Positions 1 through 43,734 of a stretch of DNA of 43,734 nt are shown here, piece after piece; position 1 is the stretch's first letter; every line of letters starts with the position of its first letter. The position numbers and the translations under genes were made by a program. This DNA comes from Lachnospiraceae bacterium (lineage in GTDB: Bacteria; Bacillota; Clostridia; Lachnospirales; Lachnospiraceae), in the NCBI GenBank assembly GCA_030524705.1, contig JAUNGD010000025.1, positions 1 through 43,734 of the forward strand, read 5' to 3'. The notes beneath the pieces were generated by a model, which saw nothing but the letters and a program-made list of their open reading frames with translations, was not told the DNA's origin and did not search any database.

Positions 1-10
1 GCAAAAACCC

Positions 11-36
11 GGTCTGTTACAACGGAGACCTCTTTT
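11..36. terminator. Possible bidirectional terminator beyond the relaxase gene
   Basis: A 5-bp stem (GGTCT at 11-15 pairing with AGACC at 26-30) is followed by TCTTTT on the + strand and, read on the - strand, by GGGTTTTT. It lies about 100 bp downstream of the leftward relaxase gene, so it may end that transcript. The stem is short, and the left context is cut by the window edge. Confidence 0.35.
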
Positions 37-134
37 CTGCAGAAAAAATAAAAGCATTTACAGAAATAGTTTCATCATTTTTTTGTTTGTTTTTATGGAT
101 AAGGTGTTTAATTTCTTCCAGTGTTGTTTTGTTC

Positions 135-2396
135 TTATTGCTTCTCCTTCATTTCTTTTTCTAATTCTTTTCGTATTTCTTTTTCAAAAAATCTTTCTGA
201 TTTGAGTTTCGATATTAGATAATGGATGTCTTTAGGGCTTGTACAGCGTATATCCGATTTTTCTGGATAAATTAACTGTAAGTCGTGAATAAACCGGTAT
301 TCTTCTGGATTTGGAATCTTCATTAAATTAAGTTCTTTCGGGCAAATATCAGGAAGTTTAGCAAGACGAATTTTCATGTACAGAAGAATATCATATTTTG
401 TGCTGTATTTGTCTTTGCCAGATATTAATTCAACAAATGAAGTAGTTTTTTCGGCAGAAATATTATTCTGTGAAGGTAAAGGAAAAGGGCGATGGACAAA
501 AATGGATGCTGAAAATTGTTTAATCGTTTTCTTTAACTTAAATAGTTTTTTGATTTCTACATTGATTTCATTACTTGCAGATTTTTGTAGATCAAGTTCT
601 GCCAGACTCTTTGTAATACTATTTTCAAAATCATCCATTTCTTTATGGTTGGTAAGGCCATAGGAAGCTAATATGTCTGCAATTTCTTTAAACTCCAGAA
701 TGGCTTGTCTTGTTTCCTTGCTATATTTTTTTAATTCTATAGGTTTTCTTTTGGGTGGAGAAATGGAAGTATTTGTGTCGTTAAATTTCTCGTTTTTTGT
801 AGTGCTTTTTCTTCGATTCTTCCCATAGTTCAGTCCATCTGGAAGGTTTTCGGTTTGTTCGCTCCGTATTGCTTTAATGATTTGCTGCGCCTGTGTTTCC
901 GTTAATGTTTTAAATTTTCTTGTTAATCGGTAGCGGGAGTTATGGATGGCCTGGAATAAATCAGAACGGGTCTTTGCTTTCATTGGATTTAATTTTGCCT
1001 GATTTTCCTCAATTACTGTAGAATCTGGAATAAAGACAATATCCTTTTTATCAATGCTTTCAGAAAGAAGAACAGGTTCTAACTCTCGATATTTTTTGAT
1101 AAACTCTTGTAACTTCCCCGTATTGTCCAGATAGTCTTCCAGGTTAAAAATTGCACGTTGGTAAGGAGTATTTTTGGCATGGAGTTCCCGGAGTTTCATA
1201 TTCAGGATTTCCATCGTTGAAATATCATACTGGTCAGCGATTTCTATAGCTTCATCTAACAGTTTTTGTTGTGTTTTAGCCTTTTTTAAGTCAAGATTTT
1301 CTAAGGCTCTGGTTTGGGATAAGGAAATATCTGCTGTACTTATTGCCTGAGAAATACTTTCTTTGAGTGCTATCAAAATGTGGATAAGGAAATTTCTGCG
1401 CTTTCCATACCGGTCATAATGGGAAATATAAATGACAGGATAAGATGTTTTTTCCACGCACTTTTCTTTATTTTTTGTATATTCTTCAACTCTTTTTTGA
1501 TAGCTTTCTTCTTTGTCCTTTTTTTCAAGAGTATTGCAGATTCCTTCATAGGTATAGCTATATCCCAGGCGGCGGTCACGTACCATACCTTCGTCTTTTT
1601 TAAAGGTAATACTTTTAGGATTATGTTGAATCTCATAGTCTTTTTCTTCCATAAGTTTTAATACTTCATCATAAGAATGGGCGAGGGAAATGCTTTCGTT
1701 CAGGTCATGTATGATATTTTCCTTCCAGCTTTCGCCTTCTTTTGTGGCAATAAATTCCTTCCAGCTTTTATAGGGTTTTTCCTTTTCCTCATTAACGAAC
1801 ACGGGTAAGCCGTATTCCAGGCTGATTTCATTGGCAATATGACGGAAATTTTGATAAACATGATAGCTGTCTTTAAACTTGTGCCGTCCGTCTAATGCAT
1901 AAGCATTGACCAGGATATGGTTGTGATAATTATTGGTATTCAGGTGTGTCGTGATTAGTGCCTGAAACTCATCACCGCATAACCGCCTTGCAAATTCACA
2001 GCCCATTTCATGGATAATTTCCGGGTCGGTATCCCTTCCTTTGTAACTCAGAATGATATGGAATGCCTGGTTTGCTTTTTGGCCTGGGGCAAGCTTTTCA
2101 CTTTTATGTGCATGATATAACTTTTCAATAAGGTTAAATTCCTGGACAGCAGTATCAGGGCAGCAGTTATGGCCGGATACCAGATGCTTTTTGGTGGAAG
2201 AATTGGTTGCTTTTGCATCGTTTTTGAGGTAGTGAATAGCATCTTTCGCATAGGCTGTATCTGCTTTATTTTCTGTATAAGGTGATTGGATTTTTTCAGG
2301 GTCATTTATATAGGCTGAACATTTTTTTACTCCAACACTTCCGTTTTTCACCTTAATGTATTTTCCATATACGGTTCCATTAGCATAATTTGACAT
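135..2396 (-). CDS. MOBP-type relaxase / mobilization nuclease
   Basis: Relaxase that would nick one DNA strand at oriT, stay bound to the 5' end and lead it into the recipient. Around residue 151 it has the family's histidine-rich metal motif (HLNTNNYHNHILVNAY), preceded by AFHIILSYKG, typical of the MobA/MobL-like nuclease domain in about the first 250 residues. The rest is long, charged and helical with no domain I recognise. The frame stays open further upstream, to an ATG at 2447, but a GGAG about 6 nt before the ATG at 2396 (protein starting MSNYANGTVYGKY) makes that the better start, giving 753 residues. It is transcribed leftward, away from the rest of the transfer operon, with its accessory protein just upstream. 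The function is well supported; the exact MOB subclass is inferred. Confidence 0.9.
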   Translation of the reverse strand: MSNYANGTVYGKYIKVKNGSVGVKKCSAYINDPEKIQSPYTENKADTAYAKDAIHYLKNDAKATNSSTKKHLVSGHNCCPDTAVQEFNLIEKLYHAHKSEKLAPGQKANQAFHIILSYKGRDTDPEIIHEMGCEFARRLCGDEFQALITTHLNTNNYHNHILVNAYALDGRHKFKDSYHVYQNFRHIANEISLEYGLPVFVNEEKEKPYKSWKEFIATKEGESWKENIIHDLNESISLAHSYDEVLKLMEEKDYEIQHNPKSITFKKDEGMVRDRRLGYSYTYEGICNTLEKKDKEESYQKRVEEYTKNKEKCVEKTSYPVIYISHYDRYGKRRNFLIHILIALKESISQAISTADISLSQTRALENLDLKKAKTQQKLLDEAIEIADQYDISTMEILNMKLRELHAKNTPYQRAIFNLEDYLDNTGKLQEFIKKYRELEPVLLSESIDKKDIVFIPDSTVIEENQAKLNPMKAKTRSDLFQAIHNSRYRLTRKFKTLTETQAQQIIKAIRSEQTENLPDGLNYGKNRRKSTTKNEKFNDTNTSISPPKRKPIELKKYSKETRQAILEFKEIADILASYGLTNHKEMDDFENSITKSLAELDLQKSASNEINVEIKKLFKLKKTIKQFSASIFVHRPFPLPSQNNISAEKTTSFVELISGKDKYSTKYDILLYMKIRLAKLPDICPKELNLMKIPNPEEYRFIHDLQLIYPEKSDIRCTSPKDIHYLISKLKSERFFEKEIRKELEKEMKEKQ

Positions 2397-2525
2397 AGTT
2401 TTCTCCATTCTACTACAATAGATTCTCGTAATCTGTGTATATTTCACAGCACAAACAGATATGGATGGAATGGTTTTCTTTTGCCCATATCTCTTTTTGC
2501 TGTATATGATTTATCAGGAATTTCC

Positions 2526-2912
2526 TTAATGTATTGGATTTGTTAAACCGATTGTATTTTTGCGGATTGTTTCCAATATTTTTGAAATATTCAGTAAATA
2601 TTCGATGGCTTCTAAGCGGAAAAGTTGAAGAGATTCAATAAGTGTGTTTGCAGTTGCTTCATTTTCTGCATAGTCTTGAAAACGGTTTAACTCATCCAAT
2701 AGTTGTGCCAATAATTCATTTGCATATTGGATGCCAGATAACATTTCTCTTTCTATATATCTGGATGGTGGTTCATGGAAGCTAATCCAAGAGTTGTTTA
2801 GGTGATTTTTAATGATTTCATCCATAAGGTGATTCTTACTTACCCCTTTTTTCTTTGCCATTTTTTCTAAACGTTCATTTATTTTTTCTTCACATCGGTA
2901 GCATATCTGCAT
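2526..2912 (-). CDS. MobC-like relaxosome accessory protein
   Basis: A 128-residue protein with an N-terminal ribbon-helix-helix-like stretch (about residues 6-40: KINERLEKMAKKKGVSKNHL, then MDEIIKNHL) and a helical C-terminal half, the usual build of plasmid and ICE mobilization accessory proteins. These bind near oriT and help the relaxase to nick. A strong ribosome binding site (AAGGAGG, 7 nt spacing) fixes the start. It is read leftward, 130 bp upstream of the relaxase and directly beside the candidate oriT, so the two genes probably form one mobilization transcript. The Cys pair near the N-terminus (CYRCEE) is unusual for a plain RHH protein. The assignment rests on context and fold-like pattern, not on a strong signature. 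Confidence 0.7.
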   Translation of the reverse strand: MQICYRCEEKINERLEKMAKKKGVSKNHLMDEIIKNHLNNSWISFHEPPSRYIEREMLSGIQYANELLAQLLDELNRFQDYAENEATANTLIESLQLFRLEAIEYLLNISKILETIRKNTIGLTNPIH

Positions 2913-2979
2913 AGAAGACCTCCTTAAATTTTGTTACAAAAAAGAGAAAATTTCTTGTAAACTTTCGGGAAAAAAGATA

Positions 2980-3068
2980 GCCCGCAAGGGCAGGTACGGC
3001 GAAGCTGTCGAAAGGGTTCGGGTGTCCCGACCTGGGGACGTAGTGGAAAAATGTGATAGCATTTTTTC
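2980..3068. other. Candidate oriT with three consecutive inverted repeats
   Basis: The 513-bp gap between the leftward mobilization genes and the rightward transfer operon holds three hairpins in 90 bp. They are GCCC/GGGC (2980-2983, 2988-2991), TCGGG/CCCGA (3018-3022, 3026-3030) and GAAAAATG/CATTTTTTC around TGATAG (3046-3068). A GC-rich patch ending in a long inverted repeat next to the relaxase genes is the usual look of an origin of transfer. The nick site cannot be read from sequence alone. The rest of the gap (3,070-3,425) is AT-rich with no gene I can support. Confidence 0.55.
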
Positions 3069-3332
3069 ACGCAGTCATTACTGGCTAAGTTTAGAAAGTG
3101 TCAATTAAATTCATTCAAATTTTTTATTTTCTGATTTATCCTACTGTGGAAAGGGTTTTAAAGATAGAGAATACGAGGATAAATTTTTCTGGAAAATATC
3201 CTGGTTAAAAAAATTAATTCAACGATAATGAATATTTTCAGGTTTTGTGTATCCGTATGGGCAAGATTTTTAGACTGCCCTGATGTGTTGCACTGGTAAG
3301 CTAATTCACAAAAAATAGTTATCCCATTTCTT

Positions 3333-3361
3333 AAAACGGGAATCTCTGTCCACACCGTTTT
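3333..3361. promoter_or_regulatory. Inverted repeat upstream of the transfer operon
   Basis: AAAACGG (3333-3339) and CCGTTTT (3355-3361) form a perfect 7-bp inverted repeat, extending imperfectly into flanking TTCT/AGAA. It sits about 65 bp before the first gene of the rightward transfer operon and could be an operator or a leader hairpin. No clear -35/-10 pair was seen beside it. Confidence 0.35.
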
Positions 3362-3425
3362 AGAATTACAGAAAGCAGGGGAAGAAAGCAAGGAAAAGAA
3401 GGTAAGGAAAGAAAGGGAATGGTTT

Positions 3426-4136
3426 ATGGAAGACAGGATGGTAGTAAACGCAGGGATGGAGTATTCACAGAAGACAATGGAAGTGTGGGATGATGTGGTT
3501 CAGGCATTGTTGGCGACACTGTCCGGTAAATCAGGTATGGGACAGAAACATGTCTTGGAACAGTTTGCTGCATACGTAAAGGCAGGAGGAACGATAAAGG
3601 CGGCTCGGTTTGATGAGGAACATCTGGCAGAGTTTCATGCTGCTGCCAGAGAACTTGGATTAATGTATTATGCGATCCGGGATGTGCAGACGAAGCAGGC
3701 CGTTATTTTAATTCGGGATTGTGATGCCATGTGTTTAAACCAGGTAGCAGAAAATCTGGCAAAGCGAGGGAGGCCGTTATATCTTAATCCGCAGCTTTCC
3801 GTTTCTGAATTTCTGGAGAAAAATGAAAAGGAAGAAATCCTGTTTTGTCGTGCAGAATCTCTGGAAAAGTTAGAAGATGCAAAATGGGAAGCCGCAAATA
3901 GAAAAATGGAATTTGCGATAGGAAAGCAGCAGGATGGAAGTTATATTGTTATTTTTCGAAAGGAAGATACGGAAAATTTAAGAAAGATTGGGATTATCCA
4001 TAAAGATGTACCAGTGGCAAAGCTTTTTCGGGTTTCGGATATTGAGGATGTAAGGCAGATTGTTAAAGAACAGCGGCAGGACAAAGAAGCAGAGAGGAAA
4101 ACAGAGAAACAGGAGCAGAAAAATCATGGAAGGTAA
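3426..4136 (+). CDS. PcfB/DUF3801-like conjugation protein
   Basis: A 236-residue soluble protein. The central part (ELGLMYYAIRDVQTKQAVIL, followed by IRDCDAMCLNQVAENLAKRG, roughly residues 78-118) resembles the DUF3801/PcfB family, small proteins found next to coupling proteins in Gram-positive conjugation systems and thought to help recruit the relaxosome. The C-terminus is a charged Lys/Glu tail. It is the first gene of the rightward transfer operon, consistent with that role. The ribosome binding site is only moderate (AAAGGGAATGG region). The family assignment is from remembered pattern and should be confirmed by profile search. Confidence 0.6.
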   Translation: MEDRMVVNAGMEYSQKTMEVWDDVVQALLATLSGKSGMGQKHVLEQFAAYVKAGGTIKAARFDEEHLAEFHAAARELGLMYYAIRDVQTKQAVILIRDCDAMCLNQVAENLAKRGRPLYLNPQLSVSEFLEKNEKEEILFCRAESLEKLEDAKWEAANRKMEFAIGKQQDGSYIVIFRKEDTENLRKIGIIHKDVPVAKLFRVSDIEDVRQIVKEQRQDKEAERKTEKQEQKNHGR

Positions 4137-4202
4137 GGAAATAAAGAATGTGATTAAAAATCATAACAAGCAGAGAAGCATTTGTCGGAGAGGGGAAAGA
4201 TC

Positions 4203-4526
4203 ATGGCAAAGATTGTAAAAACGGATACACAGGAAGCTGCGTTAAAAGTAATTAAAGGAAATATAAAAATTCTGTCGGGAATTAATACGGCAATTAATGC
4301 TAAAGAAAAAGATTCCCGCATGATTATTACTACAGGAAAAAAGAAAGTATCACTGGCGATTGAAAAACCGTTTTGTGATAACGTCCTGAAAGAAATCCGC
4401 AAAAAAATGGTCGCCCAAACAGAAGTATTGGCAAAAAAGAATGCGATAAGGCTGGAGAAGGAAGAGATTGCTATACTGGAAAATCAGGAGGATGGTTCTG
4501 TTTTGCAATCAGATACGGAGGAATAA
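4203..4526 (+). CDS. Small conserved ICE protein of unknown function
   Basis: A 107-residue Lys/Ile-rich soluble protein (MAKIVKTDTQEAALKVIKGN at the start) with no domain I recognise. The frame is open upstream to a TTG at 4182, but GGAGAGGGG just before the ATG at 4203 favours that start. It ends 4 bp before the next gene, within the operon between the PcfB-like protein and the coupling-protein genes, so a role in relaxosome or coupling-protein assembly is possible but unproven. Confidence 0.6.
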   Translation: MAKIVKTDTQEAALKVIKGNIKILSGINTAINAKEKDSRMIITTGKKKVSLAIEKPFCDNVLKEIRKKMVAQTEVLAKKNAIRLEKEEIAILENQEDGSVLQSDTEE

Positions 4527-4530
4527 AGTC

Positions 4531-5028
4531 ATGTCAGAGGTAAAAAAGAGAAATGGCAAATCCGATATTGGGGAGAAGTTAATTGCCTTCGCAGTAATGG
4601 CAGGGATAACGGTTTTCTTTTGCGGGCATTTATCGGCAGTTATTGAAAAAGGGGCTGACCTGGATAATTGGTCAACAATGTTGATGGAACATCTGCAAGC
4701 AGCGCCATTTGATTTTTTCCATGTGAATTATTATGTGCTGTATTTTGCAGTGTGTATATTTGCCCTTATCTTTTTTATGGCATTTTCTAAGCGGGAACTT
4801 CCCAGGGCAGAAATGAAAGGGATTGAGCATGGTTCCAGTGATTTCCAGACAATAGAAGAACGGAATAATTTTTTGGCAAATAATACGACGCCAATCTATT
4901 CTCTGGATTTACATGAGTTTGCGGAAAAAATGGTTAAGTTGGATAAGCCAAAACCAGGAACTTCTAGCCAAAGGATTTTTCGATGGATAAGCGGAAGGAA
5001 AAACAAAAATATTGGGGATGGGAAATAG
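4531..5028 (+). CDS. Membrane protein resembling the N-terminal anchor of a VirD4 coupling protein
   Basis: A 165-residue protein with two membrane segments: about residues 16-34 (IAFAVMAGITVFFCGHLSAV) and 68-87 (YYVLYFAVCIFALIFFMAF). A cytosolic tail follows, containing GIEHGSSDFQTIEERNNFLA. In Gram-positive VirD4/TraG proteins the two-helix anchor is followed by a very similar EHGSA-x-WGT-x-EE segment and then by the ATPase domain. Here the chain stops in that linker, and the ATPase is encoded by the next gene in another frame. The start at 4531 has GGAGGAATAAAGTC before it; an upstream in-frame extension to 4468 overlaps the previous gene and is unlikely. I infer the anchor half of a two-gene coupling protein. 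Confidence 0.65.
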   Translation: MSEVKKRNGKSDIGEKLIAFAVMAGITVFFCGHLSAVIEKGADLDNWSTMLMEHLQAAPFDFFHVNYYVLYFAVCIFALIFFMAFSKRELPRAEMKGIEHGSSDFQTIEERNNFLANNTTPIYSLDLHEFAEKMVKLDKPKPGTSSQRIFRWISGRKNKNIGDGK

Positions 5029-5101
5029 AAACAGGGAAATTGAAAAAACAGATAAAATGCGGAGTAATGGAAATGAAAAATAGAAAGTAAAAAAGCAGTA
5101 G

Positions 5102-6949
5102 ATGCAGCGCAAGAAAAGGAGTAAGAAAACAGAAATGAAAATCAGGAATACAAGGCAGAAGTCAGCAGGCTCAGAGAGTGTTCAGGGAAGAGTGGGTAGA
5201 GAAAGCAATCTCCTGTTAAGCCAAAACATAAAAATCAGTTATAACACCTGGCTGTCAAAACTTGGCTCATTAAATTGTCTGGTAATTGGCGGAACCGGGG
5301 AAGGAAAGTCCAGAGGATTTGTTAAACCAAATATCTATTCCCTCCCGGTCGATCCCAGGGATGGCAAGCCCATTAGTTTTGTTTTGACTGATCCCAAAGG
5401 GGAACTGTGCCAGGATACGGCTGGATTTTTAGAAGCCAATGGGTATCAGATCCGGGTATTCAATATCAATGAACAGAGATTTTCTGACTGCTATAACCCC
5501 TTCCGCTACATCCAAAGCGCAGACTCCCTTTTGATTATGGTGGATTCTGTGGTGGAGAATGCAAATGGCGGGAAAATCCCTTCCGACCCTCATTGGATGA
5601 ACAGTGCAAAATCCCTGCTTAATTCCATCTGCTATGCCGTTTATTATGAGTTTGCCTTCCGTGACCAGAACTTTACGACTGTATCAGAGTTACTAAATAT
5701 GTGTGGCTTTTCGGAAGGGGATGAGAATTATCAGTCTGGCTATGATGTTTGGCTGGATCATTTGATGAAGACCTCTCGGATGGGCGAGGAGCATCCGGCA
5801 ATCGTCTGGAGGAGGAAGGTATCTGCTACAGGGAAAGAAATGAGTTCGATTATCTCTACTGCACAGACCGCTGTCCGGCTGTTTGCTTCCAAAGATATTC
5901 AACGTCTGACAAACGTAGATACCCTGGAAATGGATACCATAGGGGACAGGCCAACAGCATTTTATATCATTATCCCAACAACCAACAGTACCTATAATTT
6001 TCTGATTTCTCTGCTTTACACCCAGTTATTTGAAAGCCTTTATTACCGGGCGCAGAATGTATTTAACGGGAACCTTCCCCATCATGTGACGTTTTTTCAG
6101 GATGAGTTTGCAAATGTGGGCAAGATCCCGGATTTCGATAAAAAGATTGCCACTTTCCGTTCTGTCAATCTCTCTACCTGCATGATTGTCCAGTCACCCA
6201 ACCAGATAGAAACCCTTTACGATAAGGCAGCGGCGGACATTATGGATAATGTCCATCAGATTGTGTTTATCGGAAGCGGCGGACAGGGAGAAAAGTCGGC
6301 AACGAAGTGGATGAGTAATGCATTGGGAATCAAAACAATTCAGGCAGAGCAAACCTCTGTCCATGCATCAAAAACCGTGGGGATGTTTGGCTTGGACGGT
6401 TCTACAGTAGAACATTCCTATAATGCTACCCAAAGACCGTTGATGACCCAGGATGAGCTTTACCGTCTGCCGTCAAACCAGTGTATTGTGATGGTCAAGG
6501 GACAGAAACCTTTCCTGGATGAAAAGATTGATCCAGATCGATGTTTAAATTTCAGTTCTGACCATTTTAGTGTGCAGGGGGAGCATGGGAGAAAGCTGAA
6601 GAAAGAATTATTGTATCCGATCAACGATAAAGACCCAAGATATCCGGCAAAGAAAAGGACTTTCGATTCTTACCGGTTAGGGATAGCGCAGTCCGTAAAG
6701 ATAGATGAAGAGCAAAATGAACAGCGCAAACGGGATATGAAGGAGGATGAAAAGTACGATCCGGTTCCCCAGGAGCCTGTGATGCCGGAAATAAAGCCGT
6801 TGACGGATGTAATTGCTTCAGGAGAAGGGAAAGTAAAAAAGTTTGAGCCTGCTGGTTTTTATAACGAAGGAGAGGAAGAAAATAAAGATTCAGGGGGCAT
6901 AAGCCAACAGGGAGCGAAGGAAAATAATAGTTACTGGATTGAGCGATAG
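5102..6949 (+). CDS. VirD4/TraG-type conjugative coupling ATPase
   Basis: A 615-residue type IV coupling protein that would link the relaxase-DNA complex to the secretion channel and drive its export. Walker A is GGTGEGKS (about 63-70). A KPN-x-YSLP segment follows it, then FVLTDPKGELCQDT, and Walker B is FFQDEFANVGKIPDF (Asp/Glu near 334-335). The C-terminal third carries the usual QSPNQIETLY and GSGGQGEKSATKWMS segments and ends in a charged tail. The family's two N-terminal membrane helices are missing: the protein starts with a Lys/Arg-rich leader, and the helices appear in the preceding small gene. The ribosome binding site at 5102 is weak. An ATG at 5135 with AAAGGAG about 13 nt upstream is an alternative start. 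Confidence 0.92.
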   Translation: MQRKKRSKKTEMKIRNTRQKSAGSESVQGRVGRESNLLLSQNIKISYNTWLSKLGSLNCLVIGGTGEGKSRGFVKPNIYSLPVDPRDGKPISFVLTDPKGELCQDTAGFLEANGYQIRVFNINEQRFSDCYNPFRYIQSADSLLIMVDSVVENANGGKIPSDPHWMNSAKSLLNSICYAVYYEFAFRDQNFTTVSELLNMCGFSEGDENYQSGYDVWLDHLMKTSRMGEEHPAIVWRRKVSATGKEMSSIISTAQTAVRLFASKDIQRLTNVDTLEMDTIGDRPTAFYIIIPTTNSTYNFLISLLYTQLFESLYYRAQNVFNGNLPHHVTFFQDEFANVGKIPDFDKKIATFRSVNLSTCMIVQSPNQIETLYDKAAADIMDNVHQIVFIGSGGQGEKSATKWMSNALGIKTIQAEQTSVHASKTVGMFGLDGSTVEHSYNATQRPLMTQDELYRLPSNQCIVMVKGQKPFLDEKIDPDRCLNFSSDHFSVQGEHGRKLKKELLYPINDKDPRYPAKKRTFDSYRLGIAQSVKIDEEQNEQRKRDMKEDEKYDPVPQEPVMPEIKPLTDVIASGEGKVKKFEPAGFYNEGEEENKDSGGISQQGAKENNSYWIER

Positions 6950-7062
6950 AAATGAATCGGCTGCAGATGAAGAAATGGATTCAACGTAAGGGAAATACAG
7001 AAAATAAGGTAGATGCAAAAAGTGTCAGCAGAGAAGAAATGCATACCGGGAGGAAATACAGG

Positions 7063-7560
7063 ATGGATAACGTGTTATTACATACAGGGAAGGATGATTG
7101 GGAAACGCCGGAAGCATTTTTCCGGCAGTTAGACCAGGAATTCCATTTTACCCTAGATCCCTGCTCCAGCCATAAAAATGCAAAATGCAAAAAATATTAC
7201 ACAAAGGAGGACGATGGTTTGATAAAGGACTGGGGAGGGGAAGTGGTGTTCTGCAATCCCCCCTATTCCAAAATGGGAAACCAGGATGCCTGGGTGGAAA
7301 GAGGCTGGAGGGAAGCCCAAAAGGAAGGTACAGTTGTGGTTATGCTTCTCCCGGCAAGGACGGATACCCGGCGTTTCCATCAGTACATCCTTGGGAAAGC
7401 AGAGATCCGGTTTATCCGGGGAAGACTTGCCTTTGAACTGGATGGGGAGCCAATCCGGGATAAAAAGGGAAATCCGGTAAGTGCGCCCTTTCCGTCCATG
7501 GTTGTGGTATGGAAATCAAATATTATGCCGCAGTTAGTGGGGCATTTTAAGGAAAAATAA
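7063..7560 (+). CDS. Phage-type DNA N-6-adenine methyltransferase (Dam)
   Basis: A 165-residue adenine methyltransferase of the small phage Dam family. After DDWETPEAFFRQLDQEFHFT it has the DPCSSHKNAKCKKYYTKEDD segment and the catalytic NPPYS motif (about residues 65-69), followed by VVMLLPARTDT, all in the family's order. The likely role is methylating the element's DNA to protect it from host restriction on arrival. The frame is open from an ATG at 6952, but the family's N-terminus begins at about MDNVLLHTGKDDW. GGGAGGAAATACAGG directly before the ATG at 7063 supports that start. It sits between the coupling protein and the pilin-like gene, an ordinary place for such an accessory gene in these elements. 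Confidence 0.85.
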   Translation: MDNVLLHTGKDDWETPEAFFRQLDQEFHFTLDPCSSHKNAKCKKYYTKEDDGLIKDWGGEVVFCNPPYSKMGNQDAWVERGWREAQKEGTVVVMLLPARTDTRRFHQYILGKAEIRFIRGRLAFELDGEPIRDKKGNPVSAPFPSMVVVWKSNIMPQLVGHFKEK

Positions 7561-7684
7561 ATTTTCATTTCCCAAAGTCATTTATGTTTGCCACAGGGAA
7601 ATAGCAGGGGATGGAAAAAGTCCCTGGTACATGGATTAACCGGTGGAAGCCACCGGGGAGTGTTCAGGAAGGAGAAAAAAAGAG

Positions 7685-8092
7685 ATGAAAAAACAAAGGG
7701 TCAGGATGAAGGAAAGAGCCAGAAAAGCTTTCCCAAAATGGGGGATGGCGAAAGTATGGATGGGCGCAGTAATTAGTATGGCCATAGCGAATGCAGCACC
7801 ATTTCCCGCCTATGCGGATGGGCTTACCGTAACCGATACGGCAATCAAGTCCATGTTAAATAGTACTATTGATATTGTCTTTTTGATTTTCAGTGTCGGC
7901 ATTGCGGTTATGGGGGCTTTTCAGTTAATCCCTGCCATTATCCATTTCATCCAGGCAAGCAACAGTCAGAATGGGGAGCAGCGAAAGGAAGCTGGTTCCG
8001 GGATTGGTACAAGCATTATGATTCTGTTATTAGCGGGCTTGGTGTTTATGTTGAAAAGTCCCTTGAAGAGCCTGGTAGGGCTTGGGGGATGA
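7685..8092 (+). CDS. VirB2/Maff2-like small membrane protein of the T4SS
   Basis: A 135-residue protein with a basic N-terminus, a cleavable-looking signal (about residues 20-45, ending in PFPAYADG), and two hydrophobic helices (about 58-80 and 108-127) separated by a short polar loop with NSQNGEQRKEAGSG. This is the build of VirB2/TrbC pilins and of the Maff2-like proteins of Clostridia ICEs, which would form or line the transfer channel. AAGGAG precedes the ATG at 7685; a GTG-started extension to 7643 is less likely. The leader holds a perfect 7-bp hairpin (CCGGTGG 7640-7646, CCACCGG 7650-7656) about 10 bases before the Shine-Dalgarno. It is followed by the VirB6-like gene, fitting T4SS order. 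Confidence 0.65.
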   Translation: MKKQRVRMKERARKAFPKWGMAKVWMGAVISMAIANAAPFPAYADGLTVTDTAIKSMLNSTIDIVFLIFSVGIAVMGAFQLIPAIIHFIQASNSQNGEQRKEAGSGIGTSIMILLLAGLVFMLKSPLKSLVGLGG

Positions 8093-8211
8093 TGGAGGTA
8101 ATGGGATAAGATGAAAGAATGATGGGATATGCGGTTGAATGGATAGGATGGAACATATGGGCGAAGCAATACAGCTGGTTGGGAGGATTTTGTACAGAAG
8201 GGAGAAGTGGA

Positions 8212-9381
8212 ATGGGGGTGGTTAATGTATGGGTTAGTGTATGGAAGAAGTTTATACGAAAAATGGGCAGGTATTTCATACTTTACCGTATTCCGATGCT
8301 GGTTTTGCTGTTATGCCTATCCTCTGTACCAATAACTTCTTATGCGGATGAAAGCAACTTACTGGAAATGGAGGAGATGAAAGAGGAAAAAGAATCCGAG
8401 GAGGGGGAAGAAGCGGAGAAGGAAGAGGAAACAAAGGATGGCGGCAATGCATTTTTAGATGCCATGTTGGATTCTGTGTTTGGAGTGTCCGAAGAGAATG
8501 ATGGTTCCGGTTTTTCGGCGTATGAAATGCTGGATGAAGCGGTGGGTATTGTGGACAGGGCCTTTGAAACAATGACCGATACCGGTTCGGAGATTGGTGC
8601 ATTTTACTATATGCTAAAAGTCGTTGCCCTTACCATTATGACCATGTATTTTGTGATGGGGCTGGCCAGCCGGGATTTTACCCAGCAGTTTGGAAGGCCC
8701 ACCGTAGAAATGCTGGCAAAACCCTTTGCCAAGTTTATTGTCTGTATCGTTATCCTGGTTTTCTCCGAGTATCTGATGCAGTTCTTTTTATACCTTTCCC
8801 AGTGGTGCTTTAACCGCGCCCCTAAAGATAATTCTATGTTGGGGGAAATGGCGGAGAAGATAGGGGATTATAAAAAAATGGTTTATGATGCGGTGGGCTA
8901 TACCCTGCCATCAGAGAAAAAAGGTCTTGGGGTGATGGATACTTTTAAAAACATCATGCCGTTTATCTCTGTTTTTATCGCTTTTATGTTACCCTGGCTG
9001 GTATCTTTAGCGGCAAGTCTGGTATCGGTGTGGGTGGTGTATTCCCGGACAGCGCAGCTCATTATTATGGCAGTGGGTGCGCCCCTGGCTATGGCTGACC
9101 TTTATGGGGAACATCCGCTGCGGGAAACCAGGGCATTTAATTACATCAAAGAATTTGCCGGATTGTGCTTCCAGTCAGTGGTGCTTGCCCTTGTCTTTAT
9201 AGCCATGAACATGGTAATGGCAGTATTTATGGAGCACTTCGGCAAGCAGGTTTCCGATGGAGTAAACGGGATTGGGGCATTGATGGCTATGGGGTTAAAG
9301 ATTGCGGTATTTAAGCTGGTGCAGGTCGGCCTTGTGGTCAGTTCAGCAAACCGGGCAAAGAAGCTGATGGCATCGGCATAA
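8212..9381 (+). CDS. VirB6/TrbL-like polytopic T4SS channel protein
   Basis: A 389-residue membrane protein. It has a signal peptide (basic MGVVNVWVSVWKKFIRKMGR, then a hydrophobic stretch ending near ITSYADE), a strongly acidic linker (EMEEMKEEKESEEGEEAEKE region) and then at least five hydrophobic helices in the C-terminal 250 residues, including a long one with ASLVSVWVVYSRTAQLIIMA. This matches VirB6-like inner-membrane components of Gram-positive conjugation systems. The frame is open to 8119, but GGGAG 7 nt before the ATG at 8212 and the signal-peptide layout favour the later start. Between the pilin-like and PrgI-like genes, it occupies the expected operon position. Confidence 0.75.
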   Translation: MGVVNVWVSVWKKFIRKMGRYFILYRIPMLVLLLCLSSVPITSYADESNLLEMEEMKEEKESEEGEEAEKEEETKDGGNAFLDAMLDSVFGVSEENDGSGFSAYEMLDEAVGIVDRAFETMTDTGSEIGAFYYMLKVVALTIMTMYFVMGLASRDFTQQFGRPTVEMLAKPFAKFIVCIVILVFSEYLMQFFLYLSQWCFNRAPKDNSMLGEMAEKIGDYKKMVYDAVGYTLPSEKKGLGVMDTFKNIMPFISVFIAFMLPWLVSLAASLVSVWVVYSRTAQLIIMAVGAPLAMADLYGEHPLRETRAFNYIKEFAGLCFQSVVLALVFIAMNMVMAVFMEHFGKQVSDGVNGIGALMAMGLKIAVFKLVQVGLVVSSANRAKKLMASA

Positions 9382-9397
9382 GGGAGGAATGGTGTAA

Positions 9398-9901
9398 ATG
9401 TATCACGATGAAGAACGGATTGTACCCTATGACGGTGCAGTAGAAATCCCAAAAGAAATCCAGAAGATCCGTGACCCGATTATCTTTAACTTGACCAAGA
9501 GGGAGTTATGTTTTGTCAGTATGGGGATTATCTTTGCGGCAGCTTCCCTTTGGGTATTGTTTCGGTGGATAGGGGTAAGAAACTCTGCTTTTGTTATTTT
9601 TCCTGTATTGATTGCCACCCCATTTCTGCTGTTTGCTTTTATCCGTCCAATGGGGTTAAATCTGGAAGACTGGCTGACCATCTGGATGAGCAATAACATT
9701 AAGTCAGCACCAGTGAGGAAACTGTTTGCCCAGAATGAATATGAAAAAGCACTGGAACTGGCAAAAGCGTATGAAGAGAAAATAAGCGCAGACAGAAGGG
9801 GAATCGGATGGATGAGAAAGACAAAAATGGAAAAAGGAAAGAAAACGATGAAAACGGAAAAGGCTAAAAGTAAGAAATCTGCTTATAAAGTGAGGATGTA
9901 A
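9398..9901 (+). CDS. PrgI family (VirB3-like) membrane protein
   Basis: A 167-residue protein with the PrgI pattern: an N-terminal VEIPKEIQKIRDPIIFNLTK segment, two adjacent membrane helices (about residues 42-60 and 65-85), then FIRPMGLNLEDWLTIWMSNN and a basic tail. PrgI/VirB3 proteins sit in the membrane and work with VirB4. Here the gene lies directly before the two VirB4-type genes, as in other Firmicutes elements. GGGAGG precedes the ATG. The C-terminal 35 residues are almost all Lys/Glu/Thr, a tail that varies between elements. Confidence 0.85.
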   Translation: MYHDEERIVPYDGAVEIPKEIQKIRDPIIFNLTKRELCFVSMGIIFAAASLWVLFRWIGVRNSAFVIFPVLIATPFLLFAFIRPMGLNLEDWLTIWMSNNIKSAPVRKLFAQNEYEKALELAKAYEEKISADRRGIGWMRKTKMEKGKKTMKTEKAKSKKSAYKVRM

Positions 9902-9920
9902 AGGGGAGAGGAAAGAAGGC

Positions 9921-12056
9921 GTGTTAAGAAAGAGAAAGGAAATAAAAGAACCAGTTAATCACTCAGAGGAACAAAAGTTGATAAAGAATGTGTCAATAGA
10001 AAATTCGTTGTCAGAGCAGAAGCCTATAGAAGTAAATCCGAAAAAACAAAGATTGCTGGCAAGAAAAACAATAAACCATAAAACAGCAAATAAATTTGTT
10101 ACCTATGGTGGCTACATAGCAGAGTTAGATATGGTACTTAATGATGGTTATTATTTTAAAACCTATTTGCTTGACGAAGTAAATGCAGAAAAATCGTTGT
10201 CAGAAGGAATTTTTGATAAAAAGACAGTTTCGGATAGGGAAGCAGCAAATCGTCAGTCAGGAAAAGCACCAGAAGACTCTTTTTTAAAGTTCATTCTCCA
10301 TTATCCCAAACTGAAAATTCAATTAATTGCATCAGGAAGGCATATTTATGGGGTTTTGGGAATAAAGGCAGGGACCCCAGAAGATGCTTTGGAACAGTTT
10401 ACCCAGTTTGAGCAGGGCTTTCCTTATCCGGCAGTTAGCTGTGAAGAATGGTTTTCGATAATGGCGGGCCGGTTAAGGTTTGAACCGTTTTGTGGGATGC
10501 CGCAGGGAAAGAAGGCAAGGAGGACTACAGCAATCAGCCTGATTCAGCCTTATGATGTAAAGATTAGGCAAAAGGATATGGAACTTTCCGGGAAGACAGT
10601 AAAAACCCTGATTTTAATGGGATATCCGTCGAAACTGTTCCCGGCATTTGCTACGGAACTGCTGGAGATAGCGGATAATCTTACTTTGGTGGTTTTTGCA
10701 GAACAAATCGATTCAAAGAAATGCCTGGATGGGGTAAATCTCTCCCATGACATTCGTCCAGCCAGGAAAGAGGCCATGAAGGACTTTTTAAAACAGGCAA
10801 TAAAAAGAGGGACGAAACTTTATAATACCTGTGCTTTTGTGATGGCGGAGGGGCTACCTGGAGAAGTGGAAGAAACCATTCAGCTATTAAAATTGTTTTG
10901 CAGGAAATATCTGATTTCTGCTGCAGAACTTGATTACCAGCAGGGCGAGGCATACCGTTCAACACTTCCTCTGCTGAAAAATCATATCCGTTACCATCGT
11001 GTCTTAACGGAAGAAAACGTAATGGCATTGCTTCCCTGGTCGGAACTAAAGAAATGTAAGAAAAATATCCATTACGGAGAAGATGTGATCAGCGGGGAAG
11101 TGAAGTATGATCGAAGAATCCACTGGGAAAACGGGTTTATTTTATCCAGCGATTATTCTTGGGCATTGACACAGGCAAGAAAGGAAATCCAGGGTTATTG
11201 TGCTGCATGGGTGGACATGAATGAAAACGAAAAGATTGAAAAGGAGGAGATTTTTGTTTTAGCAGGAGAAGGGACAGAGATTTCAATGTTTGCTGAAGGG
11301 GGAAAAGGAATAAAAGAGAAAATCCAGCTAAGTTATGATGAAGCCCCTCTTTGGATTATCCGTGCAGCGATTATCCGGTGGGCAGTCAACGGCCTATCGA
11401 CCAATGGCAGGGTAATGAAGCTGCACCTGGAGATGATACTGAAAGCAGCAGAAGCTTTGGAGGCTGAAAAGATAGAAAAGGGATTATCCAGTGAAAAAAT
11501 CAACTTATGGAACCAAGAAAACGGAGGAAGGCTATCTATTGGAAAAGCTGAAAAACTAAAAGAAAAATTTCTTTCCCAAATGGGAGAGAATGAAAGAAGA
11601 GCATTGGCGATCCGGCCTTTTATTACCGAGTATGAGTACCCATTTTTTTCTACAGCTTATGGAAAAATTTACCAGGTGAAGGGAAGCGGTATTCAGGCCG
11701 AACTTGCCTATGCTCTGCTGTTTTATTCCCTTCATGGAATAATCTATTCCCTGAATTCAGAACTGCTTGCCTGGAATATGGCAGAATTATTTCAACTTCA
11801 TGAAGATTCCCTGTATACTTTTTTGACCCAGGATAACCGGGTTTTCTATGAAAGCAGAAGGTTTACCAATCTGTTAAAAGATGCGGATTTCCTGTTAATT
11901 GGTGAACATAAAATCTTTGAGAAATTAAAACTTTCTGCTTTGATTGGATTGGATAAAAACCAGCGGGAGTGGATTGCAGAACCGGCAAAGGGGGCGTTGC
12001 TGATGACCAGGCAGGTAACTTACCAGATGAAAAGAGAGGAAGAAAGCGATGGATAA
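9921..12056 (+). CDS. VirB4-like protein lacking Walker motifs (pseudo-ATPase)
   Basis: A 711-residue protein I recognise as a divergent VirB4 relative by its order of segments. YYFKTYLLDEVNAEK is followed by KTLILMGYPSKLFPAFATEL, then NTCAFVMAEGLPGEVEE, then LDYQQGEAYRSTLPLLKNHI and HRVLTEENVMALLPWSE, each having a counterpart in VirB4 N-terminal domains. Where Walker A should fall (about 406-420) it reads FILSSDYSWALTQARKEI instead of a GxxGSGKS loop. Where Walker B should fall (about 615-625) it reads LLAWNMAELFQL. The reading frame is intact, so this looks like a maintained non-catalytic partner, not a decayed gene. The start is GTG with GAGAGGAAAGAAGG upstream. It overlaps the catalytic VirB4 gene by 8 bp, implying coupled translation. 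The homology is by eye and needs a structural or profile check. Confidence 0.7.
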   Translation: MLRKRKEIKEPVNHSEEQKLIKNVSIENSLSEQKPIEVNPKKQRLLARKTINHKTANKFVTYGGYIAELDMVLNDGYYFKTYLLDEVNAEKSLSEGIFDKKTVSDREAANRQSGKAPEDSFLKFILHYPKLKIQLIASGRHIYGVLGIKAGTPEDALEQFTQFEQGFPYPAVSCEEWFSIMAGRLRFEPFCGMPQGKKARRTTAISLIQPYDVKIRQKDMELSGKTVKTLILMGYPSKLFPAFATELLEIADNLTLVVFAEQIDSKKCLDGVNLSHDIRPARKEAMKDFLKQAIKRGTKLYNTCAFVMAEGLPGEVEETIQLLKLFCRKYLISAAELDYQQGEAYRSTLPLLKNHIRYHRVLTEENVMALLPWSELKKCKKNIHYGEDVISGEVKYDRRIHWENGFILSSDYSWALTQARKEIQGYCAAWVDMNENEKIEKEEIFVLAGEGTEISMFAEGGKGIKEKIQLSYDEAPLWIIRAAIIRWAVNGLSTNGRVMKLHLEMILKAAEALEAEKIEKGLSSEKINLWNQENGGRLSIGKAEKLKEKFLSQMGENERRALAIRPFITEYEYPFFSTAYGKIYQVKGSGIQAELAYALLFYSLHGIIYSLNSELLAWNMAELFQLHEDSLYTFLTQDNRVFYESRRFTNLLKDADFLLIGEHKIFEKLKLSALIGLDKNQREWIAEPAKGALLMTRQVTYQMKREEESDG

Positions 12057-14448
12057 AAAGCTGAAAAAAGTATTAAACCTCCGCCCCCATTTTAATATCG
12101 CGGATTCTATTCCCCTTTATTCCATTTCCGATGATGGCATAGCGGAGATTGCAAAGGGGCTGTATTCCAGAAACTATAAAGTCCAGGATATTAACTTTGG
12201 GATAGCGAGAAGGGAAGAGAGGGGCATGGTTTCCGGCAAATGGGCGAATGTATTAAAGTCGATAGACCCCTCATATGACCTGCAAATCTGTATCTACAAT
12301 CACAGTGTTGATTTAGATTATCTGTCCGATATTGTGCTGCTTGAAGAAGCCGGGGATGGGAAGGACAGGCTGCGGGCGGATATTAACCAGATCGTCAAAC
12401 GGAACATGATGGAAGGAAACAATGGAATCCGCAGGGATATTTACCTGACCTTAACTATTCCTGCCCCAGATATGCCTTCTGCAGTACAAAGCTTTGTCAG
12501 TGCCGAACATGATATCCTGTCCATCCTCCGAACCATCCGTGGCTGCGGGGCAACACCCTTAAAGGCATTAAAGCGGCTGAACCTTCTCCATGATATGTTT
12601 CACGGCGGGGAGGAGAGTGAGATGGAGGAATACGGAACTTATAACCGGGAAAGGGTGCGCTCGTTTTCCCTGGAAAATTTATACCAAAGCGGTGTAAATG
12701 CAGTGGAGCTTATCCAGCCGGAAAGTATGGAATTTAAGTCTGACCACTTGATTATTGGCAAGGTTTATGGTCGGGCCTTCAACCTGGCTGATTACCCAAC
12801 GATTGTGATGGATTCCTTTATGCGGGAGTTTTCCTCTATGCCCTTTAATCTTCTTTTGACAACTAATCTTCATCAGCTGGATTCCTTAAAAGCATTAAAC
12901 CTGGTGAAAGCCCAAAGGACAAATGCATCCGGCTCCTTTGCCGAAGCCCAGAAGAAGGCCAGCCAGCAGGGATACAGTGCGGAATTGGTGAATCCGGATC
13001 TGGCAAAAAACTACCATGCAGCAGACAACCTGTTAATGGATATGGAACGGCGTGATCAGAAGCTGTTTGAAACGAAAATGCACGTCGTTATCTTTGCCGA
13101 AAGCCTGGAACAGTTGGATAAAAACTGTGAAACCTTCCTGACCAAGTGTCGGTCGAAAAGCGTGCAGTTTAAGACCTCTTACGGCCTTCAGGAGAATACT
13201 TTGATTTCTTCCATGCCCTTTGGTTTGGACAATACCCCAGAGTTTCGTACACTGACTACTGAAAATCTGGCAGTATTCGTCCCCTTCTCTTCCCAGGAAA
13301 TGACGCAGAAAGGCGGAACGGTTTACGGGTTGAATAAAGTTACCCACAACATCATCACGTTTAACCGCATGATGGCAGATTCCTACAATATGCTCATCCT
13401 TGGCTTTACCGGTTCCGGAAAATCCTTCTTTGCCAAAAAGGAAATCCTGTCTACTTACCTGAATAACAATAACGATGGGGATGTGGTGATTATCGATCCC
13501 CAGGCAGAATACGGGAAGCTGTGCAGGGCGGTCAATGGGGAAGAGGTTCATATTAAAGGAGCCGGAGAACACCATATCAACCCATTGGATATCAGTGCAA
13601 GCTACGATGATAACCCCGTGGCGGCAAAGGTAGAGTTTATCCGTTCCATGTGTGCGGAAATGCTTACCTATATGCCGGATGCCACCCAAAAAACCGCCAT
13701 TGCCGTAGCCGCAAAACGCTGTTATGATGCCTGGCTGATTTCCGGGGAGGATAAGGATATCCCTACGCTAAACGATTTTTACCTTGCTCTGTGTGACTAC
13801 TATAACAGCGAAGGCGGAAGGATTCCGTCTATCTTGGATGTGGTAAAGGCTGTGGAGTTTTATGTAGCTGGTGTAGATACCTTATTCCAGGGTCATTCCA
13901 ATATCAACACCGAAGCTCCCTTTATTTCCTACAATATCTCCGAACTTGGGGAAGGCGTCCGTCCATTAGCTATGTTAATTATTCTGGATTCTATCCTAAA
14001 CCGGATGAGCCGAAACCGGAAGCTGAACCGGCCAACATTTATTTACATAGATGAGGTGCATCTCCTTTTTCAGAAAGAGCAGACTGCCCAATGGATTAAG
14101 AAACTGTGGAAAACGGCAAGGAAATACCACGGCTGTCCCTGTGGATTGACGCAGGATTTGGAGGACTTGCTGGCTTCCGATACGGGACGTGCGGTGCTGA
14201 CCAATACGGCATTTGTGGTATTGCTGAAACAGCAGGCCATTAATGCCAGTGTCCTTGCAGAGCAGCTTCAGTTATCTGCCCGCCAGTTAGAGTATGTTAC
14301 AGATACACCTCCAGGGGAAGGGCTTTTATATATCCAGAATGCTTCCCGGTTTACTGGAGGCGTGATTCCCTTTGAAGACCACTACCCGGAAGATTCCTTG
14401 CTGTTTAAGATCTGCCAGACCGATCATTCTGGTGGGGATGATTTGTAG
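12049..14448 (+). CDS. VirB4-type conjugation ATPase
   Basis: A 799-residue VirB4/TraE/ConE-family ATPase powering assembly and operation of the type IV secretion channel at the inner face of the membrane. The N-terminal domain has YKVQDINFGIARREERG and a LLTTNLHQLDSLKALN segment. The C-terminal domain has Walker A GFTGSGKS (about 452-459), DPQAEYGKL after it, Walker B FIYIDEVHLLF (Asp/Glu near 668-669) and the CGLTQDLEDLL segment. It ends with GEGLLYIQNASRFTGG, a usual VirB4 tail. Length is normal for the family. It overlaps the preceding VirB4-like gene by 8 bp and has GGAAG before its ATG. Confidence 0.95.
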   Translation: MDKKLKKVLNLRPHFNIADSIPLYSISDDGIAEIAKGLYSRNYKVQDINFGIARREERGMVSGKWANVLKSIDPSYDLQICIYNHSVDLDYLSDIVLLEEAGDGKDRLRADINQIVKRNMMEGNNGIRRDIYLTLTIPAPDMPSAVQSFVSAEHDILSILRTIRGCGATPLKALKRLNLLHDMFHGGEESEMEEYGTYNRERVRSFSLENLYQSGVNAVELIQPESMEFKSDHLIIGKVYGRAFNLADYPTIVMDSFMREFSSMPFNLLLTTNLHQLDSLKALNLVKAQRTNASGSFAEAQKKASQQGYSAELVNPDLAKNYHAADNLLMDMERRDQKLFETKMHVVIFAESLEQLDKNCETFLTKCRSKSVQFKTSYGLQENTLISSMPFGLDNTPEFRTLTTENLAVFVPFSSQEMTQKGGTVYGLNKVTHNIITFNRMMADSYNMLILGFTGSGKSFFAKKEILSTYLNNNNDGDVVIIDPQAEYGKLCRAVNGEEVHIKGAGEHHINPLDISASYDDNPVAAKVEFIRSMCAEMLTYMPDATQKTAIAVAAKRCYDAWLISGEDKDIPTLNDFYLALCDYYNSEGGRIPSILDVVKAVEFYVAGVDTLFQGHSNINTEAPFISYNISELGEGVRPLAMLIILDSILNRMSRNRKLNRPTFIYIDEVHLLFQKEQTAQWIKKLWKTARKYHGCPCGLTQDLEDLLASDTGRAVLTNTAFVVLLKQQAINASVLAEQLQLSARQLEYVTDTPPGEGLLYIQNASRFTGGVIPFEDHYPEDSLLFKICQTDHSGGDDL

Positions 14449-14546
14449 AAATGGTTAATAAAGAAGATAAAACAGAAAAATAGGGCAAAAAAGCAGGGCA
14501 AGAGGATAGGACAAAGGCAGGAAGAGGTGAATGGGGAGGTGGGATA

Positions 14547-17546
14547 ATGTCAGAAGCTGCTGAAGGAAAACAAAAGAAAACGGGTCAAGAAACAAAAATA
14601 AAGGAAGAAACGGTAAGAGCAGCAACAGATAAGGAAACAACAGCAAAGAAAAAAGCTGCAAGAAAAGTAGCAGCCGAGGAAACGGCAAATAAGGAAATCA
14701 CGGCAAAAAAAACAGTACCCAAGAATACAGCAGTAAGGAGAACTGATGCCAGAGGAAGCAAGCAGCAGGATACGTATTATCAACCGAAAACCGACAGCAG
14801 TAATTCGGTATTGCTTCATCAGATAGAGAAATATAACCAGCATTTAAAGTATCAGGATTATGGTAGGAAATATCTCTTATCTCCGGCAGAAAAAGTTTTG
14901 AAAGCCCCTCCACGCCAGATTCTTCAGACAGCAATAAGCGAAAAGGATGAGGAAGCGGCAGAAGTAACAAGCCTATATGACAAGACAAAAGCAGCCAGGA
15001 TTCTTTTTGCAAGCCAGGCAGATAAAGCACAAATCAGGAAGCTATATCAGGATGTTTTTTCGATGGAACGTTATCTTCATGCTGGAAAGATATTTGTAAA
15101 AGATCCATTTACCGAAGCGGGGAACATTTTTCAAGAAATAGAAGGATTTAGTATCATTGACCCGAAAAAAGTAACCTATGGTGACTTGAAGATGTATCAG
15201 TATCTCCTGAAACATCAGGAGGCTTCCCTGGAAGAACTGTTAGCTGTGCGGAAAGAAACCAATGCCCGATATGCAGATGGCGGAAGAATTGATTACCAGA
15301 AGTTAGGAAGACGTAATGCGCTGAAAAAGAAAGTGGATCGTTTGGTTAGCCTGTCAGAAATCAATGCATTTCTGGAATTTAGCAGAAATTTTGACCGTGA
15401 AAACCCAGAACAGTTTACTCCGGCACAGAAGAATATCCTGCATCAAGAAAGCGGATTTTTAGAAGGGCATAACCCCATAGAGTTTGCAGCAAATGAAACA
15501 TTAATCCGGCAGGTCTTGAAATCATCAGCGATTGCAGGTGAATTTTCTCATTTAGACCCAGAAAGCTTAATGAATGGACGGGATATCCGCAGGTTACTCA
15601 ATGGGCAGATACCAGGACTGAGATTGGAAAAGGCAGCAGAGAAGCCAGGGAAAGAAGCAGCAGGAAACTTGAGAAAAAATGTGGCAGAGAAGCTTGATAA
15701 GAGTGCCATAGAAAAGCCGGAAAGTACAAGTGGCCTGAATCTGAATCCAATACCCAAACATATTTGTAAGAATAAGGGTAAGGATGTACAGATTCTCCTG
15801 GATGCAAAAACATATCACTTTTTCCGTGGAGGGCTGAAATCCATCCTTTGGAATCAGGAAACATATCAGAAACTGATGAAAAAGCAGCAGGTTCTTTTCG
15901 GGCGGGAAAGTATTAAGGGATGGGTTTTCAGAGAATTTAAGCAGGAAATGATGGGGGATGAAGAGTTTGCATCTATGTCCGGTTATCTTGATCATGCTGT
16001 ACCCCTTGCTATTACCGGGATAAAAGCGGCAGAAGATACGGGAAAAGTGGCTGGAAAGGCAACAGCAAAATCCGCTGCAGCTATCGGAAATGGGGTAGTT
16101 TTCGGGTTAGACAGCATGGGGAATGAAGTAGCGGCAGAAGCTGTGCGGTCATTGGGGGAAGGAATTTATGGAACAGGAAAAGCTGTAAATGAAAAGATAA
16201 CCTATATTCGCCAACTACCAAAACAAGTTATCCAGGATGCAGAAAGAAGGGCGGTATATGCAGCCGTATCAGGGGCAAGGCAGTTGGGGAAACCGGTTAA
16301 TGCACTGGAAACAGCTTTAAAATCCACGAAAGCATGGACTGTGATTCAGAAAAGCCGTGTTTATCAGGGGATGGAAGCTACAGGGAAAAAGGCATTTTAT
16401 AGCTTTAAGAAAACCCTCCATATCACACGAAAAACAAGGAATGCTGTTTTCGCTTTTCCCGGCAGGATGGTGGATTCCATTAAGGCAGGGATAGTAAAAC
16501 CAGCGCTTATCTTTATCGGCGTAATTGTATTTTTCCAGCTTGCTATTGCGGCAATCTTTGGCGGACTGGGCGGGAACTCGGCGGTGGGTGTAGCGGTAAT
16601 TGATACACCAGAGCACTTTAATAATCCAAACTATACAAGCCCAGAAGAGATGGGATTTCAACAGCGCTATGAGCAGGCACAGACAAAATTTCAATCCCAG
16701 ATTGACGGGATTATCAGCGGGTATGCAAAGACATTGAATAAAAAAGGGCAGCAGATTCCTTATGGCGTAAATGGGGTTAACAACACAGAGGGGAATGAAA
16801 ACGAAGATTATGTTAGCGGAGTAAGCATGAAGTTTGATTTGGATAACAGCAATAACCTGGAAGATATCTTGTCCTGTATTGCGGTGGTGATGCGGCAGAA
16901 ACAGGCAGAACACCATGCAGAAGCCCTGGAGCTATTGGACTGTTTTTATCAGTCATCCCATACCTACGATTATACAGAAAGCCCATTGTATTCCTGTGAT
17001 TCCGGCTGTGAAGTTACGAAATATTTCTGTAATGAAGCGGAAGAAGAATACCCCAGCACAGAACTGAAATTTGCTCCCTACCTTTATGAAGAATTAATCA
17101 TCCCGGATAAAGACCATGAATGTGAAGTAGATCGAAAAAACCCGGAGATGAAGTTTTCCGATTATGCCGGATGTGTTGTCACAGGAACCTGTTTCCATAA
17201 TGCCGGAGATAATGAAGATAACTTTGGCCGGAGCAAGCCGCAAAAAAGCAAATGCTCAAACCCGGAGGCATATTGGAGTTGTAAACATAGCTGTACAAGG
17301 TCAAACTGTACCCATGATTGTTCCCGTTCTACTTTAGGATGCGGCGGTTACTGGTATTGTGGGGGACACGACCATTTTGGCTGTCCTGATGGCCATGAAG
17401 TGAAAAGCTGTTTTGGCCATGTCAATATAGAAATGAATATCCAGATGAAAACTATGGAAGAATTGTTTGAACTGGGCGGGGTGGAAGTAAAAAAGGCAGA
17501 AGAGAAAAGCGAAGAAGAGCTATCTGGTGAAGTGGAAGATGAGTAA
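14547..17546 (+). CDS. Large Cys-rich CD1108-like mobile element membrane protein
   Basis: A 999-residue protein in four parts. First comes a low-complexity Lys/Ala/Thr/Glu tail (about 1-70), then a long soluble helical region (80-640). A single hydrophobic helix follows at about 650-672 (LIFIGVIVFFQLAIAAIFGG), then an outside part whose last 160 residues hold about 16 cysteines and end in CGGYWYCGGHDHFGC. That Cys/His/Gly/Tyr ending is a feature of CD1108-family mobile element proteins in Tn1549-like ICEs. Disulphides or metal binding outside the membrane are plausible. GGGAGGTGGG precedes the ATG. It lies between VirB4 and the wall hydrolase, which suggests a structural role in crossing the cell wall, perhaps VirB8-like. 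Function is not established from the sequence. Confidence 0.65.
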   Translation: MSEAAEGKQKKTGQETKIKEETVRAATDKETTAKKKAARKVAAEETANKEITAKKTVPKNTAVRRTDARGSKQQDTYYQPKTDSSNSVLLHQIEKYNQHLKYQDYGRKYLLSPAEKVLKAPPRQILQTAISEKDEEAAEVTSLYDKTKAARILFASQADKAQIRKLYQDVFSMERYLHAGKIFVKDPFTEAGNIFQEIEGFSIIDPKKVTYGDLKMYQYLLKHQEASLEELLAVRKETNARYADGGRIDYQKLGRRNALKKKVDRLVSLSEINAFLEFSRNFDRENPEQFTPAQKNILHQESGFLEGHNPIEFAANETLIRQVLKSSAIAGEFSHLDPESLMNGRDIRRLLNGQIPGLRLEKAAEKPGKEAAGNLRKNVAEKLDKSAIEKPESTSGLNLNPIPKHICKNKGKDVQILLDAKTYHFFRGGLKSILWNQETYQKLMKKQQVLFGRESIKGWVFREFKQEMMGDEEFASMSGYLDHAVPLAITGIKAAEDTGKVAGKATAKSAAAIGNGVVFGLDSMGNEVAAEAVRSLGEGIYGTGKAVNEKITYIRQLPKQVIQDAERRAVYAAVSGARQLGKPVNALETALKSTKAWTVIQKSRVYQGMEATGKKAFYSFKKTLHITRKTRNAVFAFPGRMVDSIKAGIVKPALIFIGVIVFFQLAIAAIFGGLGGNSAVGVAVIDTPEHFNNPNYTSPEEMGFQQRYEQAQTKFQSQIDGIISGYAKTLNKKGQQIPYGVNGVNNTEGNENEDYVSGVSMKFDLDNSNNLEDILSCIAVVMRQKQAEHHAEALELLDCFYQSSHTYDYTESPLYSCDSGCEVTKYFCNEAEEEYPSTELKFAPYLYEELIIPDKDHECEVDRKNPEMKFSDYAGCVVTGTCFHNAGDNEDNFGRSKPQKSKCSNPEAYWSCKHSCTRSNCTHDCSRSTLGCGGYWYCGGHDHFGCPDGHEVKSCFGHVNIEMNIQMKTMEELFELGGVEVKKAEEKSEEELSGEVEDE

Positions 17547-17583
17547 GCAAAGACAGGATAAGCTAAGGGAGGAGGGAAAATGA

Positions 17584-19158
17584 TTGGATAAGGGGAATAT
17601 GAAGAATAGAAAACAAAAGATACCTTCAGTTGTGCTCGCCCTTTTTGTAACAATGCTTTTATCTGGTTTTTCTTTTTTATTGCCTTTTTCTTTCCTATTT
17701 TCCGGGATTATTGCTTCAATCGAAGCAAACGCTGCCATTGGACTGGGGATAGAAACCATTTATGACGATGAGGTGTGGATGGGTTGGACAATCTTTGAAT
17801 CCGGGAATGTAGGCTATGGGCAGGCCGGGGGTGATGGTGGGAAGGCATATGGCCGTTATCAGTTTGATTACCGCCATGCCCTGCCAGGTTTTCTGTCTTT
17901 GGTTGTGGCAAAAGACCCGGTAAAATATTCCATGCTGTCAAAGTACACTCATTACGGGGCCGGTTCGGACAAGCTGTTAAGCGGTGCTGGTTTGGGCAAT
18001 GACTGGGTAAGGGCTTATCAGGCAGACAGGGAAGAATTTTCCCAGATGCAGGATGAGTACGCTTATGACCAATATTACCTTCCGGCAAAACAGATCATGA
18101 AAAATCATGGGATTGACTTGGATGAGATTGATGATCCGATGGTCAAAGGAACCATTTATAGTTTTTCCATCCGTGATGGTGCATATGACAGCTGCCTGAG
18201 TTCGGCCTGGCAGACCTATTCTCCAGGGGATGATATCAGTACCTGGCTAAACAAGATGTATCAGATGGAAGCCAAACGTCATCCTACCCAGGCTAACCGG
18301 TGGAAAAATGAGCAGAGGATAGCAGCATTAAATGGTGCAACTACCGGCTATTTAAGCGATTTAGGTGCTGTATTGACAGCAGATGGCACAGTCTATCAGG
18401 ATTACGTGAAAAACTGGATAGAAAAATATCCAAGTTTGTCGGAAGGCTTTAAGGAATCCGGTGGCTGGAATGATGACAATAAAGTTTGGGCAATGGCTCT
18501 GCGTGGCATTGGAAACTGGCAGGAAACTTACGGGATTAAAGGAGGGAGCCTGGACTTTACCGGGGCAACTTCCGGGGGAATGTACATAAGTGATGTTATC
18601 GTAGATGCAAAATCCCTCTCTATCCCGGACAATGGAAGCAGTATGCCGGTGGTTTACATGGCACAAAGCGGAGGCCAGCCCTGGAGCAATATCCCCTTTG
18701 GCGGCGGGACAATCGCCACTTCCGGCTGTTCGGTCACTTCCCTTGCCATGGTACTGTCCTACATAAAAAGTGATGAAGATTCCAGCGGATGGATCTATCC
18801 ATCGGACGTCGTCGCAGCGATTGCAAAGAAGTATGGGAACTATAATCATTTCCATGCAAAAGAAGGACAGAAATGGGATATTTTTCCGGCAGTAGCAGGT
18901 ATCTATAAGGTTTCCTGTAAGCAGATTAGCCCCACAAACATTATACATGAGTTGGAAGCAGGGCATCCGGTAATTATGAGTTGTAAGCCAAGTGAATTTA
19001 CAAGCGGAGGGCATTTCATTGTGCTTTCCGGCCTTACGGATGATGGGTATGTCACGGTAAATGACCCAAACGCAGCCCATGCATCGTACTCTTATAAAAA
19101 ATATCCCGTATCTTACCTGATAAGCTGTGGGAAAGGCTGGTGGGCATTTTCGGCATAA
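17584..19158 (+). CDS. Secreted two-domain cell-wall hydrolase (lysozyme-like plus C39-like peptidase)
   Basis: A 524-residue protein with an N-terminal membrane or signal segment (about residues 16-45), then a lysozyme-like domain (about 55-250, including WTIFESGNVGYGQAGGDGGK, AYGRYQFD and a conserved Trp/Tyr-rich body). A C-terminal papain-fold C39-like domain follows (about 350-524) with the Cys in TSGCSVTSLAMVL, the His in GGHFIVLSGL and VNDPNAAHA. Gram-positive conjugation systems carry such bifunctional VirB1-like enzymes to open peptidoglycan for the channel. The first codon is TTG at 17584, well placed behind GGGAGGAGGG; an ATG at 17599 is the alternative. It is the last clear T4SS gene before the surface module. 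Confidence 0.8.
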   Translation: MDKGNMKNRKQKIPSVVLALFVTMLLSGFSFLLPFSFLFSGIIASIEANAAIGLGIETIYDDEVWMGWTIFESGNVGYGQAGGDGGKAYGRYQFDYRHALPGFLSLVVAKDPVKYSMLSKYTHYGAGSDKLLSGAGLGNDWVRAYQADREEFSQMQDEYAYDQYYLPAKQIMKNHGIDLDEIDDPMVKGTIYSFSIRDGAYDSCLSSAWQTYSPGDDISTWLNKMYQMEAKRHPTQANRWKNEQRIAALNGATTGYLSDLGAVLTADGTVYQDYVKNWIEKYPSLSEGFKESGGWNDDNKVWAMALRGIGNWQETYGIKGGSLDFTGATSGGMYISDVIVDAKSLSIPDNGSSMPVVYMAQSGGQPWSNIPFGGGTIATSGCSVTSLAMVLSYIKSDEDSSGWIYPSDVVAAIAKKYGNYNHFHAKEGQKWDIFPAVAGIYKVSCKQISPTNIIHELEAGHPVIMSCKPSEFTSGGHFIVLSGLTDDGYVTVNDPNAAHASYSYKKYPVSYLISCGKGWWAFSA

Positions 19159-19383
19159 ATGGTACAGCATTTTCTGTAGTATTTTTGTGTTTTTTTCATC
19201 TTTGATTTCCCAATAAGCACGATTTTCCCCACAGGTAATTGGAAAGAAAAAAGAAGACAGAAATAGGGGATAAAGTCAAAATAAGAAAAACATAAGGATA
19301 ACAAAAATACAGGAAAAGCAAAAACATAAGAGAAACAAAAAAATAAAAGAAATAAAAACAAGAAGGAAAGGGGTTCGATACAG

Positions 19384-19767
19384 ATGAGAAAAGGGAAGCG
19401 ATTTGTTTCGGGATGTATGGTGCTTATTGCCGGATTATTATTGTGCATCCCGGTCATGGCAGGAGGATACTCCGCAAGTTCAGAGCTAAAGGTAAATATC
19501 ATTGGTATCTGTTCATGGCCAGCGGAAGCGGAAAACATAAATGAAGTATCTTTGTTTGGTGAAGATGAGCAGCCGCAGGCAACACCGTCTAATGCCTCAA
19601 AATCTAACGCATTAAAAACAGGAGATTTTCCTGTTAATGATCATTTGCCAGATAAACAGGAAGAATCTTTGCCCTGTGCAAGTCCGTCATGTGCGAGCCG
19701 TTCAGATGCAGGATTATGGAGAAATGAGGAAACCGATGGGTTTAATGATAAAGAACCAGGGGATTAA
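19384..19767 (+). CDS. Small secreted protein of unknown function
   Basis: A 127-residue protein with a clear signal peptide (MRKGKRFVSGCMVLIAGLLL, then CIPVMAGG). The mature part starts with YSASSELKVNIIGICSWPAE and continues into a low-complexity Ser/Ala/Asn/Asp-rich tail with ATPSNASKSNA, a type of sequence common in surface proteins of Lachnospiraceae. The start has GGAAAGGGG upstream. No domain is recognised. It follows the wall hydrolase after a 225-bp gap and precedes the folded element at 19,770, so it may be the end of the transfer operon or the first gene of the surface module. Confidence 0.6.
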   Translation: MRKGKRFVSGCMVLIAGLLLCIPVMAGGYSASSELKVNIIGICSWPAEAENINEVSLFGEDEQPQATPSNASKSNALKTGDFPVNDHLPDKQEESLPCASPSCASRSDAGLWRNEETDGFNDKEPGD

Positions 19768-19769
19768 TC

Positions 19770-19987
19770 AAAAAATATTCCACCTGTGCGGTTGGACACT
19801 CTAAAGAGCATCCAACCTGACTTCCATATTCACAAAACCCGCGCTTTCGCGCTCATGCGTCTGCTTACGCATCCGCGTTTTGCTCATTTGGAAATGGGTT
19901 GCTAATCCAACGCCCCGCCTGCATTGCCATAAATGGCATGCAGACAGGTCATTGGATTGCAACTGCACAGGTGGAAAATATTTTTGA
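19770..19987. repeat. Folded 218-bp non-coding element with inverted ends
   Basis: Imperfect inverted ends bracket this gap. The core CCACCTGTGC at 19780-19789 matches GCACAGGTGG at 19965-19974, and the similarity continues outward into A/T runs and inward through GTTG. Inside are GGTTGGA/TCCAACC (19790-19796, 19811-19817), GCGC-TTTC-GCGC near 19841-19852, ATGCGT/ACGCAT (19855-19860, 19867-19872) and TGCCAT-AA-ATGGCA near 19925-19938. The nested hairpins could be a structured RNA, a single-strand origin or a miniature mobile element. No reliable gene lies within it. Confidence 0.6.
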
Positions 19988-20040
19988 AAAGATTTCTCCA
20001 TGCCCTACACATTTCCACATACGGGCAGGAGGATAAAAGG

Positions 20041-20658
20041 ATGGATAAAAGAAGACAAACAGGAAAACTGTTAATCCGGCTGCAAAAGCACAATGGATGG
20101 GGATGTTCCCATTCTATCCGTGTCAGCCGTTATGCTGTGGAAATAGGAAAAACTATGGGGCTGAATGAAAAGGAAGTTAATGAGTTATTTACTGCCGCAT
20201 TGCTCCATGACATTGGAAAACTGTTTATCCCGGCAAAAATACTGGACAAGGACGAAGCTTTGACAAAAATTGAATATCAGATTGTGAAATGCCATATCCG
20301 ATTTGGTTATCTGCTCTTAAAAGTACTGGGATACCCAGGGAATATCTGTAAAGCGGTAGAGGACCACCATGAACGATATGACGGTAAGGGCTATCAGAAG
20401 AAAAAGAATGCCGGCTTATTTGCCGAGATTATTAGTGTGGCAGATGCCTATGACGCGATGAAAAACGGCAGACCATACCGGGATAAAATGGAAGCTTTTG
20501 AAATCTTCTGTGCAATGGCAACCGCAAGTGGGAAACAGTTTAACCCTGATGTGTGGGCGGCTATGTCCTCCATTGTATTCCCGAAAAAGCAGAATCCATA
20601 TGCAGCAGCAATAGAAACAAAGGGCGGGGCTTCGGCCCCAGTCCCTGCCGTTATATAA
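20041..20658 (+). CDS. Stand-alone HD-GYP domain phosphohydrolase
   Basis: A 205-residue protein that is almost only an HD-GYP domain. It has HSIRVSRYAVEIGK, the HD metal pair in ALLHDIGKLFIPAKIL (about residues 58-59) and the HHERYDGKGY motif (about 105-114). HD-GYP proteins usually hydrolyse cyclic di-GMP. With no sensor domain attached, this one may be controlled by expression or by a partner. The frame is open from 19933, but AGGAGGATAAAAGG right before the ATG at 20041 decides the start, and the upstream part belongs to the hairpin element. It is followed closely by the signal peptidase gene, hinting at a link between second-messenger level and the surface module. A GGGGC-TTCG-GCCCC hairpin lies inside its 3' end. 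Confidence 0.85.
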   Translation: MDKRRQTGKLLIRLQKHNGWGCSHSIRVSRYAVEIGKTMGLNEKEVNELFTAALLHDIGKLFIPAKILDKDEALTKIEYQIVKCHIRFGYLLLKVLGYPGNICKAVEDHHERYDGKGYQKKKNAGLFAEIISVADAYDAMKNGRPYRDKMEAFEIFCAMATASGKQFNPDVWAAMSSIVFPKKQNPYAAAIETKGGASAPVPAVI

Positions 20659-20695
20659 AAGCATAATGAGAATCCAGAAGAAAGAAGGTTTAGCA

Positions 20696-21070
20696 ATGGA
20701 GGGGATACAACGGATTCTGTGGAATAACCGCTACTTTCTCAGCGCCGTTGCGATGGTGCTCTTTCTAAATATACGGTTTGATTTCTACTATATTAAAACC
20801 GGGAGTATGGAACCGGAACTTCCAGTAGGAACGATAGTCATTGTCGAGCCTGATGCAAAAGCAAGTATTGGTGATATTTATGTATACCGAAGTGGCAGGA
20901 ATACCGTTGTTCACCGCATAATTGCTGTCGGTAAAGAAGGGTATACCTTTAAAGGAGATGCCAATCCTTCTGCCGATGCAGCGAAAATAGCTGAAGGCCA
21001 GCTTTTGGGGAAGGTGGTTTTAAAAATAATCATTTTAGCGCCGGTACTGCGATGGATGGGCATTACATAA
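20696..21070 (+). CDS. sipW: Signal peptidase I, SipW (ER/archaeal) type
   Basis: A 124-residue membrane signal peptidase. It has one N-terminal helix (RYFLSAVAMVLFLNIRF), then the catalytic Ser in TGSMEPELPVGTIV, a GDIYVYR strand, VVHRIIAV with His where bacterial enzymes carry Lys, and FKGDANPSAD. A C-terminal hydrophobic helix ends the chain. The Ser/His pair identifies the SipW-like class that processes TasA/camelysin-type precursors. GAAAGAAGG lies 7 nt before the ATG at 20696; a longer start at 20666 is possible but has no good Shine-Dalgarno. The two following genes carry matching SipW-type signal sequences, so they are the likely substrates. Confidence 0.88.
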   Translation: MEGIQRILWNNRYFLSAVAMVLFLNIRFDFYYIKTGSMEPELPVGTIVIVEPDAKASIGDIYVYRSGRNTVVHRIIAVGKEGYTFKGDANPSADAAKIAEGQLLGKVVLKIIILAPVLRWMGIT

Positions 21071-21121
21071 TGTTAGGTTTTCAATAACTTTTTATGGGAG
21101 GAGGCAGAAGTTGCAGGGGAA

Positions 21122-21937
21122 ATGAAGATAAACGTGAGGGAGATAGGAAAGGGAACAGGAATAAAGGCGGTAAGAAGGATGATAAAGACAAAAAAAGTAA
21201 AAGTAAAAACAAAAACAGCAAAAGCAGGAACAGGGAAACGGGCAAAACTAGCCAGAGCAGTAAGAGCAGGGGCTATTGCAGGAGGACTGTGCTTATTTTT
21301 GGCAGGAGGAATCCATAGCGGTTATGCGTATTTTTCAGGGACATCAGAGATGAAGGTAAACCAGCTATCCATAGCTGGGGGTGAGCAGGATCAGGAAGGG
21401 GCGCTGATGATTGTCGAGCCGGAGTGGGTTGCAAGGAAGGGGGCGGATGAGAATTATGCCATGAATATGCAGCCGGGGGAAAGCGCGGTAAAAGATCCAA
21501 GGGTGGAGAGCAGGATTGATTATCCTTGCTGGGTGTTTGTCGAGGTGATGATTCCTGAAGAGTGGGCGACATTAGGAAAGGCGGATAACCCCTACGAATA
21601 CGTTACCCTTGCCGGGGATGGGACAGATTATACTTATGCATTTGAGATTGTTGTCCCGGAGATTAACCGGGAAGACTGGGAACTTTATCAGAGGTCTTAT
21701 GGGAAAAACCTTATTTCTTATGTGTATGGGTGCAGGGCGCCGCTTAATGCTTATGGGACAACAAGCCCTGTTTTTACTTCCATTACTGTCCCGGAGTTTA
21801 AACAGTTTGAAGGCGGGGAGAATTATATTTTTATCCGGGCAAAGGGCATACAGACGGAAGGCTGTTTGACCTTGGATGATGCTGCTGAAAAACTGGGGAT
21901 TGAAAAAAAGATCCAGCAGACAATCATCAATCCATAG
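21122..21937 (+). CDS. SipW-dependent TasA/camelysin-like surface protein, long Lys-rich leader
   Basis: A 271-residue secreted protein. The first 45 residues are very rich in Lys/Arg (IKTKKVKVKTKTAKAGTGKR and more), followed by a hydrophobic helix ending in GYAYFSGTSEMKVNQLSIAG, the typical region around a SipW cleavage site. The mature part shares features with the protein encoded at 22,052: an IVEPEW block, AVKDPRVES, a CWVFVEVMIP strand, SYVYGCRAPL and the QTEGCLTLDDAAEKLG ending. TasA-like proteins form fibres or surface coats. The long polybasic leader is unusual and may hold the precursor at the membrane. It lies 50 bp behind the SipW-like peptidase. Confidence 0.75.
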   Translation: MKINVREIGKGTGIKAVRRMIKTKKVKVKTKTAKAGTGKRAKLARAVRAGAIAGGLCLFLAGGIHSGYAYFSGTSEMKVNQLSIAGGEQDQEGALMIVEPEWVARKGADENYAMNMQPGESAVKDPRVESRIDYPCWVFVEVMIPEEWATLGKADNPYEYVTLAGDGTDYTYAFEIVVPEINREDWELYQRSYGKNLISYVYGCRAPLNAYGTTSPVFTSITVPEFKQFEGGENYIFIRAKGIQTEGCLTLDDAAEKLGIEKKIQQTIINP

Positions 21938-22051
21938 GGAAATGGAAGAAAACGGATATTTACAGCAGGGATGCTGTTGATATAACGATTGTAGCTGTAA
22001 GGGTACTGAGCAGTTACTGACAATTTTTAATGATGAGGAGGAATAAAAAGG

Positions 22052-22684
22052 ATGAAGAACGTAAAATTCAACAGAGGAAATTTGGGCAGAGGGAAATGGA
22101 ACAAGGTGAAGGCTGGCGTAATTGCCGGGGCGATGGCTTTATCAGTATTAGGGGCTTATTCAGCCTTTACATCGGTGACGGATACGAAGGTCAATACCTT
22201 TAATATCGTAGCCGGGGAAGACGGCGCACAGGCGGGGACTATTGTGGAGCCAAACTGGGATGAGGAGAATGCAAAGAATATGCTGCCAAGGAAAACGGTG
22301 GCAAAAGATCCGAAAGTGGTATCGGATGCTGAATATGAAACCTGGGTGTTTTTAACGGTTGAGGTTCCCACATTTGAGGCAACGTTAAATGGCACAGCGG
22401 ATGTTTATGATGCGGTTACGCCAAATTTCAATGCCGATGGGAAATGGGCGCTGATTAAGTCAGAAAAATCCAGCACAGCCGGAACGGATTCCCGTTATAT
22501 CTACGGCTATAAGGATAAAGTGGCAGCAAAAGGAGAAACCAGTTCCTTATTTACAGAATTTACGGTGCCAGATTTTACGAAAACGGAGGCGCTGAAGGAC
22601 AGCCTGGATATCTTTGGAAGGATGATTCAGACCGAAGGCTATGCGACTTTGGCCGAGGCTGCTGCAGCTTTAGGGCTGAATTAG
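22052..22684 (+). CDS. SipW-dependent TasA/camelysin-like surface protein
   Basis: A 210-residue secreted protein with a SipW-type leader (KAGVIAGAMALSVLGAYSAF, then TSVTDTKVNTFNIVAGEDG) and a compact mature domain: TIVEPNWDEENAKNMLPRKT, VAKDPKVVSDAEYETWVFLT, RYIYGYKDKV and IQTEGYATLAEAAAALGLN. It is clearly a paralogue of the preceding gene product, so the pair could form one heteropolymer, with this shorter one as the main subunit. AGGAGGAATAAAAAGG gives it the strongest ribosome binding site of the module, consistent with high expression, and a terminator follows at 22,708. Fibre formation is inferred from the family. Confidence 0.82.
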   Translation: MKNVKFNRGNLGRGKWNKVKAGVIAGAMALSVLGAYSAFTSVTDTKVNTFNIVAGEDGAQAGTIVEPNWDEENAKNMLPRKTVAKDPKVVSDAEYETWVFLTVEVPTFEATLNGTADVYDAVTPNFNADGKWALIKSEKSSTAGTDSRYIYGYKDKVAAKGETSSLFTEFTVPDFTKTEALKDSLDIFGRMIQTEGYATLAEAAAALGLN

Positions 22685-22707
22685 GTTCATTAATAGAAGG
22701 AGGATAA

Positions 22708-22733
22708 GGGGCAGCAATCGCTGTCCCTGTTTT
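22708..22733 (+). terminator. Rho-independent terminator after the TasA-like gene
   Basis: GGGGCAGC (22708-22715) pairs with GCTGTCCC (22720-22727), with one G-T pair, around an AATC loop. TGTTTT follows. It lies 24 bp past the stop codon. Partial read-through would lower expression of the following choline-binding protein relative to the fibre-like subunit. Confidence 0.65.
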
Positions 22734-22841
22734 CGACAGAGGAATTATTGATTGTTGTTTTTGGTGAGGATGGATTAAAAACCGTTCCTTCAATGTGGCT
22801 GTTTGCCATAAACAAAACGTTTATCGTAAAGGAGAAAATCA

Positions 22842-23987
22842 ATGCGTGGAATAAAGAATAAATGCTTATGTTTCCTGCTCCCCATCCTGTCAGTCCTGGC
22901 TTTCTGTTTTCCGGCATTTGCTGCAGAAAGTTCTACGAAACAGGTAATTGTGGAATTGGAAGCAATAGCGGAAGAAAAAGATTATTTTAAGCCGGATGAA
23001 GTGGCTGGTTATCGCCTTACCTTAAAAAATAAACTGGGGCCAGCCTGGATACGGGTGAAATTTGAACTGTCAGGAAAAAATATTGACCGTGAATTTACCG
23101 ATAAGGATTTGCAGCTTCAGGATGGATGGGTAAAGCGGGGAGGGTATTTTTATTATACAAAGAAGGCCGAAGCCTATACCGATTATCTGGTTGTGGACGG
23201 GATTAGGATTCCCAATGCAGCCGTTTTGGATAAACAAAGCAGGGGCGAAAGAGAAGAAGGGGCAAGTGTGACCGTCAGCGTATATGGGGAAGCTATCCAG
23301 TATGACAGCATTACACCTGATTTTTCAAAGGAAAAGCCATGGGAAGGGCAGAAACCGCAGCATACCACACATACATCGGGTGCTTCCCTCAGGGGAACCT
23401 CCCGTACCGATTCCATCTATTTATATTCTTCCCCCCAGGAAAGCGGGACAGCATCAACGGGTAACTGGGAACTGATTGATCAGGAAAACCATATATGGAA
23501 ATACCGGGGAAACAATGGAGCCTATGCAAAAGATGGCTGGATTTATGTCTACAATCCTTATTCCCAGGAAGAGGAGAAATATAGCTGGTTTCATTTTGAT
23601 AAAAATGGGGTGATGACCTATGGATGGTATAAAGCAGACGAAAGAATCTGGTACTATTGCCATGAGGTATCGGATGGAAGCCTTGGGAAGCTGGTGAAAG
23701 GCTGGCATGAGGACAGCCAGGATGGAAAGATGTATTTCCTTGACCGGAAAACAGGGATTATGTTGTCGGGGTGGCAGGAGATTGGCGGATGTTGGTATTA
23801 TTTTGCTACTTATGAAGAAATTCCACAGCAGACCTGGATCTGGAAGGTGTTTGGTGACAGTGGCCTGGGGAAATGGATTTATGAGCAGTTGGGATATCGG
23901 AGTTATGGGTCTTTATATGTTAATGAAAAGACACCAGATGGAGAGCTAGTAAATGGGGCTGGAATAAAGATGATGTTGATTAAATGA
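22842..23987 (+). CDS. Secreted TasA-like/choline-binding-repeat surface protein
   Basis: A 381-residue protein. It has a signal peptide (MRGIKNKCLCFLLPILSVLA, then FCFPAFAAESS), then a domain (about 30-150) with KDYFKPDEVAGYRLTLKNKL and WVKRGGYFYYTKKAEAYTDY that resembles the second half of SipW-dependent proteins. A Ser/Thr-rich linker follows, and last a set of aromatic cell-wall-binding repeats (about 205-345), for example GVMTYGWYKADERIWYY and GIMLSGWQEIGGCWYYF, as in choline-binding proteins. It probably anchors or caps the surface structure made by the upstream pair. AAAGGAG lies 8 nt before the ATG. The repeat family is clear; the anchoring role is inferred. Confidence 0.78.
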   Translation: MRGIKNKCLCFLLPILSVLAFCFPAFAAESSTKQVIVELEAIAEEKDYFKPDEVAGYRLTLKNKLGPAWIRVKFELSGKNIDREFTDKDLQLQDGWVKRGGYFYYTKKAEAYTDYLVVDGIRIPNAAVLDKQSRGEREEGASVTVSVYGEAIQYDSITPDFSKEKPWEGQKPQHTTHTSGASLRGTSRTDSIYLYSSPQESGTASTGNWELIDQENHIWKYRGNNGAYAKDGWIYVYNPYSQEEEKYSWFHFDKNGVMTYGWYKADERIWYYCHEVSDGSLGKLVKGWHEDSQDGKMYFLDRKTGIMLSGWQEIGGCWYYFATYEEIPQQTWIWKVFGDSGLGKWIYEQLGYRSYGSLYVNEKTPDGELVNGAGIKMMLIK

Positions 23988-24105
23988 AAATAAGGATGGG
24001 ATAGTTGGAAGAAGTATTATACAAGTGAAATTTCATTTCCATTCATATGGAATAACAAAAAGTCCTTTGTCCTGATGTGCTTCAAAAAATCTTGTGAGAG
24101 TATGA

Positions 24106-24459
24106 AAAATATACCGCAGCATCCGCCGGGAGTTCCGGCCCCTGGCAGGGGAGGCCATGGACACTGCCAGCATCGCAGGCCTCTCCCAGGCAGACCAGAT
24201 CGCCTTGGTCTACCACAGGATGCAACTGTTCTCTCCCAGGGGTCTGGTGTGTGTCCAGCCCCTAGCCCACGGGGACATGTGCACCCGCATGGGAATCCTG
24301 GAGCTGATCTGCGGCTTCCTCAACCGGGGAACCATCGTGCTGATCATCACAGCCAATATCTCCGACACCCTGGAGATACCCGACCGGCTGCTGGTGGTGG
24401 AGGATGGTACCTGCACGGCAGCTTACGAGAAGCATGAGTTTAACCGGATTGTGCGGTGA
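24106..24459 (+). pseudogene. Remnant of a sugar ABC transporter ATP-binding protein (C-terminal part)
   Basis: An open frame without a credible start covers about 118 residues that resemble the last part of RbsA/MglA-type ATPases. Examples are LFSPRGLVCVQPLAHGDMC (Walker B/D-loop region), ILELICGFLNRGTIVLIITA and IPDRLLVVEDGTC (the usual DRI-x-VM-x-EG ending). Walker A and the signature motif are absent, and the Walker B Asp-Glu is replaced by Val-Gln. The stretch is GC-richer than its neighbours and begins abruptly just after a stop codon at 24,103. It is a fragment left where the catabolic block joins the transfer module, and probably has no function. The next 200 bp hold no gene. Confidence 0.65.
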
Positions 24460-24559
24460 GCAGCACCCTTGCACATCTTCCAGGGAATATATGCAATCTA
24501 TTATCCGCAAAGAGAACGGAGATTTGTCTGCCGGACTTAAGACCACAGAGAACAAAGCA

Positions 24560-24616
24560 CTTTGTGAAAAATTGTAGAAAATTCACAAAGCGGCGGCTTT
24601 ATGGTAGTGCTATAAT
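24560..24616 (+). promoter_or_regulatory. Extended -10 promoter with a 9-bp operator-like inverted repeat
   Basis: TGcTATAAT at 24608-24616 is an extended -10 with no good -35. Just upstream, CTTTGTGAA (24560-24568) and TTCACAAAG (24582-24590) form a perfect inverted repeat with a 13-nt spacer, covering the -35 region. It would drive the HAD phosphatase and nitroreductase genes. The half-sites resemble Rex-type TTGTGAA, but the spacing differs from a normal Rex site, so the regulator is unknown. Confidence 0.6.
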
Positions 24617-24677
24617 ATAAATCGGCAGTGGAAAATGCAGGATTTGGGACAGCACTATAGAGGAAGGGAAGAGCAGG

Positions 24678-25331
24678 ATGAAACAATACCAGTATTTACT
24701 ATTTGATTTAGATGGAACGCTTACAGACCCTGGAAAAGGGATACGCAATTCAGTGGCGTATGCACTGGATAAAATGGGGTTGCCGGAGCAGACAGAAAGT
24801 GAGCTGAACCGTTTTATTGGGCCGCCCCTGCAGGAGGGGTTTCAGCTTTGGTGTGGATTGGAAGATTTCGGGGTGGACCAGGCAGTAACGTATTACCGGG
24901 AATATTACCAGAGGCAGGGAATGTTTGAAAATACGGTTTATAACGGAATTAGGGAACTGCTCCTTTGCCTTCGGGAGCAGGGCAGCATCCTTGCCGTAGC
25001 CACATCGAAACCAGAAATCTATGCAAGACAGATTCTTGACCATTTTCAGCTGTCAGAATATTTTCATCTTATTGCGGGAGGGAATCTGGATGGGACCAGG
25101 TGTACTAAGACCGAGGTGATCCGGTATGTTCTGAACACCTACAGAATGGATGTTGGGACAGCAGTCATGATTGGCGACCGCAAACAGGATATATTGGGAG
25201 CGATTGCCAATCACCTGGATTCTATCGGAGTGCTGTATGGATATGGATCCAGGGAGGAGCTGGATCAGGCAGGAGCACATATTCTGGCAGATTCCGTTGG
25301 AGCATTGGCAGAATATTTGAAGTGTAAATAA
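24678..25331 (+). CDS. HAD-superfamily phosphatase (phosphoglycolate phosphatase/nucleotidase-like)
   Basis: A 217-residue HAD hydrolase with all four motifs: DLDGTLTDPGKG (nucleophile Asp near residue 11), the Thr/Ser motif in AVATSKPEIYA (about 108), a Lys in the cap-side TKTEVIRYVL segment, and GDRKQDILGA (about 170). Size and helical cap match the phosphoglycolate phosphatase/5'-nucleotidase group. It would remove phosphate from a small metabolite, possibly a nucleotide given the neighbours. A good AGGAAGGGAAGAG precedes the ATG. It is co-directional with the nitroreductase and separated from the PucR-controlled genes by a strong hairpin, so it is likely a separate transcript. Confidence 0.85.
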   Translation: MKQYQYLLFDLDGTLTDPGKGIRNSVAYALDKMGLPEQTESELNRFIGPPLQEGFQLWCGLEDFGVDQAVTYYREYYQRQGMFENTVYNGIRELLLCLREQGSILAVATSKPEIYARQILDHFQLSEYFHLIAGGNLDGTRCTKTEVIRYVLNTYRMDVGTAVMIGDRKQDILGAIANHLDSIGVLYGYGSREELDQAGAHILADSVGALAEYLKCK

Positions 25332-25365
25332 AAGAACGCAAATTTGGAAAGTGAGGACAGGGAAT

Positions 25366-25887
25366 ATGGAAAATCAGTTTTTGGAAATGATCAGGACCAG
25401 GAGAAGCGTGCGTGCATATCGGACGGATGCGGTTCCAGAAGAACTTCTGGATGCGGTGCTGGAGGCCGGAACCTTTGCACCTACTGGCGGAGGGAGGCAG
25501 TCCCCGGTTATCGTAGCAGTTAGGGAAAAGAACCTTCGGGAGAAGCTTGCACGGTTAAATGCGTCTGTGATGGGAGCGGAAACAGATCCCTATTATGGCG
25601 CTCCAGTGGTGGTACTCGTGCTGGCAAAAGCAGCCGCCAGTACCTGTGTGGAGGATGGAAGCTGTGTACTGGAGAATATGATGCTGGCTGCCCATGCGGT
25701 AGGACTGTCCAGTGTGTGGGTACACAGGGAAAAGGAGATGTTTGAGAGCGAGGAAGGGAAGGCTCTTTTAAGAGAGTGGGGACTTCCTGATACACTGCGT
25801 GGCATTGGTGCGATCGCTTTGGGTTATGCGAAGGAAGAGCCGGAGCAGGCGGCCTTAAGAAAGGAAGACTATATTCTCAGAAAATAA
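25366..25887 (+). CDS. Nitroreductase-family flavoprotein
   Basis: A 173-residue protein of the small nitroreductase family (FMN-dependent NAD(P)H oxidoreductases). It opens with IRTRRSVRAYRTDAVPEELL, the FMN-phosphate binding RRSVR motif, has APTGGGRQSPVIVAV, an SCVLENMMLAAHAVGLSSVW dimer segment and a GAIALGYA ending. Substrates in this family vary widely (nitroaromatics, quinones, enones) and cannot be told from sequence. The ATG at 25366 follows GAGGACAGGGAAT; a GTG at 25351 is the alternative. It lies 34 bp after the HAD gene and shares its promoter. Confidence 0.85.
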   Translation: MENQFLEMIRTRRSVRAYRTDAVPEELLDAVLEAGTFAPTGGGRQSPVIVAVREKNLREKLARLNASVMGAETDPYYGAPVVVLVLAKAAASTCVEDGSCVLENMMLAAHAVGLSSVWVHREKEMFESEEGKALLREWGLPDTLRGIGAIALGYAKEEPEQAALRKEDYILRK

Positions 25888-26003
25888 TAAGTGTTTTTAG
25901 GATCAGCTGCAGTTTGGCAATAAAAGCGGTTTGGCAAAAGGCAGAGTATCGGTTAATACCGGTAACAGTCCAGACGGGCGGCAAATCTTATAAGAAAGTG
26001 ACA

Positions 26004-26078
26004 CACAAGGAAGCGACAGTCCCATAGAATCCGGACTTTTTCAAAGCCTGGATTCTATGGGACTGTCGCTTCCTTGTG
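26004..26078. repeat. 29-bp perfect inverted repeat between convergent genes
   Basis: Arms 26004-26032 and 26050-26078 are exact reverse complements with a 17-nt loop. The repeat sits between the rightward nitroreductase gene and the leftward pucR gene and probably ends both transcripts, though it has no U-run of the usual kind outside the stem (the only T run is in the loop). A 12-base piece of the arm (TCTATGGGACTG) resembles TCTATGGGGCTG at 32595-32606 in a second imperfect inverted repeat, suggesting a dispersed repeat family. Confidence 0.75.
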
Positions 26079-26094
26079 CCCAATGGCAGTCCGG

Positions 26095-27711
26095 CTATGA
26101 TGTAGGCTCAGGGAACGCCTTCGGGTAGTGAACTGTGTAGAACAGCCTTAGTGCCAGCTCCAGAGAGAACCGGTCATTCACATCATGCAGATCAATTCCC
26201 AGAGTTTTCTGGATGTTTTTCAGACGGTAGGTAACGGTATTGTAGTGGGCAAACAGCTCTTCGGATACCCGTTTCAGATTCCCCTGGTTTTTCAGATAAC
26301 TTTCCAGGGTGCGCAGCAGTTCAAGATTGCGTTCCTGGCTTGTATCCGCCAGTTCCCCTAAGGTTTCCTCAATAAAAAGGCTGATTTCATACTCCGGGTT
26401 ATCGGAATAGACAAAACGGAGCAGGCCAAGCTCTTCAAACCGCAGGAAAGACTGGCGGCTGTTTGAAACGGCCTGGAAGGCAATAGCGGCCTCGCGGTTC
26501 CCTTGGGCGATTCCGGTAATTCCTATATGGGGGCGGCTGCATCCGATCCTGATTTTCAGGGCGCTGTAGGTAGATGGAAAGGAGCGAGTAAGGAGGGAAA
26601 GCTGCCGCACAAAGTCTTTTTCACAAAATTCAGGTCCGCTTAATAGGAGGATATAGGCCGGAGCTGTTTTTATAATCTGTGTCTCCATGCCCAGAACCGC
26701 AAACTGGTATGAGATGCTGTTAAGCAGCAGGGAGTGCTGGAAGACACAGATACTTTCGTTGCTGCCAGGCATATGATCCGCTTTCAGATAAAGTACAGTA
26801 TGAAAATCATTGATAGGAAAACCAAGCCGTTCTGCACGTGCAGCCTCCCATGTTTCATCGATGATCTGGTCCGAGAGAAGATGGAGAATAAAGTTGGAAA
26901 GCTCACTGGTACGGGCAGCACGGAGACTCTGGGTCTTGGTAATCTCCAGAGGAATAATATGGAGAATCTGTATCAGGATGTCCATGGGAAGGTAGGTTGA
27001 AAGATCGGTTCCGTACAGATAAAGATATCCGAACACCGTGTTATCAACCTGGATTTCATGCATCCGGGAGCCGGAAATCAGCATCTGGGCCTGCTCATCG
27101 TAGCTGAGGTGGGAAAGCGTATCCGAGTCCCCGGGAGCAATTGTTATGGCCCGGAGGTTATTGACCGTATCCAGGATCATCACACTGCTGTGTGAAAGGC
27201 CGCTGATCATATAGGCAATTTCATCCAGTCCCGCTCCATTGATAATGATATTGGTCAGGATATGATTGACGGAGAGGGCACTTGTCAGAGATTCTGTCTG
27301 GCGTTTCATCAGCTCATCCGAAATATCTTTTGTGATGGCAGAGAAACGTATATCTTCCGACAGTTCAATGAGAGGGATGCGGTACTGGTTGGACTGCACC
27401 AGCATGTAATCGGGGATTATTTTCAGATACTGGTACGGCTTGATGAAAACAGCAGAGATTTCCTGCTGTGCCAGGGTAGGGATAAAGCTTTTCAGCATAT
27501 CCGGATTCTGATGGATGGCAAAGCAGGAGGTAATCAGGATTTCATGAGGCTGCAGCCAGCGGTAATATTCTGGGGTATCGCTTAGGTTGAAGCCATGAAT
27601 CGGATTGTTAAGCCCTGCCTGGCCTGAGCGCAGGATACAGTCCTGGAAGACTGGCAGTTGCAGCAACTCAGCAACGTTGGGATATAAAATCGGTAACTCT
27701 ATAGGATTCAT
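26095..27711 (-). CDS. PucR-family transcriptional regulator
   Basis: A 538-residue regulator with the PucR layout: an N-terminal domain (about 10-130, ILRSGQAGLNNPIHGFNLSD onward), a middle domain of about 250 residues likely to bind the effector, and the C-terminal HTH_30-type helix-turn-helix (about 465-525: TLESYLKNQGNLKRVSEELF, then AHYNTVTYRLKNIQKTLGID). PucR of Bacillus controls purine catabolism in response to intermediates. Here the gene is divergent from the AllH-AllF-AllG genes, 190 bp away, and is their probable activator. GGAGG lies 7 nt before the ATG. The sequence GGTAACAGTCCAGA occurs once on each side of the gene (25961 and 27741). Confidence 0.88.
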   Translation of the reverse strand: MNPIELPILYPNVAELLQLPVFQDCILRSGQAGLNNPIHGFNLSDTPEYYRWLQPHEILITSCFAIHQNPDMLKSFIPTLAQQEISAVFIKPYQYLKIIPDYMLVQSNQYRIPLIELSEDIRFSAITKDISDELMKRQTESLTSALSVNHILTNIIINGAGLDEIAYMISGLSHSSVMILDTVNNLRAITIAPGDSDTLSHLSYDEQAQMLISGSRMHEIQVDNTVFGYLYLYGTDLSTYLPMDILIQILHIIPLEITKTQSLRAARTSELSNFILHLLSDQIIDETWEAARAERLGFPINDFHTVLYLKADHMPGSNESICVFQHSLLLNSISYQFAVLGMETQIIKTAPAYILLLSGPEFCEKDFVRQLSLLTRSFPSTYSALKIRIGCSRPHIGITGIAQGNREAAIAFQAVSNSRQSFLRFEELGLLRFVYSDNPEYEISLFIEETLGELADTSQERNLELLRTLESYLKNQGNLKRVSEELFAHYNTVTYRLKNIQKTLGIDLHDVNDRFSLELALRLFYTVHYPKAFPEPTS

Positions 27712-27740
27712 AGGAAGACCTCCGGGGTTTGCTGCCAGAT

Positions 27741-27866
27741 GGTAACAGTCCAGATACGCCCGGAACGGTTACGTCAGCAGCTTTCTGGATATCATGATAC
27801 AACAAAATTATAGCGGTTACTTTGTGGACAGTCAACATAGAATCATATGTTTTTTTTCAATATAAT
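27741..27866 (+). promoter_or_regulatory. Divergent control region between pucR and the allHFG-type operon
   Basis: A -10 box TATAAT at 27861-27866 lies 36 bp before allH. No good -35 is 16-18 nt upstream, which fits activator dependence. GGTAACAGTCCAGA at 27741-27754 is repeated exactly at 25961-25974 on the other side of pucR. GGTTACG at 27768 is a partial reverse complement of the GGTAAC half, so the two could form a PucR site. Confidence 0.5.
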
Positions 27867-27901
27867 AACAGATGTAAACAAAAAGAAAGGGAATTGGGAA
27901 T

Positions 27902-28744
27902 ATGAATATGGCAGAATGCAGATACATGTGCAGGACTCTTGCGCAGCAGCTTACAAAAGCATGGATAGGGATCACACTGCATTCTTCCTTTCAGAGTGCC
28001 GCGAATTTTTCATCCCCTATGGGAATGATAACGGTTTTGCATCCCGGACGGGGGCTTCAGCCCTATTCGGCGGTATTGGAGCAGCCCTTTTCTTTTGAAC
28101 AGCTTCAGGATGGCATATGGTACATAAACAGCGAAGGAATCAGCGGGCCGGGAAAACGGGTGTTTTCTTTTGAAACCGCACAGAGGCGGAACACACTGCT
28201 GGATCACCGGCCCCGGTGGAGGCAAAACGCAGGGCTGTATCTGCTGGAGTTCCTGGGCGGACATAGGGATCAGGGGCTGACAGCAATGGCTTTTGGAGAC
28301 TATACGGACATGTACCAGGAATTTCTTGCACCCCGCATCCATGCACTTCGCAGTGCGGTGCGAAGCAGGAACGAAGCGGACATTGTCCGGGCAGCACAGC
28401 AGATGGCTGGTTGCGGTATTGGGCTGACGCCTTCATCCGATGATTTCCTGTGCGGCTATCTGTTAGGTATGCCGGAGCTTGGGATACCGGGACTGAAGGA
28501 ATCAATGGCCGCTGCTGCTGCGAAGAAGACGAATGATATCAGCGCGGCCCTCCTTACCAGAGCCGGGCAAGATCTGTTTTCCTGCGATATCCTGGAACTG
28601 ACAGTCTGTCTGGAATTGGAAGTTCCCCAGGAGAGACTTTGGAAAGCACTGGAACGGGTTGCTGCCTTCGGGAGCAGTTCGGGATGCGATTTTTTGACCG
28701 GGCTGTATGCTGGTATAACAGAAAATAATGAAATGGAGGAATAA
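27902..28744 (+). CDS. allH: AllH-like (DUF2877) subunit of oxamate carbamoyltransferase
   Basis: A 280-residue DUF2877 protein. It has the family's glycine-rich motif GCGIGLTPSSDDFLCG (about 169-184) and a C-terminal GSSSGCDFLTGLYAG (about 258-272). In Escherichia coli, AllH (YlbF) together with AllF and AllG has been linked to the oxamate carbamoyltransferase step, oxalurate plus phosphate giving oxamate and carbamoyl phosphate. It is the first gene of the PucR-divergent operon, with GGGAAT before the ATG, and its last codons contain the Shine-Dalgarno of the next gene. The family is clear; the natural substrate in this cluster is inferred. Confidence 0.85.
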   Translation: MNMAECRYMCRTLAQQLTKAWIGITLHSSFQSAANFSSPMGMITVLHPGRGLQPYSAVLEQPFSFEQLQDGIWYINSEGISGPGKRVFSFETAQRRNTLLDHRPRWRQNAGLYLLEFLGGHRDQGLTAMAFGDYTDMYQEFLAPRIHALRSAVRSRNEADIVRAAQQMAGCGIGLTPSSDDFLCGYLLGMPELGIPGLKESMAAAAAKKTNDISAALLTRAGQDLFSCDILELTVCLELEVPQERLWKALERVAAFGSSSGCDFLTGLYAGITENNEMEE

Positions 28745-28747
28745 AAA

Positions 28748-30304
28748 GTGAAAAGACTGGAAGTTCGCAAGAATGCGTACTATGATTCCGTGACACTCAT
28801 GATCATTTCAAAGGAAGTGAAAAAGATTGATGGTGTTCAGGAAGCACTGGTTGGCATGGGAACCGATTTGAACCGTGAGCTGGCAGGACGTACTGGGCTT
28901 GATACGGAGGGATTTGACACGGTAACCGCCAATGATTTTTTTGTAGCGGCAGAATGTGATAACGAAGATACCTTTGAAAAAGTAATCGCAATGGTAGACG
29001 AGATGCTGAACAAAAAGGCGGCAAAGAGCAAAAGCGATTATTTTCCGCCAACACTGGAAGGTGCGTTAAAGATTGATCCGGATCTGAATTTGGCAATCAT
29101 CTCTGTTCCTGGACGGTTCGCAGCAGAGGTGGCCCAGAGCTGTCTGGAACATGACATCAATGTCATGCTGTTCAGCGATAATGTAACCATTGAGGAAGAA
29201 AAAGCATTAAAAGAGTATGCCTATTCCAGAGAACTGCTACTTATGGGGCCTGATTGTGGAACAGCGATTATTAATAATACTCCTCTGGCCTTTGCAAATG
29301 TTGTCAAAAGTGGTGACATTGGACTGGTATGCGCTTCCGGTACCGGAGCACAGGAGGTGTCCAGCATCATCGACCAGCAGGGCGGCGGCATTTCCCAGCT
29401 GCTTGGAACCGGCGGAAGAGACCTTAAGGCAGAGATTGGCGGCCTTATGATGAAGCTTGGACTGGATGCGTTAAAGCATGATGAGCATACAAGGGTGATT
29501 ACCCTGGTATCCAAACCGCCGGCACCTGAGATTGCAGAGGAGATTCTAAAGCTTGCTGCTGATACTGGAAAACCGGTGGTGGTCTGCTTCATCGGCGGGG
29601 AAGCGGCAATGATTGAGAAATATGGTTTGACAGCAGCCGTTTCCCTGGAAGACGCGGCAAAAAAGGCAGTAGCATTATCAAAGGGCCGGAAGCCGGAAAC
29701 ATTCGTTTCTTTTGACATAGGTGAGGAGAAGGCAGCAGAACTTGCCAGGGCTGAAAGCTCCAGGATGAAAGCAGGACAGAAGTATATCCGGGGTCTGTAT
29801 ACGGGCGGAACTTTGTGTGATGAGGCAATGAAGCTTCTGATCGAAGATCTGGGCCATATTTATTCCAATATTCCGCTGGTGCCCGGGGACAGGCTGGCAG
29901 ATGCAAAGAACGGAAAAGCTGTGGAAAATACCTTCCTGGATTTTGGGGATGATGAATTTACAGTAGGGCGTCCTCATCCGATGATTGATCCATCTCTGCG
30001 TGCAGAGCGCGTAGTAACAGAAGCGGAAGATCCGGAGACAGCAGTTGTTCTGGTGGACTGTGTGATTGGCTATGGTTCCCATGAGGATCCGGCACAGGAA
30101 TTATCCGAAGCCATTGTGAAGGCAAAGGAGTTGGCCGCAAAGGACGGATGTTATCTTGCGGTTGTTGCCACCGTATGTGGTACGGAAGGGGATCCGCAGA
30201 GCAGATCCGCAACTCAGAGAAAATTGGCGGAGGCTGGTGCTGTGGTGATGCCGTCCAATGCACAGGCAGCCAGATTCGCAAAGCTTGTTCTGGAGAATCG
30301 CTAA
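28748..30304 (+). CDS. allF: AllF/FdrA-like acyl-CoA synthetase-fold protein
   Basis: A 518-residue FdrA-family protein related in fold to succinyl-CoA synthetase alpha subunits. It carries LLMGPDCGTAIINNTPLAFA (about 164-183), the CASGTGAQEVSSI phosphate-loop-like segment (about 195-207) and GTGGRDLKAEIGGLMMK (about 220-236). The family's C-terminal part (YTGGTLCDEAMKLL, RPHPMIDPSLRA, DCVIGYGSHEDPA) is complete. With AllG and AllH it forms the carbamoyl transfer unit. The start is GTG, with GGAGG overlapping the end of allH, so translation is coupled. It acts in the cytosol. Confidence 0.88.
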   Translation: MKRLEVRKNAYYDSVTLMIISKEVKKIDGVQEALVGMGTDLNRELAGRTGLDTEGFDTVTANDFFVAAECDNEDTFEKVIAMVDEMLNKKAAKSKSDYFPPTLEGALKIDPDLNLAIISVPGRFAAEVAQSCLEHDINVMLFSDNVTIEEEKALKEYAYSRELLLMGPDCGTAIINNTPLAFANVVKSGDIGLVCASGTGAQEVSSIIDQQGGGISQLLGTGGRDLKAEIGGLMMKLGLDALKHDEHTRVITLVSKPPAPEIAEEILKLAADTGKPVVVCFIGGEAAMIEKYGLTAAVSLEDAAKKAVALSKGRKPETFVSFDIGEEKAAELARAESSRMKAGQKYIRGLYTGGTLCDEAMKLLIEDLGHIYSNIPLVPGDRLADAKNGKAVENTFLDFGDDEFTVGRPHPMIDPSLRAERVVTEAEDPETAVVLVDCVIGYGSHEDPAQELSEAIVKAKELAAKDGCYLAVVATVCGTEGDPQSRSATQRKLAEAGAVVMPSNAQAARFAKLVLENR

Positions 30305-30316
30305 GGAGGTCGTGAA

Positions 30317-31741
30317 ATGAGTAAAGTAAACGAATTGTTTGGCAGGAAGCTTTCAGTAGTAAATTTCGGTATTGAGTCCTTTTACCAGGATCAGGTAAAA
30401 CAGAATACGCCAGCGGTCCATGTGGACTGGAAGCCCATCGCAGGGGGAGACAGGAAGGTAGCAGGTTATCTGCGCCAGCTGAAGAAGCCGGAACTTCTGG
30501 AGAAGATTACTGCAGCTAACAAGGAAGCCTTATCTAGGATTCTGGGCGCACAGCCGTATCTGGTAGGAATGTCCACTGCAGGCGAGTCAGTTCCGGGGAT
30601 GACGCCGAAGACGATCCTGCATGCCGGCCCGCCTGTGACCTGGGAGAATATGTGCGGTCCTATGAAGGGAGCGGTGATGGGAGGCCTGATCTATGAAGGA
30701 CTTGCATCCAGTCTTGAGGAAGCGGAAAAACTGGCAGCCAGTGGGGAAATCACATTCTCACCCTGCCATCACCATAATGCAGTAGGACCTATGGCGGGTG
30801 TTGTGACCTATCATATGCCAGTCTGGAAAGTGGTAAACAAGGCCTTCGGCAATGAGGCCTACTGTACTATGAATGAGGGGCTGGGCAAGGTACTCCGTTT
30901 CGGTGCTTGTGACCAGGAAGTGTTCGAACGCCTGAGAAGGATGAAGGAGGAATACTATCCGGTATTAAAGGAAGCTCTTGCGCTTCATGGCGAGATTGAT
31001 ATGAAAGTGATGATTGCCGAGGCGCTGCAGATGGGAGATGAAGGACACAACCGCAACCGCGCCGGTACATCCTTGTTTATCAGGAAGATTATGCAGGATG
31101 TATATCACACCAGCTTCCCTAGGGAGCAGCAGGATGCCGCGCTGAAATTCCTGAACGATAATGATCATACCTTCCTGAATCTGACTATGCCTACCTGCAA
31201 GAGTACGATGGATCCTACGTTTGATATCCCATTCAGTACAATTGTCAGTACCATGTGCCGCAATGGCACTGAATTTGGCATTCGCGTAGCTGGTCTGGGC
31301 CGTGAACAGTGGTTTACGGCACCTGCGGAATATATCCGTGGTCTGTATTTCCCAGGATTTTCCGAAGAAGACGCCAACCGGGATATCGGAGACAGCTGTA
31401 TCACAGAAACAACGGGAATCGGCGGTTTCTGTATGGCGGCATCTCCTGCAATTGTGCAGTTTGTAGGCGGACAGGTCCAGGATGCAATCAACTATTCCTC
31501 CCAGATGTATGAAATCACGGTCGGAGAAGGCAATGCCTATAAGATTCCGGTTCTGGATTTTCGCGGAAGCGCAACGGGCATTGATATTATGAAGGTCATT
31601 GAGTCAGGTATCCGCCCAATCATTAACACGGGAATTGCCCATAAAGAATATGGAGTGGGACAGGTAGGAGCAGGACTGGTGAATCCGCCTGAGGACTGTT
31701 TCAAGAAAGCGATTGCTGCTTGTGCCCAGGCCTGGGCTTAA
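30317..31741 (+). CDS. allG: AllG-like (DUF1116) subunit of oxamate carbamoyltransferase
   Basis: A 474-residue DUF1116 protein, full length for the family. It opens with KVNELFGRKLSVVNFGIESF. Then come the WKPIAGGDRKVAGYL segment, HAGPPVTWENMCGPMKGAVM (about 97-116), FSPCHHHNAVGPMAGVVTYH with a triple His (about 151-153), and GDEGHNRNRAGTSLF, all typical of YlbE/AllG. AAGGAGG precedes the ATG. It follows AllF by 12 bp, the same F-G neighbour order as in enterobacteria. The partner set AllFGH is complete here, so carbamoyl phosphate formation is likely. Confidence 0.88.
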   Translation: MSKVNELFGRKLSVVNFGIESFYQDQVKQNTPAVHVDWKPIAGGDRKVAGYLRQLKKPELLEKITAANKEALSRILGAQPYLVGMSTAGESVPGMTPKTILHAGPPVTWENMCGPMKGAVMGGLIYEGLASSLEEAEKLAASGEITFSPCHHHNAVGPMAGVVTYHMPVWKVVNKAFGNEAYCTMNEGLGKVLRFGACDQEVFERLRRMKEEYYPVLKEALALHGEIDMKVMIAEALQMGDEGHNRNRAGTSLFIRKIMQDVYHTSFPREQQDAALKFLNDNDHTFLNLTMPTCKSTMDPTFDIPFSTIVSTMCRNGTEFGIRVAGLGREQWFTAPAEYIRGLYFPGFSEEDANRDIGDSCITETTGIGGFCMAASPAIVQFVGGQVQDAINYSSQMYEITVGEGNAYKIPVLDFRGSATGIDIMKVIESGIRPIINTGIAHKEYGVGQVGAGLVNPPEDCFKKAIAACAQAWA

Positions 31742-31775
31742 GATAAAACTATAAAAGAAAAAGGAGAATAAAACT

Positions 31776-32573
31776 ATGAACTGGTCAAGTGTAAAAATGT
31801 ACGATCTTTCAATCCCGATTGGAATCAGCACCCCTCCGTGGCCGACCTATGAGCCCCTTCAGGTAAAGTATTTTAAGAGGCTCGCGCCAAATGGAGCAAA
31901 TGGTCAGCTGGTTACCCATTCCAACCATGTAGGAACCCATCTGGACGGTCCGCGCCACTTTGATACATCCGGCAGGGATATTGCAGCTCTGGAGCTTGAG
32001 AAGCTGGTAGCTCCCGGTGTTGTGGTAGATCTGCGGGACCAGATGGAGGACTTTGGTATCTACACTCCGGAGGATATTGAGAAGCGTGCAGAGGTACGGG
32101 AAGGAGATATCCTGATCATCAATACTGGTTACCATATCTATGGATGGGATCAGCCACAGGCAGATGAGCGCCGTTATATGCTGCGTCATCCCGGTCCGTC
32201 ACTGGATTTCATTTCATGGGCACGCCAGAAGAAGCTGAAATGGATCGGCGTGGACTGTGGTTCCGCAGACCATCCGATGAACACCAAGATCCGTGACTGG
32301 GAGCCTATGGAGGCAGAAAAGTGTGACCGGATTTTCCGCGAGAAATACGGGAAGAGTCTAAATGAGATTTATCCGTGGCCCGAGCATTACCAAGCAATGC
32401 ATTTTGAGCTGTTCTGTCAGCCCTATGAAGCAATCCACGCAGAATGTATGGGAGGAGAGATTGACAAGCTTTCCAACAAGCGTGTGGTAATCGGCTGCTT
32501 CCCGTGGAAGTTTGTGGATGGCGAGAGCTGCATCAGCCGGATTGTAGCATTTGATGGGTTTGACAATATTTAA
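31776..32573 (+). CDS. Cyclase-family metal hydrolase (kynurenine formamidase/isatin hydrolase-like)
   Basis: A 265-residue protein of the cyclase family (PF04199). It has the metal-binding motif HSNHVGTHLDGPRHF (about 48-62), preceded by YDLSIPIGISTPPWP, and later IINTGYHIYGW, WIGVDCGSADHPMNT and QPYEAIHAECMGGEI. Members of this fold open cyclic amides or hydrolyse formamides (isatin hydrolase, kynurenine formamidase) using Mn or Zn. In this operon it is the best candidate for opening the ring of a deaminated heterocycle to a ureido or carbamoyl acid for AllFGH. AAAAGGAG lies 9 nt before the ATG. The actual substrate is unknown. Confidence 0.8.
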   Translation: MNWSSVKMYDLSIPIGISTPPWPTYEPLQVKYFKRLAPNGANGQLVTHSNHVGTHLDGPRHFDTSGRDIAALELEKLVAPGVVVDLRDQMEDFGIYTPEDIEKRAEVREGDILIINTGYHIYGWDQPQADERRYMLRHPGPSLDFISWARQKKLKWIGVDCGSADHPMNTKIRDWEPMEAEKCDRIFREKYGKSLNEIYPWPEHYQAMHFELFCQPYEAIHAECMGGEIDKLSNKRVVIGCFPWKFVDGESCISRIVAFDGFDNI

Positions 32574-32598
32574 TGAAACGTTGATTACACCAGTCTAT

Positions 32599-32696
32599 GG
32601 GGCTGTCAGAAATGACATTTATATGCAATATATTGTAGCAATATTCCTTGGATTATCAGATATATTGTGGTTTTGCGGCCATTTCCCGACAGTCCC
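32599..32696. repeat. Imperfect inverted repeat between the cyclase and amidohydrolase genes
   Basis: GGGGCTGTCAGAAATG (32599-32614) is an imperfect reverse complement of the segment 32680-32696 (CATTTCCCGACAGTCCC). The space between is AT-rich and holds CAATATATTG near 32627. It fills most of the 166-bp gap and may be a processing or termination hairpin dividing the operon. It shares a short motif with the inverted repeat at 26,004. Confidence 0.5.
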
Positions 32697-32739
32697 TTTG
32701 CACTTTATCACCAATATATAAAATCGGGGGCTGTACAGG

Positions 32740-33942
32740 ATGAAATACGATCTTTTAATTATCAATGCAAATACAAGAAAATACGGTGACGGGCAGATGA
32801 TTGCCGTGAAGGATGGCAGAATTACGGCTATTGGAGCCAGCCTGAAGCAGGATGCGGCACAGATTATAGATGCAAAAGGCAATCTGGTAACAGAATCATT
32901 TGTTAATGGGCATCTGCATCTGTGTAAGGTATTCACTCTGGAGATGGCTGGACAGGCAGCTCTGGGTGAGTATCATACAAGCGGAATGGGAGGTGCAATG
33001 ACCTCCATTGAGAGAGCGGCGGATTTTAAGGCTGCTTATGATGAATCCTGGATTCTTAGGAATGTCCGCGAAGCCTGCAATATGGCACTAAGGCATGGGA
33101 ACACCCACATCCGTGCATTTGCGGATGTGGACCCAAAGGCACGCCTGGAGGGCGTTAAAGCTTTGATTAAGGCCCGGGAGGAATATAAAGGTAAGGTGGA
33201 GCTGCAGGTGGTGGCGTTTCCTCAGGATGGTATTGCCCGTGAGCCAGGTACAGAGGAACTGATGCGTCAGGCCATGGATCTGGGAGCAGATGTGGCAGGG
33301 GGCATCCCGTGGATGGAGTACACAAAGGAGGAGGAGCAGGCCCATGTTGATTTTGCCTGCGGTCTGGCAAAGGAATATGACAAAGGGATTTCCATGCTGT
33401 TAGACGATGTGGGTGACGCTGGCGAGCGCACACTGGAGATGCTCTGCAAAAAGTCCATTGAGATGGGGTGGCAGGGCCGTGTAACTGCCCAGCACTGCCG
33501 TGCAATGGAACTGTACAATGAAAACTATTTCCGTAAGCTGACTGCTTTGATGAAGAAGGCCGGAATCGGTCTGGTCTCTGATCCTCATACAGGCCCCCTT
33601 CATGCAAGGGTAAAGGATTTACTGCTGGCGGGTGTTCCGGTTGCACTGGGGCAGGATGATATTTCCGATGCCTATTATCCGTATGGGGAGTGTAACATGC
33701 TGCAGGTTGCTTTCCTGGCAAGTCATCTGCTGTGGATGACCAGCTTTGCAGATATGGAACTACTGTATGATATGGTTACAACCGGCGCAGCCAGGGTTCT
33801 GGGAATCAAAGGCCATACTCTGGAGGTAGGCGGCAACGCGGACCTTGTGGTTCTGGATCAGAAAGATGTATGGCATGCAATCTGGAAACATACACCTCCG
33901 GTATACGTAATCAGGAATGGTGTGGACGTGACCTTGAGATAA
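32740..33942 (+). CDS. Cytosine deaminase-like amidohydrolase with altered metal site
   Basis: A 400-residue amidohydrolase of the CodA group. It has VNGHLHLCK (HxH near residues 58-60), GRVTAQHCRAMELYNENYF (His near 250), LGQDDISDAYYPYGECNMLQ (Asp near 305) and the VGGNADLVVLDQKDVWHAIW ending, all in CodA order. The usual VHxDE segment, which gives a metal-ligand His and the catalytic Glu, reads MLLDDVGD here (about 217-224), so the His is replaced by Leu and the Glu by Asp. That may change metal content or the reaction. The start has GGGGGCTGTACAGG upstream, a weak site. Deamination or hydrolysis of a pyrimidine-like ring is likely but not certain. Confidence 0.82.
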   Translation: MKYDLLIINANTRKYGDGQMIAVKDGRITAIGASLKQDAAQIIDAKGNLVTESFVNGHLHLCKVFTLEMAGQAALGEYHTSGMGGAMTSIERAADFKAAYDESWILRNVREACNMALRHGNTHIRAFADVDPKARLEGVKALIKAREEYKGKVELQVVAFPQDGIAREPGTEELMRQAMDLGADVAGGIPWMEYTKEEEQAHVDFACGLAKEYDKGISMLLDDVGDAGERTLEMLCKKSIEMGWQGRVTAQHCRAMELYNENYFRKLTALMKKAGIGLVSDPHTGPLHARVKDLLLAGVPVALGQDDISDAYYPYGECNMLQVAFLASHLLWMTSFADMELLYDMVTTGAARVLGIKGHTLEVGGNADLVVLDQKDVWHAIWKHTPPVYVIRNGVDVTLR

Positions 33943-34029
33943 AGCCTAAAGGACTGGAGTAAATGCAATGAAAACAGGTAACGGATCAATGGGTATCTGT
34001 TGCAAAAATACATATTGGAGGAGTTATCA

Positions 34030-35328
34030 ATGAAAGCGATACCGAAGGGATATTCTCTTAATGAGTTTCCGGCAATGAAGGAAGCGCTGCCTTTAAGCCT
34101 TCAGCATGTGCTGGTGCTGATCTTTAATGTACTTCCAGTACCTCTGCTGATTGGTGCTGGTGCAGGGTTAAGTGCCTCTGAGATTACGATTCTTGTGGCA
34201 GGCTGTATGTTTGTAACGGGAATTGCTACTTTGATCCAGACAATTGGCGTAGGGCCGGTGGGGGCCAGACTGCCTCTTCCAATGGAAAACAGCTTTGTGT
34301 TCGTGGCACCAGGCATTGCCTTGAGCGCCCGGTATGGTCTTGGCAGTTTTACCGGGGCCTGTCTGGCTGGAAGTATTGTTACCTGTATGATCTGGATGGC
34401 TTTTCACAGACAGCTCCAGAGTCTGTTTAAGCCCTATATCGCAGGGGCTGTCATTATGTCTCTGGGTCTGAGCCTGATTGGAGTCGGAATTAATTATTGT
34501 GCAGGTGGTCAGGGAGCCGCTGATTTTGGAAGTGCAGGAAACTTGTTTCTGGCCCTGGGAACGATTTTGATCATGCTGCTTCTGAACCATTATTGCAGTA
34601 AGAATTTTCTCTCCAAGGCTTCGCCTCTGATTGCCATTGTAGCGATGTCTGCTGTGGCAGCGGCCTTCGGCAAACTGGATCTTTCCAGCGTAGCTGGTGA
34701 ATCCTGGTTCCGTTTCCCTATGCTTCTCCATTTTGGAATAAAATTTGAGATGGGACCAGTGTTTACCATCAGTGTATTATCCGTGATTGCGCTTGTGGAG
34801 CTGATGGGGGATCAGTCTCTGGCGGCTGCTCTTGCTAAGGGTGAAGCGCCTTCCAGCCGGGAGATAACAGGCGGTATTCTGGCGCAGGGTGTAAGCTCAG
34901 TGGTGGCAGCCTTATTCAACCTTTGTCCAACTATTGCAGGCTGCGCCAATATCGGCCTGTGCAGTATTTCCGGTGTAATGAGCCGCTATGTTACGGCTTT
35001 GGCAGGAGTGATTGTGCTGATATGTGGATTCTGTCCGAAGCTCTGTGCGTTATTCGAGGCAATTCCGTCCGCAGTTATCGGAGGTGTTGTCCTCTCTGCC
35101 TTTGGTTCCATTGTGGTATCGGGAATGAAGGTGATCCTTTCGGAAGAGCTTACAGCCCGTACAGCCACCATCGTCGGGGTATCCCTTGCTGTCGGAATTG
35201 GATTTTCTGTAGTACCGGAAGCTATCGCGGTACTGCCATTATGGGCCTCCACTTTATTTAGCGGTGTTCCGGGAACCGCAATTACAGCAGTGGTGCTCAG
35301 CATCCTTTTGAAAGAAAATACTCAATAA
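34030..35328 (+). CDS. NCS2-family xanthine/uracil permease
   Basis: A 432-residue membrane transporter of the nucleobase-cation symporter-2 family (UraA/UapA/PbuX). It has about 12-14 hydrophobic segments and the opening LQHVLVLIFNVLPVPLLIGA. Helix 3 carries GVGPVGARLPLPMENSFVFV, and the substrate region around ELMGDQSLAAALAKGE is followed by CPTIAGCANIGLCSISGVMS. The usual NCS2 Gln/Glu pair is not in its normal wording, so the substrate may be unusual. GGAGGAG precedes the ATG at 34030; a TTG extension to 34000 is unlikely. It would import the heterocyclic substrate of this operon with protons or sodium. Confidence 0.88.
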   Translation: MKAIPKGYSLNEFPAMKEALPLSLQHVLVLIFNVLPVPLLIGAGAGLSASEITILVAGCMFVTGIATLIQTIGVGPVGARLPLPMENSFVFVAPGIALSARYGLGSFTGACLAGSIVTCMIWMAFHRQLQSLFKPYIAGAVIMSLGLSLIGVGINYCAGGQGAADFGSAGNLFLALGTILIMLLLNHYCSKNFLSKASPLIAIVAMSAVAAAFGKLDLSSVAGESWFRFPMLLHFGIKFEMGPVFTISVLSVIALVELMGDQSLAAALAKGEAPSSREITGGILAQGVSSVVAALFNLCPTIAGCANIGLCSISGVMSRYVTALAGVIVLICGFCPKLCALFEAIPSAVIGGVVLSAFGSIVVSGMKVILSEELTARTATIVGVSLAVGIGFSVVPEAIAVLPLWASTLFSGVPGTAITAVVLSILLKENTQ

Positions 35329-35408
35329 ATCAATATCGGGAGGAGGTAAGGAATTGCTGCCAGGCCTGCTTCGGGGGGTTTGATGCCGTGCAGTTCCTGA
35401 AAGTGAAC

Positions 35409-36812
35409 ATGAAATATACATTATATAAAAATGCTGACTGGATTATTACGATGGATGATGAACGTACCAGACTGCGCCATGGGGATCTTCTGGTGTGCGG
35501 CAATCAGATTCAGGCGATTGGAAAGAATCTGGAAAAGCAGTATCCGGATATTAAGATGGACCGGGTAATAGATGCATCTGGAAAACTTCTTGTGCCCGGA
35601 TTTGTCAATACCCATCATCATACCTGGCAGGCCCTGATCCGAAACATTAAGGCGACCCAAGGAATGTCTTTGGAACCATGGCTGACCGTTATGTATGAAA
35701 TATATAAGGATTTAAATCAGGAGGTCGCAAGGGCCGGAATTTACGCAAGCCTGGGCGAGGGTATGAAGTCCGGCTGCACCACCTCCAATGACTTGTGGTA
35801 TCCACACCCGGTGTATGTGGAAGGACTGATGGATGCGGAGATTGAGGCCGCCAAAGAGATTGGAATCCGTTTCCATCCAGTACGTTCCTATCACTCGGTT
35901 GTCAGCGATGTGGTGTGCCCTGAGGTGGTAGACACGACGGAGCGGGTGATGGCGGACGCAGAGCGGCTTGTGGAGAAGTATCATGATCCGGATACGTTTT
36001 CCATGTGCCAGGTTGCCATTGGTCCCAGCATTGCCCAATACGATACAGAAGAGATTTTAAGGGCGACCATTGATTTTGCGGAAAAGCATGATATTATGGT
36101 GCACGGGCATCTGGCTGAGAGCGTATTTGAAACTCAGTATACCATCGAAAAATTTGGCTGCCGCCCAGTGGAATGGTTCCGGCGCCACGATCTTCTTGGA
36201 GACCGTTTTTATTATGCCCATTGTATACACCTGGATGATAATGATATCCAGATAATGGCCCGGACAAACACGGGCGTATCCAGTTGTCCTATTTCCAATA
36301 TGTATCTGAGCTCGGGCTCCTGCCGCGTGAAGGATATGCTGAATAGTGGGATTAAGCGGATTGGGTTAGGAGTGGATGGTGCAGCCAGCAGCAATACCTC
36401 CAATTTTATGGAGGAAATGCGGGTGTCCTATCTGCTGAATCGTCTGAGCTATGGCAGCGGGTCTTGTACGGCAGAGGATATTCTGTATATGGGAACCCGT
36501 GGAGGGGCCAGGAGTATGGGCCGTGAGGATATTGGATATTTGGCTCCCGGAATGGCAGCGGATATTACCATGCTGGACTGGGGGCAGCTGCAGTATGCGG
36601 GAGGCTGCAATGATCCGGTGGACTGTATCGTTATCAGCGGAGATGCCCGGATGGTGGACATGGTGATGGTTAATGGTGTAATCACTGTGGAGAAAGGACA
36701 CCTCACTCTTGTAAAAGAAGAGGAAAAACGGGATTATGCCAACCAGATTGGCCGGGAACTGCTTTCCAGGGCATCCGCACGGATACCTGGACTGAAGGCT
36801 GACCTTCAGTAA
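35409..36812 (+). CDS. 8-oxoguanine deaminase-like amidohydrolase (TrzN/AtzB/SsnA group)
   Basis: A 467-residue amidohydrolase. It has PGFVNTHHHTWQALIRNIKA (metal HxH near 69-71), VHGHLAESVFE (His near 232), YAHCIHLDDNDI (His near 272) and RIGLGVDGAASSNTSNFMEE (Asp near 324), the complete set for an aminohydrolase. The SSCPISNMYLSSGS and GVDGAASSN segments are close to those of 8-oxoguanine deaminases, while the wider family includes triazine hydrolases and guanine deaminase. It would deaminate a purine- or triazine-like ring. The start is unclear: ATG at 35409 has no good Shine-Dalgarno, and an in-frame GTG at 35388 is the alternative, while GGGAGGAGG lies too far upstream at 35339. Confidence 0.85.
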   Translation: MKYTLYKNADWIITMDDERTRLRHGDLLVCGNQIQAIGKNLEKQYPDIKMDRVIDASGKLLVPGFVNTHHHTWQALIRNIKATQGMSLEPWLTVMYEIYKDLNQEVARAGIYASLGEGMKSGCTTSNDLWYPHPVYVEGLMDAEIEAAKEIGIRFHPVRSYHSVVSDVVCPEVVDTTERVMADAERLVEKYHDPDTFSMCQVAIGPSIAQYDTEEILRATIDFAEKHDIMVHGHLAESVFETQYTIEKFGCRPVEWFRRHDLLGDRFYYAHCIHLDDNDIQIMARTNTGVSSCPISNMYLSSGSCRVKDMLNSGIKRIGLGVDGAASSNTSNFMEEMRVSYLLNRLSYGSGSCTAEDILYMGTRGGARSMGREDIGYLAPGMAADITMLDWGQLQYAGGCNDPVDCIVISGDARMVDMVMVNGVITVEKGHLTLVKEEEKRDYANQIGRELLSRASARIPGLKADLQ

Positions 36813-36843
36813 ATCTTGAGTGATAAAAGGTTTCTGTTCACGG

Positions 36844-36973
36844 CCCGGTTGATCACCACGCTGATCAACTGGGAGGATGCACATAATGGTTGGAATCTGG
36901 GCCGCCCCATTACCACAGGTGATTTCAAATGGCGGCCCAGGTTACTATTTACAGCTGCTCCGTGAATAGTAAC
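36844..36973 (+). promoter_or_regulatory. Three consecutive hairpins upstream of the carbamate kinase gene
   Basis: The 184-bp gap before the carbamate kinase holds three stems. The first is 12 bp with one G-T pair (36844-36855 with 36862-36873). The second is a perfect 10-bp stem, CTGGGCCGCC/GGCGGCCCAG (36897-36906, 36931-36940). The third is a perfect 9-bp stem, GTTACTATT/AATAGTAAC (36941-36949, 36965-36973). None has a U-tail, so this looks like a structured leader or mRNA-processing region and not a plain terminator. No match to a riboswitch I know. Confidence 0.55.
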
Positions 36974-36996
36974 GATAAAAGAAAGGACGCGGTAAA

Positions 36997-37938
36997 ATGG
37001 GAAAACGAATCGTAATTGCATTGGGCGGAAATGCGCTGGGAGGCACCCTGGATGAGCAGGCGGCAGCCGTAAAGAATACAGCAAGGGCAATTGCAGATCT
37101 GATTGAGGAGAACCATGAGGTGATTGTGGCTCATGGAAACGGACCACAGGTGGGTATGATCCAAAAGGCAATGACAGCTCTTCACAAGCAGGAGCCGGAG
37201 AAATATGGTCTTTGTCCATTATCAGTTTGTGCAGCTATGAGCCAGGGCTACATCGGTTTCGATTTACAGAAAGCCCTGAGGGATGAACTGGCCCGCAGGG
37301 GGATCAAAAAGAATGTGGCGACTGTTCTGACACAGATAGAGGTGGATAAGGAGGATCCAGCCTTTTCCAATCCTTCTAAGCCAATTGGAACCTACGTGAC
37401 AAAACAGGAGGCAGACAGACTGATCCGGGAGCGGGGGTTCACTTTCGCGGAGGACGCGGGGCGTGGTGTGCGCCGTGTGGTTCCATCCCCCCGGCCAGTA
37501 TCCATTGTTGAACTGGATGTCATCCGCCGGCTCATGGAGGATGGGGAGGTGGTCATTGCCTGCGGCGGAGGCGGAATTCCGGTGGTACGCAGCGACCAGG
37601 GCAGTTATGAGGGAGTGGAGGCGATCATTGATAAGGATTTTGCTTCTGCAAGACTGGCTGAGGAGATTCATGCAGACTATCTGATCATCCTGACAGCAGT
37701 GGAGAAGGTTGCCGTAAATTTTGGAAAGCCGAATCAGAGATGGCTGAATTCCATGGACATAGAGGAGGCAGAGGCGTACATCCGGGAGGGTCAGTTTGCA
37801 CCTGGCTCTATGCTTCCCAAGGTGCAGGCCGCAATACAGTTTGCGTCCTCTGCCAAAGGGAGAAACGCCCTGATAACCCTTCTGGAAAAGGCAAAAGAAG
37901 GGATTGCCGGAAGTACTGGCACGATAATACATGTATAG
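36997..37938 (+). CDS. arcC: Carbamate kinase
   Basis: A 313-residue carbamate kinase of normal length. It has IVIALGGNALGG at the N-terminus, AHGNGPQVGMIQKA, GIKKNVATVLTQIEVDKEDP, PSPRPVSIVELD, VIACGGGGIPVV and EAIIDKDFASARLAEEIHAD, which together cover the carbamoyl phosphate and ATP sites. The reaction converts carbamoyl phosphate and ADP to carbamate and ATP, with carbamate falling apart into ammonia and CO2. In allantoin-using enterobacteria the equivalent enzyme works directly after AllFGH. Here it would draw energy from carbamoyl phosphate made by the same set. AAAGGACG precedes the ATG. Confidence 0.95.
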   Translation: MGKRIVIALGGNALGGTLDEQAAAVKNTARAIADLIEENHEVIVAHGNGPQVGMIQKAMTALHKQEPEKYGLCPLSVCAAMSQGYIGFDLQKALRDELARRGIKKNVATVLTQIEVDKEDPAFSNPSKPIGTYVTKQEADRLIRERGFTFAEDAGRGVRRVVPSPRPVSIVELDVIRRLMEDGEVVIACGGGGIPVVRSDQGSYEGVEAIIDKDFASARLAEEIHADYLIILTAVEKVAVNFGKPNQRWLNSMDIEEAEAYIREGQFAPGSMLPKVQAAIQFASSAKGRNALITLLEKAKEGIAGSTGTIIHV

Positions 37939-37974
37939 GAATCCACAAATGGACGGATGAAGGAGGCAGGGAAG

Positions 37975-39357
37975 ATGATCGAAAACAACCATGAACAGGA
38001 GCTTAACCCAATCGCCAGAATGGGAAATGTACTGCTGCGTTTTTCAATGAAATATATGCCGGACGCCAGCATTTTTGCAGTGCTGATCACGGTGGTTGCA
38101 TTTGCAGCCGGAGTTCTCCTGACAAGTCAGGGACCGGTTCAGATGATGGAAAACTGGTATCGGGGCTTCTGGGAACTTTTAACCTTTTCCATGCAGATGA
38201 GTCTGATTGTAGTAACAGGCTCTGCCGTGGCCAACTCTCCGGCAATCAAAAAGGGGATCAGGCGTATCGCAAAGATTCCCGGGAGCGGGGCCCAGGCAGT
38301 TGGACTGGTAGCATTCCTCTCTATTCTGATCTCCTATCTTCACTGGGGCTTGTCGCTGATTGTCAGTGCGCTGCTCGCCAGGGAGGTGGCAGGAAATCTG
38401 AGAAGGAGAAATATCTATTTTGAATATGGTCTTATTGCGGCGGCAGCCTATGTGGGGCAGATGACCTGGCAGGGAGCCTTGTCGTCATCCATAGGTCTTT
38501 CCATTGCCTCATCCGGGCATATTCTGGAAAGCGAAATGGGAATTATCCCCATGTCCCGGTACATGGGAAATATGATCAATATTGTCACATCCGCCGCACT
38601 GCTGGTGTTTCCTCCGTTGTTTGCGATGATGATGCATCCGAAAAAAGAAGGAATCTCTCCGTTGGAACCGATGGCTCTGGAAGCGATTGAGAAAGAAGAT
38701 GCGGCGGCGCTTACTATACCGGAAAATCCGTCAGTGGGGGATCGGCTCAACTACAGCTTTGTCATTGCAGGGATTTTTGGCATTATGGGATGGATTTATA
38801 TTGTTTATGCATTTGCTGAAAAAGGATTTTCCGCTCTGGATATTAATATGGTAAACTTTATCTTTCTGTTTTCAGGATTACTCCTTCACCGTAATATTGC
38901 CAATTATGTGCGCGCAGTGGGGGAGGCAGTCAGTGGAGCGGCGGGAATTATTTTTCAGTTTCCCTTATATGCTGGGATTCAGGGAATTATCAAGTATTCC
39001 GGTCTTGTAGGCATCATGTCCTCAGCTATTGCAGCCGTTTCAACCCCGGCTACATTCTATTTATGGATTTTCTTTGGATCGGCTGTGATCAGTATATTCG
39101 TGCCTTCTGGCGGGGGACAATGGATGGTTTTGGGACCGATTGCCATCGCCTCGGCGAAAATGCTTGGTGCTGACCTTATAAAAACCAGTCTGATGGTGGG
39201 TTATGGGCACACCTGGATCAACATGTTCCAGCCCTTCTGGGCCATTGCTCTTTTGGGAATCACAGGACTGAAGGCAAAGGATATCATGGGGTATTCTACA
39301 GCGATTATGTTTTGTGGCGGGGTGATCTATATTCTGACAAGTTTTTTGCCTGTATGA
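37975..39357 (+). CDS. AtoE-type short-chain fatty acid transporter family protein
   Basis: A 460-residue membrane protein with about 12 hydrophobic segments. It matches the short-chain fatty acid transporter family (AtoE, PF02667) by the N-terminal PIARMGNVLLRFSMKYMPDA, the HWGLSLIVSALLAREVA segment, and the hallmark IFVPSGGGQWMVLGPIAIAS (about 374-393). GGAGG 8 nt before the ATG at 37975 selects that start over one at 37957. As the last gene of the catabolic operon, it may export or import a small carboxylate such as the acid left after carbamoyl removal. That role is inferred from position only. Confidence 0.85.
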   Translation: MIENNHEQELNPIARMGNVLLRFSMKYMPDASIFAVLITVVAFAAGVLLTSQGPVQMMENWYRGFWELLTFSMQMSLIVVTGSAVANSPAIKKGIRRIAKIPGSGAQAVGLVAFLSILISYLHWGLSLIVSALLAREVAGNLRRRNIYFEYGLIAAAAYVGQMTWQGALSSSIGLSIASSGHILESEMGIIPMSRYMGNMINIVTSAALLVFPPLFAMMMHPKKEGISPLEPMALEAIEKEDAAALTIPENPSVGDRLNYSFVIAGIFGIMGWIYIVYAFAEKGFSALDINMVNFIFLFSGLLLHRNIANYVRAVGEAVSGAAGIIFQFPLYAGIQGIIKYSGLVGIMSSAIAAVSTPATFYLWIFFGSAVISIFVPSGGGQWMVLGPIAIASAKMLGADLIKTSLMVGYGHTWINMFQPFWAIALLGITGLKAKDIMGYSTAIMFCGGVIYILTSFLPV

Positions 39358-39428
39358 GTTAGTATTTCACCGGGCAGGTCCTTTGCCGAAAGGCATCATC
39401 ACAGCCATTATCCAAGGGAGGTCATGTT

Positions 39429-40703
39429 ATGCCAAATTTAGTAAAGCCCATTAACCTTACAGATGATGATAAAGCCACTTTAGAGGGGATCCTCCGCCAA
39501 AGCACTGTAGAAGCAAGAACCTACATCCGGGCTAAAGTACTGCTGCTCTAATCAGAACACATGTCAGATGAGGCAATTGCAGATAAACTGGACATCTGCG
39601 TTATGGCTGTAAGGCTATGCATTAATAAATATAATGTCGGCGGCATTAAAGCAGCCTTACAGGACAACGAGGGGCGCGGGCGTAAAGCTGAGATCACAGA
39701 TGCGGATATTACCTGGGTCATTAACAAGGCCTGCCAGAAACCAAAAGACTTTGAGTATTCGGCCGAATTATGGTATCCAGCCAGCTTTACACGCTTTATC
39801 AATTCCATTACAGAGTAGGAAGGGCATCCCCGTATGGCGTCTGTGACTGAGACAACGCTGTGCAAGATACTGGCAAAGGCAAAGATCCGTCCTTTTAAGA
39901 TATCTTACTACTGTGAGAGGCGCGATCCGGATTTTGATTCCAAAATGCATGATGTCCTTGTTATTTATAAACAGCTTTCCCTGCAGTTTGACAGGGAAGG
40001 GAACCTCCTGCTGTTTGAGGGGATGCCGGTCCATACCCTGTCCTATGACGAAAAGCCCGGGATGCAGGCGCTGGATACTACCGCTGACGACAGACAACCA
40101 GTCCCGGGTACAGAAAAAAACAGCACGGTATCCCGGGACTATGAATATGTTCGTCTGGGTACGCTGTCGCTGCTTGCCGTCATTGACCTGCTTACCAGCG
40201 AAGCGATCCCCCTTGTAAGCCCAACCCACAAAAGTTCTGATTTCGTGCGTTTTCTGAAGATGCTGGACGGGAAATACCCTGCTGGTGATAAAATACGCTT
40301 CATCCTTGACAACCATTCTGCCCATACCTAAAGGGAGACTCAGGAATACCTGAATACAGTACCCGGAAGGTTTGAATTTGTATTTACACCAACTCATGGC
40401 TCGTGGCTGAACATGGTGGAAGCCTTCTTCAGTAAGCTTACAAAGCAAATGTTGAATGGCATCCGGGTTTCGAGCAAAGAAGAATTGGAAAGCCGGATTT
40501 ATCAATACTTTGATGAAATCAATCAAGTTCCTGTTCCATACCACTGGTCTTACAAGCTTGATGATATAGACCTTGACAAAGAGGATATCAGCCAGATTGT
40601 CTATGAAGTGGTAAACCATAAAGCTGCTAATGCATGTGATAAGGATAAGCGTGCTCCCAAGCCCCGAACAAGGAAGCGGCAGGGACAGGATAATCAGGGA
40701 TAA
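39429..40703 (+). pseudogene. IS630-family transposase interrupted by three in-frame stop codons
   Basis: One reading frame from the ATG at 39429 to 40703 encodes a whole IS630-type transposase, broken only by TAA at 39549, TAG at 39816 and TAA at 40329. Recognisable parts are the N-terminal HTH (MSDEAIADKLDICVMAVRLC), the DDE domain with SYDEKPGMQAL (first Asp), RFILDNHSAHT (second Asp) and FTPTHGSWLNMVEAFFSKLT (Glu), and a basic tail. No frameshift is needed to join the parts. Each stop could come from a single base change, such as TTA or TCA to TAA. GGGAGG lies before the start. I did not find convincing terminal inverted repeats, so element ends are not given. Confidence 0.85.
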
Positions 40704-40709
40704 TAAAAC

Positions 40710-40889
40710 ATGGCTTTATTTAAAGTAGATTATACTAGGGTTAAGGAACAGATTATTCCTAAGATGGCTTTGCAACAATTAGTGGAAAATTGTGTGAAGC
40801 ATGGTTTTGCAGTGACTATCGGGCAGAGGGTAATAGGAGGTTGGTTCAAGGAAGGAAAAGAAAACATAGTGGAAGGAAAATCTCTTTGA
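40710..40889 (+). pseudogene. Fragment of a sensor histidine kinase (N-box region)
   Basis: A 59-codon frame contains KEQIIPKMALQQLVENCVKH followed by GF, the N-box of YesM/LytS-type histidine kinases (usual form IPKLILQPLVENAIKHG). The rest of the ATPase domain is not recognisable downstream, and nothing upstream belongs to a kinase because the transposase abuts it. It is a broken leftover, possibly cut by the IS630 insertion. From 40,890 to 41,440 the DNA is AT-rich with no gene I can support. Confidence 0.6.
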
Positions 40890-41448
40890 AGGAGTCGGAT
40901 TTCGTCCAATAAAGAATAAAGCAAGCTTGCTTTGACTGTTGAACTGACGGTATAGGCAATGAAAAATCCTGTCATTGGCCTGGTATGACTTGAACTGGAA
41001 TATCAAGGTTTACTATTATAAAGGGCCGTCAGCCACTATTTAGGAAACCTGATATGAAATTGGTCAGCAAATTCAGGCGGATATAATTTTGAGCAGTTTT
41101 GGGAGATTCCTTGAAACGATTAAAAATAGTTCTGCCATGATAAAAGTTTTAGAAAATTTGTTTTATAAAGACCTTTTTGATTTTTATTTGATTTATCTGT
41201 AGATAGAGAACAAAATTTTTGTACAGTTTTTGAATTTGCTTATTTATCGTAATAAATGTACAAAACGTTTTCCCGTATATATTTGTACTTTATATTGCGG
41301 AAGATGCAGTACAAAGGAAGAAAAACGGAAACCACAATAAAGATATATGTTTTGCAAAAATGCTGTAATTTAAACATTGATAGTATTTTTTGTTTGGTAA
41401 AAAATTTTTGTAGTGATGATTCAATCATAATCTTCATTTTTTTACTTG

Positions 41449-41480
41449 CCGTATTTGGTGTATGCCAGATACGGTTTTTT
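41449..41480 (+). terminator. Rho-independent terminator/attenuator before the sigma-like gene
   Basis: CCGTATTTGG (41449-41458) pairs with CCAGATACGG (41465-41474), with one G-T pair, around TGTATG. TTTTTT follows directly. It lies 100 bp upstream of the sigma-like gene and is co-directional, so it either ends an upstream leader transcript or acts as an attenuator for that gene. Confidence 0.75.
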
Positions 41481-41530
41481 GTTGTCGATTTTTAGCGAAA
41501 AGTGTCGATGTTGTGAGTTGCCGTTCGCCG

Positions 41531-41572
41531 CCTCCAAAATTCTGAAGCTAAAAATATTCAGAATTTTGGAGG
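41531..41572 (+). promoter_or_regulatory. 16-bp perfect hairpin hiding the Shine-Dalgarno of the sigma-like gene
   Basis: CCTCCAAAATTCTGAA (41531-41546) is the exact reverse complement of TTCAGAATTTTGGAGG (41557-41572), with a 10-nt loop. The GGAGG at its 3' end is the only Shine-Dalgarno for the ATG at 41582, and it pairs fully with CCTCC. As mRNA this would keep translation off until the stem is opened. Confidence 0.85.
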
Positions 41573-41581
41573 AAAAAATGA

Positions 41582-42037
41582 ATGAAGGAAAAGGAATTTT
41601 ATTTATCTATAGGCGGAAAATCAATAAAAGTCAGTGAGGAAGTCTATCGGGAATATATGCATTTTGAACGTAAAGAGCGATATTTTACGAAAGATTTAAA
41701 AGAGGAGAGGGTAGTGCTTGACAAAAAAACGAAGGAAATGAGGATAATTCCCAGCCGAGAAGATTCTTATGAGAGGCTTTTAGCTAAAAGCCAACAGTTT
41801 GCAGCATTAGATAAATCACCGGAAGAGCAGTTTCTTCATGCACTTTTATTAAAACAGTTAGAAGAAGCATTACATAACTTATCAACGGATGAACTTGCAT
41901 TGATTTATGCATTATTTTATCAGGAGCTAACAGAAAAACAGCTTGGAGAGGTTTTAAATATTTCCAAAACCGCAGTTAATAAGAGAAAATCTAAGATATT
42001 GCGGAAATTAAGAAAATTTTTTAAAAATTTTTCCTAA
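41582..42037 (+). CDS. Sigma-70-like regulatory factor of the ICE (Tn916 Orf7-type)
   Basis: A 151-residue protein with a C-terminal sigma region 4-like helix-turn-helix (about 98-148: LSTDELALIYALFYQELTEK, then QLGEVLNISKTAVNKRKSKI). The N-terminal half is charged, with EEVYREYMHFERKERYFTKD, the build of the small sigma-like factors found in Tn916/Tn1549-type elements. These switch on excision or transfer genes. Its start lies 9 nt past a GGAGG locked in a 16-bp hairpin, behind a terminator, so both transcription and translation appear to be controlled. It is the only regulator recognised in the right-hand module. Confidence 0.8.
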   Translation: MKEKEFYLSIGGKSIKVSEEVYREYMHFERKERYFTKDLKEERVVLDKKTKEMRIIPSREDSYERLLAKSQQFAALDKSPEEQFLHALLLKQLEEALHNLSTDELALIYALFYQELTEKQLGEVLNISKTAVNKRKSKILRKLRKFFKNFS

Positions 42038-42231
42038 AAATGGTTATCAGCAGTGGTTTTCAACGGCAAAGTATATGAGGAGCTCTAAAAATAATTTGAA
42101 CATTGATAAATAATGGGATTGCAGCCTATTTATATGAACATCCAAGTTTCTTTCGTTGTGCAAAACCGTAAAACGGAAAGCGCCCCAGGCACAGACGCGA
42201 TGACTGTCTGCGGACAGATAGGGAAAAATAA

Positions 42232-42340
42232 AAATTTCCTGGTTTGGTTCGTCAATAAGATAACATCAAAGGCACGAGCGATAATCTGAAGGGCCTGTAA
42301 CCGGCACTGGTAATGCCGCAGCCGCCATGATCTGCCAGCG
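42232..42340. repeat. Copy 1 of a dispersed non-coding repeat
   Basis: The core 42251-42315 aligns without gaps to 42787-42851, with 55 of 65 positions the same, and weaker similarity extends outward on both sides. Nine of ten differences are transitions and they show no codon periodicity. Stop codons occur in the frames read. Function unknown; it belongs to the 930-bp gene-free tract 42,038-42,969. Confidence 0.7.
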
Positions 42341-42550
42341 AAAAGAGAACCGTAAATTCCCGTACCGCAGGGTCAAAGGGGGATACTGGAGATGAGGTCT
42401 GGGCAGGATTGTCGCCTGCCGCCGCCCATCCCTGGTATCACGGGCCTGTGAGCCGCAGGCGGCTTGGATATAAAGGATAAGAATATCCGTTTATCATTTG
42501 TAAAAATAGAAAATGGACATTTGGATAAGCTGATATTTCATAAGATGATA

Positions 42551-42732
42551 GAAGCGTCAAAAGGTCTTTTGCCGCTTCTTAAGATACCGATTGCCCCGCA
42601 CTTCGTGCTCCCGCAATCTTAAAAACATTCAAAATCCGCCCTATCGGGCTACTTTTTCATGTTTTTGGCGGGTCCCAAGTTCAAAAATTCTCCTGAAAGC
42701 AAGCTTTCGTCGAATTTTCGACCTTTTGACCC
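42551..42732. repeat. Stacked hairpins in the gene-free tract
   Basis: Successive stems are GAAGCG/CGCTTC (42551-42556, 42573-42578), GATTGC/GCAATC enclosing GCAC/GTGC (42589-42618), CCGCC/GGCGG (42636-42640, 42667-42671), and a nested set of GGGTC/GACCC (42670-42674, 42728-42732) enclosing AAAATTC/GAATTTT and GAAAGC-AA-GCTTTC. No gene is recognised. The region looks built to fold as single-stranded DNA or RNA. Confidence 0.6.
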
Positions 42733-42767
42733 TGGTATCATAAGATAGATACAAACATGACAGGCGA

Positions 42768-42876
42768 TATTTTCCTGTGCCAGCCCGTCAACAAGATAAC
42801 ATTAAAGGTATGAGCGGAAACCTGGAGGGCTTGTGACCGGCACTGGTAATGTAGGAATCGCTATGAAACGACAGTG
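42768..42876. repeat. Copy 2 of the dispersed non-coding repeat
   Basis: Second copy of the element at 42,232-42,340, in the same direction, ending about 90 bp before the DUF6870-like gene. ACCGGCACTGGTAATG is identical in both copies. Together the copies bracket the stacked hairpins at 42,551-42,732. Confidence 0.7.
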
Positions 42877-42969
42877 TTCCATTCCGTTGATATTATGCAA
42901 AATAAATTTTTTGTGATAAGACAACTATAACAGGAAATAAACTATAGAAAGGCGGTCAAGGGGCAGGAT

Positions 42970-43239
42970 ATGGAACTGACAAGGGAAAAATTACAGGAGA
43001 TGGCGGCTGTGGATATCCGAAACGTGGACATTAACAGCCTGACTGATTTAAGGGATATTGTGGTGGACACGAAAAAGCCTGTACCCCAAAAACTGGCTTC
43101 TTTCGCAGAGCAGACCAATAACGTATATGTCCACCGGATCGGAGATTATATTGTGAAAGTCCGTTTCCAGAAAGAGGGGCCGACCATTGATGATAAGATG
43201 GAAGAATATTTAAGGAGGCTTGCGGAGATACATATTTGA
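42970..43239 (+). CDS. DUF6870-like small protein
   Basis: An 89-residue protein starting MELTREKLQEMAAVDIRNVD. It continues with LTDLRDIVVDTKKPVPQKLA, then VYVHRIGDYIVKVRFQKEGP and a helical end. This pattern recalls DUF6870 proteins, small conserved proteins found beside large serine recombinases in Clostridia mobile elements. A role in recombination or its control is suggested by position only. AAGGGGCAGG lies just before the ATG. The recombinase gene follows after a 230-bp leader. Confidence 0.65.
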   Translation: MELTREKLQEMAAVDIRNVDINSLTDLRDIVVDTKKPVPQKLASFAEQTNNVYVHRIGDYIVKVRFQKEGPTIDDKMEEYLRRLAEIHI

Positions 43240-43261
43240 TTGAACAGGAAGAAAATTATCC

Positions 43262-43290
43262 TTGAAACAATGAAAAAGTTATGTTAATCT
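43262..43290 (+). promoter_or_regulatory. Promoter for the serine recombinase
   Basis: TTGAAA (43262-43267) and TAATCT (43285-43290) are 17 bp apart, a good vegetative promoter spacing, and lead into a 180-nt leader before the recombinase start. Confidence 0.55.
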
Positions 43291-43360
43291 AAAGTCAGGA
43301 CTTAATTAGTGGAAGCCCTGGCTTATCGACAAACAGGATAACGGCAATCCTTGTTAGCCA

Positions 43361-43430
43361 GTTAAAACCTCGCGCTACGTGGTTTTAACTCTCGCGGCAG
43401 TCGTCAAGGTCAAGCAAGCTCGACTTTGAC
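43361..43430 (+). promoter_or_regulatory. Two hairpins in the recombinase leader
   Basis: GTTAAAACC/GGTTTTAAC (43361-43369, 43381-43389) is a perfect 9-bp stem. GTCAAGGTC/GACTTTGAC (43403-43411, 43422-43430) is a 9-bp stem with one G-T pair. They lie between the promoter and the TTG start and could control recombinase expression or be protein-binding sites. Confidence 0.55.
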
Positions 43431-43468
43431 TCGTTGCCTGCGGAAATAAAAAGTCAGGGGTGATACAG

Positions 43469-43734
43469 TTGAAAGAAAAACAATTCTATGCGGCCATGTA
43501 TCTCCGTCTTTCAAGGGATGACGAGGACAGGGATGGCCTAACCAAATCCGAGAGCAACAGTATCGGAAGTCAAAGAGAACTTATCAAATCATTCTTACGG
43601 GAGCAGCCGGACATAGAACTTTATGACATCTATGTAGACGACGGCTTTTCAGGGAGCAATTTCGACAGACCAGAATTTAAGAGAATGATCAGCGATATTG
43701 AGGCAGGCAGGGTGAACTGTGTGGTAGTGAAAGA
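43469..43734 (+). CDS. Large serine recombinase, N-terminal part (cut by window edge)
   Basis: The first 88 residues of a serine recombinase, probably of the TndX/TnpX large type that excises and integrates ICEs through a circular intermediate. The catalytic Ser lies in AAMYLRLSRDDEDRDG (about residue 15). Then come SIGSQRELIKSFLREQ and YDIYVDDGFSGSNFDRPEFK, all hallmarks of the resolvase catalytic domain. The start is TTG at 43469 with AGGGGTG upstream; no in-frame ATG exists before Met at about residue 10. The right end of the element should lie a short way beyond the full gene. Confidence 0.88.
   Translation, partial: MKEKQFYAAMYLRLSRDDEDRDGLTKSESNSIGSQRELIKSFLREQPDIELYDIYVDDGFSGSNFDRPEFKRMISDIEAGRVNCVVVK

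Follow-up and report, generated by a model that had tools for sequence, protein, structure and literature searches.

Nine co-directional genes in a contig of 43,734 nucleotides from a Lachnospiraceae bacterium (the whole contig is referred to as the window) probably open a pyrimidine-like ring and gain ATP from its urea part. The gene set appears to represent one form of a pathway that is widespread among bacteria, and is flanked here by mobile-element genes. This reading is based on gene content, on conserved clustering, and on an ancestry apart from that of the AllG of the genome's own allantoin set.

The nine open reading frames are on the forward strand, separated by gaps of 3 to 184 bp, and each has Pfam support, in agreement with the initial annotation of nine co-directional genes and a divergent PucR; all of the operon proteins except AllH also have NCBIfam matches. 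The first three genes encode AllH (DUF2877; 27902–28744; Pfam AllH, 77 bits), AllF/FdrA (28748–30304; NCBIfam FdrA, 495 bits, above the cut-off) and AllG (DUF1116; 30317–31741; Pfam AllG, 312 bits). The proposed ring opener, a cyclase-family hydrolase (PF04199; 31776–32573; Pfam Cyclase, 120 bits), contains an HxxxHxD motif that is invariant in all 18 aligned proteins. It is followed by amidohydrolase A (AtzC/CodA-like; 32740–33942), an NCS2 nucleobase permease (34000–35328; Pfam Xan_ur_permease, 230 bits; NCBIfam pbuX, 333 bits, below the cut-off), amidohydrolase B (8-oxoguanine deaminase/AtzB-like; 35388–36812), a carbamate kinase (36997–37938; NCBIfam arcC, 380 bits, above the cut-off) and an AtoE-type short-chain acid transporter (37957–39357; Pfam SCFA_trans, 409 bits). 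The three AllFGH families and a carbamate kinase are therefore found together in one operon. The PucR-type regulator (26095–27711; Pfam PucR, 93 bits, and HTH_30) is on the reverse strand. To its left, on the forward strand, are a HAD-family phosphatase (24678–25331; Pfam HAD_2) and a nitroreductase-family flavoprotein (25351–25887; Pfam Nitroreductase), the latter a recurrent member of the module. The order HAD-nitroreductase-PucR-AllH is retained in L003 and L028 (Flavonifractor) and in L004 (uncultured Eubacteriales), which suggests that the gene set probably starts left of PucR, with the HAD phosphatase as its left edge.

The allantoin pathway was initially described as missing from the window, and tblastn with the AllB, AllC, AllD and AllE proteins of E. 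coli and of contig C117 bore this out, giving no match of at least 80 bits outside the named genes. The absence applies to the window only, since a separate set of allantoin genes is found elsewhere in the assembly, on contig C117. There, AllB, AllE and AllD score above their NCBIfam cut-offs and are accompanied by a carbamate kinase, a fused AllF-AllG, a permease of the NCS1 type and a protein of the allantoate amidohydrolase type. In the AllG tree, the C117 copy pairs with E. coli AllG (100/99), whereas the AllG of the window falls apart from them, among AllGs linked to the cyclase. The allantoin set on C117 rules out a degenerate allantoin operon; combined with the grouping of the window's AllG, it identifies the operon, as judged from sequence, as a second transcarbamylase system of this genome rather than a broken allantoin pathway. 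The long branch of E. coli YahG, whose gene has no neighboring cyclase, falls among the cyclase-linked AllGs, and the cyclase label requires eight changes on the tree.

The cyclase was found in 40 of the 398 genomes of the phylum sample (own genome included), and in 31 of 38 cyclase stretches from this sample both AllF and AllG are encoded no more than 8 kb away. All three genes occur together in 19 of 42 loci, including some on contigs titled Spirochaetes, Bacteroidota, Elusimicrobia, Oligoflexia and Aminicenantes. Recurrence across so many genomes rules out a chance gene array. No description of the AllF-AllG-cyclase module was found in the literature searched, which covered part of the listings.

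Neighboring genes were compared across 88 loci (51 AllG loci with the cyclase, 27 AllG loci without it, and 10 without an AllG match) by tblastn and profile searches, with loci counted regardless of kinship; one Rhodococcus locus (L124), with a partial AllG and a 38% cyclase about 11 kb apart, was kept out of the counts. In the profile searches, NCS2 permeases were found near 28 of the 51 cyclase-linked loci versus 2 of the 27 other AllG loci, and predicted large subunits of Mo-hydroxylases near 28 versus 1. The corresponding counts were 16 and 1 for nitrilase, 12 and 0 for nitroreductase, 10 and 0 for type III CoA-transferase, and 6 and 0 for MmdA (Fisher p 0.087). Allantoin genes in the operons of relatives, which the initial annotation had named as evidence against its reading, were nearly absent by tblastn: AllC (0/51 versus 6/27), AllD (0/51 versus 3/27) and AllE (0/51 versus 3/27) are missing from cyclase-linked loci, and an AllB-like protein is near one of the 51. 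The same trend is seen in the loci with 12 kb or more of available flank (43 cyclase-linked versus 19 other loci). MmdB was matched near 8 of the 51, including L003, L004 and L028, where the matches (33%, on the other strand, beyond HAD) are taken as unrelated. Thiolase (12/51, profiles) and a GNAT-like protein (13/51, tblastn; the label is our own reading, with no name from Pfam or NCBIfam) have no place in the pyrimidine scheme described below. Among the AllG loci without the cyclase, annotated xanthine permeases adjoin AllG in L121, and a putative purine transporter is near AllG in L167.

Our preferred reading, to which we give only slightly less than an even chance, is the phosphorolytic degradation of a pyrimidine-type ring by a widespread module, with this operon as one of its versions. 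All substrates, products and the direction of transport in this scheme are predictions. The base would be imported by the NCS2 permease and converted to a cyclic acylurea, with barbiturate as the likeliest candidate, by a three-subunit molybdenum hydroxylase in many relatives and by the amidohydrolases in the window. The cyclase-family hydrolase would open barbiturate to ureidomalonate. Using phosphate, AllFGH would cleave this to carbamoyl phosphate and malonamate, in analogy to the conversion of oxalurate to oxamate (ureidomalonate is oxalurate plus one CH2 group), and the carbamoyl phosphate would serve carbamate kinase for making ATP. Some relatives may go further, with a nitrilase or amidase that, together with a type III CoA-transferase and a sodium-pumping biotin decarboxylase, would convert malonamate to acetyl-CoA. 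The operon of the window lacks a Mo-hydroxylase, nitrilase, amidase, CoA-transferase and decarboxylase, which leaves its product less constrained; the leftover acid may be exported by the AtoE-type protein. The initially proposed catabolism of a ring through a ureido acid and carbamoyl phosphate to ATP, by a route other than that of allantoin, is supported as an interpretation, and the comparative context narrows its "purine-, pyrimidine- or triazine-like" ring to a pyrimidine-type ring with a C3 diacid product.

The locus L127 contains fifteen same-strand genes adjoining PucR, in the order AllH-AllF-AllG-CoA-transferase-cyclase-carbamate kinase-nitrilase-nitroreductase-MmdA-gamma-MmdC-MmdB-CoxM-CoxS-CoxL. 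A sodium-pumping decarboxylase near the module suggests a malonyl or methylmalonyl product. The presence of MmdA near just 6 of the 51 loci, and its score in L127 (755 bits, below the NCBIfam cut-off of 999), count against the pyrimidine scheme. The best NCBIfam score of the L127 CoA-transferase is to CoA:oxalate CoA-transferase (390 bits, below the cut-off of 522), which would suit a C2 acid instead. Such an acid would fit a route that starts with the opening of parabanate to oxalurate by the cyclase. AllFGH would then be an oxamate carbamoyltransferase of the ordinary kind, with the oxamate exported by the AtoE-like protein. E. coli AllFGH is described as acting on oxalurate/oxamate, and a 1965 title cited in the same paper refers to an oxamate transcarbamylase of a Streptococcus induced by parabanic acid (PMC11326118); parabanic acid is given as arising from uric acid by oxidation (PMC5703782). 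However, parabanic acid is also given there as converting spontaneously to oxaluric acid at neutral pH, so that an enzyme for this step is less needed. Moreover, malonyl-type decarboxylases at 6 of the 51 loci do not suit a C2 product, the window's AllG is outside the clade of E. coli AllG, and no oxalyl-CoA decarboxylase was recognized by eye among the unassigned neighbor clusters of at least three loci. The parabanate route is considered unlikely.

Several best matches point toward purines. Amidohydrolase B scores 420 bits with the NCBIfam 8-oxoguanine deaminase model, below the equivalog cut-off of 532; its best solved-structure matches are 3hpa (310 bits) and 7ww2 (305 bits), and we take its metal-site residues to line up with those of 3hpa. 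The closest match of the permease is xanthine permease and that of the L127 Mo-hydroxylase is XdhA, both likewise below the cut-offs, and PucR is named after purine catabolism. The ring opened by the cyclase might then be a fused one or one of another kind; a xanthine-type ring, for instance, would yield a ureido-imidazole acid, from which AllFGH would take the carbamoyl group. A malonyl-type decarboxylase does not suit this chemistry, and no purine-ring gene was recognized by eye among the unassigned neighbor clusters of at least three loci; a purine or other ring is likewise considered unlikely.

The two amidohydrolase genes of the initial annotation are both present, but a deaminase role for both is unsure. 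The best solved-structure match of amidohydrolase A is AtzC (190 bits), followed by cytosine deaminase (181 bits). Its sequence has LLDD where cytosine deaminase has HCDE, with Leu in place of the beta-5 His and Asp in place of the Glu; these changes are common to six close homologs, while the remaining motif residues are kept. The site residues of cytosine deaminase and AtzC are presumably HxH, the beta-5 His and Glu, the beta-6 His and the beta-8 Asp, a set that is incomplete in amidohydrolase A. Simple deamination to barbiturate by this protein is therefore unsure. The match to AtzC would also fit a triazine or biuret pathway, in which the amidohydrolases would produce cyanurate in the manner of AtzB and AtzC, and AllFGH would act on a biuret-like product. 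The second-best solved match of amidohydrolase B is named both 8-oxoguanine deaminase and hydroxydechloroatrazine ethylaminohydrolase, and comammox Nitrospira is reported to carry allFGH and a carbamate kinase gene next to triuret genes (PMC12625717). We regard this pathway as highly improbable: the cytosine deaminase match of amidohydrolase A is nearly equal, the wider module holds Mo-hydroxylases and nucleobase permeases, and the cyclase matches no Pfam cyanuric acid hydrolase family.

To the left of the operon is a conjugation module (135–24000), in which a relaxase (reverse strand), a coupling protein and a TraG-type ATPase, the three components expected of an integrative and conjugative element (ICE), were assigned by Pfam (Relaxase, T4SS-DNA_transf and P-loop_TraG on three proteins) among their neighbors. 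To the right are a transposase in pieces (39429–40703, forward strand; Pfam DDE_3 on the 39834–40331 piece, with adjoining reading frames at 39429, 39561 and 40413), which we take to be IS630-type, and the N-terminal end of a serine recombinase (43460–43732, forward strand; Pfam Resolvase), open at its 3' end where the contig stops. The conjugation genes on one side and the partial recombinase on the other make it plausible but unproven that the operon is ICE cargo. The flanking genes are consistent with the transferable trait initially proposed, but regular travel of the module with conjugation genes was not upheld: 22 conjugation and mobile-element proteins of the window had no match at E 1e-6 within 10 kb on each side of the 42 other loci (L003–L044), in a search that detects homologs of these 22 proteins and that other conjugation families would escape. 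The most similar recombinase is in G068 (82% DNA identity), on a contig where the window proteins matched are a DUF6870 protein, recombinases and one HD-domain protein, and no operon gene. The 2.2 kb of DNA left of the block gave four short, weak matches in 193 other genomes, and a large conjugation protein had no match at E 1e-40; thus, no empty element is available for comparison.

Genes for the AllFGH transcarbamylase were identified in 2024, with oxalurate as the substrate (PMC11326118). The cyclase-linked AllG branch could represent a second substrate class of AllFGH. Anaerobes of several phyla may possess an undescribed, ATP-yielding oxidative pyrimidine pathway that uses a cyclase-family barbiturate hydrolase and an AllFGH paralog phosphorolysing ureidomalonate, some with a second energy step (a sodium-pumping malonyl-CoA decarboxylase) and some, including that of the window, molybdenum-free and acting on amino-substituted pyrimidines; this broader proposal is tentative, and somewhat below an even chance. 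If true, these anaerobes could live on pyrimidines with a gain of ATP. For AllFGH/FdrA paralogs, including those encoded by the yah operon of E. coli, which acylurea is split becomes a testable question.

The operon resembles the anaerobic allantoin system of E. coli (AllFGH and AllK) in its three subunit families and in a carbamate kinase that would make ATP from carbamoyl phosphate. It differs in the absence of allantoin genes, in the presence of the cyclase, amidohydrolases, NCS2 permease and AtoE-type protein, in the branch to which its AllG belongs, and in the separate allantoin set elsewhere in the assembly. The E. coli operon yahE-fdrA(yahF)-yahG-yahI-yahJ likewise has AllH, AllF, AllG, a carbamate kinase and an amidohydrolase and no adjoining allantoin genes. 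Therefore, although the initial observation of AllFGH without allantoin genes is real, its combination with carbamate kinase and an amidohydrolase is not new by itself. Unlike the window, the yah operon has no cyclase and no NCS2 permease within the 25 kb examined, and the His and Glu missing from amidohydrolase A are retained in YahJ. In the oxidative pyrimidine pathway of aerobes, uracil is converted to barbiturate, ureidomalonate, and finally urea and malonate. The proposed intermediates are similar, but a cyclase-family protein would replace barbiturase, and phosphorolysis with ATP gain would replace hydrolysis to urea; a uracil-oxidizing enzyme, if of the molybdenum type, is also missing from the assembly (88% complete), which contains no match to PF01315, the large subunit of Mo-hydroxylases. 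The E. coli ygeW-yqeA urate cluster is likewise described as splitting a ureido group with phosphate to give carbamoyl phosphate for ATP (PMC12507026), but with a transcarbamylase described as unrelated to AllFGH (PMC11326118), a hydantoinase-type enzyme and reductive chemistry.

The nine forward-strand genes described for the window in the initial annotation (27902–39357; AllH, AllF, AllG, a PF04199-family cyclase proposed as ring opener, amidohydrolase A, an NCS2 permease, amidohydrolase B, carbamate kinase and an AtoE-type transporter) and the divergent PucR gene (26095–27711, reverse strand) were confirmed; the intergenic gaps range from 3 to 184 bp, and the family assignments hold. The operon is real and coherent. 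HAD phosphatase and nitroreductase genes lie to the left of PucR, and their order is kept in three compared loci (L003, L004 and L028), so the block probably extends from about 24678 to 39357. Two overlapping open frames at its left edge (24075–24459) may be a decayed gene. The window is the entire contig C112 of a 3.87 Mb assembly that is 88% complete.

A search with the window AllG returned 42 loci, 19 of which hold AllF, AllG and the cyclase together. Cyclase matches were found in 3 of 144 relatives, the source genome counted, and in no genome among the 20 listed for the same genus; in a phylum sample, the cyclase occurs in 40 of 398 genomes (source genome again counted) at 46 places. Of the 38 stretches examined (of the other 8 places, one is the window, two are inside stretches already taken and five are outside the set), 31 have both AllF and AllG no more than 8 kb from the cyclase; in two of the seven remaining stretches (L142 and L161), the cyclase is at most 240 bp from the stretch end. 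The operon is a member of a broad cyclase-linked AllFGH module, which is the stronger result of the analysis. No description of this module was found in the literature searched; the papers cited are PMC11326118, PMC12625717, PMC3364942, PMC12507026, PMC4016543 and PMC5703782. A conjugative Rhodococcus plasmid (NZ_CP145321.1) encodes a DUF1116 protein about 11 kb from a 38% homologue of the cyclase.

The 88 loci compared comprise 51 AllG loci with the cyclase, 27 without it and 10 without an AllG match, including L049 and L051, whose stretches both end beside the cyclase. Profile-based counts of neighbours within 9 kb, compared by Fisher tests that ignore the relatedness of loci and with 31 of the 51 cyclase-linked loci found via the cyclase itself, were higher beside the cyclase for NCS2 (28/51 v 2/27, p = 2.5e-5), the Mo-hydroxylase large subunit (28/51 v 1/27, p = 4e-6), PucR (33/51 v 6/27, p = 7e-4), nitrilase (16/51 v 1/27, p = 0.004), nitroreductase (12/51 v 0/27, p = 0.006), type III CoA-transferase (10/51 v 0/27, p = 0.013) and thiolase (12/51 v 1/27, p = 0.03). 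Counts were 6/51 v 0/27 for the decarboxylase alpha subunit MmdA (p = 0.09) and 4/51 v 0/27 for AtoE (p = 0.29), while carbamate kinase (29/51 v 17/27) and amidase (10/51 v 8/27) did not separate the two kinds of AllG. The nitroreductase-family protein recurs in the module (25351–25887 in the window; 6966–7463 in L127, inside a 15-gene operon). Several Mo-hydroxylase versions (L135, L141, L143, L163, L014, L015 and L027) are accompanied by a thiolase, a ChsH2/DUF35-like zinc-ribbon protein and a GNAT-like protein that matches nothing in Pfam or NCBIfam. By tblastn, AllC, AllD and AllE are near none of the cyclase-linked AllGs (v 6, 3 and 3 of the others), and an AllB-like protein is near one of the 51 (v 2). 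The operon is not an allantoin route.

As to the substrate, in L127 15 same-strand genes adjoin PucR in the order AllH, AllF, AllG, CoA-transferase, cyclase, carbamate kinase, nitrilase, nitroreductase, carboxyltransferase, gamma-chain protein, biotin carrier, decarboxylase beta and the three Mo-hydroxylase subunits CoxMSL. The carboxyltransferase scores 755 bits against methylmalonyl-CoA decarboxylase alpha (cut-off 999), and the sodium-pump decarboxylase beta subunit is above its cut-off at 514 bits. In L148 and L149, the decarboxylase sits between AllH and AllF. These decarboxylase genes point to a malonyl or methylmalonyl product. The ring would be imported by the nucleobase permease, oxidised first by the molybdenum enzyme and split into a carbamoyl group and a malonyl unit, so that, judged from gene content, it would most simply be uracil or thymine degraded via a barbiturate. 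The L127 CoA-transferase is nearest to CoA:oxalate CoA-transferase, below cut-off, which counts against a malonyl-type product and favours an alternative in which the cyclase opens parabanate to oxalurate. This match and the NCS2 count slightly lower the weight of the pyrimidine reading, as well as that of its broader form as an undescribed route, and slightly raise that of the parabanate route, which we nevertheless consider unlikely. Phosphorolytic oxidative pyrimidine degradation is the best explanation, at a little short of an even chance; that it represents an undescribed ATP-yielding route in anaerobes of several phyla, Mo-free in some, is possible if somewhat doubtful. On a haloarchaeal plasmid (NZ_CP099392.1), the cyclase, CoxMSL-type genes, an NCS2-type carrier and a CoA-transferase are clustered, and the 28.7 kb stretch has no AllF or AllG match, as would be expected if a different enzyme performs the last step there.

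The window's own version lacks the Mo-hydroxylase. The source assembly and the L005 and L008 genomes gave no PF01315 match; L003, L004, L007 and L028 also have operons without the enzyme, yet their genomes encode PF01315 domains elsewhere. Amidohydrolase A (32740–33942) resembles AtzC and cytosine deaminase to about the same degree. In this protein and in six close homologues, LLDD occupies the position of HCDE in cytosine deaminase, and the HxH motif, the subsequent His and the Asp are retained; we take these residues to be the deaminase metal site, from which LLDD is, on alignment, a conserved departure. Amidohydrolase A is not simply a substitute for the Mo-hydroxylase, because L010 has both it and CoxMSL. 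When aligned with 3hpa, amidohydrolase B shows the usual residues. The two amidohydrolases would prepare amino-substituted pyrimidines, the weakest step of the scheme. The AtoE-type protein might, at a guess, export malonamate; the analogy is to oxamate, which E. coli does not metabolise any further (PMC11326118).

The operon had also been proposed to be borne on an integrative conjugative element. Relaxase, coupling protein and TraG-type ATPase genes are present on the left flank; the right flank encodes a sigma-70 region 4 protein, a DUF6870 protein and the first part of a serine recombinase. The operon has 49.9% G+C, compared with 42.4% over bases 1–22000, 46.1% over 22000–24600 and 41.3% at the right end; values for stretches from three other contigs range from 47 to 51%. 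These features are consistent with the operon as cargo of an element, and also with a locus between two insertions. The suggestion that the gene order travels with conjugation genes was not borne out, since those of the window were not found near the operon in L003–L044.

When 73 AllG proteins are placed in a tree, the window AllG falls in a 12-row set (support 100/99) with the cyclase nearby in 11 rows and the remaining row near a contig edge. The label for a nearby cyclase changes 8 times on the tree, compared with 22.6 for shuffled labels; cyclase-linked AllGs are clustered, yet do not form a single clade. E. coli YahG has a long branch and is placed among the cyclase-linked rows. The E. 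coli yahE-fdrA-yahG-yahI-yahJ set is also present on plasmid-labelled records, and its neighbours in one of these (NZ_AP023209.1) look chromosomal. Another AllG of the same assembly, on contig C117, pairs with E. coli AllG (100/99). It belongs to an allantoin cluster (L045, 4105–17327) that includes an AllF-AllG fusion protein about 1000 residues long, a carbamate kinase, and allantoinase, ureidoglycine aminohydrolase and ureidoglycolate dehydrogenase above their own cut-offs; an allantoate-amidohydrolase-type protein is above its subfamily cut-off and below that of AllC, and an NCS1-type permease is below cut-off. The window operon is a second system, separate from this allantoin set.
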